This document shows, one piece after another, positions 1-38,519 of a stretch of 38,519 nt of DNA. Numbering within the stretch: the stretch's first letter is position 1; every line of letters begins with the position of its first letter. The notes beneath the pieces were generated by a model. It had not been told where the DNA came from. It saw nothing but the letters and a program-made list of their open reading frames with translations, and ran no database searches. The DNA is from Candidatus Gastranaerophilales bacterium. Its GTDB lineage: Bacteria; Cyanobacteriota; Vampirovibrionia; Gastranaerophilales; Gastranaerophilaceae. A program made the position numbers and the translations under genes. The DNA lies in the NCBI GenBank assembly GCA_017467305.1, contig JAFTSM010000074.1, forward strand, positions 1 through 38,519, read 5' to 3'.

Positions 1-28
1 CTGATAATACTGCTTTTGCTATTGACAT
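1..28 (-). CDS. start of a gene after rpsF, probably ssb (partial)
   Basis: The minus strand has a GGAG motif (35-38), a 6-base spacer and an ATG at 28, followed by nine open codons (M-S-I-A-K-A-V-L-S) up to the window edge. It begins 22 bases after the rpsF stop on the same strand. In many bacteria the gene after rpsF is ssb, single-stranded DNA-binding protein, and the fragment would fit that, but nine residues cannot identify it. The ribosome binding site and spacing are seen; the name is inferred from gene order only. Confidence 0.45.
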
Positions 29-50
29 TGTTTTCTCCGATTACTGTTGA

Positions 51-350
51 CTACGCTTTAACTGTTGCTGTTGTTTCAAGAAGCATAATTCTTAAAACAT
101 TTTCGTTTAATCTTAATTGTCTGTTAAATTTAGCAACTTGAGCTGGTTCCATTTCGAAGTTGAATACTACAAAATAGCCGTCTCTGTAATCTTTGATGTC
201 GTATGATAATTTTTTACGACCCATTTTATCTGTTGATAAAACTTTTCCTTCTAATGTTGCAATTGTTTCTTCTATTTTTGCAACTACTTTATCGAATTCT
301 TCTGAATCGATGTTTGGTTTAATTATTGATAATAATTCGTAAGTTCTCAA
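51..350 (-). CDS. rpsF: 30S ribosomal protein S6
   Basis: This is ribosomal protein S6 of the small subunit, 99 residues, close to the normal bacterial length. It opens with the family signature M-R-T-Y-E and keeps the conserved core with R-D-G-Y and the F-N-F-E-M strand, followed by the N-R-x-L-R-L segment that contacts 16S rRNA and protein S18. The start codon is TTG at 350, chosen because a full AAGGAG motif (358-363) lies seven bases upstream and because S6 proteins begin exactly here. It is read leftwards, probably with the next gene, and is divergent from rlmN. The TTG start may keep translation below that of an ATG start, which is an inference. Confidence 0.97.
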   Translation of the reverse strand: MRTYELLSIIKPNIDSEEFDKVVAKIEETIATLEGKVLSTDKMGRKKLSYDIKDYRDGYFVVFNFEMEPAQVAKFNRQLRLNENVLRIMLLETTATVKA

Positions 351-373
351 TTTATTTCTCCTTGACTTATACC

Positions 374-401
374 ATTATATTTCAAGAAACATGTTAACAT
401 G
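374..401 (-). promoter_or_regulatory. rpsF promoter with 12-bp palindrome
   Basis: On the minus strand a perfect TATAAT (374-379) lies 23 bases upstream of the rpsF TTG start. The place where a -35 box should be carries a perfect 12-base palindrome, CATGTTAACATG (390-401), and no good TTGACA match. A palindrome over the -35 region is where a dimeric regulator could bind. The -10 is convincing; the operator idea is an inference. Confidence 0.5.
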
Positions 402-435
402 AACATTTTTAAATACAAATAGAAAGACTTGTTTA

Positions 436-444
436 TGTTAAAAT
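436..444 (+). promoter_or_regulatory. extended -10 promoter of rlmN
   Basis: TGT followed by TAAAAT forms an extended -10 element ending 10 bases before the rlmN ATG. No -35 box is visible, as expected for an extended -10. A transcript from here would have a leader of only about three bases, which fits the poor Shine-Dalgarno sequence in front of rlmN. Confidence 0.45.
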
Positions 445-454
445 AAATTGCGAG

Positions 455-1486
455 ATGGAAAACAAATTTGAAATAGTAGGTAAAAATCTAAATGAACTTG
501 AACAATTTATGTTGGCTAATGACCAATCTAAATTTCGTGCAAAACAAGTTTATAATTGGGTTTATTTGAAATCTGTTAAAGCATTTGATGATATGACAGA
601 CTTACCACTTTCTGCAAGAGAGTTACTTAAAGAGAAAGCTCAACTTTGTTCTGTTTCAATAAGAGATAAACAAGTTAGCAAAGATGGAACAATGAAATTC
701 CTCTTTGAATTAAAAGACGGTAGTTTTGCCGAAGCTGTTCTTATGCGTTTTGATAATCGTGCAAATTTAACAGCTTGTATTTCGACTCAGGTTGGTTGCC
801 CTATGGGTTGTACTTTTTGCGCTACAGCGAAATTGGGTTTTGTTAGAAATCTTGAAATTGATGAAATCATTCAGCAAATATTTTTAATCCAAGCTGATAC
901 TGGCTTAAAAGTAACAAATATTGTTTATATGGGGCAAGGTGAACCATTACTTAACTTTGATAATTTAATTGGTTCTATAAAAGTTTTTAGAGAACATTTT
1001 CAAATTGGTGCTAGAAGAATTACAGTTTCTACTTGTGGGTTGATTCCACAAATTAATAAACTCGCAGAATTAGATTTTCAATCAACTTTAGCAATTTCTC
1101 TTCACGCACCAAATCAAGAAAAACGTCAAGAAATAATGCCGGTAGCTAAAAAGTATAAATATGATGAGTTAATATCGACCCTAAGAAAATACACTGATAC
1201 AACTGGCAGAAGAGTTACTGTTGAATATGTTTTAATGCGTGATGTAAATGATTCTGTTGATGATGCAAAACAGTTAGCACACGCAATCGCTAAATTAAAG
1301 AGTAACGTGAATTTAATTGTATATAATCAAAATGAAAAAAGCTCGTACAAAAAACCAACAAAAGAAGCCATTCAAAAATTCAAGTATTTACTAGAAGCAT
1401 CTGGAAAAAAGGTTACAATTAGACTAGAACGTGGTGCAGATATTGATGCGGCTTGTGGACAATTAAGTGCCAAGATGAAGAAATAA
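455..1486 (+). CDS. rlmN: RlmN, dual-specificity rRNA/tRNA adenine-C2 methyltransferase
   Basis: This cytoplasmic radical SAM enzyme methylates C2 of adenine 2503 in 23S rRNA and, in studied species, adenine 37 of some tRNAs. At 343 residues it has the usual length. The iron-sulfur motif C-x3-C-x2-C is at C115, C119 and C122, followed by the typical A-T-A-K-L-G-F. The SAM-binding G-Q-G-E-P motif lies in the middle, and C334 near the C-terminus matches the Cys that forms the methyl-transfer intermediate. It stands alone, divergent from rpsF, with a short leader and little Shine-Dalgarno sequence. All catalytic cysteines are present, so it should be active. Confidence 0.97.
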   Translation: MENKFEIVGKNLNELEQFMLANDQSKFRAKQVYNWVYLKSVKAFDDMTDLPLSARELLKEKAQLCSVSIRDKQVSKDGTMKFLFELKDGSFAEAVLMRFDNRANLTACISTQVGCPMGCTFCATAKLGFVRNLEIDEIIQQIFLIQADTGLKVTNIVYMGQGEPLLNFDNLIGSIKVFREHFQIGARRITVSTCGLIPQINKLAELDFQSTLAISLHAPNQEKRQEIMPVAKKYKYDELISTLRKYTDTTGRRVTVEYVLMRDVNDSVDDAKQLAHAIAKLKSNVNLIVYNQNEKSSYKKPTKEAIQKFKYLLEASGKKVTIRLERGADIDAACGQLSAKMKK

Positions 1487-1520
1487 GTTGACTTTTGTAA
1501 CTTAAATATATTTAAAACAC

Positions 1521-1549
1521 TTGTCAGATTGTAAATTTATGTATAAAAT
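1521..1549 (+). promoter_or_regulatory. promoter for the RGG protein-rimM-trmD operon
   Basis: TTGTCA (1521-1526) and TAAAAT (1544-1549) are separated by 17 bases, a good sigma-70 type arrangement. Transcription would begin near 1556 and leave an unusually long leader of about 150 bases before the ATG at 1705, while most other leaders in this window are very short. Confidence 0.5.
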
Positions 1550-1558
1550 AATAAGTGA

Positions 1559-1695
1559 GGCTCATACATGCTTTCGTTTTAATTATTTGTTAACTTAGGT
1601 AGAGCCAAAATCTAATCAACATTGTGAATTATGGTAAGTAAAAAGAATCCTGTTACAGGAGAGAGATAGAGCAATTAGCTCTTAACAAAAAGGGG
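1559..1695 (+). promoter_or_regulatory. structured 5' leader upstream of the RGG protein
   Basis: The leader holds a possible long-range pair GGCTC (1559-1563) with GAGCC (1602-1606). Two small perfect hairpins then follow: TCCTG-TTA-CAGGA (1648-1660) and AGAGC-AATTA-GCTCT (1668-1682). The Shine-Dalgarno AGGGG (1691-1695) comes just after the second hairpin. I do not recognise a known riboswitch. The layout would allow autogenous control by the RNA-binding protein encoded downstream, which is an inference. Confidence 0.4.
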
Positions 1696-1704
1696 CATTT
1701 AAAA

Positions 1705-2613
1705 ATGTACGTAAATAAGTGTATTAAGTGTGGTACAGAGTTCGAAACAAAAAATCCGAAAAGAGTAATTTGTCCAAATTGCTTGTATTCAGATAAAAAG
1801 TATACAGAAGAACTTTCAAATGAAGCTGCAAATGCTTCAACTTCTCAACAATCAGAAGCCCCACAAAGAAATTCATATTCTTTTGGTAGTGATGAACCAA
1901 GAGAAGAAAGAAGATACAAAAGCTATGATAGAAATGACCGTGGTGGTGATAGACCACAATATAACAGAAATGGTGGCGGTCAAAGATATAACAACGGTGG
2001 TGGATACCGTAATGACAGAGGTCAAGGAGGATATCAAAGACCACAAGGTGGTGGATATCGTAATGATAGAAATCAATCTGGCGGATACCAAAGACCGCAA
2101 GGTGGTAGTTTTAGACCACGTCCTCAAGGTGGTGGAAGACCTCAAGGTGGCTTTAGACCACGTCCTCAAGGTGGTAGACCACAACGTCCACCAAAGCAAC
2201 AAAAACAATTACTTGTTTCTAAAGAACAAATTGAACAAATTGAAATTTTATACAAAAAGGCTCTTCCTTTACCTAACCCAGATGTACATGAAATCATTGG
2301 ACAAGCGATTGGTTTAGAGCCAAGAAAAGTATTCTTTGGTATTAATTTAGTAAGACAAAAATTAATGCTTCCTAAATTACCGTTCCCAAAACGCAAATTG
2401 GCTGTATCACCAGATCAGTTATTTGCTATCAAAAATTTATATGAACCATTGTTGCCATTGCCACCAATAGGTTGTCATAAAATTATTGCGGCTCAATTGA
2501 GAATGGATGAATGGAGAGTTCACGTTGGTATTGGTTTAATCAGAAAGCAAATGGGCTTGGATAGATGGAACCAAGAAAGAGAAGATGCTCCAGCTGAATA
2601 TAAAAAGAACTAA
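1705..2613 (+). CDS. zinc-ribbon/RGG-rich protein with duplicated C-terminal domain
   Basis: I do not recognise this 302-residue protein as a named family. Its parts are clear. Residues 6-26 form a four-cysteine zinc ribbon (C6, C9, C23, C26). Residues about 60-168 are a low-complexity stretch rich in Gly, Arg, Tyr, Asn, Gln and Pro with repeats such as G-G-Y-R-N-D-R and R-P-Q-G-G, resembling RGG-box RNA-binding regions. Two tandem copies of a roughly 60-residue helical domain follow (169-226 and 232-292), sharing L-x-V-S-x-x-Q, L-P-L-P, H-x-I-I and G-I-x-L-x-R. It sits six bases upstream of rimM, where rpsP and a KH-domain gene stand in many genomes. An RNA-binding role in ribosome assembly is a reasonable inference. 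A strong AGGGG Shine-Dalgarno sets the start. Confidence 0.85.
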   Translation: MYVNKCIKCGTEFETKNPKRVICPNCLYSDKKYTEELSNEAANASTSQQSEAPQRNSYSFGSDEPREERRYKSYDRNDRGGDRPQYNRNGGGQRYNNGGGYRNDRGQGGYQRPQGGGYRNDRNQSGGYQRPQGGSFRPRPQGGGRPQGGFRPRPQGGRPQRPPKQQKQLLVSKEQIEQIEILYKKALPLPNPDVHEIIGQAIGLEPRKVFFGINLVRQKLMLPKLPFPKRKLAVSPDQLFAIKNLYEPLLPLPPIGCHKIIAAQLRMDEWRVHVGIGLIRKQMGLDRWNQEREDAPAEYKKN

Positions 2614-2619
2614 CTAATT

Positions 2620-3135
2620 ATGAGTGAAGAATTAATTTCTGTTGCAAAAATCTTAAATTTTCACGGGATAAAAGGTGATGCTAAATTAGGCTTTTCTAAA
2701 GGTAGAGAAAAGCAGATTGAAGCATTAGAAAAAGTCTTTGTTAAAAAAAATAATGAGTATAAGGAGCTCAATGTTTCTGCTGTTAGGTTCCATAAGCAAT
2801 TTGCAATTGTTAAATTCAAAGAGTTCCAAACAGTAAATGATGTTGAAGAATTTAAAGGTTGTGATTTATATCTTTCAAGAACAGAAGTAGAAGAAAATCT
2901 TGATAATGATGAGTATTTAATCAGCGATTTAATCGGAATGGATGTTTATGATGAAGACGGTAGCTGTATTGGTGTAATAACAGCTGTTGGTGAAAATTTA
3001 GCAAATGATTTATTATCTGTTAAAGACGGTAATGGCAAAGAACATTTAGTTCCTTTTGTTAAAGAAATTGTCCCTGTTGTTGATTTAAAAGGTCGTAAGG
3101 TTGTTGTAAATAATATTGCGGGGCTGATAAGTTGA
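2620..3135 (+). CDS. rimM: ribosome maturation factor RimM
   Basis: RimM binds ribosomal protein S19 and helps mature the head of the 30S subunit. The 171 residues show the N-terminal beta-barrel domain with the F-H-G-I-K-G motif (residues 14-19) and the C-terminal PRC barrel, with Y-L-I-S-D-L-I-G-M before D-L-L-S-V and the closing V-P-F-V-K-E-I-V strand. It follows the RGG protein by six bases and overlaps trmD by four, so the three genes are almost certainly one operon. There is no clear Shine-Dalgarno in the short gap, suggesting translation coupled to the gene upstream. Confidence 0.96.
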   Translation: MSEELISVAKILNFHGIKGDAKLGFSKGREKQIEALEKVFVKKNNEYKELNVSAVRFHKQFAIVKFKEFQTVNDVEEFKGCDLYLSRTEVEENLDNDEYLISDLIGMDVYDEDGSCIGVITAVGENLANDLLSVKDGNGKEHLVPFVKEIVPVVDLKGRKVVVNNIAGLIS

Positions 3136-3866
3136 GGTTTGATGTCCTTACATTATTCCCAGAAGCAATTATAAATGCTTGTGATTTTAGCATTTTAAAG
3201 CGTGCAATTTCTCAAAATCAGATTGAGATAAATGCAATTAATCCGCGTGACTTTTCCTTAGATAAGCATAAAAAGGTTGATGATACTCCTTATGGTGGTG
3301 GTGCTGGTATGTTATTAGCTTGCCAGCCGTATCTTGATGCTTTGGCTTCTATTGAAAAGAAAGAAAATATACAAACAATTATAATGTCACCGCAAGGTAA
3401 AGTTTTTAATCAAGAAATGGCAAAAGAATTTGCTAAAAAAGAACAATTAATAATTATTTGTGGACATTATGAAGGTTTTGACCAAAGAATAATAGATAAA
3501 TCCAACGCAATGGAAGTTTCTATTGGGGATTTTGTAATGACTGGTGGTGAATTTCCTGCATTATGTATTTTAGATAGTGTTACAAGACTTTTAAAAGGTG
3601 TTTTGGGTGACGATGAGTCATCAGAGTACGATTCTCATTATGACGGATTATTAGAACATCCACATTATACAAAGCCGAGAGAATATATGGGACTTCAAGT
3701 TCCAGAAGTTTTGTTGAATGGAAACCATGAAAAAATCAAAGAGTGGCGTAGGGTTCAACAATTTATTGTTACAAAACAAAAAAGACCTGATTTGTTTGAA
3801 AAATTTTTAAAAACAGAATTATCAGACTATGATAAGAAAATACTAAAAAGTAATAATTTATTTTAA
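3132..3866 (+). CDS. trmD: tRNA (guanine-37-N1)-methyltransferase TrmD
   Basis: TrmD methylates N1 of G37 next to the anticodon and prevents +1 frameshifting. The 244 residues begin with the invariant M-R-F-D-V-L-T-L-F-P-E and contain the SPOUT knot motifs Y-G-G-G-A-G-M, G-H-Y-E-G-F-D-Q-R and S-I-G-D-F-V-M-T-G-G-E. The start is a TTG at 3132 that overlaps the rimM TGA (TTGA), a classic coupling arrangement. The family-typical N-terminus confirms this start. rplS, which often follows trmD, is absent here. Confidence 0.97.
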   Translation: MRFDVLTLFPEAIINACDFSILKRAISQNQIEINAINPRDFSLDKHKKVDDTPYGGGAGMLLACQPYLDALASIEKKENIQTIIMSPQGKVFNQEMAKEFAKKEQLIIICGHYEGFDQRIIDKSNAMEVSIGDFVMTGGEFPALCILDSVTRLLKGVLGDDESSEYDSHYDGLLEHPHYTKPREYMGLQVPEVLLNGNHEKIKEWRRVQQFIVTKQKRPDLFEKFLKTELSDYDKKILKSNNLF

Positions 3867-3883
3867 AATATTCCTATTTAATT

Positions 3884-3910
3884 TATAATTACAAAGAAAC
3901 ATTAAAGGGG
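3884..3910 (+). promoter_or_regulatory. promoter and ribosome binding site of the dehydrogenase pair
   Basis: A perfect TATAAT (3884-3889) follows the trmD stop, and an AAAGGGG Shine-Dalgarno (3904-3910) sits six bases before the ATG at 3917. The leader would be about 20 bases. I see no good -35 box and no hairpin terminator behind trmD, so some read-through from trmD is possible. Confidence 0.5.
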
Positions 3911-3916
3911 CTATTT

Positions 3917-4930
3917 ATGAAAGCAGCTGTTCTAGGTAATGATAATTTTTTTGTTATAGGCGATATGCCAAAGCCAATGCTTGATGAATATGGTGAAGGA
4001 GCTATATTAAAAGTAATCGGTTGTGGTTTATGCGGTAGTGATATTGTAAAAATAAGAAGTGGTATTGCTAAAGTTGGTGATGTTTTAGGTCACGAAGTTG
4101 TTGGTGAAATTGTAGAAATTAACTCAAAAACTAATTTTGAAGTTGGTGATAAGGTTGCGCTTGGTCATCATGTTCCTTGCTTTAATTGTCAATATTGTTG
4201 GGGCGGAAACTACTCTATGTGTAGACATTTTAAAGCTACCAATATACGTCCTGGTGGTTTTGCTGAGTACATATATGTTTCAGAAGAACATTTGCATAAC
4301 ACTGTATTTGCTGTGAATTCAAATATATCAGAGATTGAAGCATCGTTTTTAGAACCATTAGCATGTTGTATACGTGCCGTTAAAAGGTCTAGGATGTATG
4401 ATAACTCTAAAAGCTTGATATTGGGTTTAGGCTCTATTGGTATCTTAATGGGAGAAACGGTGAAAGCCTTTGGTAACCAAGTTTTTGGTTGTGATTTATT
4501 GTATGAGAGAGTATGTTTATCTGAAAAGTTTGGTTTTGATAAATCCTTTCATATGCAAGATGAACAAGTAGCAATGGCAGAGATGAAAAAAGTTGCGCCA
4601 TTAGGTTTTGATACTGTATTTCTAACTGCTGGTGCTTCTCAAACACTTGATTTTGCAACTAAAGTTGCACGTGACGGTGCAACAATTGTTGTTTTTTCAA
4701 GTGTAAAGGACGAAAATGGCTTTAAAAATAACGATATATATTATCGTGAGTTAACTGTTTTGGGGAGCTATTCTCCTTCACCAATGGATTTAGAAGACTC
4801 TATGAGATTGATAGAAGAAGGTAGAGTTAATGTTGTTGGTCTATCTTCTGTATATTCGTTAGAAAATATAAATGAAGCTATTGAAGATACAACATCAAAT
4901 AAAATAATGAAGGCATACATAAAATTATGA
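3917..4930 (+). CDS. zinc-dependent medium-chain alcohol dehydrogenase, first of pair
   Basis: A 337-residue medium-chain dehydrogenase/reductase that should oxidise a secondary or primary alcohol with NAD(P). The catalytic zinc ligand region C-G-S-D (C39) and G-H-E (H59, E60) is present, as are the four structural-zinc cysteines C88, C91, C94 and C102. The nucleotide-binding fold carries G-L-G-S-I-G. The sequence looks closest to the threonine/polyol dehydrogenase branch, but the substrate cannot be read. It overlaps the next gene, a second member of the same family, by ATGA. Two divergent paralogues in one operon suggest two steps on one polyol, or a heteromer; this is an inference. Confidence 0.88.
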   Translation: MKAAVLGNDNFFVIGDMPKPMLDEYGEGAILKVIGCGLCGSDIVKIRSGIAKVGDVLGHEVVGEIVEINSKTNFEVGDKVALGHHVPCFNCQYCWGGNYSMCRHFKATNIRPGGFAEYIYVSEEHLHNTVFAVNSNISEIEASFLEPLACCIRAVKRSRMYDNSKSLILGLGSIGILMGETVKAFGNQVFGCDLLYERVCLSEKFGFDKSFHMQDEQVAMAEMKKVAPLGFDTVFLTAGASQTLDFATKVARDGATIVVFSSVKDENGFKNNDIYYRELTVLGSYSPSPMDLEDSMRLIEEGRVNVVGLSSVYSLENINEAIEDTTSNKIMKAYIKL

Positions 4931-5964
4931 AAATGAAAGCAATACAATTTTATGAACCATTAAACATTAAATATGAGGAAGTTGATATTAATGACCCACG
5001 AGAAGGTGAAGTTCAAATTAAGATTATGGCTGCCTTAACTTGTGGTACTGATGTTAAAACATATAGACGTGGTCATCCAGTATTGATAAAAAAAATACCT
5101 TCTGGTTTTGGTCATGAATTTTCTGGAATTATTACAAAAATTGGGAAAAATGTTGTTGGCTTTAATGTTGGTGATAGAGTTGTTGCTGCTAATTCTGCAC
5201 CTTGTGGAGAATGTTTTTTCTGCAAGCGTGGAGAACATAATTTATGTGAAAAATTAGAGTTTTTAAATGGCGCTTATGCAGAATATATAAATGTCCCTAA
5301 AGCAATTGTCAAAAGAAATTTATTACACTTGTCAGATGATTTAACGTTTGAACGAGCTGCATTTTGTGAACCTTTAGCAAATGTTGTTCATGGTGTAGAA
5401 AAGACGGGAATAAAAGCTGGTCAAACAGTCGGTGTTACTGGACTTGGACCTATTGGTCTAATGTTCGTAAAACTTGCAAAACTAAAAGGTGCAAGAGTTA
5501 TTGCCGCTGGAAGAAATCCACTAAAATTAAAAATGGCAAAAGAATTTGGTGGTGCTGATGAAGTAATTGATTTAACAAAATATAAAAATCCAGAGAAAAT
5601 TTTTATAGATTTTTCAGAAGGAAAGAAAGGTCTTGATGTAGCTGTAGAATGTGTTGGATTGCCTGAAATATGGGAGAGAATGTTCACTTTTGTAAGAAAA
5701 GGTGGCACGGTACATTTGTTTGGTGGATGTAAATCTGGAACTTCAATCTCAATTGATACAAGACGTCTTCACTACGATGAAATTAAAGTTTTAAGTATAT
5801 TTCACCACACACCATTATATTTTAGAGAAGCATTAAGATTAATTTATGAAGAAAATCTTCCAGTAGAAAAATTAATTACTGAAACACTTCCTTTAGAACG
5901 TACTGAAGAAGGTTTGATTAAACATATGAATGGAGAAGCTTTAAAAGTTTTAATTAAACCGTAA
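4927..5964 (+). CDS. zinc-dependent medium-chain alcohol dehydrogenase, second of pair
   Basis: A 345-residue relative of the preceding enzyme, also with a complete set of metal sites: C39 in C-G-T-D, H63 and E64, and structural cysteines C93, C96, C99 and C107. The Rossmann motif is G-L-G-P-I-G. Its ATG overlaps the upstream TGA; a second ATG six bases on (codon 3) could also serve as start. The two proteins differ in many positions, so this is an old duplication or separate acquisition, not a recent copy. Substrate unknown; sugar alcohols or sugar phosphates are the likeliest class. Confidence 0.88.
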   Translation: MKMKAIQFYEPLNIKYEEVDINDPREGEVQIKIMAALTCGTDVKTYRRGHPVLIKKIPSGFGHEFSGIITKIGKNVVGFNVGDRVVAANSAPCGECFFCKRGEHNLCEKLEFLNGAYAEYINVPKAIVKRNLLHLSDDLTFERAAFCEPLANVVHGVEKTGIKAGQTVGVTGLGPIGLMFVKLAKLKGARVIAAGRNPLKLKMAKEFGGADEVIDLTKYKNPEKIFIDFSEGKKGLDVAVECVGLPEIWERMFTFVRKGGTVHLFGGCKSGTSISIDTRRLHYDEIKVLSIFHHTPLYFREALRLIYEENLPVEKLITETLPLERTEEGLIKHMNGEALKVLIKP

Positions 5965-5991
5965 ACATTTTCCCCTTAATAAAATTTTTAT

Positions 5992-5999
5992 TGTATAAT
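5992..5999 (+). promoter_or_regulatory. -10 element giving a leaderless nrnA transcript
   Basis: TGTATAAT ends at 5999 and the nrnA ATG begins at 6007. The usual 6-7 base distance from -10 to transcription start puts the first base of the mRNA at or next to the A of the ATG. No Shine-Dalgarno could fit in this transcript. No -35 box is evident. Confidence 0.5.
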
Positions 6000-6006
6000 T
6001 TTTATT

Positions 6007-6993
6007 ATGAATAAAGAGAGTATGGAAAATATATTTTTACAGCTTAGGGCAGAAATTGAAAGAGCGGAAAACATTATTGTTTTTTCGCATGTAAGTCCAG
6101 ACGGAGATACATTAGGTTCTAATCTTGCAATTAGCTTGATGATTGAAAAGTATTTTAATAAGAAAGTAGATTCTACATATGTAGGTGTACTTCCTTCTTT
6201 GTATTCATATTTGCCAGAATTTAATCGTTTTATTGATGTACAAACTATTGATAAAACAAAAAAGTATGACTTGGCTATAGCTGTTGATGTTGCTTCGAAA
6301 GATAGAATGGTATCTGGTACTATATTATTCGATAACGCAAAATTCAAAGTAAATATAGACCACCATAAAACAAATATCGGGTATGCTGATATAAATATTA
6401 TTGACGGTGATGCAGCTTGTGTAGGAGTCATTTTATATAAGATTTTTAAATCTTGGAACTTAGAAATACCAACAGATGTTGCAAGGTGTATTTATACTTC
6501 ATTATTAACAGATACTGGTGGATTTAAATATGAAAATACAACACCAGAAACATTTATGTTAGCTGCAGATTTAGTATCTTTAGGTGTTTCTCCAACATAT
6601 GAATTTAGGGCTTGCTATGAAACAAAGCCTCAGTCTATGGTTCAGTTCCAAGCATATGTTGTGACTAATACTTCTTTTTATAATGGTGGCAAAATTGCTT
6701 TTGCCAAAATTACAAGAGGAGATATGAGTAAATTTGGAGCAACAGACGATTTTACAGAAGGTATTGTTGAAGTTTTAAGAACTTCAAAGAATGTAGAGAT
6801 TGCTGCAATATTGAAGGAAACAAAAGAAGGTTATACAAAAGTTAGTTTAAGAAGTAAAACTGTCGACGTAACTCCTATCGTTATTGATTTTGGTGGCGGT
6901 GGTCATACGTTTGCGGCTGGTTGCACAATAAAGAAACCTATCGCTATAGCATTTGATAAATTGTTAAAACGTGTTCAAAGTGAATTAGAATGA
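6007..6993 (+). CDS. nrnA: DHH-family phosphoesterase, NrnA type
   Basis: A 328-residue cytoplasmic DHH/DHHA1 phosphoesterase. Family members degrade nano-RNAs and dephosphorylate pAp; some instead hydrolyse cyclic dinucleotides. Metal ligands are visible: H28 and D32-G-D34 in S-P-D-G-D, D94 in V-D-V-A, and the D118-H119-H120 motif. The C-terminal DHHA1 domain carries the substrate motif G-G-G-G-H, then A-A-G. No membrane or GGDEF/PAS domains are present, which favours the NrnA type over GdpP. It appears to be leaderless and overlaps the downstream membrane protein by ATGA. Confidence 0.92.
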   Translation: MNKESMENIFLQLRAEIERAENIIVFSHVSPDGDTLGSNLAISLMIEKYFNKKVDSTYVGVLPSLYSYLPEFNRFIDVQTIDKTKKYDLAIAVDVASKDRMVSGTILFDNAKFKVNIDHHKTNIGYADINIIDGDAACVGVILYKIFKSWNLEIPTDVARCIYTSLLTDTGGFKYENTTPETFMLAADLVSLGVSPTYEFRACYETKPQSMVQFQAYVVTNTSFYNGGKIAFAKITRGDMSKFGATDDFTEGIVEVLRTSKNVEIAAILKETKEGYTKVSLRSKTVDVTPIVIDFGGGGHTFAAGCTIKKPIAIAFDKLLKRVQSELE

Positions 6994-7838
6994 GAAATTA
7001 TATAGAAAGTCTTATTAAAAAAATAATAGACCAAGATTTCTTTGGTGTTGCAGCTGAAATGGCTTTTTGGTTCATTTTGGGTTTATTTCCGTTTTTATTA
7101 TTTTTAACAGCTTTGTTCGGTTGGATGGGAAAGAAAACTTTAATTACTCCTATTTTGACTTTTATTACTAATGTTGCGCCAAAAGATGTTTCTGGCTTGA
7201 TATTGAATACTTTAGAAGAAGCGATGATATTCAATCAAGGTACTTTGATTGCTATTTTTGGTCTGTGTATAACCATTTGGCTCTCTTCAAACGCAATTGC
7301 TGTAATTATAAAGGGCTTAAATAAAGCTTATGCTATAGAAGAAACTCGTAGTTTTATCTTTACTAGAGTTCTTTCTGTCTTAATGGTATTTATGAATTCT
7401 TTAGCTTTATTTCTAGCAATTAATCTAATTGTTTTAGGTAAAGTATTTTTGAATTTTATGATTGAATATACAGCGTTATCTCAATTAACTATTGATATTA
7501 TTGCTATGGTTAGATGGCCTGTTTCGTACTTTGCACTAGCTTTTTGTGCTATAGGAAATTATTATATTTTACCTTGTATTGAAGGTAATGAGAAAATGAA
7601 ATTTAAAAGTGTTCTACCAGGAACTTTGTTCTTTAGCTTTTTTTGGATGTTGGGTTCTTGGTGCTTCTCATTGTATTTGAGTAATATTAACGCATACAAT
7701 AAAGTATATGGTACAATTGGTGCTGTAGCTATTTTAATGGTTTGGCTATATTACACATCGTTGATAATCTTAGTTGGTGGCGAAATTAATTCTAGAGTAT
7801 ATAATAGATTATTAGCAAAAAAGAAAGTAGAAGCATAA
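6990..7838 (+). CDS. YihY/BrkB-family inner membrane protein
   Basis: This 282-residue protein has the features of the YihY/virulence factor BrkB family. About six hydrophobic segments are spaced along its length, with the family pattern A-E-M-A-F-W-F-I-L-G-L-F-P-F in the first and Y-x-x-I-G-A-V-A-I-L-M-V-W-L-Y in the last third. It was once called ribonuclease BN, but that was an error and its true activity is unknown; a transport role is often suggested. It overlaps nrnA by four bases, and the next gene starts at the base after its stop, so the three genes look like one operon. Confidence 0.88.
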   Translation: MRNYIESLIKKIIDQDFFGVAAEMAFWFILGLFPFLLFLTALFGWMGKKTLITPILTFITNVAPKDVSGLILNTLEEAMIFNQGTLIAIFGLCITIWLSSNAIAVIIKGLNKAYAIEETRSFIFTRVLSVLMVFMNSLALFLAINLIVLGKVFLNFMIEYTALSQLTIDIIAMVRWPVSYFALAFCAIGNYYILPCIEGNEKMKFKSVLPGTLFFSFFWMLGSWCFSLYLSNINAYNKVYGTIGAVAILMVWLYYTSLIILVGGEINSRVYNRLLAKKKVEA

Positions 7839-8612
7839 ATGAAAAAGCTTATTTGTTTGTTAATATTGTCTTTAGTTTTTCTTACTGGTTGTGGTAAGAA
7901 GCCTGAAAAAAATGCTTTGGAACAAATTTTGGATAGAGATGTTCTTGTTGTAGGTGTTAAAACTGATTCTAAACCTTTTGGTTTTATAAGTAATACATCT
8001 GGTGATTATGAGGGTTTTGATGTAGATGTTGCAAGGTATATTGCAAAAGATTTATTAGGTAGTGAAAGAAAAATAAAATTTGTAAGTATAGATTCAAGTA
8101 ATAGAATTGAAGCTATTACTTCTGGTCAAGTTGATATGGCAATTGCGACAATGTCTATAACTCCTCAACGTCAGTATTTGATTGATTTCTCAATACCATA
8201 TTATATAGCTGGTCAAACAGCAATGGTAAGGGAAGACAGTGATATATATAGTTTTGGTGACTTAAAAAGAAAAACAATTATAATTTCATTGGGTTCTACT
8301 GCTGAAAAGAATATAAGAAGAATTTTGCCAACAACAAAAATGATTGGCTATAAATCACACCATGAAGCTTTTCAAGCATTGCAAGAAGGAAAAGGTGATG
8401 CTTTAAGTGATGACGATGTTATTTTAGCTGGTTATATGATTGATAACCAAGGTTATAGACTCATCAAAACAAGGATATCTAGGGAACCATACGCAATTGG
8501 TATAAAACAGTACGAGGATAAAACCTTAAAAATAACTCTTGATGATATTATTACACGTATGAAAAAAGACGGAACAATAAAAGAATTAAAAGAAAAATGG
8601 CATTTGAAGTAA
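7839..8612 (+). CDS. amino-acid-type ABC transporter solute-binding lipoprotein
   Basis: A 257-residue periplasmic binding protein of the polar amino acid family (SBP_bac_3 fold). A signal peptide ends in the lipobox L-T-G-C with lipidated C18. The body has the family hallmarks: G-F-D-V-D-V-A, the T-M-S-I-T-P-x-R hinge region and I-D-F-S-x-P-Y-Y. It starts directly after the YihY-type gene stop. No permease or ATPase gene lies nearby, so it must either serve a transporter encoded elsewhere or act as a sensor or scavenger. The ligand cannot be called from sequence; the arginine in T-P-x-R normally holds the ligand carboxylate. Confidence 0.9.
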   Translation: MKKLICLLILSLVFLTGCGKKPEKNALEQILDRDVLVVGVKTDSKPFGFISNTSGDYEGFDVDVARYIAKDLLGSERKIKFVSIDSSNRIEAITSGQVDMAIATMSITPQRQYLIDFSIPYYIAGQTAMVREDSDIYSFGDLKRKTIIISLGSTAEKNIRRILPTTKMIGYKSHHEAFQALQEGKGDALSDDDVILAGYMIDNQGYRLIKTRISREPYAIGIKQYEDKTLKITLDDIITRMKKDGTIKELKEKWHLK

Positions 8613-8616
8613 CTTC

Positions 8617-8778
8617 TTATGCCATTCTTATTTGTTGTATTGCCATATTATTAATTGCTAGGTTATTTAGTGAGTTCCAAAAGACGAAACGTGATTCTAT
8701 AACTTCGGCTTCTTCTTTTAATGGTCTAGCGTTAAAATAAATTTCTTTAATTTTACAATCAATCTGTTTATATTGCAT
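8617..8778 (-). CDS. small unknown protein, 53 residues
   Basis: A minus-strand reading frame of 53 codons starts at ATG 8778, seven bases after an AGAGGA Shine-Dalgarno, and stops four bases from the convergent stop of the solute-binding protein. The predicted protein is charged at the start and middle (M-Q-Y-K-Q-I-D-C, then P-L-K-E-E-A-E-V) and rich in Asn, Ile and Met towards the end. There is no signal peptide or membrane segment, and I do not recognise it. The ribosome binding site lies within a strong inverted repeat (8786-8818), suggesting regulated translation. The good ribosome binding site and close fit into the gap make it a likely gene, but this is not proved. Confidence 0.55.
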   Translation of the reverse strand: MQYKQIDCKIKEIYFNARPLKEEAEVIESRFVFWNSLNNLAINNMAIQQIRMA

Positions 8779-8785
8779 GTATGCT

Positions 8786-8818
8786 TCCTCTTATATATAT
8801 AAAGTATATACAAGAGGA
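8786..8818 (-). promoter_or_regulatory. hairpin covering the ribosome binding site of the small gene
   Basis: The 33 bases form a near-perfect inverted repeat: a 7-base outer arm (TCCTCTT with AAGAGGA), one mismatch, a 6-base inner arm (TATATA with TATATA) and a 5-base loop. On the minus strand the 3' arm contains the Shine-Dalgarno of the gene starting at 8778, so a transcript beginning upstream would hide its own ribosome binding site. The TATATA/TATACT within it could instead be a -10 element, in which case the full hairpin would not be transcribed. Confidence 0.5.
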
Positions 8819-8839
8819 TATATTGCTTTGTTTCTTTGA

Positions 8840-8860
8840 TTTGTAACATTTGTTTACAAA
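8840..8860. promoter_or_regulatory. inverted repeat TTTGTAA-N7-TTACAAA
   Basis: A perfect 7-base inverted repeat with seven bases between the arms lies in the spacer between the small minus-strand gene and the broken EF-hand gene. Its size and symmetry suit a binding site for a dimeric regulator controlling one or both genes. I cannot name a regulator. Confidence 0.3.
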
Positions 8861-8920
8861 ACATAAAGAATATTTCTAGAGTGCCGATAATAATTGAATA
8901 ATTCGCGAAAAGGAGCTTTT

Positions 8921-10473
8921 ATTGATTCTATAAATTATGCGGCATTTGATTTGAAAAAACGTCAACAATTTGGTTCTGATGAGAGAGTTGCCGTAAATCA
9001 AAAAATAGAAGATTTTGATTATACAGATGGTTTAAGTAAAAAGAATTAGCAAGAATTGATAAAAATAAAGATGGTGCTATTTCTGAAGAAGAATTTAAAG
9101 CTGCATTTGGCAGCGATAGTGCTAATACGTATAAAAGTTATTGGGATTCTTACAAATCCTTTTATAATGCAACATCTAAAAAAATATTTACTGGAACTCA
9201 AACAACTACAGTAAAAAATGATGGTACAGTTGTAATTTCTAATTATGATAAAAAATGGTAATCTAGATGTATTTATGGAAGAAAAAACAAATGATTTAGG
9301 TGGCAAAGATAAAGTAGTATATGATTTTAAAAATGGTGAAAAAGTAGCAACAAGTAAAACAACGTTTAACCCGAATGGTACTTCATATACAGAAAATTTA
9401 AAAACTGGTTCTGTCTCTATAAAAAACGTAGATGGAACATATTGTTGGTTTGATAAAGATGGAAAAGTAGTTGCAAAATTAACATCCGATGGTAGTTCTA
9501 ATACGTATTTTACTGAATATGCTAATGGAAAAAATCAAAACGTGTTGCAATGAATTCTGATGGTATGCCAGAATATCTTCTTAAATATGATAGAAATGGT
9601 AAATCAGAATCAAAGTTATTCTGCGAGAATAACCAGCTTCGCGAATACGAACGAGATGATTCTGGTAAGCTTGTAAAATCAGTAGATACTCGTGATGGAA
9701 AGTTACATAGTGAACAAACCGATTCTGTTCAAACTCAAAAAGATGTTTATGGTGATACTCGTCCAGCTAGCCAGATGTGGGCAACAAGAACTTTTTATGA
9801 TGAAAATGAAAATGTAAAAAGTTATGTTGAATATGAATATCAGAAAAAAGATGAAGATGGAAATGTTGTAAGAACTGTTGATTATTATGGTGCAGATAAA
9901 AAGACTCAAGAAAAGACAGTTGTTACAACATTAGATGAGTACACAAATAAAATTTTATCTGTTACTTATGATGCTAAAGATGTTGAAAAATCAAGAACAT
10001 CTTATGAGTATGATGTTGAATTAGATAGAGAAGTACCAGATACTCATATTGTTTCAAAAACAATAGAAGAAGGTGCTGAAACAACAGTTGAAAATTATAA
10101 TCAAGGTGTTTTAACTGATACAACTATTGTTACAATGAATAATGGTATTGCAAGTAGTGAGTCATATAGGTACAAATACCATACTAACGGTGAGATAAAA
10201 GAAGAAGAGCATACAACAGTTGATGGTTCTGTTGAGGCAACTGAGTATGATGAGCACGGAAATAAAACTTCTGAAAAAATTAGTTTGACAAGTTTTCTTC
10301 TTGCACAGTATCCAGACTTAACAAATGCGCAAATATCACAGCTTGCAAAAAGATGTGCAAGAATTAATGATTTAAAAGGTACAAACTCATTAATTAATTT
10401 TACCGATGGAAAATTTGATATTAAAATTCCAGAATTTGAAGTAGTTGGAGATACTAAATTAGATTTTAAATAA
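8921..10473 (+). pseudogene. frameshifted EF-hand repeat-protein gene
   Basis: Four reading-frame pieces join into one roughly 517-codon protein if three single-base changes are reversed, each in a poly-A run: one A missing at 9038-9042 (leading to TAG 9047), one A extra at 9250-9255 (TAA 9259) and one A missing at 9537-9540 (TGA 9551). The start is also doubtful: a good AAAGGAG ends at 8915, but the codon at the right distance is ATT (8921), not ATG. Codons 9058-9093 encode a canonical EF-hand loop (D-K-N-K-D-G-A-I-S-E-E-E) after the first break. The rest has many Y/F-D-x-x-G-K type turns like YD or MORN-variant repeats, and the end has a helical Q-I-S-Q-L-A-K segment. The longest intact piece is 9550-10473 (307 codons). 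No signal peptide is seen. Decay of a calcium-binding surface or regulatory protein is likeliest. Confidence 0.75.
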
Positions 10474-10477
10474 TATC

Positions 10478-11380
10478 TTAAATTCCACATTTAGCGATGA
10501 CATCTGCAAAATCTCTACAAAGTATTTCTGAAAATACTTGCGGGTCGATTTGGGTTGCAACAAGAGCCATTATATCTTGCGGTAATTCTTGAACCATTGG
10601 AAGCATTTCTTTTGTATCTAGAACTAATAATGATTTTAGAATTTCTTCTTTCTGCATTGACTTAAATGGATGAGTCATTGCCTCTGGTGAAAATTCTTCA
10701 AATAATTCTGGTTTTTCTACTAAGAGATTATTTATCAATTGTTTTTTGCCTTCTGGTTCAAATGACATTATTGCTTTCATAAGGTCATCATCTTTCATCG
10801 AACCCATTTGTTCTCTTATTGAGTCGCCATTTTCATAGCAAGGTTGACCAGAGTATGCTTCCATCATTTTTTGGAGTTCATTGTCATCAATGTTCTCTAG
10901 TGCTTCCATTAGCATACCTCTATCAATTTTATCAGATTGCAAAAATTGATTCATATACTCTTCTGGAATAGAATTTAAAAACTTGTTTGAATCCATTTTG
11001 CTCAAAACAACTGTCGCAAGTGTTTCTGGGGGCAGTTCCATCATCAATTGCACAAGTGATTCTTGAGTAAATACACTCATTCCAAGTATCAATTCTTCGG
11101 GCTTTAAGAATTGCATAACCATCATTAAATCTTGTTCATTCATATGCGCAAGAATTAAATATCTATTTTTTGGATTAACGAGCTGGAATAGTTCAGCAAG
11201 CTCTTGTGGATTAGATGTAATCCTCATCATAAATTCAGCAGCTCTAGAGTTACCTTTAGAAGCTTCTGTTTCCATGATTTCGGTAATCGTCATATTCTGC
11301 TTTTGGTATTGTTGTATAGCAGAAGAGCCAATATTGTATTGACTACTTAAAAACGATAAATCTAAATCTAAACTAATCAT
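10478..11380 (-). CDS. helical-repeat protein of unknown function (MgtE-N/FliG-like)
   Basis: A 300-residue, strongly acidic and methionine-rich protein built from repeating short helices of the type L-x-x-L-x-P-E-x-x-x-x-V-L, for example near N-P-K-N-R-Y, L-K-P-E-E-L, L-P-P-E-T-L and L-P-Q-D-I-M. This resembles the superhelical MgtE N-terminal and FliG middle domains, but no CBS domains, membrane channel or motor-binding helix accompany it. It has no signal peptide or membrane segment. It converges on the broken EF-hand gene with four bases between stops. A TATAAT lies upstream on the same strand, followed by a 14-base palindrome (11395-11408). A scaffold or protein-binding role is a guess. 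Confidence 0.7.
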   Translation of the reverse strand: MISLDLDLSFLSSQYNIGSSAIQQYQKQNMTITEIMETEASKGNSRAAEFMMRITSNPQELAELFQLVNPKNRYLILAHMNEQDLMMVMQFLKPEELILGMSVFTQESLVQLMMELPPETLATVVLSKMDSNKFLNSIPEEYMNQFLQSDKIDRGMLMEALENIDDNELQKMMEAYSGQPCYENGDSIREQMGSMKDDDLMKAIMSFEPEGKKQLINNLLVEKPELFEEFSPEAMTHPFKSMQKEEILKSLLVLDTKEMLPMVQELPQDIMALVATQIDPQVFSEILCRDFADVIAKCGI

Positions 11381-11512
11381 ATCTGCCCGTGTGTATATAG
11401 TACTATATTATAATAAAGTTATTTTCTTTCTTTTAATTAATCAAAAATGGCGAAATGTTATAATTTTTTACATTTTAAATTACTGATAATAGAAAGATTT
11501 TTATAATTAAAC

Positions 11513-11518
11513 TATAAT
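11513..11518 (+). promoter_or_regulatory. -10 element upstream of the TPR-ruvA-glgA genes
   Basis: A perfect TATAAT ends 16 bases before the ATG of the TPR protein, giving a leader of about ten bases. The -35 region is pure AT-rich sequence without a clear hexamer. The genes to 14214 are closely packed and may share this promoter. Confidence 0.4.
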
Positions 11519-11534
11519 AATTCTTGGGTAGATT

Positions 11535-12119
11535 ATGAAGAAATTTTTAAATTTATTTATTTTAATTTTGGGTTTTGTATTTTCTGTGAATAGTTCTTTT
11601 TCTGCACAGCCAATTGAGGAAACAAAAAAACAAATTATTGCTTTGTATAATTCAAATCAATTAGAAGAAGCTTATAATATGATTTCTAAATTAACTGAGA
11701 GTGAACGTGACTATGAAATTTGGTACTTGTTAGGAAATATCTCACAAGATTTTAATAATGATACAAATGCTTCTTTCTTTTTGCAAAAAGCAATTATTTT
11801 AAATCCAGAGTTTGATAAAGCACATTACAATTTGGCTAACATATATTTAAAAGAAAAAAAATACAATTCTGCAATAAAAGAATACAAGTTGGCTATTAAA
11901 TACAAAAAGGATTTCCCTTATTATTATTATAATTTGGGTTGTGCATATCTTGGACAAAAAGAGTACAAAGAAGCGGTAAGTGCTTTCAAAAAAGCTATAA
12001 AATTAAAATCTGATGTTGCAGACTTTTACTATAATTTAGCATATGCTTATAAAAACCTAAATAATGAAAAGGAATATCAAAAGGCAATAGATACATATAA
12101 TAAACTGAAAGAAAATTAA
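11535..12119 (+). CDS. secreted tetratricopeptide-repeat protein
   Basis: A 194-residue protein with an N-terminal signal peptide (basic M-K-K, a hydrophobic core, then small residues near S-F-S-A-Q at about 24) followed by about four TPR units. The repeats show the usual W-x-x-L-G, A-H-Y-N-L-A, Y-Y-Y-N-L-G-x-A-Y and Y-Y-N-L-A-Y-A-Y-K-N-L pattern. TPRs mediate protein contacts, so a periplasmic scaffold or assembly role is probable. It lies two bases ahead of ruvA, with no functional link known to me. Confidence 0.85.
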   Translation: MKKFLNLFILILGFVFSVNSSFSAQPIEETKKQIIALYNSNQLEEAYNMISKLTESERDYEIWYLLGNISQDFNNDTNASFFLQKAIILNPEFDKAHYNLANIYLKEKKYNSAIKEYKLAIKYKKDFPYYYYNLGCAYLGQKEYKEAVSAFKKAIKLKSDVADFYYNLAYAYKNLNNEKEYQKAIDTYNKLKEN

Positions 12120-12121
12120 TA

Positions 12122-12754
12122 ATGTACGACTATTTAAAAGGACATCTTGTTTCTAAACAATTAAATTCATATAGAGGAACTCACATTGTTGTTGAAGTAA
12201 ATAATGTTGGTTATTGTATTTCAACTGGCAAAAGAACTATTGAAAAGCTTGAAGAAAACACAGAGGTTAAAATATATGTTTCTTTAAGTCATAAAGAAGA
12301 TTCAATGAGTTTAACTGGTTTTACAACTAAAGAAGAACGTGATATTTTTAATGTCCTTCAAAGTGTATCTGGTATTGGTGTTAAACTTGCAGTTTTGATA
12401 TTAGATGAATTTTCAATTGCTGAATTAATCGATATTATGATTAGAGAAGATGCAAAAGAACTCTCTCGTGCAAAGGGAGTTGGGGCAAAAGTAGCTCAAA
12501 AAATTATCATTGAGTTAAAAGATAAGTTAATTAATTGGTCTAATGTAACTCCAGTTGATGTATCTGATATTGAAACTTCAAAAGAAGTAGAAACTGAAGC
12601 TATAGTTGAAGTTCAAAGTGTATTGGTATCTTTAGGTTATTCTGCAAATGAAGCAAAAGCAGCAATAAAAGAAGTTTTAAACTATAAAAAAGATTGTGTA
12701 AAGACTGAAGATATTCTTAAATATTCGTTAGAATTTTTATCTAGAATGGTATAA
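12122..12754 (+). CDS. ruvA: Holliday junction DNA helicase subunit RuvA
   Basis: RuvA tetramers hold the Holliday junction and load the RuvB motor during recombinational repair. The 210 residues show the N-terminal OB-fold starting M-Y-D-Y-L-K-G and the helix-hairpin-helix pair (V-S-G-I-G-V-K-L-A and A-K-G-V-G-A-K-V-A-Q-K-I). The C-terminal RuvB-binding domain has the S-L-G-Y-S-A-N-E-A-K motif. ruvB and ruvC are not adjacent; solitary ruvA is common in cyanobacterial relatives. It starts two bases after the TPR gene. Confidence 0.96.
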   Translation: MYDYLKGHLVSKQLNSYRGTHIVVEVNNVGYCISTGKRTIEKLEENTEVKIYVSLSHKEDSMSLTGFTTKEERDIFNVLQSVSGIGVKLAVLILDEFSIAELIDIMIREDAKELSRAKGVGAKVAQKIIIELKDKLINWSNVTPVDVSDIETSKEVETEAIVEVQSVLVSLGYSANEAKAAIKEVLNYKKDCVKTEDILKYSLEFLSRMV

Positions 12755-12765
12755 AGAGGCGTATT

Positions 12766-14214
12766 ATGAAAGTATTATTTGCAACATTTGAATTAGCACC
12801 ATTTACAAAAGTTGGTGGTTTAGCAGATGTAATGGGTTCATTACCAAAATATTTAGAAGCAGATGATATGGAAATGGCAATATTTACGCCACTTATTGGC
12901 AGTATTGACCAAAAGAAATACGATATTCGAGAAATCCCAAATTCTCAATTACGTTTAAAATTTGGTTATACTTCTGAATACATATTCAACCTTAAAATGT
13001 GTAAATTGCCAGATACAAATATAAATGTATTTTTTATTGATAATCCAAAATTCTTTTCTTGTTTTGATTGCGTGTATCCAGCGTTTATTGATACTTGGTA
13101 TGAACAAGAAAGATTTATTACTTTTTCAAAGGCTATTTTAGAATATGCTAGATTGTTAAATTTTAAACCTGATGTTATTCATTGTAACGACTGGCATACA
13201 TCAATGATCCCTACTTGGATAAAAACATCATATAAAAATGATGAGTTTTATAAAAATACTAAAACTGTTTTTTCAATCCATAACCTAGCATATCAAGGAC
13301 AATATTTTAAAGAAATTTTGGATTTTTCTGGCTTGAATAAAGATGAAGTATTCCACGAACACGGACTAGAACACTTTGGCGCTTTAATTTGGATGAAGGG
13401 TGCAATTAATTATGCAGATAAAGTTATTGCTGTTTCTCCAAAATATGCAGAAGAAATTTTATCTTTTGAATATGGTGAAGGTTTAGATTGGACTTTAAAT
13501 AATAACAAACATAAGTTAAAAGGTATTCTAAACGGCATTGATTATAATGAGTTAAATCCAGAAACTGATAAATTAATTTCTTATAATTATTCTGCAACTA
13601 AGCTTGCGAATAAAGAAAAATGTAAAAAAGAAATAGTTGAAAATTATTGGTTAGAGTATAAAAAAGATAGACCATTAATCGCAATTATTTCAAGATTAGT
13701 AGAACAAAAGGGTATTGATTTATTAAAAGCTGTTGAACGAGATTTGATGGATTTAGAAGCTGATATTATTGTTCTAGGTACTGGTGAAAAACGTTATGAA
13801 GACTTCTTTACTTGGCTAAGTTATAACTCTAAAAACATCCGTTCAAGAATAGAATATAGAGCTGATTTATGTAATAAAATCTATGCTGGTGCCGATATGT
13901 TTTTAATGCCATCAAGATTTGAACCTTGTGGCTTATCACAATTAATAGCACTTAAATATGGAACAATTCCTATTGTAAGAGCAACTGGTGGTTTAGATAA
14001 TACAGTTAATGCGTATCCAAGTGAAGGAGCAACTGGTTTTAAATTCTATAACTATAATGCTCATGAAATGCTAGGCTCTATTAAATATGCAATAGAAACC
14101 TATAAAAATAAAAAAGAATGGAAAAAATTGGTTAAAAACGCAATGAAAGCTGACTTCTGTTGGGATAAAAGCGCAAAAGTCTATAAAGAAGTTTATAAAG
14201 AAATAATAAGGTAA
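12766..14214 (+). CDS. glgA: glycogen synthase (ADP-glucose type, GT5)
   Basis: This 482-residue enzyme extends alpha-1,4-glucan chains from ADP-glucose. The N-terminal K-V-G-G-L-A-D-V motif (residues 15-22) binds the nucleotide sugar. The C-terminal half has R-F-E-P-C-G-L-S-Q-L with the catalytic Glu, followed by the A-T-G-G-L motif. Length and order match bacterial GlgA, and an A-A-A-G-A-G-G ribosome binding site precedes the ATG. It implies glycogen storage. It converges with the radical SAM gene, with only three bases between stops and no visible terminator. Confidence 0.95.
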   Translation: MKVLFATFELAPFTKVGGLADVMGSLPKYLEADDMEMAIFTPLIGSIDQKKYDIREIPNSQLRLKFGYTSEYIFNLKMCKLPDTNINVFFIDNPKFFSCFDCVYPAFIDTWYEQERFITFSKAILEYARLLNFKPDVIHCNDWHTSMIPTWIKTSYKNDEFYKNTKTVFSIHNLAYQGQYFKEILDFSGLNKDEVFHEHGLEHFGALIWMKGAINYADKVIAVSPKYAEEILSFEYGEGLDWTLNNNKHKLKGILNGIDYNELNPETDKLISYNYSATKLANKEKCKKEIVENYWLEYKKDRPLIAIISRLVEQKGIDLLKAVERDLMDLEADIIVLGTGEKRYEDFFTWLSYNSKNIRSRIEYRADLCNKIYAGADMFLMPSRFEPCGLSQLIALKYGTIPIVRATGGLDNTVNAYPSEGATGFKFYNYNAHEMLGSIKYAIETYKNKKEWKKLVKNAMKADFCWDKSAKVYKEVYKEIIR

Positions 14215-14217
14215 AAA

Positions 14218-15921
14218 TTAATAAGTAATTTTTCTTAGTATATTAGAGAAAAAATTTTGTTTGTATGAAGCGTATAGAAGTGTTTCTTCAGAAGTAATGT
14301 AAGAAATATGTCTATTTCTTTTTATCTGATTTATTCTATTTATGTAATCTTCTTCATTATATTGAAGACCTAACTCGTAAATGTGATACTCAAACTTTGT
14401 GGCATCTGTTGTAAGATGAATGTTAAATTCATCCATATGTTCAAATATATATGAATATTTTTTCAGTATATATCTGTGAAATGATATGTGAAAAATATAT
14501 TTTTTATTTTTTTCTAGAAAGTTTATCGTTTCACAAAAATCAGAATAAGTTTCACTTGGGAATAAATAAAGAACACTAATTCTATTTATAATTCCTATAT
14601 TATAGGCATCTTTTAATATACGTTTTGCAGTATTAATATTAATTCCTTTATTCATAGTGTTAAGAATTTTTTGAGAGGCAGATTCTAATCCCCAAGCTAC
14701 CAACCTTAAACCAGATTTATACAAGTAGAATAGAAGTTTTTTATCAAAAGCTTCTTCAAATCGCAAAAATGTTGCCCATTTAATGTTTATTTTTTCTTCT
14801 ATTAATCTTTTTGCGAATAATTTTGCGATTTGTGGGGATAATGCAGAATCAGTTAGGAAGAAAAATTTTGCATTATATTTTTCTTTTAAAATTTTTATTT
14901 CATTAATAACTGCTTCAATATTTCTTTGGGTATATTGAACCATTCTGAAATCACAGAATTTACATTGTCCCCAATAGCATCCTTGTGATATAGACAAAGG
15001 AAATACAGTTTCTGGTAAGAAGTATTTATTTTTAATTGTATGGTCAAAATCTTGGGGAAATTCAATATCTGGCTTTTCATATGAAAGTTTATTGATTTTA
15101 ATTTCGTTTCCTACTTTGTATATTAAATTGGGAATATCTTCTAATTTGCATTTTTTTTCTGCTTGTTGTAACAGTTTTAGGAAAGGGATTTCTCCGTTGT
15201 TAATAATTACAAAATCAGCAAAATTATCAAAAAGAGAACTATCATTTTTTATATTTTCAATAGAACGTGTAATGTGGGTGCCTCCTAATATAACTTGTTT
15301 GTTGTATTTCTTTTTTAATATGTAGGCAAGTGTTAATCCAGCGAGCATTTGTCCTTCAAAATTTATTGAAATACCGATATATTGTGGATTTTCGTTAACT
15401 ATTTTTGACGCTTTTTCATCCATAAAGCAGAAAAACATATTTTTAGGGTTAGTTGCTTCTGTTTTATAATCTTCGTAGTTGTATTCTTTTTTTCTATTTT
15501 CAATCTTTTCATCAATAATAATAAAAGGGAAATGTTGTAATGAAATAAATTCTATTGCGTGCCCAATAATAAATGCTGCTATTTTGAATTTCTTTTTATT
15601 ATAAAAATTTTCAGATTGCATTGTATGAACGGAATAATTAATTTTATTTTTCATAAAATTAATTATTTTTTTGTTTTCTTTATAATATTTTATGATTTCT
15701 ATTTCAGTTTCTGTTAAATCTTTTTTTGATAAGATAGTTTGTACAAAATTGTATGCTTGATTGTATTTTTCATCTGTAAGATTTTCAAAATAGAATTCGT
15801 TATTCAAATCAAAAATTTTTGTTTGGTAGCCATTTTCTTTTAAATAACCAGATATAGAAGTAATTCCACTAGAAGGTGCTTTTTTTGACCATACTGGGGG
15901 AAAAATAAATACTGTTTTCAT
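14218..15921 (-). CDS. B12-binding-type radical SAM protein
   Basis: A 567-residue protein with an N-terminal cobalamin-binding-like domain (about 1-250, including the I-L-G-G-T-H-I strand-loop near 211-217) and a radical SAM domain from about 305. The cluster motif is G-C-Y-W-G-Q-C-K-F-C: C315, C320 and C323, the C-x4-C-x2-C variant seen in several B12-type members. Such enzymes do methylations, ring contractions and other difficult radical steps. It overlaps the sugar epimerase by ATGA, so it may modify a sugar or lipid of the surface polymer made by the neighbouring genes; that is inference. The gene is very AT-rich. Confidence 0.82.
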   Translation of the reverse strand: MKTVFIFPPVWSKKAPSSGITSISGYLKENGYQTKIFDLNNEFYFENLTDEKYNQAYNFVQTILSKKDLTETEIEIIKYYKENKKIINFMKNKINYSVHTMQSENFYNKKKFKIAAFIIGHAIEFISLQHFPFIIIDEKIENRKKEYNYEDYKTEATNPKNMFFCFMDEKASKIVNENPQYIGISINFEGQMLAGLTLAYILKKKYNKQVILGGTHITRSIENIKNDSSLFDNFADFVIINNGEIPFLKLLQQAEKKCKLEDIPNLIYKVGNEIKINKLSYEKPDIEFPQDFDHTIKNKYFLPETVFPLSISQGCYWGQCKFCDFRMVQYTQRNIEAVINEIKILKEKYNAKFFFLTDSALSPQIAKLFAKRLIEEKINIKWATFLRFEEAFDKKLLFYLYKSGLRLVAWGLESASQKILNTMNKGININTAKRILKDAYNIGIINRISVLYLFPSETYSDFCETINFLEKNKKYIFHISFHRYILKKYSYIFEHMDEFNIHLTTDATKFEYHIYELGLQYNEEDYINRINQIKRNRHISYITSEETLLYASYKQNFFSNILRKITY

Positions 15922-16934
15922 TTATTCTCCAGTTGATTATTTTTCCAATAAGAGTATAAATTTTTTTCTATTTCATAGTCCATAATTTTTGTCTGACGTT
16001 TAGGTTGTTTTATTGACCAATCAATCATTTCTAAAATGGTTTTTTCCAAATCGGTATTATCATTGAAGTTTAACTGTGTTTTCGCTTTTGTATGATCACA
16101 ATATGCATTTTTAACTTCATTTCTTTCTTCTAGGAAATTAATATTTGTTTCAAATTCGTATTTTTTTGCACATTTTCTAAATATATTCAGTGCGTCTAAT
16201 ATTGTTAAATAATTATCAGAACCTAAATTGAATATTTCCCCAGAATGTTCATATAATAATTTTTCAATTGGATAACTATAATATAAAATGTCTGAAAATG
16301 CCCTTTTTTGCAAACCATCACCATAGACTGTAAGTGGTTTTTTCTCCAACATTTGTCTGATCCAAATTCCGATAACATTTCTATATTTATCCCAAATATT
16401 TTGATATTTACCAATTACATTGTGTGGTCTTATTATTGAATAGTTTAGTCCAAAGTGTTTTTGTGCATTATTAAAATCAAGTTCAGAAGCATATTTTGCA
16501 ATTCCATAAGGATCAACAGGTAGTGGTTTCATGTTTTCTGTAAATGGTGGCTCATTTGCATCTCCATATACAGCCATAGAAGAGGTGAAAATAACTTTAT
16601 TTGTATTATTATTAATTGCTGCATTAATAATATTTACTGTAGAAATTAAGTTATTTTGATAATTATAATTCCTAATATAATGGCTTAGACCTTCTGCAGC
16701 GTACGCAGCAAAATGTAAAATGTAGTCTGGCTTTTCTTTTTTTATAATATTATCAATATTTTTTGAGTTTTTTAAGTCTTCATTGTAAAATATAGCATTT
16801 TCTGGAATATTTTCTTTATATCCGCCAAAAAGATTGTCTATACCAACAACATTGTAATTTTTTTTTAGAAAGTAACGTGAAATGTTGCTTCCAAATAAGC
16901 CAGCTATACCAGTTATTAAAATTTTTTCTTTCAT
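15918..16934 (-). CDS. NAD-dependent sugar-nucleotide epimerase/dehydratase
   Basis: A 338-residue extended short-chain dehydrogenase of the UDP-glucose 4-epimerase family. The NAD motif G-x-x-G-x-x-G is at G9, G12 and G15; the catalytic S-S-M sits at 118-120 and Y143-x3-K147 in Y-G-I-A-K. The sequence around R-P-H-N-V-I-G and Y-G-D-G-L-Q-K-R is typical of enzymes acting on UDP- or dTDP-hexoses. It is the first gene of the minus-strand pair with the radical SAM protein and is divergent from the RgpF-like gene. The exact sugar is not decidable by eye. Confidence 0.9.
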   Translation of the reverse strand: MKEKILITGIAGLFGSNISRYFLKKNYNVVGIDNLFGGYKENIPENAIFYNEDLKNSKNIDNIIKKEKPDYILHFAAYAAEGLSHYIRNYNYQNNLISTVNIINAAINNNTNKVIFTSSMAVYGDANEPPFTENMKPLPVDPYGIAKYASELDFNNAQKHFGLNYSIIRPHNVIGKYQNIWDKYRNVIGIWIRQMLEKKPLTVYGDGLQKRAFSDILYYSYPIEKLLYEHSGEIFNLGSDNYLTILDALNIFRKCAKKYEFETNINFLEERNEVKNAYCDHTKAKTQLNFNDNTDLEKTILEMIDWSIKQPKRQTKIMDYEIEKNLYSYWKNNQLENK

Positions 16935-17037
16935 ATGTTCTTCTGTATAAATTTAATATGAATACCACATATATAACAAAATTGTAATTTATATCTTAAT
17001 TTGAGTATATATGCTTATTAATATAAATTCAAATAGG

Positions 17038-17046
17038 TGTTATAAT
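17038..17046 (+). promoter_or_regulatory. extended -10 promoter of the glycan operon
   Basis: TGT-TATAAT is a perfect extended -10 element 29 bases before the ATG at 17076. The 141-base divergent spacer around it is almost pure A and T and contains no other signal that I can defend. The same TGTTATAAT string occurs again at 35587-35595 ahead of the methyltransferase. Confidence 0.5.
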
Positions 17047-17075
17047 GTAAAATTATAACTTAAGATTGATTATAA

Positions 17076-18500
17076 ATGAATACTAAAAAACGAATTTTAA
17101 TATATACAGCAGAAAAATATTCTTTAAATGTGCAATTTTTTCTTGGGAAAATGAAAAAATACGTTCAAAAGATTGTATTCTTTGGTAGTAATCAAGATTT
17201 CCTTGAATATAAAGATATAGAAAATTTTTATGCATCAATTGAAGATGCAATAAATGATAATAAAGATTTTGATGAATATATTATTGCTAATGATATGTTT
17301 TATGGTCCTTTTTTTGATATGGAACTAATATTTAAAAAAATGGAAAAGGTTTCTTTTTGGAGTATTGACGATGTATTCTTTAAAAACAAATCCTTTTTAG
17401 TTTTTAAAAAGGATAATTTAGATACCAATCCTATATATTGTTTTAGTAATCCATTTGATTTTGATATTAATATACTAAAAAATCGATTACCGTTTTTGCA
17501 TAATAATTTTTTGAAGCAAGGAGCTTATGATTTTTGTAATTTGAAGTTAAAAAATATCTATAGTTATTTAAAACAAAACAAAGAATATGATTTTGATATT
17601 ATTTTGCAAGATTTTATATCTAGAAATGATTATAAATTATTTAATGAGGCTTTTTGTGCTGATTATATTTTATCGACATCTACGCTAAATGATAAAGTTA
17701 AAAATAAATCAAAGTCTGCTGTAGTAATGTACATTTATCCAGAAAATCTTATAGATTATTGTTATGAGTATGCATTAAACATACCGAAGGAAATTGATAT
17801 TTGTATTGTAACTACTGAACTTTTAATTCAAGAAAAAATAAAAAAAATCTTTAAAAATATAAAAAATAAAATCATATACAGAAATCAGCAAAATAGAGGT
17901 CGAGATAATACAGCATTATTAGTTACATGTAAGGACTTGTTTTGTAAATATGATTACATGTGTTTTGTTCATGCGAAGGAAAGTAATCAAAATAAAATTA
18001 CAAATAATGAATTTAGAAATCATTGTTTTGATTCTTTGTTATATAACTCTATTTATATAAAGAATATTATTTCAGAGTTCAAAAAAAACAAAAAACTTGG
18101 TATTATTTCTCCATATCCACCAGAATTTGCTCCATATAGAGTAATAGGGAATGAATGGCTTCATAATTATGACAATGCTGTTGAATTTGTAAAAAGTAGA
18201 TTGAATATTGATTTTGATTTATCAAAAGACAATATTTTATGTGCATTTGGAAATATGTTTTGGTTTAGAACAGCGGCAATGACTACGTTACTTTCTTCTA
18301 ATTTGTCTTTTGAAGATTTTCCTATGGAACCATTAGATAAAGTTGATGGTATGCTTACTCATACTATTGAACGAATAGTTCCTACATTAGCAAAAAATGA
18401 TGGGTATTATAGTGTATACTCACTTCCTGATGTTAAAGCAAGTTCTTATATAAATGTATTGATAACATCACTAAAAGAAACAAAAATGGAAATAGAATAA
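17076..18500 (+). CDS. rhamnan synthesis RgpF-like glycosyltransferase
   Basis: A 474-residue protein whose second half (about 205-460) matches the rhamnan synthesis F family. Signs are the strand V-V-M-Y-I-Y-P, the R-G-R-D-N motif in place of the usual G-R-D-I/V, F-V-H-A-K-E-S, and the W-F-R-T-A-A-M segment with the trailing F-E-x-F-P. These proteins add rhamnose or related sugars to cell-wall polysaccharides. The first 200 residues are less conserved and may be a second, cryptic transferase domain. It starts a plus-strand pair with the GT2 gene, three bases apart. Linkage and sugar are unknown. Confidence 0.8.
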   Translation: MNTKKRILIYTAEKYSLNVQFFLGKMKKYVQKIVFFGSNQDFLEYKDIENFYASIEDAINDNKDFDEYIIANDMFYGPFFDMELIFKKMEKVSFWSIDDVFFKNKSFLVFKKDNLDTNPIYCFSNPFDFDINILKNRLPFLHNNFLKQGAYDFCNLKLKNIYSYLKQNKEYDFDIILQDFISRNDYKLFNEAFCADYILSTSTLNDKVKNKSKSAVVMYIYPENLIDYCYEYALNIPKEIDICIVTTELLIQEKIKKIFKNIKNKIIYRNQQNRGRDNTALLVTCKDLFCKYDYMCFVHAKESNQNKITNNEFRNHCFDSLLYNSIYIKNIISEFKKNKKLGIISPYPPEFAPYRVIGNEWLHNYDNAVEFVKSRLNIDFDLSKDNILCAFGNMFWFRTAAMTTLLSSNLSFEDFPMEPLDKVDGMLTHTIERIVPTLAKNDGYYSVYSLPDVKASSYINVLITSLKETKMEIE

Positions 18501-18503
18501 ATT

Positions 18504-19244
18504 ATGTCAAAATTGGATTTATCGATTGTAATAGTTACGTATAATTCATCGAAATATATAGAAAGTTGTTTAAATTCAATATATGAAAAAACATTAAAAA
18601 CTAGATATGAAATTATTATAATTGATAATAATTCGAAGGATAATACTGTAGATATTATTAATGAAAAATATAAAGATATAATACTCATAAAAAATAATAA
18701 TAATTTGGGTTTTGCAAAAGCAATAAATAAAGGTTCTAAAATTGCAAAAGGAGAATATTTATTATTCTTAAATCCTGATACTATTCTATTAAATAATACA
18801 ATTGATATTTTTAAAGAAAAAGCACTTCAATATCCGCAAATTGCATTATTTGGGGGGTATTTGCTTGGGGAGCAAGATCAAATGGTATATTCTTGTGGCT
18901 TTTTACCGAGTAAATTAGATATTTTAAAATTATATCTTTTTAATGGTAAAGGTATAAAACCTAGAAAAATAAACATTAATAAAGAACAACAAGTTGAGAT
19001 TATATCTGGTGTTGATTTTTATATAAAGAAAGAAGTTTTTGAAAAATTAAATGGTTTTGATGAAGACTACTTTTTGTACCACGAAGAAGTCGATTTTTGT
19101 AGAAAATTGAAAAAAAATAAATATAAAGCACTGTTCGTACCAAGCGCAAAAATGCGACATTTTGAAATGAAATCTGAAAATTTAAAAATAAAGACCCTAT
19201 TCTACAAAAGAATAGGAGCTTTATTGTATTGCCTAAAAAAATAA
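18504..19244 (+). CDS. family 2 glycosyltransferase, rhamnosyltransferase-like
   Basis: A 246-residue GT-A fold transferase. It begins with L-S-I-V-I-V-T-Y-N-S and has I-D-N-N-S-x-D near 41-47, N-N-L-G-F-A-K-A-I-N, the donor metal motif as N-P-D (D92), and the acceptor-side D-E-D-Y-F-L-Y-H-E-E-V-D-F-C-R-K. This pattern is typical of WbbL-like rhamnosyltransferases of O-antigen loci. Paired with the RgpF-like gene, it suggests a rhamnose-containing surface glycan. It is on the short side but complete through the acceptor region. Confidence 0.88.
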   Translation: MSKLDLSIVIVTYNSSKYIESCLNSIYEKTLKTRYEIIIIDNNSKDNTVDIINEKYKDIILIKNNNNLGFAKAINKGSKIAKGEYLLFLNPDTILLNNTIDIFKEKALQYPQIALFGGYLLGEQDQMVYSCGFLPSKLDILKLYLFNGKGIKPRKININKEQQVEIISGVDFYIKKEVFEKLNGFDEDYFLYHEEVDFCRKLKKNKYKALFVPSAKMRHFEMKSENLKIKTLFYKRIGALLYCLKK

Positions 19245-19252
19245 AAAAAATA

Positions 19253-19309
19253 CAGAATAACAAAAAAGAAATACCTATCATTGGCTTTGTTCTTATTCTG
19301 GCGTTTTTA
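19253..19309. terminator. probable terminator after the GT2 gene
   Basis: An 8-base perfect inverted repeat (CAGAATAA at 19253-19260 with TTATTCTG at 19293-19300) has further partial pairing inside. It is followed on the plus strand by GCGTTTTT. On the minus strand it lies just past the end of the 48-residue gene, so it could stop transcription from both sides. The long loop makes it weaker than a textbook terminator. Confidence 0.4.
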
Positions 19310-19325
19310 TCGTAACAAATAGAAT

Positions 19326-19472
19326 CTATTTTGTAAAATATCCTGCCCAAGAAACGTCAATCATTGATTCAATATCTTGGTCACTTAGGTTTTGCATATT
19401 TTCTTCATTTATTTCTTGCGAATTTGTGTTTCTATTAAACATATTGAATAAATTTTCAAAGAAGTTAGCCAT
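19326..19472 (-). CDS. small unknown protein, 48 residues
   Basis: This minus-strand frame starts at ATG 19472 behind a clear GGAG with a seven-base spacer and a TATAAT at 19501-19506. It begins M-A-N-F-F-E-N-L-F-N-M-F and ends S-W-A-G-Y-F-T-K; the middle is acidic and polar with D-Q-D-I-E. The N-terminal helix is amphipathic and could lie on a membrane. I do not recognise a family. Promoter, ribosome binding site and placement in an otherwise empty gap support a genuine small gene, perhaps regulatory or an accessory subunit. Confidence 0.6.
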   Translation of the reverse strand: MANFFENLFNMFNRNTNSQEINEENMQNLSDQDIESMIDVSWAGYFTK

Positions 19473-19500
19473 ATTTTATCTCCAACTAATGTACATGAGT

Positions 19501-19506
19501 ATTATA
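19501..19506 (-). promoter_or_regulatory. -10 element of the 48-residue gene
   Basis: On the minus strand, GGTTATAAT gives a perfect TATAAT 28 bases before the ATG at 19472. It lies just after the stop of the matrixin gene on the same strand (19539), so the small gene can be transcribed independently of it. Confidence 0.45.
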
Positions 19507-19538
19507 ACCTAAAAAGAGAAAAATTAAAAGTATTTGTT

Positions 19539-20453
19539 CTACTTACTTAATACCCTTAAGCTGTCTTTTATTAACGTATTTTCTTCAATAGAAGGATTAT
19601 CTTTTAGTATATTTTGTATAAGCTTGTTTGCTGTCTTTTCTTTGTTTAGTTTGCACAGAATTTTTACATAAGAATTTAAATATACCAAATTATTAGGTTC
19701 TTTATTGTATGCTTTTCTTAATAATTTTAATGATCTTTTATATTCTTTTTTTTCATAATAGCACACCCCTTTTAAGTATATTGCTTGTGTCAAATTGGGG
19801 TTTTTCTGTAAGAGTTCATCATATATCTTTATTGCTTTATCATATTCTCCTCTATGCCTATATACTTTTGCAAGTAGCGGTAAGTCATATTTATAATTCT
19901 CTTCATCTATTGATTTTATGTTATATTGAGATTTGTTTTTTAGTAGATTTATGTCATTTTGTGTTATCTCTGAATTTTTATTTGTCTTGTGTGGAAACAT
20001 TATATCCGCTTCGTCTGTACTATGTTTTTGTATTCCAAGAGCGTGCCCTATTTCGTGTTTTATTACGTGAATATTTAATTCATTATTCATTGTTCTTTCA
20101 TTAAATGTGGAAATTGGTAGAATAATGTTTGTATTAACCAATTCGTTATTTCGTGAATAAAATTTCGTTAGAGCCCCATAAGTCTTATATTTATCGTCGA
20201 CAAAAATAACTGTTATATCTGCTTTGTCTTGTGTATCAACAAATGAAAAATAGAATAAATTATCTGCTTTTTTATTCCATTCATTGAATATATTCTTTAT
20301 GAGAGGAACATTATTCTCTATATAGATGTTTAAATTCTTCTTTTTCCAACCTTCTGCTGGATAAAAATCAGCAGTTGAAGCAAATCCTTTTAGGAAAAAG
20401 GACGTAATTAAAAATAAAACAAATAAAAAAATAATTTTTTTAAGTTTTTGCAT
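19539..20453 (-). CDS. secreted matrixin-like metalloprotease with TPR tail
   Basis: A 304-residue protein with a signal peptide (M-Q-K-L-K-K then a long hydrophobic core ending near F-A-S). The metzincin zinc motif H-E-I-G-H-A-L-G-I-Q-K-H (H133, E134, H137, H144) is followed by the Met-turn D-I-M-F-P (M152). The catalytic set is therefore complete. After about residue 190, two or three TPR units follow (A-K-V-Y-R-H-R-G-E-Y-D-K-A-I, then Y-E-K-K-E-Y-K-R-S-L). A periplasmic or surface protease that binds partners through its TPRs is the simplest reading. It follows the U32-like gene by six bases. Confidence 0.82.
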   Translation of the reverse strand: MQKLKKIIFLFVLFLITSFFLKGFASTADFYPAEGWKKKNLNIYIENNVPLIKNIFNEWNKKADNLFYFSFVDTQDKADITVIFVDDKYKTYGALTKFYSRNNELVNTNIILPISTFNERTMNNELNIHVIKHEIGHALGIQKHSTDEADIMFPHKTNKNSEITQNDINLLKNKSQYNIKSIDEENYKYDLPLLAKVYRHRGEYDKAIKIYDELLQKNPNLTQAIYLKGVCYYEKKEYKRSLKLLRKAYNKEPNNLVYLNSYVKILCKLNKEKTANKLIQNILKDNPSIEENTLIKDSLRVLSK

Positions 20454-20459
20454 ATTGAT

Positions 20460-21395
20460 TTATATTATATCTAATTTGTTCAATATGTAATCTTCAAGTA
20501 TTGGAAAATACCCTGTTGGGTCGAATATATATCGTCCTATTATTGAAGAAAGTAATGTGTTTGGAGAAGCACCTCTGCCTTTTAATTTTAGATTGTAAAA
20601 GCCTAGTTTTATAATTTTATCAATTTGTTCTGCTGAGTTATTAAGGTGTTGATCATATGTTTGAATATCATTGGATTTTTTTTGGCAAAAACGAATTCTA
20701 TTTGAATCATTAAGCTCATCAATTGTTTTAATAGCTGATCTATCGTAGTGAGTTTTTGCAATAGGGCATTTTTTAAAACACACTTGATTAACCATTAATT
20801 CAATTTTGTCTTTATGTTTTAATTTCTTTAGAAAGTCAATTTGTACATTAAATTCTGGTCTTATACATACTTTGTCATAAGATTCAGATAATTTATTATA
20901 GTAATCTGGTGTTTCATCAAAATTCGGTGCTTCATAGTGTGGTTTTATTACTGAAGCAACTTGTTTTATATTTGGATATTTTTCTCGAATATAGTTTGAT
21001 AATAAGTCTGAAGTAACAATAACTCCATTGTTTGAATTTAAATCCGACATTACTTTACAAACAAGATTCCCAATTTTATCATCAAGTTCATCTTTAGTTA
21101 TATTGTAATTTGAAAAGGTTAGATAACATGTAATATTACGTTCATTGTAGTTTTTAAATATTTCGTATAATTCTTTTTCTGTGATTGTAGAAAGTTGAGG
21201 AGGTCTGCCTCCATTCCAATTTGACAAAATACCACCGAAAACAAAGGAAATTGGTTGCTGAATGTTTAATTCTTTGCAAATATCATGCAATAAAAATAGT
21301 GCTTTATCGTGTTCAAATAGACCTGGACATTTCCATTTAACATTTTCTCTATTCTTAAAGTAAAAATTTTTATCTGGCATTTTGTCAAATAACAT
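20460..21395 (-). CDS. TIM-barrel protein resembling peptidase family U32
   Basis: This 311-residue protein lacks a signal peptide. It shows alternating strand-helix periodicity and a pattern I associate loosely with U32-type barrels: an S-F-V-F-G-G strand, an early N-W-N-G-G-R turn, V-C-I-R-P-E-F-N, then V-N-Q-V-C-F-K-K-C-P with a following H-Y. Cysteines in C-x3-C-P plus a later F-C could bind metal or a cluster. U32 members act in rRNA/tRNA hydroxylation, ubiquinone synthesis or protein breakdown, so no function can be fixed. It is the first gene of a minus-strand pair with the matrixin-like protease and is placed within glycan genes. Confidence 0.5.
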   Translation of the reverse strand: MLFDKMPDKNFYFKNRENVKWKCPGLFEHDKALFLLHDICKELNIQQPISFVFGGILSNWNGGRPPQLSTITEKELYEIFKNYNERNITCYLTFSNYNITKDELDDKIGNLVCKVMSDLNSNNGVIVTSDLLSNYIREKYPNIKQVASVIKPHYEAPNFDETPDYYNKLSESYDKVCIRPEFNVQIDFLKKLKHKDKIELMVNQVCFKKCPIAKTHYDRSAIKTIDELNDSNRIRFCQKKSNDIQTYDQHLNNSAEQIDKIIKLGFYNLKLKGRGASPNTLLSSIIGRYIFDPTGYFPILEDYILNKLDII

Positions 21396-21463
21396 ATGTG
21401 TATCCCTTTGTATTATTTACTTTTAAATAATAGCATAACATTACTACAATTTAAATAAAGAAG

Positions 21464-22432
21464 TTGAAAGAAAAGGTAAAACTATGTATTATCAAGACAA
21501 GGAATAATTTTGACATGATAAGATATTTTTTAGAAAAATATTATAAAAAAACAAAAGGATATTATCCATTTTTTAAGTATTGCCCTAATTTTTATAAAGA
21601 TTTTTTTCTTGAAAAAAGATTTTTTGATTCGGTTGGGTATTTTCCTTGTTTTGATAATCCAAAGACATTTAATGAAAAACTTCGCTGGTTGATTTTAAAT
21701 GAAAAAACTGAACTAAAAACAAAGTTGACAGACAAATTACAAGCTAAAAAGTGGTGTCAAGAAAAACTAGGTAATGATTTGTGTGCTGAATTATATGGAG
21801 AATGGAAGAAATTTGACGATATTGATTTTAATGCATTACCGGATAAATTTGCATTAAAAGTTAATCACGGCTGGAAAATGAATTTACTAATTTTGAATAA
21901 AGCTGAATTTATAAGAACCAAAAAGAATCAAACTAGGAAAATGATTAATGAATACTTAAAGATAAATTATTACGATTTTAGTTTGGAACCACAGTACATA
22001 AATATAGAACGCAAGGTATTTGCTGAAAAATTAAGGAGTATTGATTCGAGTTCTGTTCAAGAGTATCAAGTACATTGTATGAATGGTGAACCTAAATTAA
22101 TTGAAGTTTCTCCTTCAAAGATGTTTTCTATTTTCTTTAAAAATCCTTGTATACAGTTTTATGATTTGAACTGGACATTGCAACCTTATACGTATTATTG
22201 GAAGTACAATAATAAACAAGTTGAGAAACCAGATTTTTTTAATGATTTATTGAAATATTCAAAAAAACTAGCAGAAGGGTTTTCCTATGTTAGAGTTGAT
22301 TTTGCTATAGATGAAGGAAATATTGTATTTGCAGAAATGACATTTACTCCTTGTTCTTGTATGATTGCGTTTAATGATAAGAAATGGGATGAACAATTAG
22401 GCGAAATGCTAAAGTTGCCTACAGATTTATAG
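21464..22432 (+). CDS. TupA-like ATP-grasp protein
   Basis: A 322-residue ATP-grasp enzyme of the TupA-like family, named for teichuronopeptide synthesis, where members are thought to form amide links between an amino acid and a polymer sugar. Family signs are P-K-T-F-N-E-K-L-R-W-L, then T-D-K-L-Q-A-K-K-W, the L-Y-G-x-W strand, A-L-K-V-N-H-G, and the C-terminal metal-binding Y-V-R-V-D-F-A and I-V-F-A-E-M-T-F-T-P. The start is uncertain: the longest frame uses TTG at 21464, while ATG at 21515 (codon 18) has an upstream AAGGA, though with a long spacer. The next gene is another ATP-grasp enzyme. Confidence 0.82.
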   Translation: MKEKVKLCIIKTRNNFDMIRYFLEKYYKKTKGYYPFFKYCPNFYKDFFLEKRFFDSVGYFPCFDNPKTFNEKLRWLILNEKTELKTKLTDKLQAKKWCQEKLGNDLCAELYGEWKKFDDIDFNALPDKFALKVNHGWKMNLLILNKAEFIRTKKNQTRKMINEYLKINYYDFSLEPQYINIERKVFAEKLRSIDSSSVQEYQVHCMNGEPKLIEVSPSKMFSIFFKNPCIQFYDLNWTLQPYTYYWKYNNKQVEKPDFFNDLLKYSKKLAEGFSYVRVDFAIDEGNIVFAEMTFTPCSCMIAFNDKKWDEQLGEMLKLPTDL

Positions 22433-22460
22433 GTACATAAAATGAAAGATATAGATATCT

Positions 22461-23762
22461 ATGAAAAAAATAAATGTGTTATTTGAATGTAATTCTTGTA
22501 GAGATTATGCATTTGCTAAATCGTTTTCAATGTCTCCTATTTTAAATAAGCTTTATATTATGGGCGATAATAAATTTGCGAGGGGCTTTGGATTATATGT
22601 TGAAAAAAAAGGATTAAAATATCTCCAATTTATAAAAGAAAAAAATATAGATTTATTTATATCTTTTAACGACAAACAAGTCTTAGAAAATTTAATTGAT
22701 TATAATAGATTTTATTTGAAAATTCCGAGTATTGGTTCAACGAAAAAGAGTTTTTTTCTTGAAGCTTCAAAATATGAAGCTAAAGATTTTATGAATAAGT
22801 ATGGAATTTTGACTCCAAAATATATTTTGCTTCACTCTGTTTCTGATTTAAATAAAGCGTTGAAGATATTTAAATTTCCATTTGTTTTAAAGTCGAATAC
22901 ACTTTCTGCTGGCTTTGGTGTTCATATTGTAAATAATGAAAAAGAAGCTGAATATATATTAAATAGACTTGCCGAAAGAGCAGCTTATGAGCATGAGTTT
23001 CTAAAATTTGATTATCACTTTGACAATAATATTAAGGTTGTAGCAGAAGAATATATAAATGGTGAAGAAATAACTCTTCAATCTGTATGGGATGGTAAAA
23101 AACTAAAAACTTTTCTTCCTATCAAGGATTACAAAAGAGCATTAGATAATGATTTGGGACAAAATACGGGTGGTATGGGGGGGTATATTCCTGTTAATAT
23201 CGATTATAAAAAACAAAAATTAGTACAAAAATATTTAAAAAAATTGGAATGTGCACTAAAAAAATCAAAACAAAATTTTACAGGATTTATATCATCTAAT
23301 TTGATGTTTTCTGGAAATAAACTTTATAATCTAGAATTTAATATGCGTCCTGGAGATACTGAAGGTCAACTTCTTTCAGAACATTTAAAAACTGATTTTT
23401 TATCTATTTTGTATGCGACAGCTACTGGGAATTTGGATAAAATAAATTTTGAATATAAAGAAGGGGTAACAGCTTGTGTTGTTATTGCTAATGACGCTTA
23501 TTTAAATAAAAAATATTTATTAAATGATGAAATAAAACAAACAAAACTTTCAAAACTTAATTTGAGTACTGTTTCACAAGATGTAGAATTATTTTTCTCT
23601 TGTTATTTGGAAGAAGGTAGTAACAATGTTCTTCAAACTTCTGTCCCTGATAGAATAATGAATATATGTTTTACTAGTAAACAACCATTTAAAAAAATAT
23701 ATGATGAAATAAATAAAATAGAATGTGTAAATGTTCATTTTAGGACTGACATAGGTAAATAA
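22461..23762 (+). CDS. PurD-like ATP-grasp ligase in glycan context
   Basis: A 433-residue protein resembling phosphoribosylamine-glycine ligase. The ATP-grasp core has F-P-F-V-L-K-S-N, E-E-Y-I-N-G-E-E-I-T-L-Q, the PurD-specific D-x-D-L-G-Q-N-T-G-G-M-G-G-Y and the metal-binding L-E-F-N-M-R-P-G-D. The N-terminal substrate domain is divergent, and the gene sits among surface-polymer genes, not purine genes. I therefore read it as a paralogue that activates a carboxylate and joins it to an amine on a sugar or lipid. A true purine role cannot be excluded without knowing whether the genome has another purD. Confidence 0.72.
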   Translation: MKKINVLFECNSCRDYAFAKSFSMSPILNKLYIMGDNKFARGFGLYVEKKGLKYLQFIKEKNIDLFISFNDKQVLENLIDYNRFYLKIPSIGSTKKSFFLEASKYEAKDFMNKYGILTPKYILLHSVSDLNKALKIFKFPFVLKSNTLSAGFGVHIVNNEKEAEYILNRLAERAAYEHEFLKFDYHFDNNIKVVAEEYINGEEITLQSVWDGKKLKTFLPIKDYKRALDNDLGQNTGGMGGYIPVNIDYKKQKLVQKYLKKLECALKKSKQNFTGFISSNLMFSGNKLYNLEFNMRPGDTEGQLLSEHLKTDFLSILYATATGNLDKINFEYKEGVTACVVIANDAYLNKKYLLNDEIKQTKLSKLNLSTVSQDVELFFSCYLEEGSNNVLQTSVPDRIMNICFTSKQPFKKIYDEINKIECVNVHFRTDIGK

Positions 23763-23763
23763 A

Positions 23764-24759
23764 ATGGAAAAAATTTTTAAAGTGATTTCTATTGTACTAA
23801 TATTTGTAGTTTTTTTATATTTTGTATTAGATTATTTCTTATACAAGACTCATTCTCTTTCTTTACAAAGAGAATTAAAAAAAGAAAATATTTTTGTAGA
23901 AATACCAGCGTATTATACTTATTTCTTTAAAAATTATGGTGAAACGTTGAGTTCATTTAAAGAAAAGTATGTTGATGGTGAACATCCTAATTTTAGAAAG
24001 CCAAATATAAGCAATGAATATACTAAACCATCAATAATTATTTTTGGTTGTTCATTTGCTTATGGTAGTTACCTAAATGATGAAGAAACATTTTCAGCAA
24101 AATTGTCAAAATATACAAGAAGGAATGTATTCAATCGTGCATTGTCTGGTTGTGGTATACAGCATATGTTCTATTTTTTACAAGACGAAAAATTTTTCAA
24201 TCACATTTCTTCAGATACTAAATATGTTGTATATGTATACATCGAAAATCAAATTGAACGTTTGAACGCAACAATTTTTCCTCATTCTATATTTAGAAAT
24301 GGTACAAATTTAAGATATGAGATACTTAATGATAAATTATCTTTAAAAAGGGATATTCCTTTTGTTGATAAGTCTTTTCTATTACGAAAAATTATTCTTT
24401 TGCTAGATAGCAAAGTTGATATTACTTCAGATATTATGAAGAAAAAAAATTCAGAATTAGCAGTTAAGTTATTTGTTGAAAGCAAAAAAAAGTTGCAAGA
24501 AAAATATTCAGATATTAAGTTCATTATTCTAAAATACAATTATGATTATTATGAAGTGATAAGTAATTATAAAGAAGTAAATATAGAAGATTCAGATATG
24601 TGGAAAGAACTTGAAGAACAAGGATTCATTGTGATGAATACAAAGGATTTGCTCGGCTTTGCATATTCAAAAGAGTATACGACAGAAGACAAATATCATC
24701 CTTCAGCAAGAGCTTGGGATTTGTTAGTGCCAAAACTAGCAGAAAAATTAAGCTTATAA
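23764..24759 (+). CDS. membrane-anchored SGNH/GDSL-type hydrolase
   Basis: A 331-residue protein with one N-terminal membrane segment (about 8-27) and a periplasmic SGNH hydrolase-like domain. Block I is G-C-S-F-A-Y-G with nucleophile S97, block II is around A-L-S-G-C-G, and the C-terminal D309-K-Y-H312 supplies the catalytic Asp-His. Such proteins remove or transfer acetyl or other acyl groups on polysaccharides. It starts one base after the PurD-like gene, so the ATP-grasp pair and this enzyme probably form an operon that decorates a glycan. Its stop overlaps the convergent acyltransferase gene by six bases. Confidence 0.8.
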   Translation: MEKIFKVISIVLIFVVFLYFVLDYFLYKTHSLSLQRELKKENIFVEIPAYYTYFFKNYGETLSSFKEKYVDGEHPNFRKPNISNEYTKPSIIIFGCSFAYGSYLNDEETFSAKLSKYTRRNVFNRALSGCGIQHMFYFLQDEKFFNHISSDTKYVVYVYIENQIERLNATIFPHSIFRNGTNLRYEILNDKLSLKRDIPFVDKSFLLRKIILLLDSKVDITSDIMKKKNSELAVKLFVESKKKLQEKYSDIKFIILKYNYDYYEVISNYKEVNIEDSDMWKELEEQGFIVMNTKDLLGFAYSKEYTTEDKYHPSARAWDLLVPKLAEKLSL

Positions 24760-25488
24760 ACTAATATTTTCCTTAATCATATCAGAAATAACTTTTCTCA
24801 ATTTGATGTCAGTGGTATCAGGTGTTTTGTAGTCTGATATTTTGATATTTTCTTTTCTCGTAATTTCGAAAGTTATAACATTTTTGCCTACATCAAGTGG
24901 AAAGTGGTTTTTTATTAGTACTGGGTAATCTGCTTTTATTGTAATAGGTATAATATCAACATTTGCATTAATAGCAATTTGAGCTGAACCCTTATGTATT
25001 TTAAGTTCTTCATTTGGTAAGGTTCTTGTACCAGTCGGAAAAATTATTATATTAAAACCGTTTTCTAGTGCTTCTTTTGTTTCTTTTTTGAAGTCTTCTA
25101 AATCAACATCATTGATAATATATAAGTATTTTACAATGTTGTGCATAATAGGGTTTTTAAGTAGTTCTTTTTTTGCTAGACATAAGCAGTTTGGAATTAG
25201 TCCGATCAAAAGAACAATATCTAATAAACTAGGGTGATTTGCTACAATTACCTTGCCATTAATGTTTGAAAAATCACCATTAGTTTCTATTTTTATAGAG
25301 CCAAATTTGCATAATAAACTGCTAAAAAATTTCCAAGATTTATGTACTACATTTGCACAAAATTTCCTATGTTCTAATCCTTTATACTTTAATGTACTAA
25401 AGGGGATTATAACTAGACCAATAAGAAGTCCACCAATAGCAAAAATAAACATTTCAAGTATTACAATTAATGCTCTAAGAACTCTCAC
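24754..25488 (-). CDS. apeD: lysophospholipid-type acyltransferase of the APE cluster
   Basis: A 244-residue PlsC-family acyltransferase. The active-site N-H-P-S-L-L-D (H85, D90) and the F-P-T-G-T-R-T block that binds the acceptor phosphate are intact, and an N-terminal hydrophobic anchor spans about 8-30. I start it at GTG 25488, one base after the upstream stop and behind a C-G-A-G-G ribosome binding site; an upstream ATG would overlap the preceding gene by 77 bases. In characterised aryl polyene clusters an acyltransferase of this type (ApeD) helps attach the polyene to a lipid anchor. It forms a minus-strand pair with the ketosynthase-like gene. Confidence 0.82.
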   Translation of the reverse strand: MRVLRALIVILEMFIFAIGGLLIGLVIIPFSTLKYKGLEHRKFCANVVHKSWKFFSSLLCKFGSIKIETNGDFSNINGKVIVANHPSLLDIVLLIGLIPNCLCLAKKELLKNPIMHNIVKYLYIINDVDLEDFKKETKEALENGFNIIIFPTGTRTLPNEELKIHKGSAQIAINANVDIIPITIKADYPVLIKNHFPLDVGKNVITFEITRKENIKISDYKTPDTTDIKLRKVISDMIKENISL

Positions 25489-25489
25489 A

Positions 25490-26092
25490 TTAACCTCGTT
25501 CCAAAGAATATAGGTTAGACGTAAAAGAAGTTGTTTCCCCTTTAAGAAAAGAGATGATATTATCAAAAGAATTTGAAGAACCTTTTTTATTGAAATCGAT
25601 TGTTATTTCAATAGAGTTTTCATTTTGTTTTTCTTTTGAAATTGATAGTGCTAAACTTTCTAAATTTTCATTGTTTTCTGTATAACAGAAGATAACGTCA
25701 TCTGTTTTGCTATCTAAAACGGCTTCTAAAAGAGCATTTGTAAGTGTATCTTTGCCAGCAGAAATAGAATTGTAAGAAGATTTAATTGAATTTAAAAGTG
25801 AAAATAAACCAATAGTTGCATTATGAACAGAAAAACTAAAGCCAGTAGGTGAAATTTCGCCTTCTTCTTGTCTTTGGTTAATTAATTTTTTTACTCTTTC
25901 AATATCACCATAGCAAGATGCAAATATTAGTTTTGTCTGTTTATTTTGTTCATAAACATTATAAAGGCTATAGAGAGCCGCTTTGCCAAAATTATCAAGT
26001 TTTCTTCTCATAAGCATAGGAATAAAAGATAAATCTGGAATTTCATCTTTTACAAATACGTATTTATTAATATAAAACTTGTAGCAATTCAT
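25490..26092 (-). CDS. apeC: ketosynthase-like partner protein (ApeC-type, chain length factor-like)
   Basis: A 200-residue protein matching the short beta-ketoacyl synthase N-terminal-like family found in aryl polyene clusters. It has the I-F-A-S-C-Y-G-D strand, S-P-T-G-F-S-F-S-V-H-N-A and S-A-G-K-D-T-L motifs, but no Cys-His-His triad, so it cannot condense by itself. In the Xenorhabdus APE system the corresponding ApeC pairs with the ketosynthase ApeO in a KS-CLF-like dimer; here the presumed partner is the divergent neighbour at 26134. I chose ATG 26092; 19 extra codons upstream would run through the divergent promoter. Confidence 0.78.
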   Translation of the reverse strand: MNCYKFYINKYVFVKDEIPDLSFIPMLMRRKLDNFGKAALYSLYNVYEQNKQTKLIFASCYGDIERVKKLINQRQEEGEISPTGFSFSVHNATIGLFSLLNSIKSSYNSISAGKDTLTNALLEAVLDSKTDDVIFCYTENNENLESLALSISKEKQNENSIEITIDFNKKGSSNSFDNIISFLKGETTSFTSNLYSLERG

Positions 26093-26107
26093 GATAATAT
26101 TAATATT

Positions 26108-26115
26108 AGTATAAT
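26108..26115. promoter_or_regulatory. overlapping divergent -10 elements, apeC/apeO
   Basis: The 41-base spacer between the two divergent start codons holds TATAAT on the plus strand (26110-26115) and TATACT on the minus strand (26108-26113). The hexamers share four positions, so RNA polymerase can occupy only one direction at a time. Predicted leaders are short, about 12 and 8 bases. No -35 boxes stand out. Confidence 0.45.
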
Positions 26116-26133
26116 GGTGGTTTAATTGCAAAA

Positions 26134-27207
26134 ATGATAAATATAACAAAAGTTGCAGCAGTTTGTAATTTAGGTAGAAATATTGATGAGATATTCAATA
26201 GTGCTTGTAGTGGTAAAAACTTGCCACATAAAATAGATTTTGAATTGCCTAAAATAGAAGATAAAAAATACAATTTAAGATGTAATCAACTGTTGCTAGA
26301 ACTTTATAACCAGATAAAAATTGATGTTGATAATGCAATTAAAAAATATGGTAAAGATAGAGTTGGAGTTGTTGTTGCAACTACTAATTCTGGTATTGAT
26401 GAGTATGAAGACACATTGAATTTAGACCATTTAAAAATATCCAATCCTAGTGAATATTTAAAAGATTTGTTGTGTTTAAATAGTTTTTATTGTTGTGTAT
26501 CAACTGCTTGTACATCTGGTGTTAAGGCTTTTTCAACTGCAAAAAAACTATTAGAAAACAATATTTGTGATTGTGTTATAGTTGCTGGTGTTGACCCAAT
26601 TGCCAAATTACCAGTTGCGGGCTTTTCAGCATTAGAAGTTCTAACGAATACAAGAACAAATCCTTTTTCTAAAAACCGTTGTGGAATGAATATTGGTGAA
26701 GGTGCTGCTTTATTTATTCTAGAAAAAGATGTTGATGGTATTAAATTAATGGGTATTGGTGAAACTTCTGATGCTTATAACGCAGCAACTCCTGACCCTG
26801 AAGCAAAAGAAGCTATTCGTGCTATTAAAATTGCGCTAAAAGAAGCCAATCTAAAGCCAGAACAAATAGATTATATTAATTTGCATGGAACAGGTACAAT
26901 TGCTAATGATTTAATGGAGGCGAGAGCTGTTAATGAAGTTTTTGGTACAGAAGTCTATTGTAGCTCTACAAAACCTTTAACTGGTCATTGTTTAGGCGCG
27001 GCTGCAAGTATAGAAACCGCCTTGTGTATTAAAATATTAGAAACTGGTATTATGCCACCACATATTTTTGATTGTGAATATGATGATGAATTACCAAAGA
27101 TAAAGTTGGTTACTGATAAAAATTTAAAAGCAGAAAAAATGGATGTATGTATGAGTAATTCTTTCGGCTTTGGTGGAACAAACGCAATATTGATTTTAGG
27201 AAAGTAG
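26134..27207 (+). CDS. apeO: beta-ketoacyl-ACP synthase (ApeO-like)
   Basis: A 357-residue condensing enzyme of the FabF/FabB thiolase fold that would elongate the polyene with malonyl-ACP units. The triad is complete: C126 in S-T-A-C-T-S-G, H251 in N-L-H-G-T-G-T, and H285 in T-G-H-C-L-G-A. It is shorter than FabF, as is normal for APE-type members. It heads the main plus-strand operon, and the ketosynthase-like protein on the other side of the divergent promoter is its likely dimer partner. The ATG has little Shine-Dalgarno sequence. Confidence 0.88.
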   Translation: MINITKVAAVCNLGRNIDEIFNSACSGKNLPHKIDFELPKIEDKKYNLRCNQLLLELYNQIKIDVDNAIKKYGKDRVGVVVATTNSGIDEYEDTLNLDHLKISNPSEYLKDLLCLNSFYCCVSTACTSGVKAFSTAKKLLENNICDCVIVAGVDPIAKLPVAGFSALEVLTNTRTNPFSKNRCGMNIGEGAALFILEKDVDGIKLMGIGETSDAYNAATPDPEAKEAIRAIKIALKEANLKPEQIDYINLHGTGTIANDLMEARAVNEVFGTEVYCSSTKPLTGHCLGAAASIETALCIKILETGIMPPHIFDCEYDDELPKIKLVTDKNLKAEKMDVCMSNSFGFGGTNAILILGK

Positions 27208-27210
27208 AAG

Positions 27211-27663
27211 ATGTCTTACGATTTAGAAAAAATATTACCTCATGATAGACCAATGATTTTGGTTGATGATATTAAAGAAATCAATCTTGATGAAAAGTAT
27301 TTAATTGCAGAAGTTAAGATTACGGAAGATAAAATCTTTTTTGATAAAACAATAAATGGTGTTCCTTATTTATCTGGTATAGAGTATATGGCTCAAACTA
27401 TTGGTTGTTATGCATTTTATCGTGCACAAAGAACAGAACCAAAGCTTGGTTTTTTGTTGGGAACTCGTTCTTATAAGAGTAATATTGAAAAGTTTGAAAA
27501 TGGTAAAACTTATACTGTCAAAGTGTCTGAAATATATGGTGATAATGAACTTGTATCGTTCAGCTGTTTAATTTATAATGATGAAGAAAGAGAGTGTGCT
27601 AGTGCAGTAATTAATGCGTATCAACCAGATAACGCTGAGGAATATTTAAAAAACGGGTTTTAG
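27211..27663 (+). CDS. apeP: hot-dog fold dehydratase (ApeP-like)
   Basis: This 150-residue hot-dog protein resembles 3-hydroxyacyl-ACP dehydratases. It begins with the family motif L-P-H-D-R-P-M-I-L-V-D (catalytic H11) and has G-V-P-Y-L-S-G-I-E-Y-M-A-Q with a second acidic residue, E58. It would remove water after each ketoreduction to give the conjugated double bonds. In the studied APE system ApeP works in complex with ApeI; here the ApeI-like domain is the C-terminal part of the ligase encoded at 30571. The gene follows the ketosynthase by three bases. Confidence 0.88.
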   Translation: MSYDLEKILPHDRPMILVDDIKEINLDEKYLIAEVKITEDKIFFDKTINGVPYLSGIEYMAQTIGCYAFYRAQRTEPKLGFLLGTRSYKSNIEKFENGKTYTVKVSEIYGDNELVSFSCLIYNDEERECASAVINAYQPDNAEEYLKNGF

Positions 27664-27667
27664 GAAT

Positions 27668-28396
27668 ATGGAAAAACAAGTTCTAGTAACGGGTTCAAGT
27701 CGTGGTATAGGAAGAGAAATTGCGTTGTATCTAGCTAAAAATGGCTTTGATATTGTGCTTCATTGTAATAAAAATGCAACCAAAGCTAATGAAGTAAAAG
27801 AAGAAATTATTTCTTTAGGTCGCAATGCTAGAGTTCTTCAATTTAACATTGCAAATAGGGAAGAATGTTCAAAAGTTATAAATGAAGACATTGAAAAAAA
27901 TGGTATTTATTATGGGACTGTTTTAAATGCAGGTATTGCAAAGGATAATGTATTTCCAGTAATGGAAGAAGATGAATGGGATGATGTTTTAAATACAAAT
28001 CTTGGTGGTTTTTATAATGTTTTAAAGCCAATCATTATGCCTATGATTGCTAACAGAGTTAAAGGTAGAATTGTAACAATGTCATCAGTATCTGGTTTGG
28101 CTGGTAATCGTGGACAAGTTAACTATTCTGCTTCAAAAGCAGGTATTATAGGTGCTACAAAAGCTTTAAGTTTAGAACTCGCAAAACGTGGGATTACAGT
28201 TAACTGTGTTGCTCCTGGTGTTATTGAAACTGATATGACAACTGAACTTCCAGTTGATGAAGTTAAAAAGATGATACCAATGAAACGTTTTGGTAAAACA
28301 AAAGAGGTTGCTTCTTTAGTTAATTATTTAATGAGTGAAGATGCTTCATACATAACTGGTCAAGTAATTTCTGTTAATGGAGGCTTGTACTTATAA
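27668..28396 (+). CDS. apeQ: 3-oxoacyl-ACP reductase (ApeQ, FabG family)
   Basis: A 242-residue short-chain reductase that reduces the beta-keto group with NADPH. The cofactor motif T-G-S-S-R-G-I-G is at 8-15, N-A-G at 87-89, and the catalytic S140, Y153 and K157 lie in S-S-V-S-G and Y-S-A-S-K. The C-terminal P-G-V-I-E-T-D-M and I-T-G-Q-V-I-x-V-N-G-G are standard FabG signatures. Its context inside the cluster marks it as the polyene ketoreductase rather than the housekeeping FabG. Its TAA shares a base with the next ATG (TAATG), so translation is coupled. Confidence 0.93.
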   Translation: MEKQVLVTGSSRGIGREIALYLAKNGFDIVLHCNKNATKANEVKEEIISLGRNARVLQFNIANREECSKVINEDIEKNGIYYGTVLNAGIAKDNVFPVMEEDEWDDVLNTNLGGFYNVLKPIIMPMIANRVKGRIVTMSSVSGLAGNRGQVNYSASKAGIIGATKALSLELAKRGITVNCVAPGVIETDMTTELPVDEVKKMIPMKRFGKTKEVASLVNYLMSEDASYITGQVISVNGGLYL

Positions 28397-29619
28397 TGAA
28401 AAGAGTTGTTATTACCGGCATGGCTCTTGCTAGCCCTTTAGGTTGTACTAGAGAAAAAGCATTTGACAGTTTATTGACATTAAAAAACTGTGTTCAATAT
28501 ATGCCAGAACTTGAACAATATGAAAGACTAAATGCTAAATTATGTGCGCCAGTAAAAGATTTTGTTATGCCAGAGCACTTTAATAGAAAAGTTCTTAGAA
28601 CTATGGGACCAGTTTCTGTAATGAGCGTTGCAACTGCAGAAGAAGCACTAAAAGATGCTGGTTTATTGGGTGATGAAATTATAACTAATGGTCAAACTGG
28701 TGTTAGTTATGGTTCTTCATCTGGCTCTTTAGAACCATTGATTGATTTTCATTCATTACAAGTATCAAAAGAAGTTAAAAACGTAAATTCTGGTACGTAT
28801 GTAAAAATGATGGCTCAAACTACTGCAGTTAATTTGTCTTTATACTTTAAAACTACTGGTAGATTAATTCCAACATCAACTGCTTGTACATCTGGTTCTA
28901 TGGGTATTGGTTATGCGTATGAAGCAATTAAATATGGTCATCAAACAGTTATGTTAGCTGGTGGTGCTGAAGAACTTCACGTATCTCAAATAGCAGTATT
29001 TGATACTTTATATGCAACAAGCCAAAAGAACTCTACTCCTACATTAACTCCATCACCATTTGATAAAAATAGAGATGGTTTAGTTATTGGTGAGGGTGCG
29101 GGTACTTTAGTTTTAGAAGAGTATGAACACGCTAAAAAACGTGGTGCTAAAATATATGCTGAAATTATTGGTTTTGGTACAAGTACAGATGGAACACATA
29201 TCACATCACCAAACCAAGATACAATGAAAAATGCTTTAGCATTGGCATTAAAAGATGCAAATGTTTCACCTGATGAAATTGATTATGTAAATGCTCACGG
29301 AACGGCAACAACTCATGGTGACGTTGCTGAAACAAATGCTACTTATGAAATATTCAAAAGGCCAGTTCCTATAAGTTCATTAAAGAGTTATACTGGTCAC
29401 ACTCTTGGCGCTTGTGGTGCAATCGAGGCTATTTTATCAATAGATATGGCTCATAAAAACTGGTTTGCACCAACAATTAATTTGAACGAAGTTGATGAAA
29501 AATGTGGAGCTTTAGATTATATAAAAGGCGAAGGTAGAGAGATAAAAACACGTCTAATAATGTCTAATAACTTTGCGTTTGGCGGCATAAATACTTCCTT
29601 GATTTTCAAGTGTATGTAA
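28396..29619 (+). CDS. apeR: beta-ketoacyl-ACP synthase (ApeR-like)
   Basis: A second, full-length condensing enzyme of 407 residues with C164 in S-T-A-C-T-S-G, H301 in N-A-H-G-T-A-T and H335 in T-G-H-T-L-G-A, plus the D-K-x-R-D-G-x-V-x-G-E-G-A-G segment. It belongs with the FabF-like ApeR proteins, which act as homodimers and are thought to handle the first elongation or a subset of chain lengths. Two active ketosynthases in one cluster are the rule for aryl polyenes. It ends the first block of the operon; a candidate internal promoter follows. Confidence 0.9.
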   Translation: MKRVVITGMALASPLGCTREKAFDSLLTLKNCVQYMPELEQYERLNAKLCAPVKDFVMPEHFNRKVLRTMGPVSVMSVATAEEALKDAGLLGDEIITNGQTGVSYGSSSGSLEPLIDFHSLQVSKEVKNVNSGTYVKMMAQTTAVNLSLYFKTTGRLIPTSTACTSGSMGIGYAYEAIKYGHQTVMLAGGAEELHVSQIAVFDTLYATSQKNSTPTLTPSPFDKNRDGLVIGEGAGTLVLEEYEHAKKRGAKIYAEIIGFGTSTDGTHITSPNQDTMKNALALALKDANVSPDEIDYVNAHGTATTHGDVAETNATYEIFKRPVPISSLKSYTGHTLGACGAIEAILSIDMAHKNWFAPTINLNEVDEKCGALDYIKGEGREIKTRLIMSNNFAFGGINTSLIFKCM

Positions 29620-29626
29620 TTTGACT

Positions 29627-29654
29627 TTGTATAGTAAACATGAGTAAATATAAT
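29627..29654 (+). promoter_or_regulatory. internal promoter before the carrier proteins
   Basis: TTGTAT (29627-29632) and TATAAT (29649-29654) are 16 bases apart in the 52-base gap between the second ketosynthase and the first ACP, which is the largest gap within the plus-strand run from 26134 to 35177. It could boost the carrier-protein and downstream genes. A G-G-G-A lies nine bases before the ATG at 29672. Confidence 0.45.
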
Positions 29655-29671
29655 TAATTGGGATTAAGAAT

Positions 29672-29929
29672 ATGACAATTGAAAACGAATTAAAAGAATT
29701 AATTATAAAATCATTAGAGTTAGAAGATATTACAGTTGATGATATTGAAGATGAAGCTCCACTATTCATAGATGGTCTTGGTCTTGATTCTATTGACGCA
29801 CTTGAACTTGGTATGGCTTTAAAGAAAAAGTACAATTTAAAAATGAGTTCAAATAAAGAAGAAAATAAAAAATATTTTTATTCAGTAAAAACTTTAGCTG
29901 ATTATGTTAGGAGTAATGCTGGTGAGTAA
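29672..29929 (+). CDS. apeE: acyl carrier protein (ApeE-like)
   Basis: An 85-residue acyl carrier protein. The phosphopantetheine attachment site is S40 in G-L-D-S-I-D-A-L-E, in the usual four-helix layout (M-T-I-E-N-E-L-K-E-L-I-I first helix, D-E-A-P-L-F loop). In the Xenorhabdus system the first ACP receives the aromatic starter from the adenylating enzyme. It must be activated by a PPTase, and one is encoded at 35587 on the minus strand. It overlaps the second ACP gene by eight bases. Confidence 0.9.
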   Translation: MTIENELKELIIKSLELEDITVDDIEDEAPLFIDGLGLDSIDALELGMALKKKYNLKMSSNKEENKKYFYSVKTLADYVRSNAGE

Positions 29930-30176
29930 AGAATATACAAGAGAAGAAATTTATAACAAATTACATGAAATTCTTGTTCAAGATTTTGAACTTGATGAAG
30001 AATTGGTTAAGCCAGAAGCTAATTTGTTTGAAGATTTAGAACTTGATAGTATTGATGCTGTTGATTTAGCAGTTAAATTGCAATTCTTTACTAACAAAAA
30101 GATTTCTCCAGAAAATTTTAAAGAAATTAGAACTGTTGATGATGTGGTAACTGCAGTAGAAGAATTGTTGAAATGA
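29922..30176 (+). CDS. apeF: acyl carrier protein (ApeF-like)
   Basis: A second acyl carrier protein, 84 residues from the GTG at 29922, with S43 in L-E-L-D-S-I-D-A-V-D. I prefer this GTG because an AGGAG motif lies eight bases upstream and carrier proteins of this type begin about here; an ATG six bases earlier crowds the ribosome binding site. It overlaps the stop of the first ACP and ends in an ATGA overlap with the membrane protein gene. The two carriers differ widely, which suggests separate tasks (starter loading and chain extension). Confidence 0.88.
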   Translation: MSKEYTREEIYNKLHEILVQDFELDEELVKPEANLFEDLELDSIDAVDLAVKLQFFTNKKISPENFKEIRTVDDVVTAVEELLK

Positions 30177-30574
30177 AGCTAAAATTTTTAGTTTCTATTT
30201 TAATCACTTTATCAGTAATTGTATTATTTCATTATACTCAAATTTTTTTAGTTAAATTTTATCCAGTTTGTGCAAATTTAACTGTATTTTTAGTATTTTT
30301 TATTTCTTCCTTCAAAGAAGAAACAGTTATTCAAAAGTTTGCAAAAGCTGTTGATGGAGAACTAAGTGAGGGTGCTTTAAAATACACAAGAAATCTTACT
30401 TATGTATGGGCAGGGCTTACATTCTTTAATTTTGTCGCTTCATTGGTATCTGTATTTATGAGTACAAAATTTTGGGCTTTGTATAATGGTTTAATATCTT
30501 ATGTTTTAATCGGTACTTTGTTTTTTGTAGAATATATAGTAAGAATAGTCTTGAAAAAGAAAAACATTATATGA
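30173..30574 (+). CDS. apeG: small integral membrane protein (ApeG/COG4648-like)
   Basis: A 133-residue protein with about four membrane segments (roughly 3-21, 28-45, 73-93 and 100-125) and a conserved loop K-F-A-K-A-V-D-G-E-L-S. This matches the small membrane protein that sits between carrier proteins and ligase in APE and flexirubin clusters (COG4648). Its role is not established; recruiting the soluble enzymes to the inner membrane is a fair guess. It overlaps both neighbours by ATGA. Confidence 0.8.
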   Translation: MKLKFLVSILITLSVIVLFHYTQIFLVKFYPVCANLTVFLVFFISSFKEETVIQKFAKAVDGELSEGALKYTRNLTYVWAGLTFFNFVASLVSVFMSTKFWALYNGLISYVLIGTLFFVEYIVRIVLKKKNII

Positions 30575-32118
30575 TTCTGGATAGGTTTTATACAAACAAA
30601 TTTGATAATGAAGTTGTTTTAAAAATTGGCGATAAGAATATTTCTTATGCTGAATTAAAACAATATGTTTCATTTCAAATAGAAGCTTTTAAACAAGAAA
30701 AAGCTAATTCTGTTGTTTTGTTTGGTGATAATTCTTTTGAATTTGTTGTTAACTTTTTCTCTGCATTATTTAGTCAAAAAGAAATTTATCTTTTAACAGA
30801 TAAGAATAGATTATCAATGTTAAAGTTTGATTATTTTCTTCCTAGAACACCACAAAAAGGGCAAGTTATAGAATTTGAAGAAATAGATATAGAAGAAACA
30901 AAAATCAACTTTTTTACTTCTGGTTCTACTTCAACACCTAAAGTTATAACAAAGAATTTTTTTAATCTGTTAGAAGAAGCAAAAGCTATTTCTAATCAAT
31001 TTGTTTTTTCTAATAATATAAATTTCTATTCAACAACAATAATGTCACATATGTTTGGCTTAACTTTTCATTTTATGTTGCCTTTGTATTTAGGATGTGT
31101 AATTTGTACGGAAAAAGTAGAGTTTCCAGAACAAATGGAAAACAAAGAAAATTATATTTTGATTTCATCACCATCATTTTTAGAAAAAATGTATAAGTAT
31201 GAGATACATTTTCCTTCTTCACCCAAAAGAATAATTACAGCTGGTGATAAGTTAAAAGAGAATGTTTGTGAATTTTTTAATAAAAAATCTGATATTATAG
31301 AAATATATGGAAGTACTGAAACTGGTGTTATAGCCTTTAAAAATAACACTAAAAACTTTAAAAAGTTTGATATGGTTAGTATTTCTCAAGATGAAAATAA
31401 TTGCATTGTTGTAAAATCTAAATTTTTTATGGAAGAAGAAGTAAAAATGGAAGATGTTATAGAACAAATATCAGATGAAGAATTTACCTTAAAAGGAAGA
31501 AACGATAGATTAGTAAAAATTAAAGAAAAGAGAATATCTTTAGTAGAGTTAGAAGCTAAGTTGAAAGAACACTCTTCTGTAAATGATTGTTATTGCTTTA
31601 AATTTGGTGAAGTTTTAGCTTGTATGGTTTCAACAAATGATATTAATTTAAATGAGAAAATTTTAAAAGAACATCTTTTAAAATACTCAGAAATTGTTCC
31701 TAAAAAATGGCGTTTTCTTGATGAAATACCTAAAACAGATACTGGTAAAATTGATAAACAATCAATAGAACAAATATTTGGAATGAATTTATCTTATCCA
31801 TTTATAGTTAGTAGAAAAATAGAAGAAAATAGAGCAGAATTAGAATTGATATTTAGAAAAAATTCTAATTTTTTTCAAGGTCATTTTTCTGTAATGCCTA
31901 TTCTTCCTGGTGTTGTTCAATTGTTTTATGCAAATTATTTTGCTAAGAAAATTTTTAAAATAGAAATACCTTGTGATGAAGCAAAAAGGGTAAAATTTAC
32001 TAATATAATTAAAGCAGATGATAAAATTACATTAGTTTTAAATAAAAAAGAAAAAGGCATAGAATATATCTATATGGTTAATGACAAATCATATTCATCA
32101 GGTATATTTGTTTTATAA
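30571..32118 (+). CDS. apeH: adenylating ligase fused to a dehydratase domain (ApeH-ApeI)
   Basis: This 515-residue protein joins two APE enzymes. Residues 1-400 are an AMP-forming acyl ligase: P-loop-like T-S-G-S-T-S-T-P-K (116-124), I-Y-G-S-T-E-T-G (245-252), the hinge L-K-G-R-N-D-R (307-313) and catalytic K393 in T-G-K-I-D. It should activate the aromatic starter acid and load it on an ACP. Residues about 405-515 form a hot-dog dehydratase with G-H-F-S-V-M-P-I-L-P-G-V (H438), matching ApeI. The two are separate genes in the E. coli cluster; fusion here would keep them equimolar. The starter acid is unknown, as no chorismate lyase or ammonia lyase gene is nearby. Confidence 0.87.
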   Translation: MILDRFYTNKFDNEVVLKIGDKNISYAELKQYVSFQIEAFKQEKANSVVLFGDNSFEFVVNFFSALFSQKEIYLLTDKNRLSMLKFDYFLPRTPQKGQVIEFEEIDIEETKINFFTSGSTSTPKVITKNFFNLLEEAKAISNQFVFSNNINFYSTTIMSHMFGLTFHFMLPLYLGCVICTEKVEFPEQMENKENYILISSPSFLEKMYKYEIHFPSSPKRIITAGDKLKENVCEFFNKKSDIIEIYGSTETGVIAFKNNTKNFKKFDMVSISQDENNCIVVKSKFFMEEEVKMEDVIEQISDEEFTLKGRNDRLVKIKEKRISLVELEAKLKEHSSVNDCYCFKFGEVLACMVSTNDINLNEKILKEHLLKYSEIVPKKWRFLDEIPKTDTGKIDKQSIEQIFGMNLSYPFIVSRKIEENRAELELIFRKNSNFFQGHFSVMPILPGVVQLFYANYFAKKIFKIEIPCDEAKRVKFTNIIKADDKITLVLNKKEKGIEYIYMVNDKSYSSGIFVL

Positions 32119-32133
32119 GCAAATGGAGAGATT

Positions 32134-32547
32134 ATGTTATATCAAGCAGAAACAATTTTAAAGGTAGAATTTTATGACTTAGATCCAATGAATGTGGTCT
32201 GGCATGGTAACTATGTTAAATATTTAGAAGCTGCTAGATGTGATATGTTAAATAAATTAGGCTATAACTATATGGATATGCGTAATGACGGTTTTGCATT
32301 TCCTATTGCTACAGTAGATATGAAATATATTAAGCCTTGTGTGTTTAACCAAGAGTTAAAAGTTGTTTCTATGGTTGAAGAAATAGAACCTTGTTTAATT
32401 ATTAAATATACAATTTTTGATAATAAGACTGGTGAAAAGTTATTTAAAGCAAAAACTATGCAAATATGTGTTGATATTAATACACAACAAAGTGTTTATG
32501 AAGCACCAGAAAATTTGAAAAAAAAGCTCGCTTGTTGTAAAGTTTAA
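32134..32547 (+). CDS. apeK: acyl-ACP thioesterase (ApeK, 4HBT family)
   Basis: A 137-residue hot-dog thioesterase of the 4-hydroxybenzoyl-CoA type. The active-site region is V-E-F-Y-D-L-D-P-M-N-V-V-W-H-G-N-Y with the catalytic Asp at 17, followed by a long helix Y-L-E-A-A-R. It could release the finished polyene, or edit stalled chains. A GGAGAG motif precedes the ATG. It sits between the ligase and the LolA-like gene, as in the known clusters. Confidence 0.9.
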   Translation: MLYQAETILKVEFYDLDPMNVVWHGNYVKYLEAARCDMLNKLGYNYMDMRNDGFAFPIATVDMKYIKPCVFNQELKVVSMVEEIEPCLIIKYTIFDNKTGEKLFKAKTMQICVDINTQQSVYEAPENLKKKLACCKV

Positions 32548-32550
32548 GGT

Positions 32551-33069
32551 ATGAAAAGACCTTTATTGCTTTTAATTTCTTTATTTGTAATGTCTTCAGC
32601 AGATGCTAGTGAAGATGTTTTTAATCATAAGGTTGAAACAGATGCTATACAGATAGCACCATTTAGTGATGTTACTTGTAAATTTGAGCAAGAGAAGTCA
32701 TTACCTAATTCTAATCAAACAATTAAATCTGGTGGTGATTTCCAATTTGTATTAAAAAAAGGTGTTATTTTTGAAACTCAATATCCAGTAAAATATACAA
32801 CTTCATATACTTCAAAAGAAAATAAATATGTGAATGATATTATAGTTGGAATTTCTAAAAAGAATTTTTCTCATATAGAAAAGAACTTTGATATTTTCTT
32901 TCAAAAGCAAGAATCTAAATGGGTATTGGGTTTAATACCAAAAACAGAAACTCCAGCATCAACTCAATTAAAAAACATAATTATATTTGGCGAAAAAGAT
33001 ATTGATAGAATAGTTATTGATACTATCAACAACGGAAGTACAAAACTTAAATTTACGCAGTGTAAGTAA
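32551..33069 (+). CDS. apeL: LolA-like periplasmic carrier (ApeL)
   Basis: A 172-residue secreted protein with a signal peptide ending near S-S-A-D-A-S (about residue 20) and a LolA-like half-barrel. The signs are V-T-C-K-F-E-Q-E-K, G-G-D-F-Q-F-V-L-K-K-G-V-I-F-E-T, and I-I-I-F-G-E-K-D-I-D-R-I-V. LolA itself ferries lipoproteins; relatives in APE clusters are believed to ferry the lipid-linked polyene across the periplasm. The two cysteines (about C43 and C171) could form a disulfide. It overlaps the exporter gene by one base. Confidence 0.83.
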   Translation: MKRPLLLLISLFVMSSADASEDVFNHKVETDAIQIAPFSDVTCKFEQEKSLPNSNQTIKSGGDFQFVLKKGVIFETQYPVKYTTSYTSKENKYVNDIIVGISKKNFSHIEKNFDIFFQKQESKWVLGLIPKTETPASTQLKNIIIFGEKDIDRIVIDTINNGSTKLKFTQCK

Positions 33070-35177
33070 TGATTAAAATATTAAGAGTATTATTTATAGT
33101 TTTATTTCTGGCACTTTTTGTATCTGCTTTTTTGAACCCTGCAAAACCAGAAACTAATATTTTAAAAGCAGTTTTACAAGAAAATCAAAAATCAGAATTA
33201 ATAATTAATTTAAGTAATCAGTTTTCTTCTAAAATAAATGTTTTAATTGAAGCTGATGAAGAAAAGACTTGTGAAACAATTTCAAAAGATTTTGTATCTA
33301 AAATAGATAATGAGTTTTTCAAAATTAAAAAAGTTGATTATGCTTCCGCATTTAAAATGTATGAAAAATATAATCAAAATTTTTTATCAACTAATACAAG
33401 AACTTTATTGTTGAATAAAGACTACGAAGTAGTTAAACAACAAGCTTTTGAAAGATTAATTAACCCAATAGGCTTTTCAGTTCTTCCATTAGAAAAAGAC
33501 CCATTTTTATTATTTACAGATTACTTAATGAGTCTTTCTTCTAATTCTCAAATAGGAAGCACAATCAACTATAACGATAAATATTATATGTATTTGTCAT
33601 TAGAACTTGGTGGAAATTCGCTATCTCCAACAGTTATTAATGAAAAGATAAAAGAACTAATTAAAGTATCCGAAGAATATGACAAAATCTATTTGACTGG
33701 TGTTCCTATCCATTCTTATTATGCTAGTTCAAAATCAATAATAGAAATAAACGTAATTTGCGTTTTATCAACTATATTTTTAATTGCTTTATTTTTCTTC
33801 TATTTTAGAAATTTAAAATTAATGCTTCCAGCCTTTTTAAGTTTGACTTTAGGAATGGCAGGCGGATATTCATTAGTATCCTTGTTATTTGATAAAGTTC
33901 ACGTATTAACATTTGTGTTTTCTACAACGTTGATTGGTATTTGTATTGATTATTCACTTCATTATTTTATAGAAAAAGATTTAAAGAAAATAATAAAAAG
34001 TTTAACTGTAGGGTTACTTACAACTTGTTCTGCTTTTGTTGTTTTAACTTTTTCCGGAATGGAATTATTAAAACAAATTTCTTTATTTACAATAATGGGA
34101 TTGGCTAGTGTTTATTCTTTTATCGTTTTATTTTATCCATTAATTTGTAAAAATATTTTTAAAGATTATGAACGTAAAATTTCTTTCAATATTAAATATA
34201 AAAAGATAGTTCTAGCAGTTCTTTTATTTGTAATTGTTTTGGGATTTTTAAAATTAAAATTTAATGATGATATTAAAAATATGTATATTCCATCTAAAAA
34301 ACTTTTATATGCAGAAAGACTTTTCTCTGATGTTACAAAGGCAAATCATAAAACATCTTTTGCTATTGTTGAGGGAAAAAATATAGAAGAAATTCTTCAA
34401 AAAGAAGAAGTTGTTGCAGATTCTTTTAATGAGTATCAAGCTATTTCAAAATATATTCCATCTAAAAAAAGACAGTTAGAAAATTTGAATTTAAGAGAAG
34501 AATTATATAAAAAATCATTAGAAGAGTATGCTTCATTTTTAACTGTTGAACAAAAGAAAAATCTTTTAAACGTTAATAAAAATGATTTAATTGAATATGA
34601 TAATTCATCATTATTATCTGAATTTATGTTTGATAAAAATAAATCAATAATGGTTTTATATAATGCAGAAAATAAAGAATATACTATGCCAGAGGGTGTT
34701 GAATATATTGATTTAAAAACAGAAATTTCATCGAAGATAAAAGATTATAGAGAACAATGTATTTCATTACTTTTACCAATTTTATTGATGTTGTTAGGTG
34801 TTTTATCTTTTATTTATAGGAACTTTGTTAAAGCGGTGAGAATAGTTGTTCCATCATTATTTGCTGCTACATTCTCAATTGGCTTTACAAGTCTTTTAAG
34901 TCCAATAAATATGTTTCATATTTTGGCTATATTTTTAATAGTTGGTTTTGGTTTAGATTACTCTATTTTTAGAGCAAGTGGAGTTAAAAATTCAACCTCT
35001 GCAGTATTTCTTTCTTGTGCAACAAGTGTATTTTCATTTCTGTTACTAGCTTTTACAAGCTTTAAATTAATTAGTTCATTAGGTGTTATTTTATCTGTAG
35101 GACTTTTAACTTCATATATTTTAAGTTTGGTTTTGATTCCAAAAGCTGGATTAGATGAAAATAAAGAAAGCATATAG
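33069..35177 (+). CDS. apeM: MMPL/RND-type exporter (ApeM)
   Basis: A 702-residue MMPL-family transporter with the duplicated plan of the RND superfamily: one membrane segment, a periplasmic loop, five segments, then the same again. Each half holds the family signature, I-D-Y-S-L-H-Y near residue 298 and L-D-Y-S-I-F-R near 635. Such proteins move lipids and polyketides out of the inner membrane (for example mycobacterial MmpL). With the LolA-like protein next door it should hand the lipid-linked polyene to the outer membrane. Its last 73 codons are overlapped by the antisense reading frame of the PPTase gene. Confidence 0.9.
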   Translation: MIKILRVLFIVLFLALFVSAFLNPAKPETNILKAVLQENQKSELIINLSNQFSSKINVLIEADEEKTCETISKDFVSKIDNEFFKIKKVDYASAFKMYEKYNQNFLSTNTRTLLLNKDYEVVKQQAFERLINPIGFSVLPLEKDPFLLFTDYLMSLSSNSQIGSTINYNDKYYMYLSLELGGNSLSPTVINEKIKELIKVSEEYDKIYLTGVPIHSYYASSKSIIEINVICVLSTIFLIALFFFYFRNLKLMLPAFLSLTLGMAGGYSLVSLLFDKVHVLTFVFSTTLIGICIDYSLHYFIEKDLKKIIKSLTVGLLTTCSAFVVLTFSGMELLKQISLFTIMGLASVYSFIVLFYPLICKNIFKDYERKISFNIKYKKIVLAVLLFVIVLGFLKLKFNDDIKNMYIPSKKLLYAERLFSDVTKANHKTSFAIVEGKNIEEILQKEEVVADSFNEYQAISKYIPSKKRQLENLNLREELYKKSLEEYASFLTVEQKKNLLNVNKNDLIEYDNSSLLSEFMFDKNKSIMVLYNAENKEYTMPEGVEYIDLKTEISSKIKDYREQCISLLLPILLMLLGVLSFIYRNFVKAVRIVVPSLFAATFSIGFTSLLSPINMFHILAIFLIVGFGLDYSIFRASGVKNSTSAVFLSCATSVFSFLLLAFTSFKLISSLGVILSVGLLTSYILSLVLIPKAGLDENKESI

Positions 35178-35587
35178 TCTGGTAAAAGTTTAAAACAGAT
35201 TTTTTGTTTTGTTTCCGCTTGGATTTTTATTTCTGCTTCATATTCTGTCCAAAATTGGTAGAACAAATCTTTGCTATCAGAATTGATGTTATAGCGTTCT
35301 AGAAGAGTTTTAAAATCCCTTTCTTTCATATATTCAATATCAAGCCCAAGTGGCATAATATCAAATGCAACTGCTATAATATCTTTTGAATGTGAAATGT
35401 TAAAACATAGTTCTGAATTTTTAAATTTGGGTTTTTCATTTTCTACAATTATTTCTGAATTTTTTACATCATAAAAAACTTCTGCAATTTGTTTTGCTAG
35501 GTGTCTACCCATTTGTGATTGCAGTTTTCTTTTTTCTACTCGCTTTAATTCAGAGGTATTTTTTAACTCAATATATAAAATCTTCAT
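34958..35587 (-). CDS. Sfp-type 4'-phosphopantetheinyl transferase with antisense tail
   Basis: The first roughly 145 residues are a PPTase, which would transfer phosphopantetheine from CoA to the serines of the two cluster ACPs. Key residues are visible: F-N-I-S-H-S at 62-67, D83 and E85 in G-L-D-I-E, and W113-T-E-Y-E117-x3-K121. The domain seems to end near Y-M-L-S-L-F (139-144). The frame stays open for about 65 more codons, antisense to the exporter gene, for a convergent overlap of 220 bases. This tail looks unrelated to PPTases and may result from a lost stop codon. A -10 TAAAAT six bases before the ATG implies a leaderless transcript. Confidence 0.82.
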   Translation of the reverse strand: MKILYIELKNTSELKRVEKRKLQSQMGRHLAKQIAEVFYDVKNSEIIVENEKPKFKNSELCFNISHSKDIIAVAFDIMPLGLDIEYMKERDFKTLLERYNINSDSKDLFYQFWTEYEAEIKIQAETKQKICFKLLPDYMLSLFSSNPAFGIKTKLKIYEVKSPTDKITPNELINLKLVKASNRNENTLVAQERNTAEVEFLTPLALKIE

Positions 35588-35599
35588 GTTATAATTTTA
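35587..35599. promoter_or_regulatory. overlapping divergent promoters, PPTase/methyltransferase
   Basis: Only 17 bases separate the two start codons. The plus strand has the extended -10 TGT-TATAAT (35587-35595) for the methyltransferase at 35605; the minus strand has TAAAAT (35594-35599) for the PPTase at 35587. The hexamers overlap by two bases. Both transcripts would have leaders of zero to about three bases. The extended -10 includes bases of the PPTase start codon itself. Confidence 0.5.
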
Positions 35600-35604
35600 T
35601 CACT

Positions 35605-36690
35605 ATGGATAAAAAAGACACAACTACGCAATATAGAAGAAATAGAAAAAAAGGTGCAAGTGTTGTTGAATGTTTAGCAAAGGCTCAAGAAATTTGTTTT
35701 GCACCATTTACCTTCCAAACAATAGCTACAATGCTAGATTTGGGTATTATGCAGTATTTAAAAGATAATTCTGCTACACTTGAACAAGTTATGGAACATT
35801 GTAAAATATCAAAATACTGTGCTAAAACTGTTTTTGAAGTCGCAATTTTGGCTGATGTTGTTGAAATGGAAGATGATAAATTTACACTTTCACGTTTGGG
35901 TGAAACCTTCTTAGATAATGAAATGACAAGAGTTAACTTTAACTTTATGCGTGATTGTTGTTATTTAGGGGCTAGTGAATTAAAAGAATCATTTGTTCAA
36001 GGTAAACCAGTTGGACTTCAAAAGTTTATAGAAAACTCCCCAACGATTTATCCTTTGTTGACTAAACTACCACCTCATATTCAAAAAAGTTGGTATGAAT
36101 TTGACCATTATTATTCTGATACTTGTTTTGATGAAGTGTTAGATATTATGTTTAGACATAATCCCAAATCTGTTTTTGATATCGGTGGGAATACTGGTAA
36201 GTTTGAAAAGGCTTGTCTAAATTATAGTAAAGACGTAAACCTTACAATGCTTGATTTACCAGAAAACTTAGATAGAGCGAAAGCTAATATTAATAATGAT
36301 AGATGTAATTTTTGTGGCATAAATGTTATATCTGAAAATCCTAAATTTCCTAAAATGAGTGGTGCTGTTCTAATGAGTCAGTTTTTAGATTGTTTTTCAG
36401 AAGAACAAATTATTTCTATTCTATCTAATGTTGCAAAAGTTGCAGAGGATGGAACAAGAGTTTATATTTTAGAACCATTTATTGACAATCAACAATTTAA
36501 AGGTGCAGCGTATTCTCTAACTCATATTTCTTTATATTTTACTTGTATGGCAAATGGTACAAGCAAAATGTATAGCGAAAAGGATATGATTGAATTTGTT
36601 GAAAAAGCTGGTCTAAAAGTGAGTGCAAAACATACTATAGGTATTCACGATTACACTCTATTGGAGTGCGTAAAAAATGAAATGGTATGA
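35605..36690 (+). CDS. apeB: SAM-dependent O-methyltransferase (ApeB-like)
   Basis: A 361-residue class I methyltransferase with the two-domain plan of small-molecule O-methyltransferases. The N-terminal winged-helix domain for dimerisation is around T-M-L-D-L-G-I-M-Q-Y-L and L-S-R-L-G-E. The Rossmann domain has V-F-D-I-G-G-N-T-G (motif I), M-L-D-L-P-E and the later L-M-S-Q-F-L-D. In APE clusters the ApeB-type enzyme methylates the aromatic head. I start at ATG 35605; a longer frame upstream would cross the divergent PPTase start. Its end overlaps the next gene by 14 bases. Confidence 0.84.
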   Translation: MDKKDTTTQYRRNRKKGASVVECLAKAQEICFAPFTFQTIATMLDLGIMQYLKDNSATLEQVMEHCKISKYCAKTVFEVAILADVVEMEDDKFTLSRLGETFLDNEMTRVNFNFMRDCCYLGASELKESFVQGKPVGLQKFIENSPTIYPLLTKLPPHIQKSWYEFDHYYSDTCFDEVLDIMFRHNPKSVFDIGGNTGKFEKACLNYSKDVNLTMLDLPENLDRAKANINNDRCNFCGINVISENPKFPKMSGAVLMSQFLDCFSEEQIISILSNVAKVAEDGTRVYILEPFIDNQQFKGAAYSLTHISLYFTCMANGTSKMYSEKDMIEFVEKAGLKVSAKHTIGIHDYTLLECVKNEMV

Positions 36691-37570
36691 AGCTAAAGAA
36701 CAAGCAGCTGGCGTAAAAAGGCTTTTTCTTTTATGGTATATCTATAAAATTTTAGGTAAAAATGTAGTTAAATTTATAACTTTCTTTGTCACATTTTTTG
36801 CGTGTCTTGGTGCTAAAGAAGTTAGAAAATGTTCAAAAAGATATCTGGAAATTATAGGTATTAAACCAACTTTTAATAATGTTTTTAAGCATTTTTTATC
36901 TTATTCATATTCACTCGTTGATAGAGTTGAGATATTTTCTAATAATTTTAATCCTCAAAAATTATATTTTAAAGATGAAAAGCAAAAGGACTTATTGTTA
37001 GATGATTTAAAAGCTGGTAACGGTGTATTTTTTATTTGTAATCATCTAGGTAATGTTGATGCAATGCGTGCTTTTGTAAATTCAGATATTAAAGATACTT
37101 GTACAAGTATTTCAGTTTTCCTTGCAAGAGAACAGTGTAAAATTTTTGGTGGTTTTATAAATAAAATTACTAAAAATGAAAAAATATTTTTAAATGCTGT
37201 AGAAGATATTGATATTAATACTTCAATTGAAATTCAAGAACGATTGAATAATGGAGGTATCGTTTTTATGGCTGGTGATAGGACATCAGCAAATAGTATT
37301 AATTTTGAGGCGGAATTTTTAGGGCATAGTGTGCAATTTCCAATGGGAACATTTAAGTTTGCGCAAATGATGGAAGTACCTATTTATTTTGTAAGTGCTA
37401 TTAAAATGCCAAAAGATAAGTATTCAATTCATCTTAAAAAGTTTGAAAATGCAGAAAATAAGCGTAAATCAATGACTAAAATGCAAACAGAATTTATAAG
37501 TTTTTTAGAAGAAAAAACAAAATTAGCCCCTTTTCAATTCTATCATTTTTATAATTTGTTTGAAGAGTAG
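36677..37570 (+). CDS. LpxL/HtrB-type acyltransferase of the APE cluster
   Basis: A 297-residue lipid-A-biosynthesis-type acyltransferase. An N-terminal hydrophobic stretch (about 15-45) anchors it in the inner membrane. The catalytic N-H-L-G-N-V-D holds H123 and D128, and G-D-R-T-S-A further on marks the second block. In several APE clusters this domain is fused to a GT2 glycosyltransferase (ApeJ); here no glycosyltransferase part is present. Together with the PlsC-type enzyme at 24754 it could acylate the anchor that holds the polyene in the outer membrane. It overlaps the methyltransferase gene and ends the cluster. Confidence 0.83.
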   Translation: MKWYEAKEQAAGVKRLFLLWYIYKILGKNVVKFITFFVTFFACLGAKEVRKCSKRYLEIIGIKPTFNNVFKHFLSYSYSLVDRVEIFSNNFNPQKLYFKDEKQKDLLLDDLKAGNGVFFICNHLGNVDAMRAFVNSDIKDTCTSISVFLAREQCKIFGGFINKITKNEKIFLNAVEDIDINTSIEIQERLNNGGIVFMAGDRTSANSINFEAEFLGHSVQFPMGTFKFAQMMEVPIYFVSAIKMPKDKYSIHLKKFENAENKRKSMTKMQTEFISFLEEKTKLAPFQFYHFYNLFEE

Positions 37571-37597
37571 TATAATAATTAACGTATTTGTGGGGAG
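37571..37597 (+). promoter_or_regulatory. promoter and ribosome binding site of the last gene
   Basis: TATAAT (37571-37576) starts directly after the acyltransferase stop. A purine-rich GGGGAGAGG ribosome binding site lies just before the ATG at 37603. This sets the start at 37603 rather than an upstream TTG (37588), which would place the ribosome binding site inside the coding region. The gene is probably its own transcription unit. Confidence 0.5.
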
Positions 37598-37602
37598 AGG
37601 TA

Positions 37603-38097
37603 ATGTTGTATGAAAAAATATTTGCGATTTTTTTATTGCTTAGTGTGTTCTCTTTTGGATTACCAATGTTTGCGGTAGAAACTACAAAAGTTGAACCACC
37701 GAAATGGGAAGACTATGTTCCGGAAAAGTATCAAAATCCTAGAGAAGATTTTTCAAGAGGTGGTGCAATTGCAGAGATGGCAGTTGGTATTGAACTTACA
37801 GCATTAATAATTACATCTCCAATAGGTATTCCAATGATATGTCACGGTTCTACAAAATTCAAACATGTTTCATATAGAGGAAGAAAAGCAAAGTTTGAAG
37901 CTGGTTTAATTGAAGCGGAAAAGATACAAGACCCCGTAGAAAAACAAGAATTTTATAAAAATTTATTAAAAAGGTGTAAATTAAAAGAAAGCCAAAAAAT
38001 AAAATTGGCTAAAAAAAGAGCTAAAAAGGCTGAAAAAGAAGCCAAAAAACTTGAAAAAATGCCAAAAGAAACAGAAGAAACAAAAGTAGAAAAATAG
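37603..38097 (+). CDS. small secreted protein of unknown function with Lys-rich tail
   Basis: A 164-residue protein that I do not recognise. A signal peptide runs from M-L-Y-E-K through a hydrophobic core to about P-M-F-A-V (residue 25). The mature part has P-K-W-E-D-Y-V-P-E-K-Y, a weakly hydrophobic segment (I-A-E-M-A-V-G-I-E-L-T-A-L-I-I, roughly 53-75) with G-I-P-M-I, and a long charged helix ending in K-x-x-K-K-x-x-K repeats. The middle segment may be a membrane helix or a hairpin. It is not the DUF3261 lipoprotein of APE clusters, as no lipobox is present. It has its own promoter and a strong terminator. Confidence 0.72.
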   Translation: MLYEKIFAIFLLLSVFSFGLPMFAVETTKVEPPKWEDYVPEKYQNPREDFSRGGAIAEMAVGIELTALIITSPIGIPMICHGSTKFKHVSYRGRKAKFEAGLIEAEKIQDPVEKQEFYKNLLKRCKLKESQKIKLAKKRAKKAEKEAKKLEKMPKETEETKVEK

Positions 38098-38100
38098 AAC

Positions 38101-38132
38101 AAAAGCCTCTTTATGAGGCTTTTTCTTTTTTA
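38101..38132 (+). terminator. intrinsic terminator
   Basis: A 7-base stem (AAGCCTC with GAGGCTT) around a five-base TTTAT loop is followed by TTTCTTTTTT, starting a few bases after the last stop codon. It is the clearest rho-independent terminator in the window. Confidence 0.88.
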
Positions 38133-38173
38133 AATTTATACATAAATAATATTATGTAAATATATCTAAGCTA

Positions 38174-38343
38174 TTGAATAAAATAAAAAACAGAGTGCAA
38201 CTGTTTCGTATAGATAACATCTAAGCTCGGCAGAGCTGCGGAACTCGCAAACAAGTTTGCTCAAACAAGTCCTCGCATTGACGTTCCCTCGCTAAGGTGT
38301 TTAACTATACTCCACAATGACTCTTTATTTTTATTTTATTCAA
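38174..38343. repeat. foldback (MITE-like) element 1
   Basis: About 170 bases are bounded by near-perfect inverted arms (38174-38195 and 38321-38343). Nested inside are GTATAG with CTATAC, an imperfect pair around CATCTAAGC, the perfect hairpin AGCTC-GGCA-GAGCT, and GCAAAC-AA-GTTTGC. The whole could fold into a branched, cloverleaf-like structure. There is no reading frame of note. The inner part is richer in G and C than its surroundings. It may be a non-autonomous mobile repeat or a structured RNA; a whole-genome copy count would decide. Confidence 0.65.
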
Positions 38344-38346
38344 AAA

Positions 38347-38519
38347 GAGTAATAAAAAATGAAATATGATAGCATATATTTTTTCTGTAAGAATACTTAG
38401 TGAAACAACAACACAGTGTAGCGGTTGCGTAGCAACTTTAGCGAAACTTTTGGTTGAACTTAGTATTGTAAGAAAAAAATATCTAGCAGAATATTTTATT
38501 TTTTATTATTTTAATACTC
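38347..38519. repeat. foldback element 2, adjacent to the first
   Basis: The 173 bases from GAGTA (38347) to TACTC (38519) form long imperfect inverted arms of about 55 bases each, with a central hairpin GTTGC-GTA-GCAAC. It starts three bases after element 1 ends and reaches the window edge, so its true boundary may lie beyond. Its arms are very AT-rich, like those of element 1, but the cores differ. No gene is seen in it. Confidence 0.6.

What the first reader, a model, noticed from the sequence alone, without database searches (positions are those of the whole stretch)
24754..37570. Aryl polyene pathway in an apparent cyanobacterial-sister lineage
Seen directly: two complete ketosynthases, a ketosynthase-like partner, ketoreductase, two hot-dog dehydratase domains, two ACPs, adenylating ligase, 4HBT thioesterase, LolA-like carrier, MMPL exporter, PPTase, methyltransferase and two acyltransferases, tightly packed. 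Known: this set defines aryl polyene clusters, described mainly in Proteobacteria and Bacteroidetes. Inferred: the host is neither, so this would extend the family to a lineage where a membrane-bound antioxidant pigment has not, to my knowledge, been worked out.
Basis: partly seen in the sequence, partly recalled or inferred. Interest (0 to 1): 0.85.

Follow-up and report, generated by a model that had tools for sequence, protein, structure and literature searches.

The report
Aryl polyene pigment genes in Gastranaerophilales
A gut bacterium from the non-photosynthetic sister group of cyanobacteria carries a nearly complete gene set for aryl polyenes, yellow outer-membrane pigments best known from Proteobacteria and Bacteroidetes, and a key gene of the set is found in many of its relatives.

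Summary
In detail: 16 genes at 24754-37570 match the aryl polyene (APE) pathway. Fifteen have a counterpart in the E. coli CFT073 ape cluster (ApeL only weakly); the sixteenth is a PPTase. The host belongs to Candidatus Gastranaerophilales (Melainabacteria): two same-genus contigs are records of that name, and RlmN is 83-85% identical in two same-genus genomes against 38-43% in six APE-bearing proteobacterial MAGs. ApeR-like ketosynthases occur in 161 of 384 sampled genomes of the order, 25 of 52 genera. On the tree they stand apart from the proteobacterial ApeR sampled (100/99), and the window's genus holds two ApeR lineages (AU p 3.7e-5). So this is a patchy but established trait of the order, not a stray import from those Proteobacteria. 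Twists: ApeH and ApeI are fused; ApeN, ApeA and the glycosyltransferase half of ApeJ are missing from the window; and none of three testable routes to the aryl starter was found in 13 of 13 APE-bearing genomes, although 12 of 13 have chorismate synthase. I found no report of APE in this lineage in the library held (searches in the report). Known kind of pathway, new lineage; product untested.

The parts
24754..25566 (-). ApeD-like lysophospholipid acyltransferase
   Evidence: Pfam Acyltransferase 64.9 bits; 38% to E. coli ApeD over 125 aa, E 9e-25
25490..26149 (-). ApeC-like chain-length factor (ORF from TTG; the first ATG, at 26092, is the likelier start)
   Evidence: Pfam Ketoacyl-synt_2; only solved relatives 6qsp_B and 7f28_A; E. 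coli ApeC E 1.8e-14
26134..27207 (+). ApeO-like elongating ketosynthase
   Evidence: 6qsp_A E 4.3e-69; 38% to E. coli ApeO over the full length; ACTSG, HGT and TGH motifs present
27211..27663 (+). ApeP-like dehydratase
   Evidence: Pfam ApeP-like 69.8 bits; 33% to ApeP
27668..28396 (+). ApeQ-like ketoreductase
   Evidence: 57% to ApeQ; NCBIfam FabG2 364 bits over a cut-off of 338.85
28396..29619 (+). ApeR-like second ketosynthase
   Evidence: NCBIfam PRK09116 653.5 bits over 470; 57% to E. coli ApeR; C164, H301, H335 and the aryl-stacking Y135 and F202 present
29672..29929 (+). ACP 1 (ApeE-like)
   Evidence: 55% to ApeE, E 4e-29; Pfam PP-binding
29904..30176 (+). ACP 2 (ApeF-like)
   Evidence: 59% to ApeF, E 2e-28; Pfam PP-binding
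30173..30574 (+). ApeG-like protein
   Evidence: 31% to ApeG, E 9e-17; no Pfam hit
30571..32118 (+). Fused ApeH ligase and ApeI dehydratase
   Evidence: AMP-binding and ApeI-like domains; E. coli ApeH and ApeI match consecutive parts; model pLDDT 91, whose best 50 PDB matches are adenylating enzymes (the dehydratase half was not searched on its own)
32134..32547 (+). ApeK-like 4HBT thioesterase
   Evidence: Pfam 4HBT_2; 35% to ApeK
32551..33069 (+). ApeL-like LolA-fold carrier
   Evidence: Model pLDDT 82; PDB ranks 1-26 are LolA chains, best 8t5j E 1.3e-10; E. coli ApeL only E 0.014
33069..35177 (+). ApeM-like RND/MMPL exporter
   Evidence: 23% to ApeM over 655 aa, E 1.3e-34; Pfam MMPL at cut-off
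34958..35587 (-). Sfp-like phosphopantetheinyl transferase, overlapping apeM tail to tail by 220 nt
   Evidence: NCBIfam AusB/HetI/AcpT matches below cut-off; overlap kept in 13 of the 15 stretches in which both ORFs were called
35494..36690 (+). ApeB-like methyltransferase (ORF from TTG; ATG at 35605 is the likelier start)
   Evidence: 39% to ApeB, E 2e-92; NCBIfam FlxJ family 378.5 bits, below its cut-off of 560
36677..37570 (+). Acyltransferase resembling the C-terminal half of ApeJ
   Evidence: Matches ApeJ residues 250-550 of 558, E 1.3e-23; no match to the N-terminal part; no Pfam hit

Best explanation
The stretch is a chromosomal APE biosynthesis and export cluster of a gut Gastranaerophilales bacterium. 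Inferred mechanism, by transfer from the E. coli and Xenorhabdus work: the PPTase arms two ACPs; the ApeH half of the fused protein adenylates an aromatic acid and loads it on ACP 1; ApeR and the ApeO-ApeC pair extend it with malonyl units, each round reduced by ApeQ and dehydrated by ApeP and/or the ApeI half, with no enoyl reduction, giving a conjugated polyene acid; the methyltransferase decorates the ring; ApeK releases the chain; the two acyltransferases join it to a lipid; ApeM and the LolA-like ApeL carry it to the outer membrane, where it would act as a yellow, radical-quenching lipid. Shown here: gene content, host lineage, conserved active-site residues, spread within the order. Not shown: expression, product, starter, location, function.
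For: Fifteen of 16 genes match 16 of the 18 E. coli ape genes, one to one or as a fusion (gene names from PMC8253772). Closest solved relatives of ApeO, ApeC and ApeR are 6qsp, 7f28 and 7f27. Residues Y135 and F202, reported to stack the aryl group in A. baumannii ApeR (PMC8358021 abstract), are identical in 12 of 12 aligned Gastranaerophilales rows; the FabF 4qav lacks the Tyr in the alignment, but keeps the Phe. LolA fold predicted for ApeL. ApeR relatives in 161 of 384 genomes of the order.
Against: No ApeN (LolB-like) or ApeA counterpart and no glycosyltransferase half of ApeJ in the window. No known aryl-acid source found, so the starter may not be 4-hydroxybenzoate. MMPL, ApeI, ApeL and PPTase calls rest on weak sequence matches. 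No chemistry.
Confidence: 0.9

Rival explanations
1. The cluster makes a related polyene that is not a standard APE: a flexirubin-like dialkylresorcinol ester or a polyene with a non-aromatic starter.
For: The methyltransferase and reductase also hit flexirubin models (FlxJ family, FlxB) and no aryl-acid source was found.
Against: Both flexirubin models are below cut-off (378.5 of 560; 298.3 of 340 bits), while the reductase passes FabG2; the three KS-type genes of the cluster are assigned to ApeC, ApeO and ApeR, so none is left there for a resorcinol synthase; Y135/F202 kept. The rest of the genome was not searched for resorcinol-forming genes.
Confidence: 0.08
2. The contig is a proteobacterial or Bacteroidetes contaminant in the bin.
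For: The assembly is a draft in 75 contigs with 2.43% contamination.
Against: RlmN on the same contig is 83-85% identical in two same-genus genomes and 38-43% in six proteobacterial ones; ApeR is 82-84% identical in six other same-genus genomes; base composition does not break between the flank and the cluster.
Confidence: 0.01
3. A recent horizontal import from Proteobacteria.
For: The trait is patchy; gut Alphaproteobacteria share the ApeH-ApeI fusion.
Against: 33 rows that I put in the Gastranaerophilales group lie on one side of a 100/99 branch from 13 of 13 proteobacterial rows; cluster GC 28.0% against 28.9% for 1-21400. Other phyla were not sampled, so an old import from an unsampled phylum stays open.
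Confidence: 0.05
4. A silent or decaying cluster.
For: ApeN and ApeA are absent from the window; in many relatives the genes are split over two places.
Against: All 16 frames are open; the six ApeR residues looked at are identical in 12 of 12 rows; 18 of 18 searched genomes whose KS locus lacks the ligase hold a relative of it elsewhere.
Confidence: 0.04

Closest known systems
E. coli CFT073 ape cluster (c1186-c1204; fetched as L105)
   Same: ApeB, C, D, E, F, G, H, I, K, L, M, O, P, Q, R and the acyltransferase half of J have counterparts (L weakly)
   Different: ApeH and ApeI fused here; D, C and the PPTase on the opposite strand from the rest; no ApeA, ApeN or glycosyltransferase half of ApeJ; a PPTase inside the cluster, which the E. 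coli cluster lacks (PMC8253772)
Xenorhabdus and Acinetobacter APE ketosynthases (6qsp, 7f27, 7f28; assignment of the codes to these organisms recalled)
   Same: Closest solved relatives; Y135/F202 and catalytic residues of ApeR kept
   Different: ApeO is shorter (357 aa against 400-406 in the chains) with a shorter stretch before the active-site cysteine
APE clusters of gut Alphaproteobacteria and other proteobacterial MAGs (L080, L085, L086, L089, L091, L093, L094)
   Same: ApeR 63-65% identical; ApeD/ApeC divergent from ApeO-P-Q-R; fused ApeH-ApeI in the four aligned, L080, L085, L086 and L089
   Different: Separate ApeR clade; an ORF family u9, a family-2 glycosyltransferase by eye, lies beside the ligase in 6 of 7 and not in the window
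Flexirubin (flx) clusters
   Same: FlxJ-family methyltransferase and FlxB-like reductase resemblance
   Different: Both below NCBI cut-offs; no resorcinol-forming enzyme seen in the window

Membership tests
Aryl polyene (APE) cluster | ApeO-ApeC ketosynthase / chain-length-factor pair | tested here: met
   Best solved relatives are the two chains of 6qsp and of 7f28
Aryl polyene (APE) cluster | Second, FabB-like ketosynthase ApeR with aryl-stacking residues | tested here: met
   7f27 best hit; Y135 and F202 kept in 12 of 12 rows
Aryl polyene (APE) cluster | ApeQ reductase, ApeP and ApeI dehydratases, no enoyl reductase in the cluster | tested here: met
   ApeI part just under the Pfam cut-off but E 3.8e-7 to E. 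coli ApeI; no other reductase among the 16 genes
Aryl polyene (APE) cluster | Two consecutive free ACPs | tested here: met
   29672-29929 and 29904-30176, each closest to its own E. coli counterpart
Aryl polyene (APE) cluster | ApeH ligase that activates an aromatic acid | tested here: inconclusive
   Family and fold met; substrate not testable here
Aryl polyene (APE) cluster | Release, lipid attachment and export: ApeK, ApeD/ApeJ, ApeL, ApeM | tested here: met
   ApeJ only as its acyltransferase half, ApeL mainly by predicted fold
Aryl polyene (APE) cluster | ApeN LolB-like protein and ApeA lipoprotein (in the E. coli cluster; I do not count them as defining for all APE clusters) | tested here: not met
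   None of the 20 window proteins compared matches ApeN or ApeA significantly; the rest of the genome was not searched for them
Aryl polyene (APE) cluster | Yellow aryl polyene product | not testable with these tools
   Needs chemistry
Flexirubin cluster | FlxB reductase and FlxJ methyltransferase at NCBI cut-off | tested here: not met
   298.3 of 340 and 378.5 of 560 bits
Housekeeping FabF | NCBIfam FabF equivalog cut-off 493.75 bits | tested here: not met
   377.0 (28396-29619) and 208.1 bits (26134-27207); another, FabF-like KS is on contig C60

The most novel reading that the evidence does not exclude
Gastranaerophilales make an outer-membrane aryl polyene whose aromatic head group does not come from the routes known for other APE producers: it is taken up from the gut (plant phenolics or other microbes' aromatic acids) or made from chorismate by an unrecognised enzyme. 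The pigment would then tie these bacteria to diet or neighbours. UbiC is likewise not found in 6 of 6 APE-bearing proteobacterial gut MAGs (small genomes whose completeness is not told).
Probability: 0.4. Interest if true: 0.65.

Novelty: new member of a known kind. Interest (0 to 1): 0.5.

Why it matters
Gastranaerophilales are gut relatives of cyanobacteria, largely uncultured (recalled). A key gene of a cell-envelope pigment pathway in about two fifths of the sampled genomes (161 of 384) gives a testable trait: colour, a handle for sorting and isolation, and a reason to ask how a gut fermenter (recalled) uses an antioxidant lipid. It also adds to the APE family a lineage with a fused enzyme and an unexplained starter.

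Tried and rejected
Chorismatase (PF21168) was sought in 20 genomes and not found, but no control genome rang, so this says nothing. A neighbour gene that might make the starter was sought by clustering the unassigned ORFs around 80 loci; no family beyond the window's genes recurs in more than 11 loci, and the most frequent (u0) looks like an antisense ORF over an ACP. Rooting the ApeR tree on the genome's FabF failed (branch length 10, saturated; the FabF row fell inside the Gastranaerophilales group), so the careful tree was built without it. tblastn counts of ApeO cross-match ApeR and are not used. The ligase label of L072 is a distant ligase (32% over a short stretch, E 2.4e-5, on that contig), so L072 is counted as lacking the block. 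PPTase tail conservation cannot be told apart from the constraint of apeM on the other strand.

Rejected: FabF-type fatty acid genes, contaminant contig, recent import from the Proteobacteria sampled (see rivals).
Full report
WHAT IS THERE. The window is one whole contig (C48) of a 1.85-Mb, 75-contig genome, 89% complete. From 24754 to 37570 lie 16 tightly packed genes. Compared with the 18 ape proteins of E. coli CFT073, 15 of the 16 match an ape gene: ApeD, C, O, P, Q, R, E, F, G, H and I (fused), K, L, M, B and the acyltransferase half of J (names after Table 1 of PMC8253772, of which I read parts 1-2 of 7). The match of ApeL is weak by sequence (E 0.014), but its AlphaFold model (mean pLDDT 82) finds LolA structures first (8t5j, E 1.3e-10; ranks 1-26 are LolA chains). 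The sixteenth gene is a PPTase. ApeA and ApeN have no significant match among the 20 window proteins compared.

ARE THE KETOSYNTHASES APE-TYPE? Yes. Against the PDB, 26134-27207 is closest to 6qsp_A and 7f28_B, the reverse-strand partner 25490-26149 to 6qsp_B and 7f28_A (its only two hits), and 28396-29619 to 7f27. I recall 6qsp as ApeO-ApeC of Xenorhabdus and 7f27/7f28 as the Acinetobacter ApeR and ApeO-ApeC; the paper that I opened in part (PMC8358021, part 1 of 4) describes both sets without codes in that part. Its abstract reports that Tyr135 and Phe202 of ApeR stack the aryl group; both are present in the window and in 12 of 12 aligned rows, with the catalytic C164, H301 and H335. The FabF 4qav lacks the Tyr at that place but keeps the Phe, so only the Tyr tells the two apart. 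NCBIfam FabF is far below cut-off (377.0 of 493.75 bits); the genome's other KS, FabF-like, sits on contig C60, 32% identical.

WHO IS THE HOST? Contigs of related genomes reappear, with the same lengths and match positions, as titled records: of the window's genus, G001:C65 as CALUQL010000065.1 and G019:C294 as JAJQFK010000240.1 (both Candidatus Gastranaerophilales bacterium) and G032:C6 as JAFQNF010000026.1 (only 'Bacterium isolate RGIG1973'); of another family of the order, G046:C1 as CAJFVJ010000001.1 (Candidatus Adamsella avium). NCBI places both names in the Cyanobacteriota/Melainabacteria group. RlmN of the window's contig is 83-85% identical in two same-genus genomes, 56-60% in six further genomes of the group and 38-43% in six proteobacterial MAGs; it was not found in one genome titled Brachyspira (16 genomes with the own one). 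rimM, trmD and ruvA domains are also on the contig; no tree of housekeeping genes was made. GC is 28.9% for 1-21400 and 28.0% for the cluster.

HOW WIDESPREAD? Of 59 genomes, the own one included, 13 have a close ApeR (64% identity or more): 10 of 36 of the window's genus, 3 of 22 others of its order, 0 of 1 of the class beyond. In a larger even draw, 161 of 384 genomes of the order match a profile of the family at E up to 1e-130, in 25 of 52 genera; among genomes at least 90% complete and at most 5% contaminated, 132 of 306. The rest of the pathway was not checked in those genomes.

LAYOUT. Of 81 stretches (80 loci and the window), 45 have the ligase on the opposite strand, with ApeD and ApeC, divergent from ApeO-P-Q-R; in 3 (window, L019, L090) it lies downstream of ApeR on the same strand; in 33 there is none in the stretch held, many being cut short (with L072 moved to the last class for the reason given under Tried and rejected). 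Of these 33, I searched 18 genomes for the fused ligase: 18 of 18 have a relative of it elsewhere, 37-52% identical; in 11 the match begins only near residue 101-112 of 515. The fusion is also in the four proteobacterial MAGs that I aligned; the dehydratase residues GHF and PG are invariant in 33 of 33 aligned sequences.

DESCENT. I put rows titled only 'bacterium', Scatousia and Adamsella into the first group. An earlier 63-row tree (55 of the 80 loci) with a saturated FabF branch placed FabF inside the group and is not relied on. The same-genus rows window, G006, L090, L019, L095 and G016 do not form a clade (held together the log-likelihood falls by 278; AU p 3.7e-5; I chose the rows after seeing the identities; G016 is given 9% contamination, but L095 = G019 only 1%). 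So the genus holds two ApeR lineages, by exchange within the order or by old duplication and loss. Bacteroidetes and other phyla were not in the trees, so depth and direction are open.

THE MISSING STARTER. In E. coli the starter 4-hydroxybenzoate comes from UbiC (PMC8253772). UbiC (PF04345) was found in 0 of 19 APE-bearing genomes (13 Gastranaerophilales, 6 proteobacterial); of 14 control genomes only E. coli rang. Aromatic ammonia lyase (PF00221) was found in 0 of 13 (controls 5 of 14) and the Rv2949c-like family (PF01947; recalled as the other chorismate lyase family) in 0 of 13 (controls 3 of 14). Chorismate synthase is in 12 of 13, the miss being a 70% complete genome. Chorismatase: 0 of 20 with no control ringing, uninformative. 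These are family-profile searches of drafts 70-99% complete; a diverged enzyme would be missed.

LITERATURE. Searches of the held library: 'aryl polyene' with Melainabacteria, 2 papers; 'arylpolyene' with Melainabacteria, 1 of the same; 'aryl polyene' with Gastranaerophil-, 1 of the same; 'arylpolyene' with Gastranaerophil-, 0; 'aryl polyene' with Vampirovibrion-, 1; broader searches of which only the first 15-25 papers were listed. In the passages that I read (PMC8863827, PMC9769736, PMC13055281) none assigns an APE cluster to this lineage; the first two assign such clusters to Treponema, Lentisphaerae, Prevotella, Bacteroidetes and Verrucomicrobia, and the third gives its Vampirovibrionaceae MAG another cluster type. 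A review of gut Melainabacteria holds none of six terms on pigments, metabolites or the outer membrane (PMC9029806). A search on starter supply gave 8 listed papers that I did not open beyond PMC8253772. Supplements, preprints and subscription journals were not searched, and genome-mining databases may well list these clusters already.

VERDICT. A real, nearly complete APE cluster in Gastranaerophilales; its ApeR belongs to an order-wide, patchy and apparently long-established set. Known kind, new lineage by the searches above; the head-group supply is the open and most interesting point.

Noticed in passing
window 34958-35177: The PPTase gene and apeM overlap tail to tail on opposite strands by 220 nt. 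The overlap (193-232 nt) recurs in 13 of the 15 stretches in which both ORFs were called; the two others have a shorter PPTase (171-172 aa) beside apeR. PPTase hits by tblastn in further loci (35 of 80) were not examined. A long convergent overlap kept this widely seems unusual to me.
   Followed up: partly
L042, L050, L057, L060: Loci with ApeP-Q-R but no ApeO or ApeC found beside them despite 4-10 kb of upstream DNA (L055 looks alike but is cut by the contig end); their genomes hold a relative of the fused ligase elsewhere. The pathway is split or altered there.
   Followed up: partly
L023: A record titled uncultured Brachyspira carries an ApeR 79% identical to the window's and a Gastranaerophilales-like layout; probably a misnamed or mixed bin. 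RlmN was not found in that genome.
   Followed up: no
window 17076-24759: Next to the cluster lie an RgpF-type rhamnan synthesis protein, a family-2 glycosyltransferase, TupA-like and GARS-type ATP-grasp proteins and a 331-aa protein without a Pfam hit: perhaps a cell-surface locus. The last three are found in 0, 1 and 1 of the 80 loci; the first two were not compared.
   Followed up: no
window 37588-38097: A 169-aa protein with, by eye, a signal-like start and a lysine/glutamate-rich tail; no Pfam hit and no relative in any of the 80 loci.
   Followed up: no
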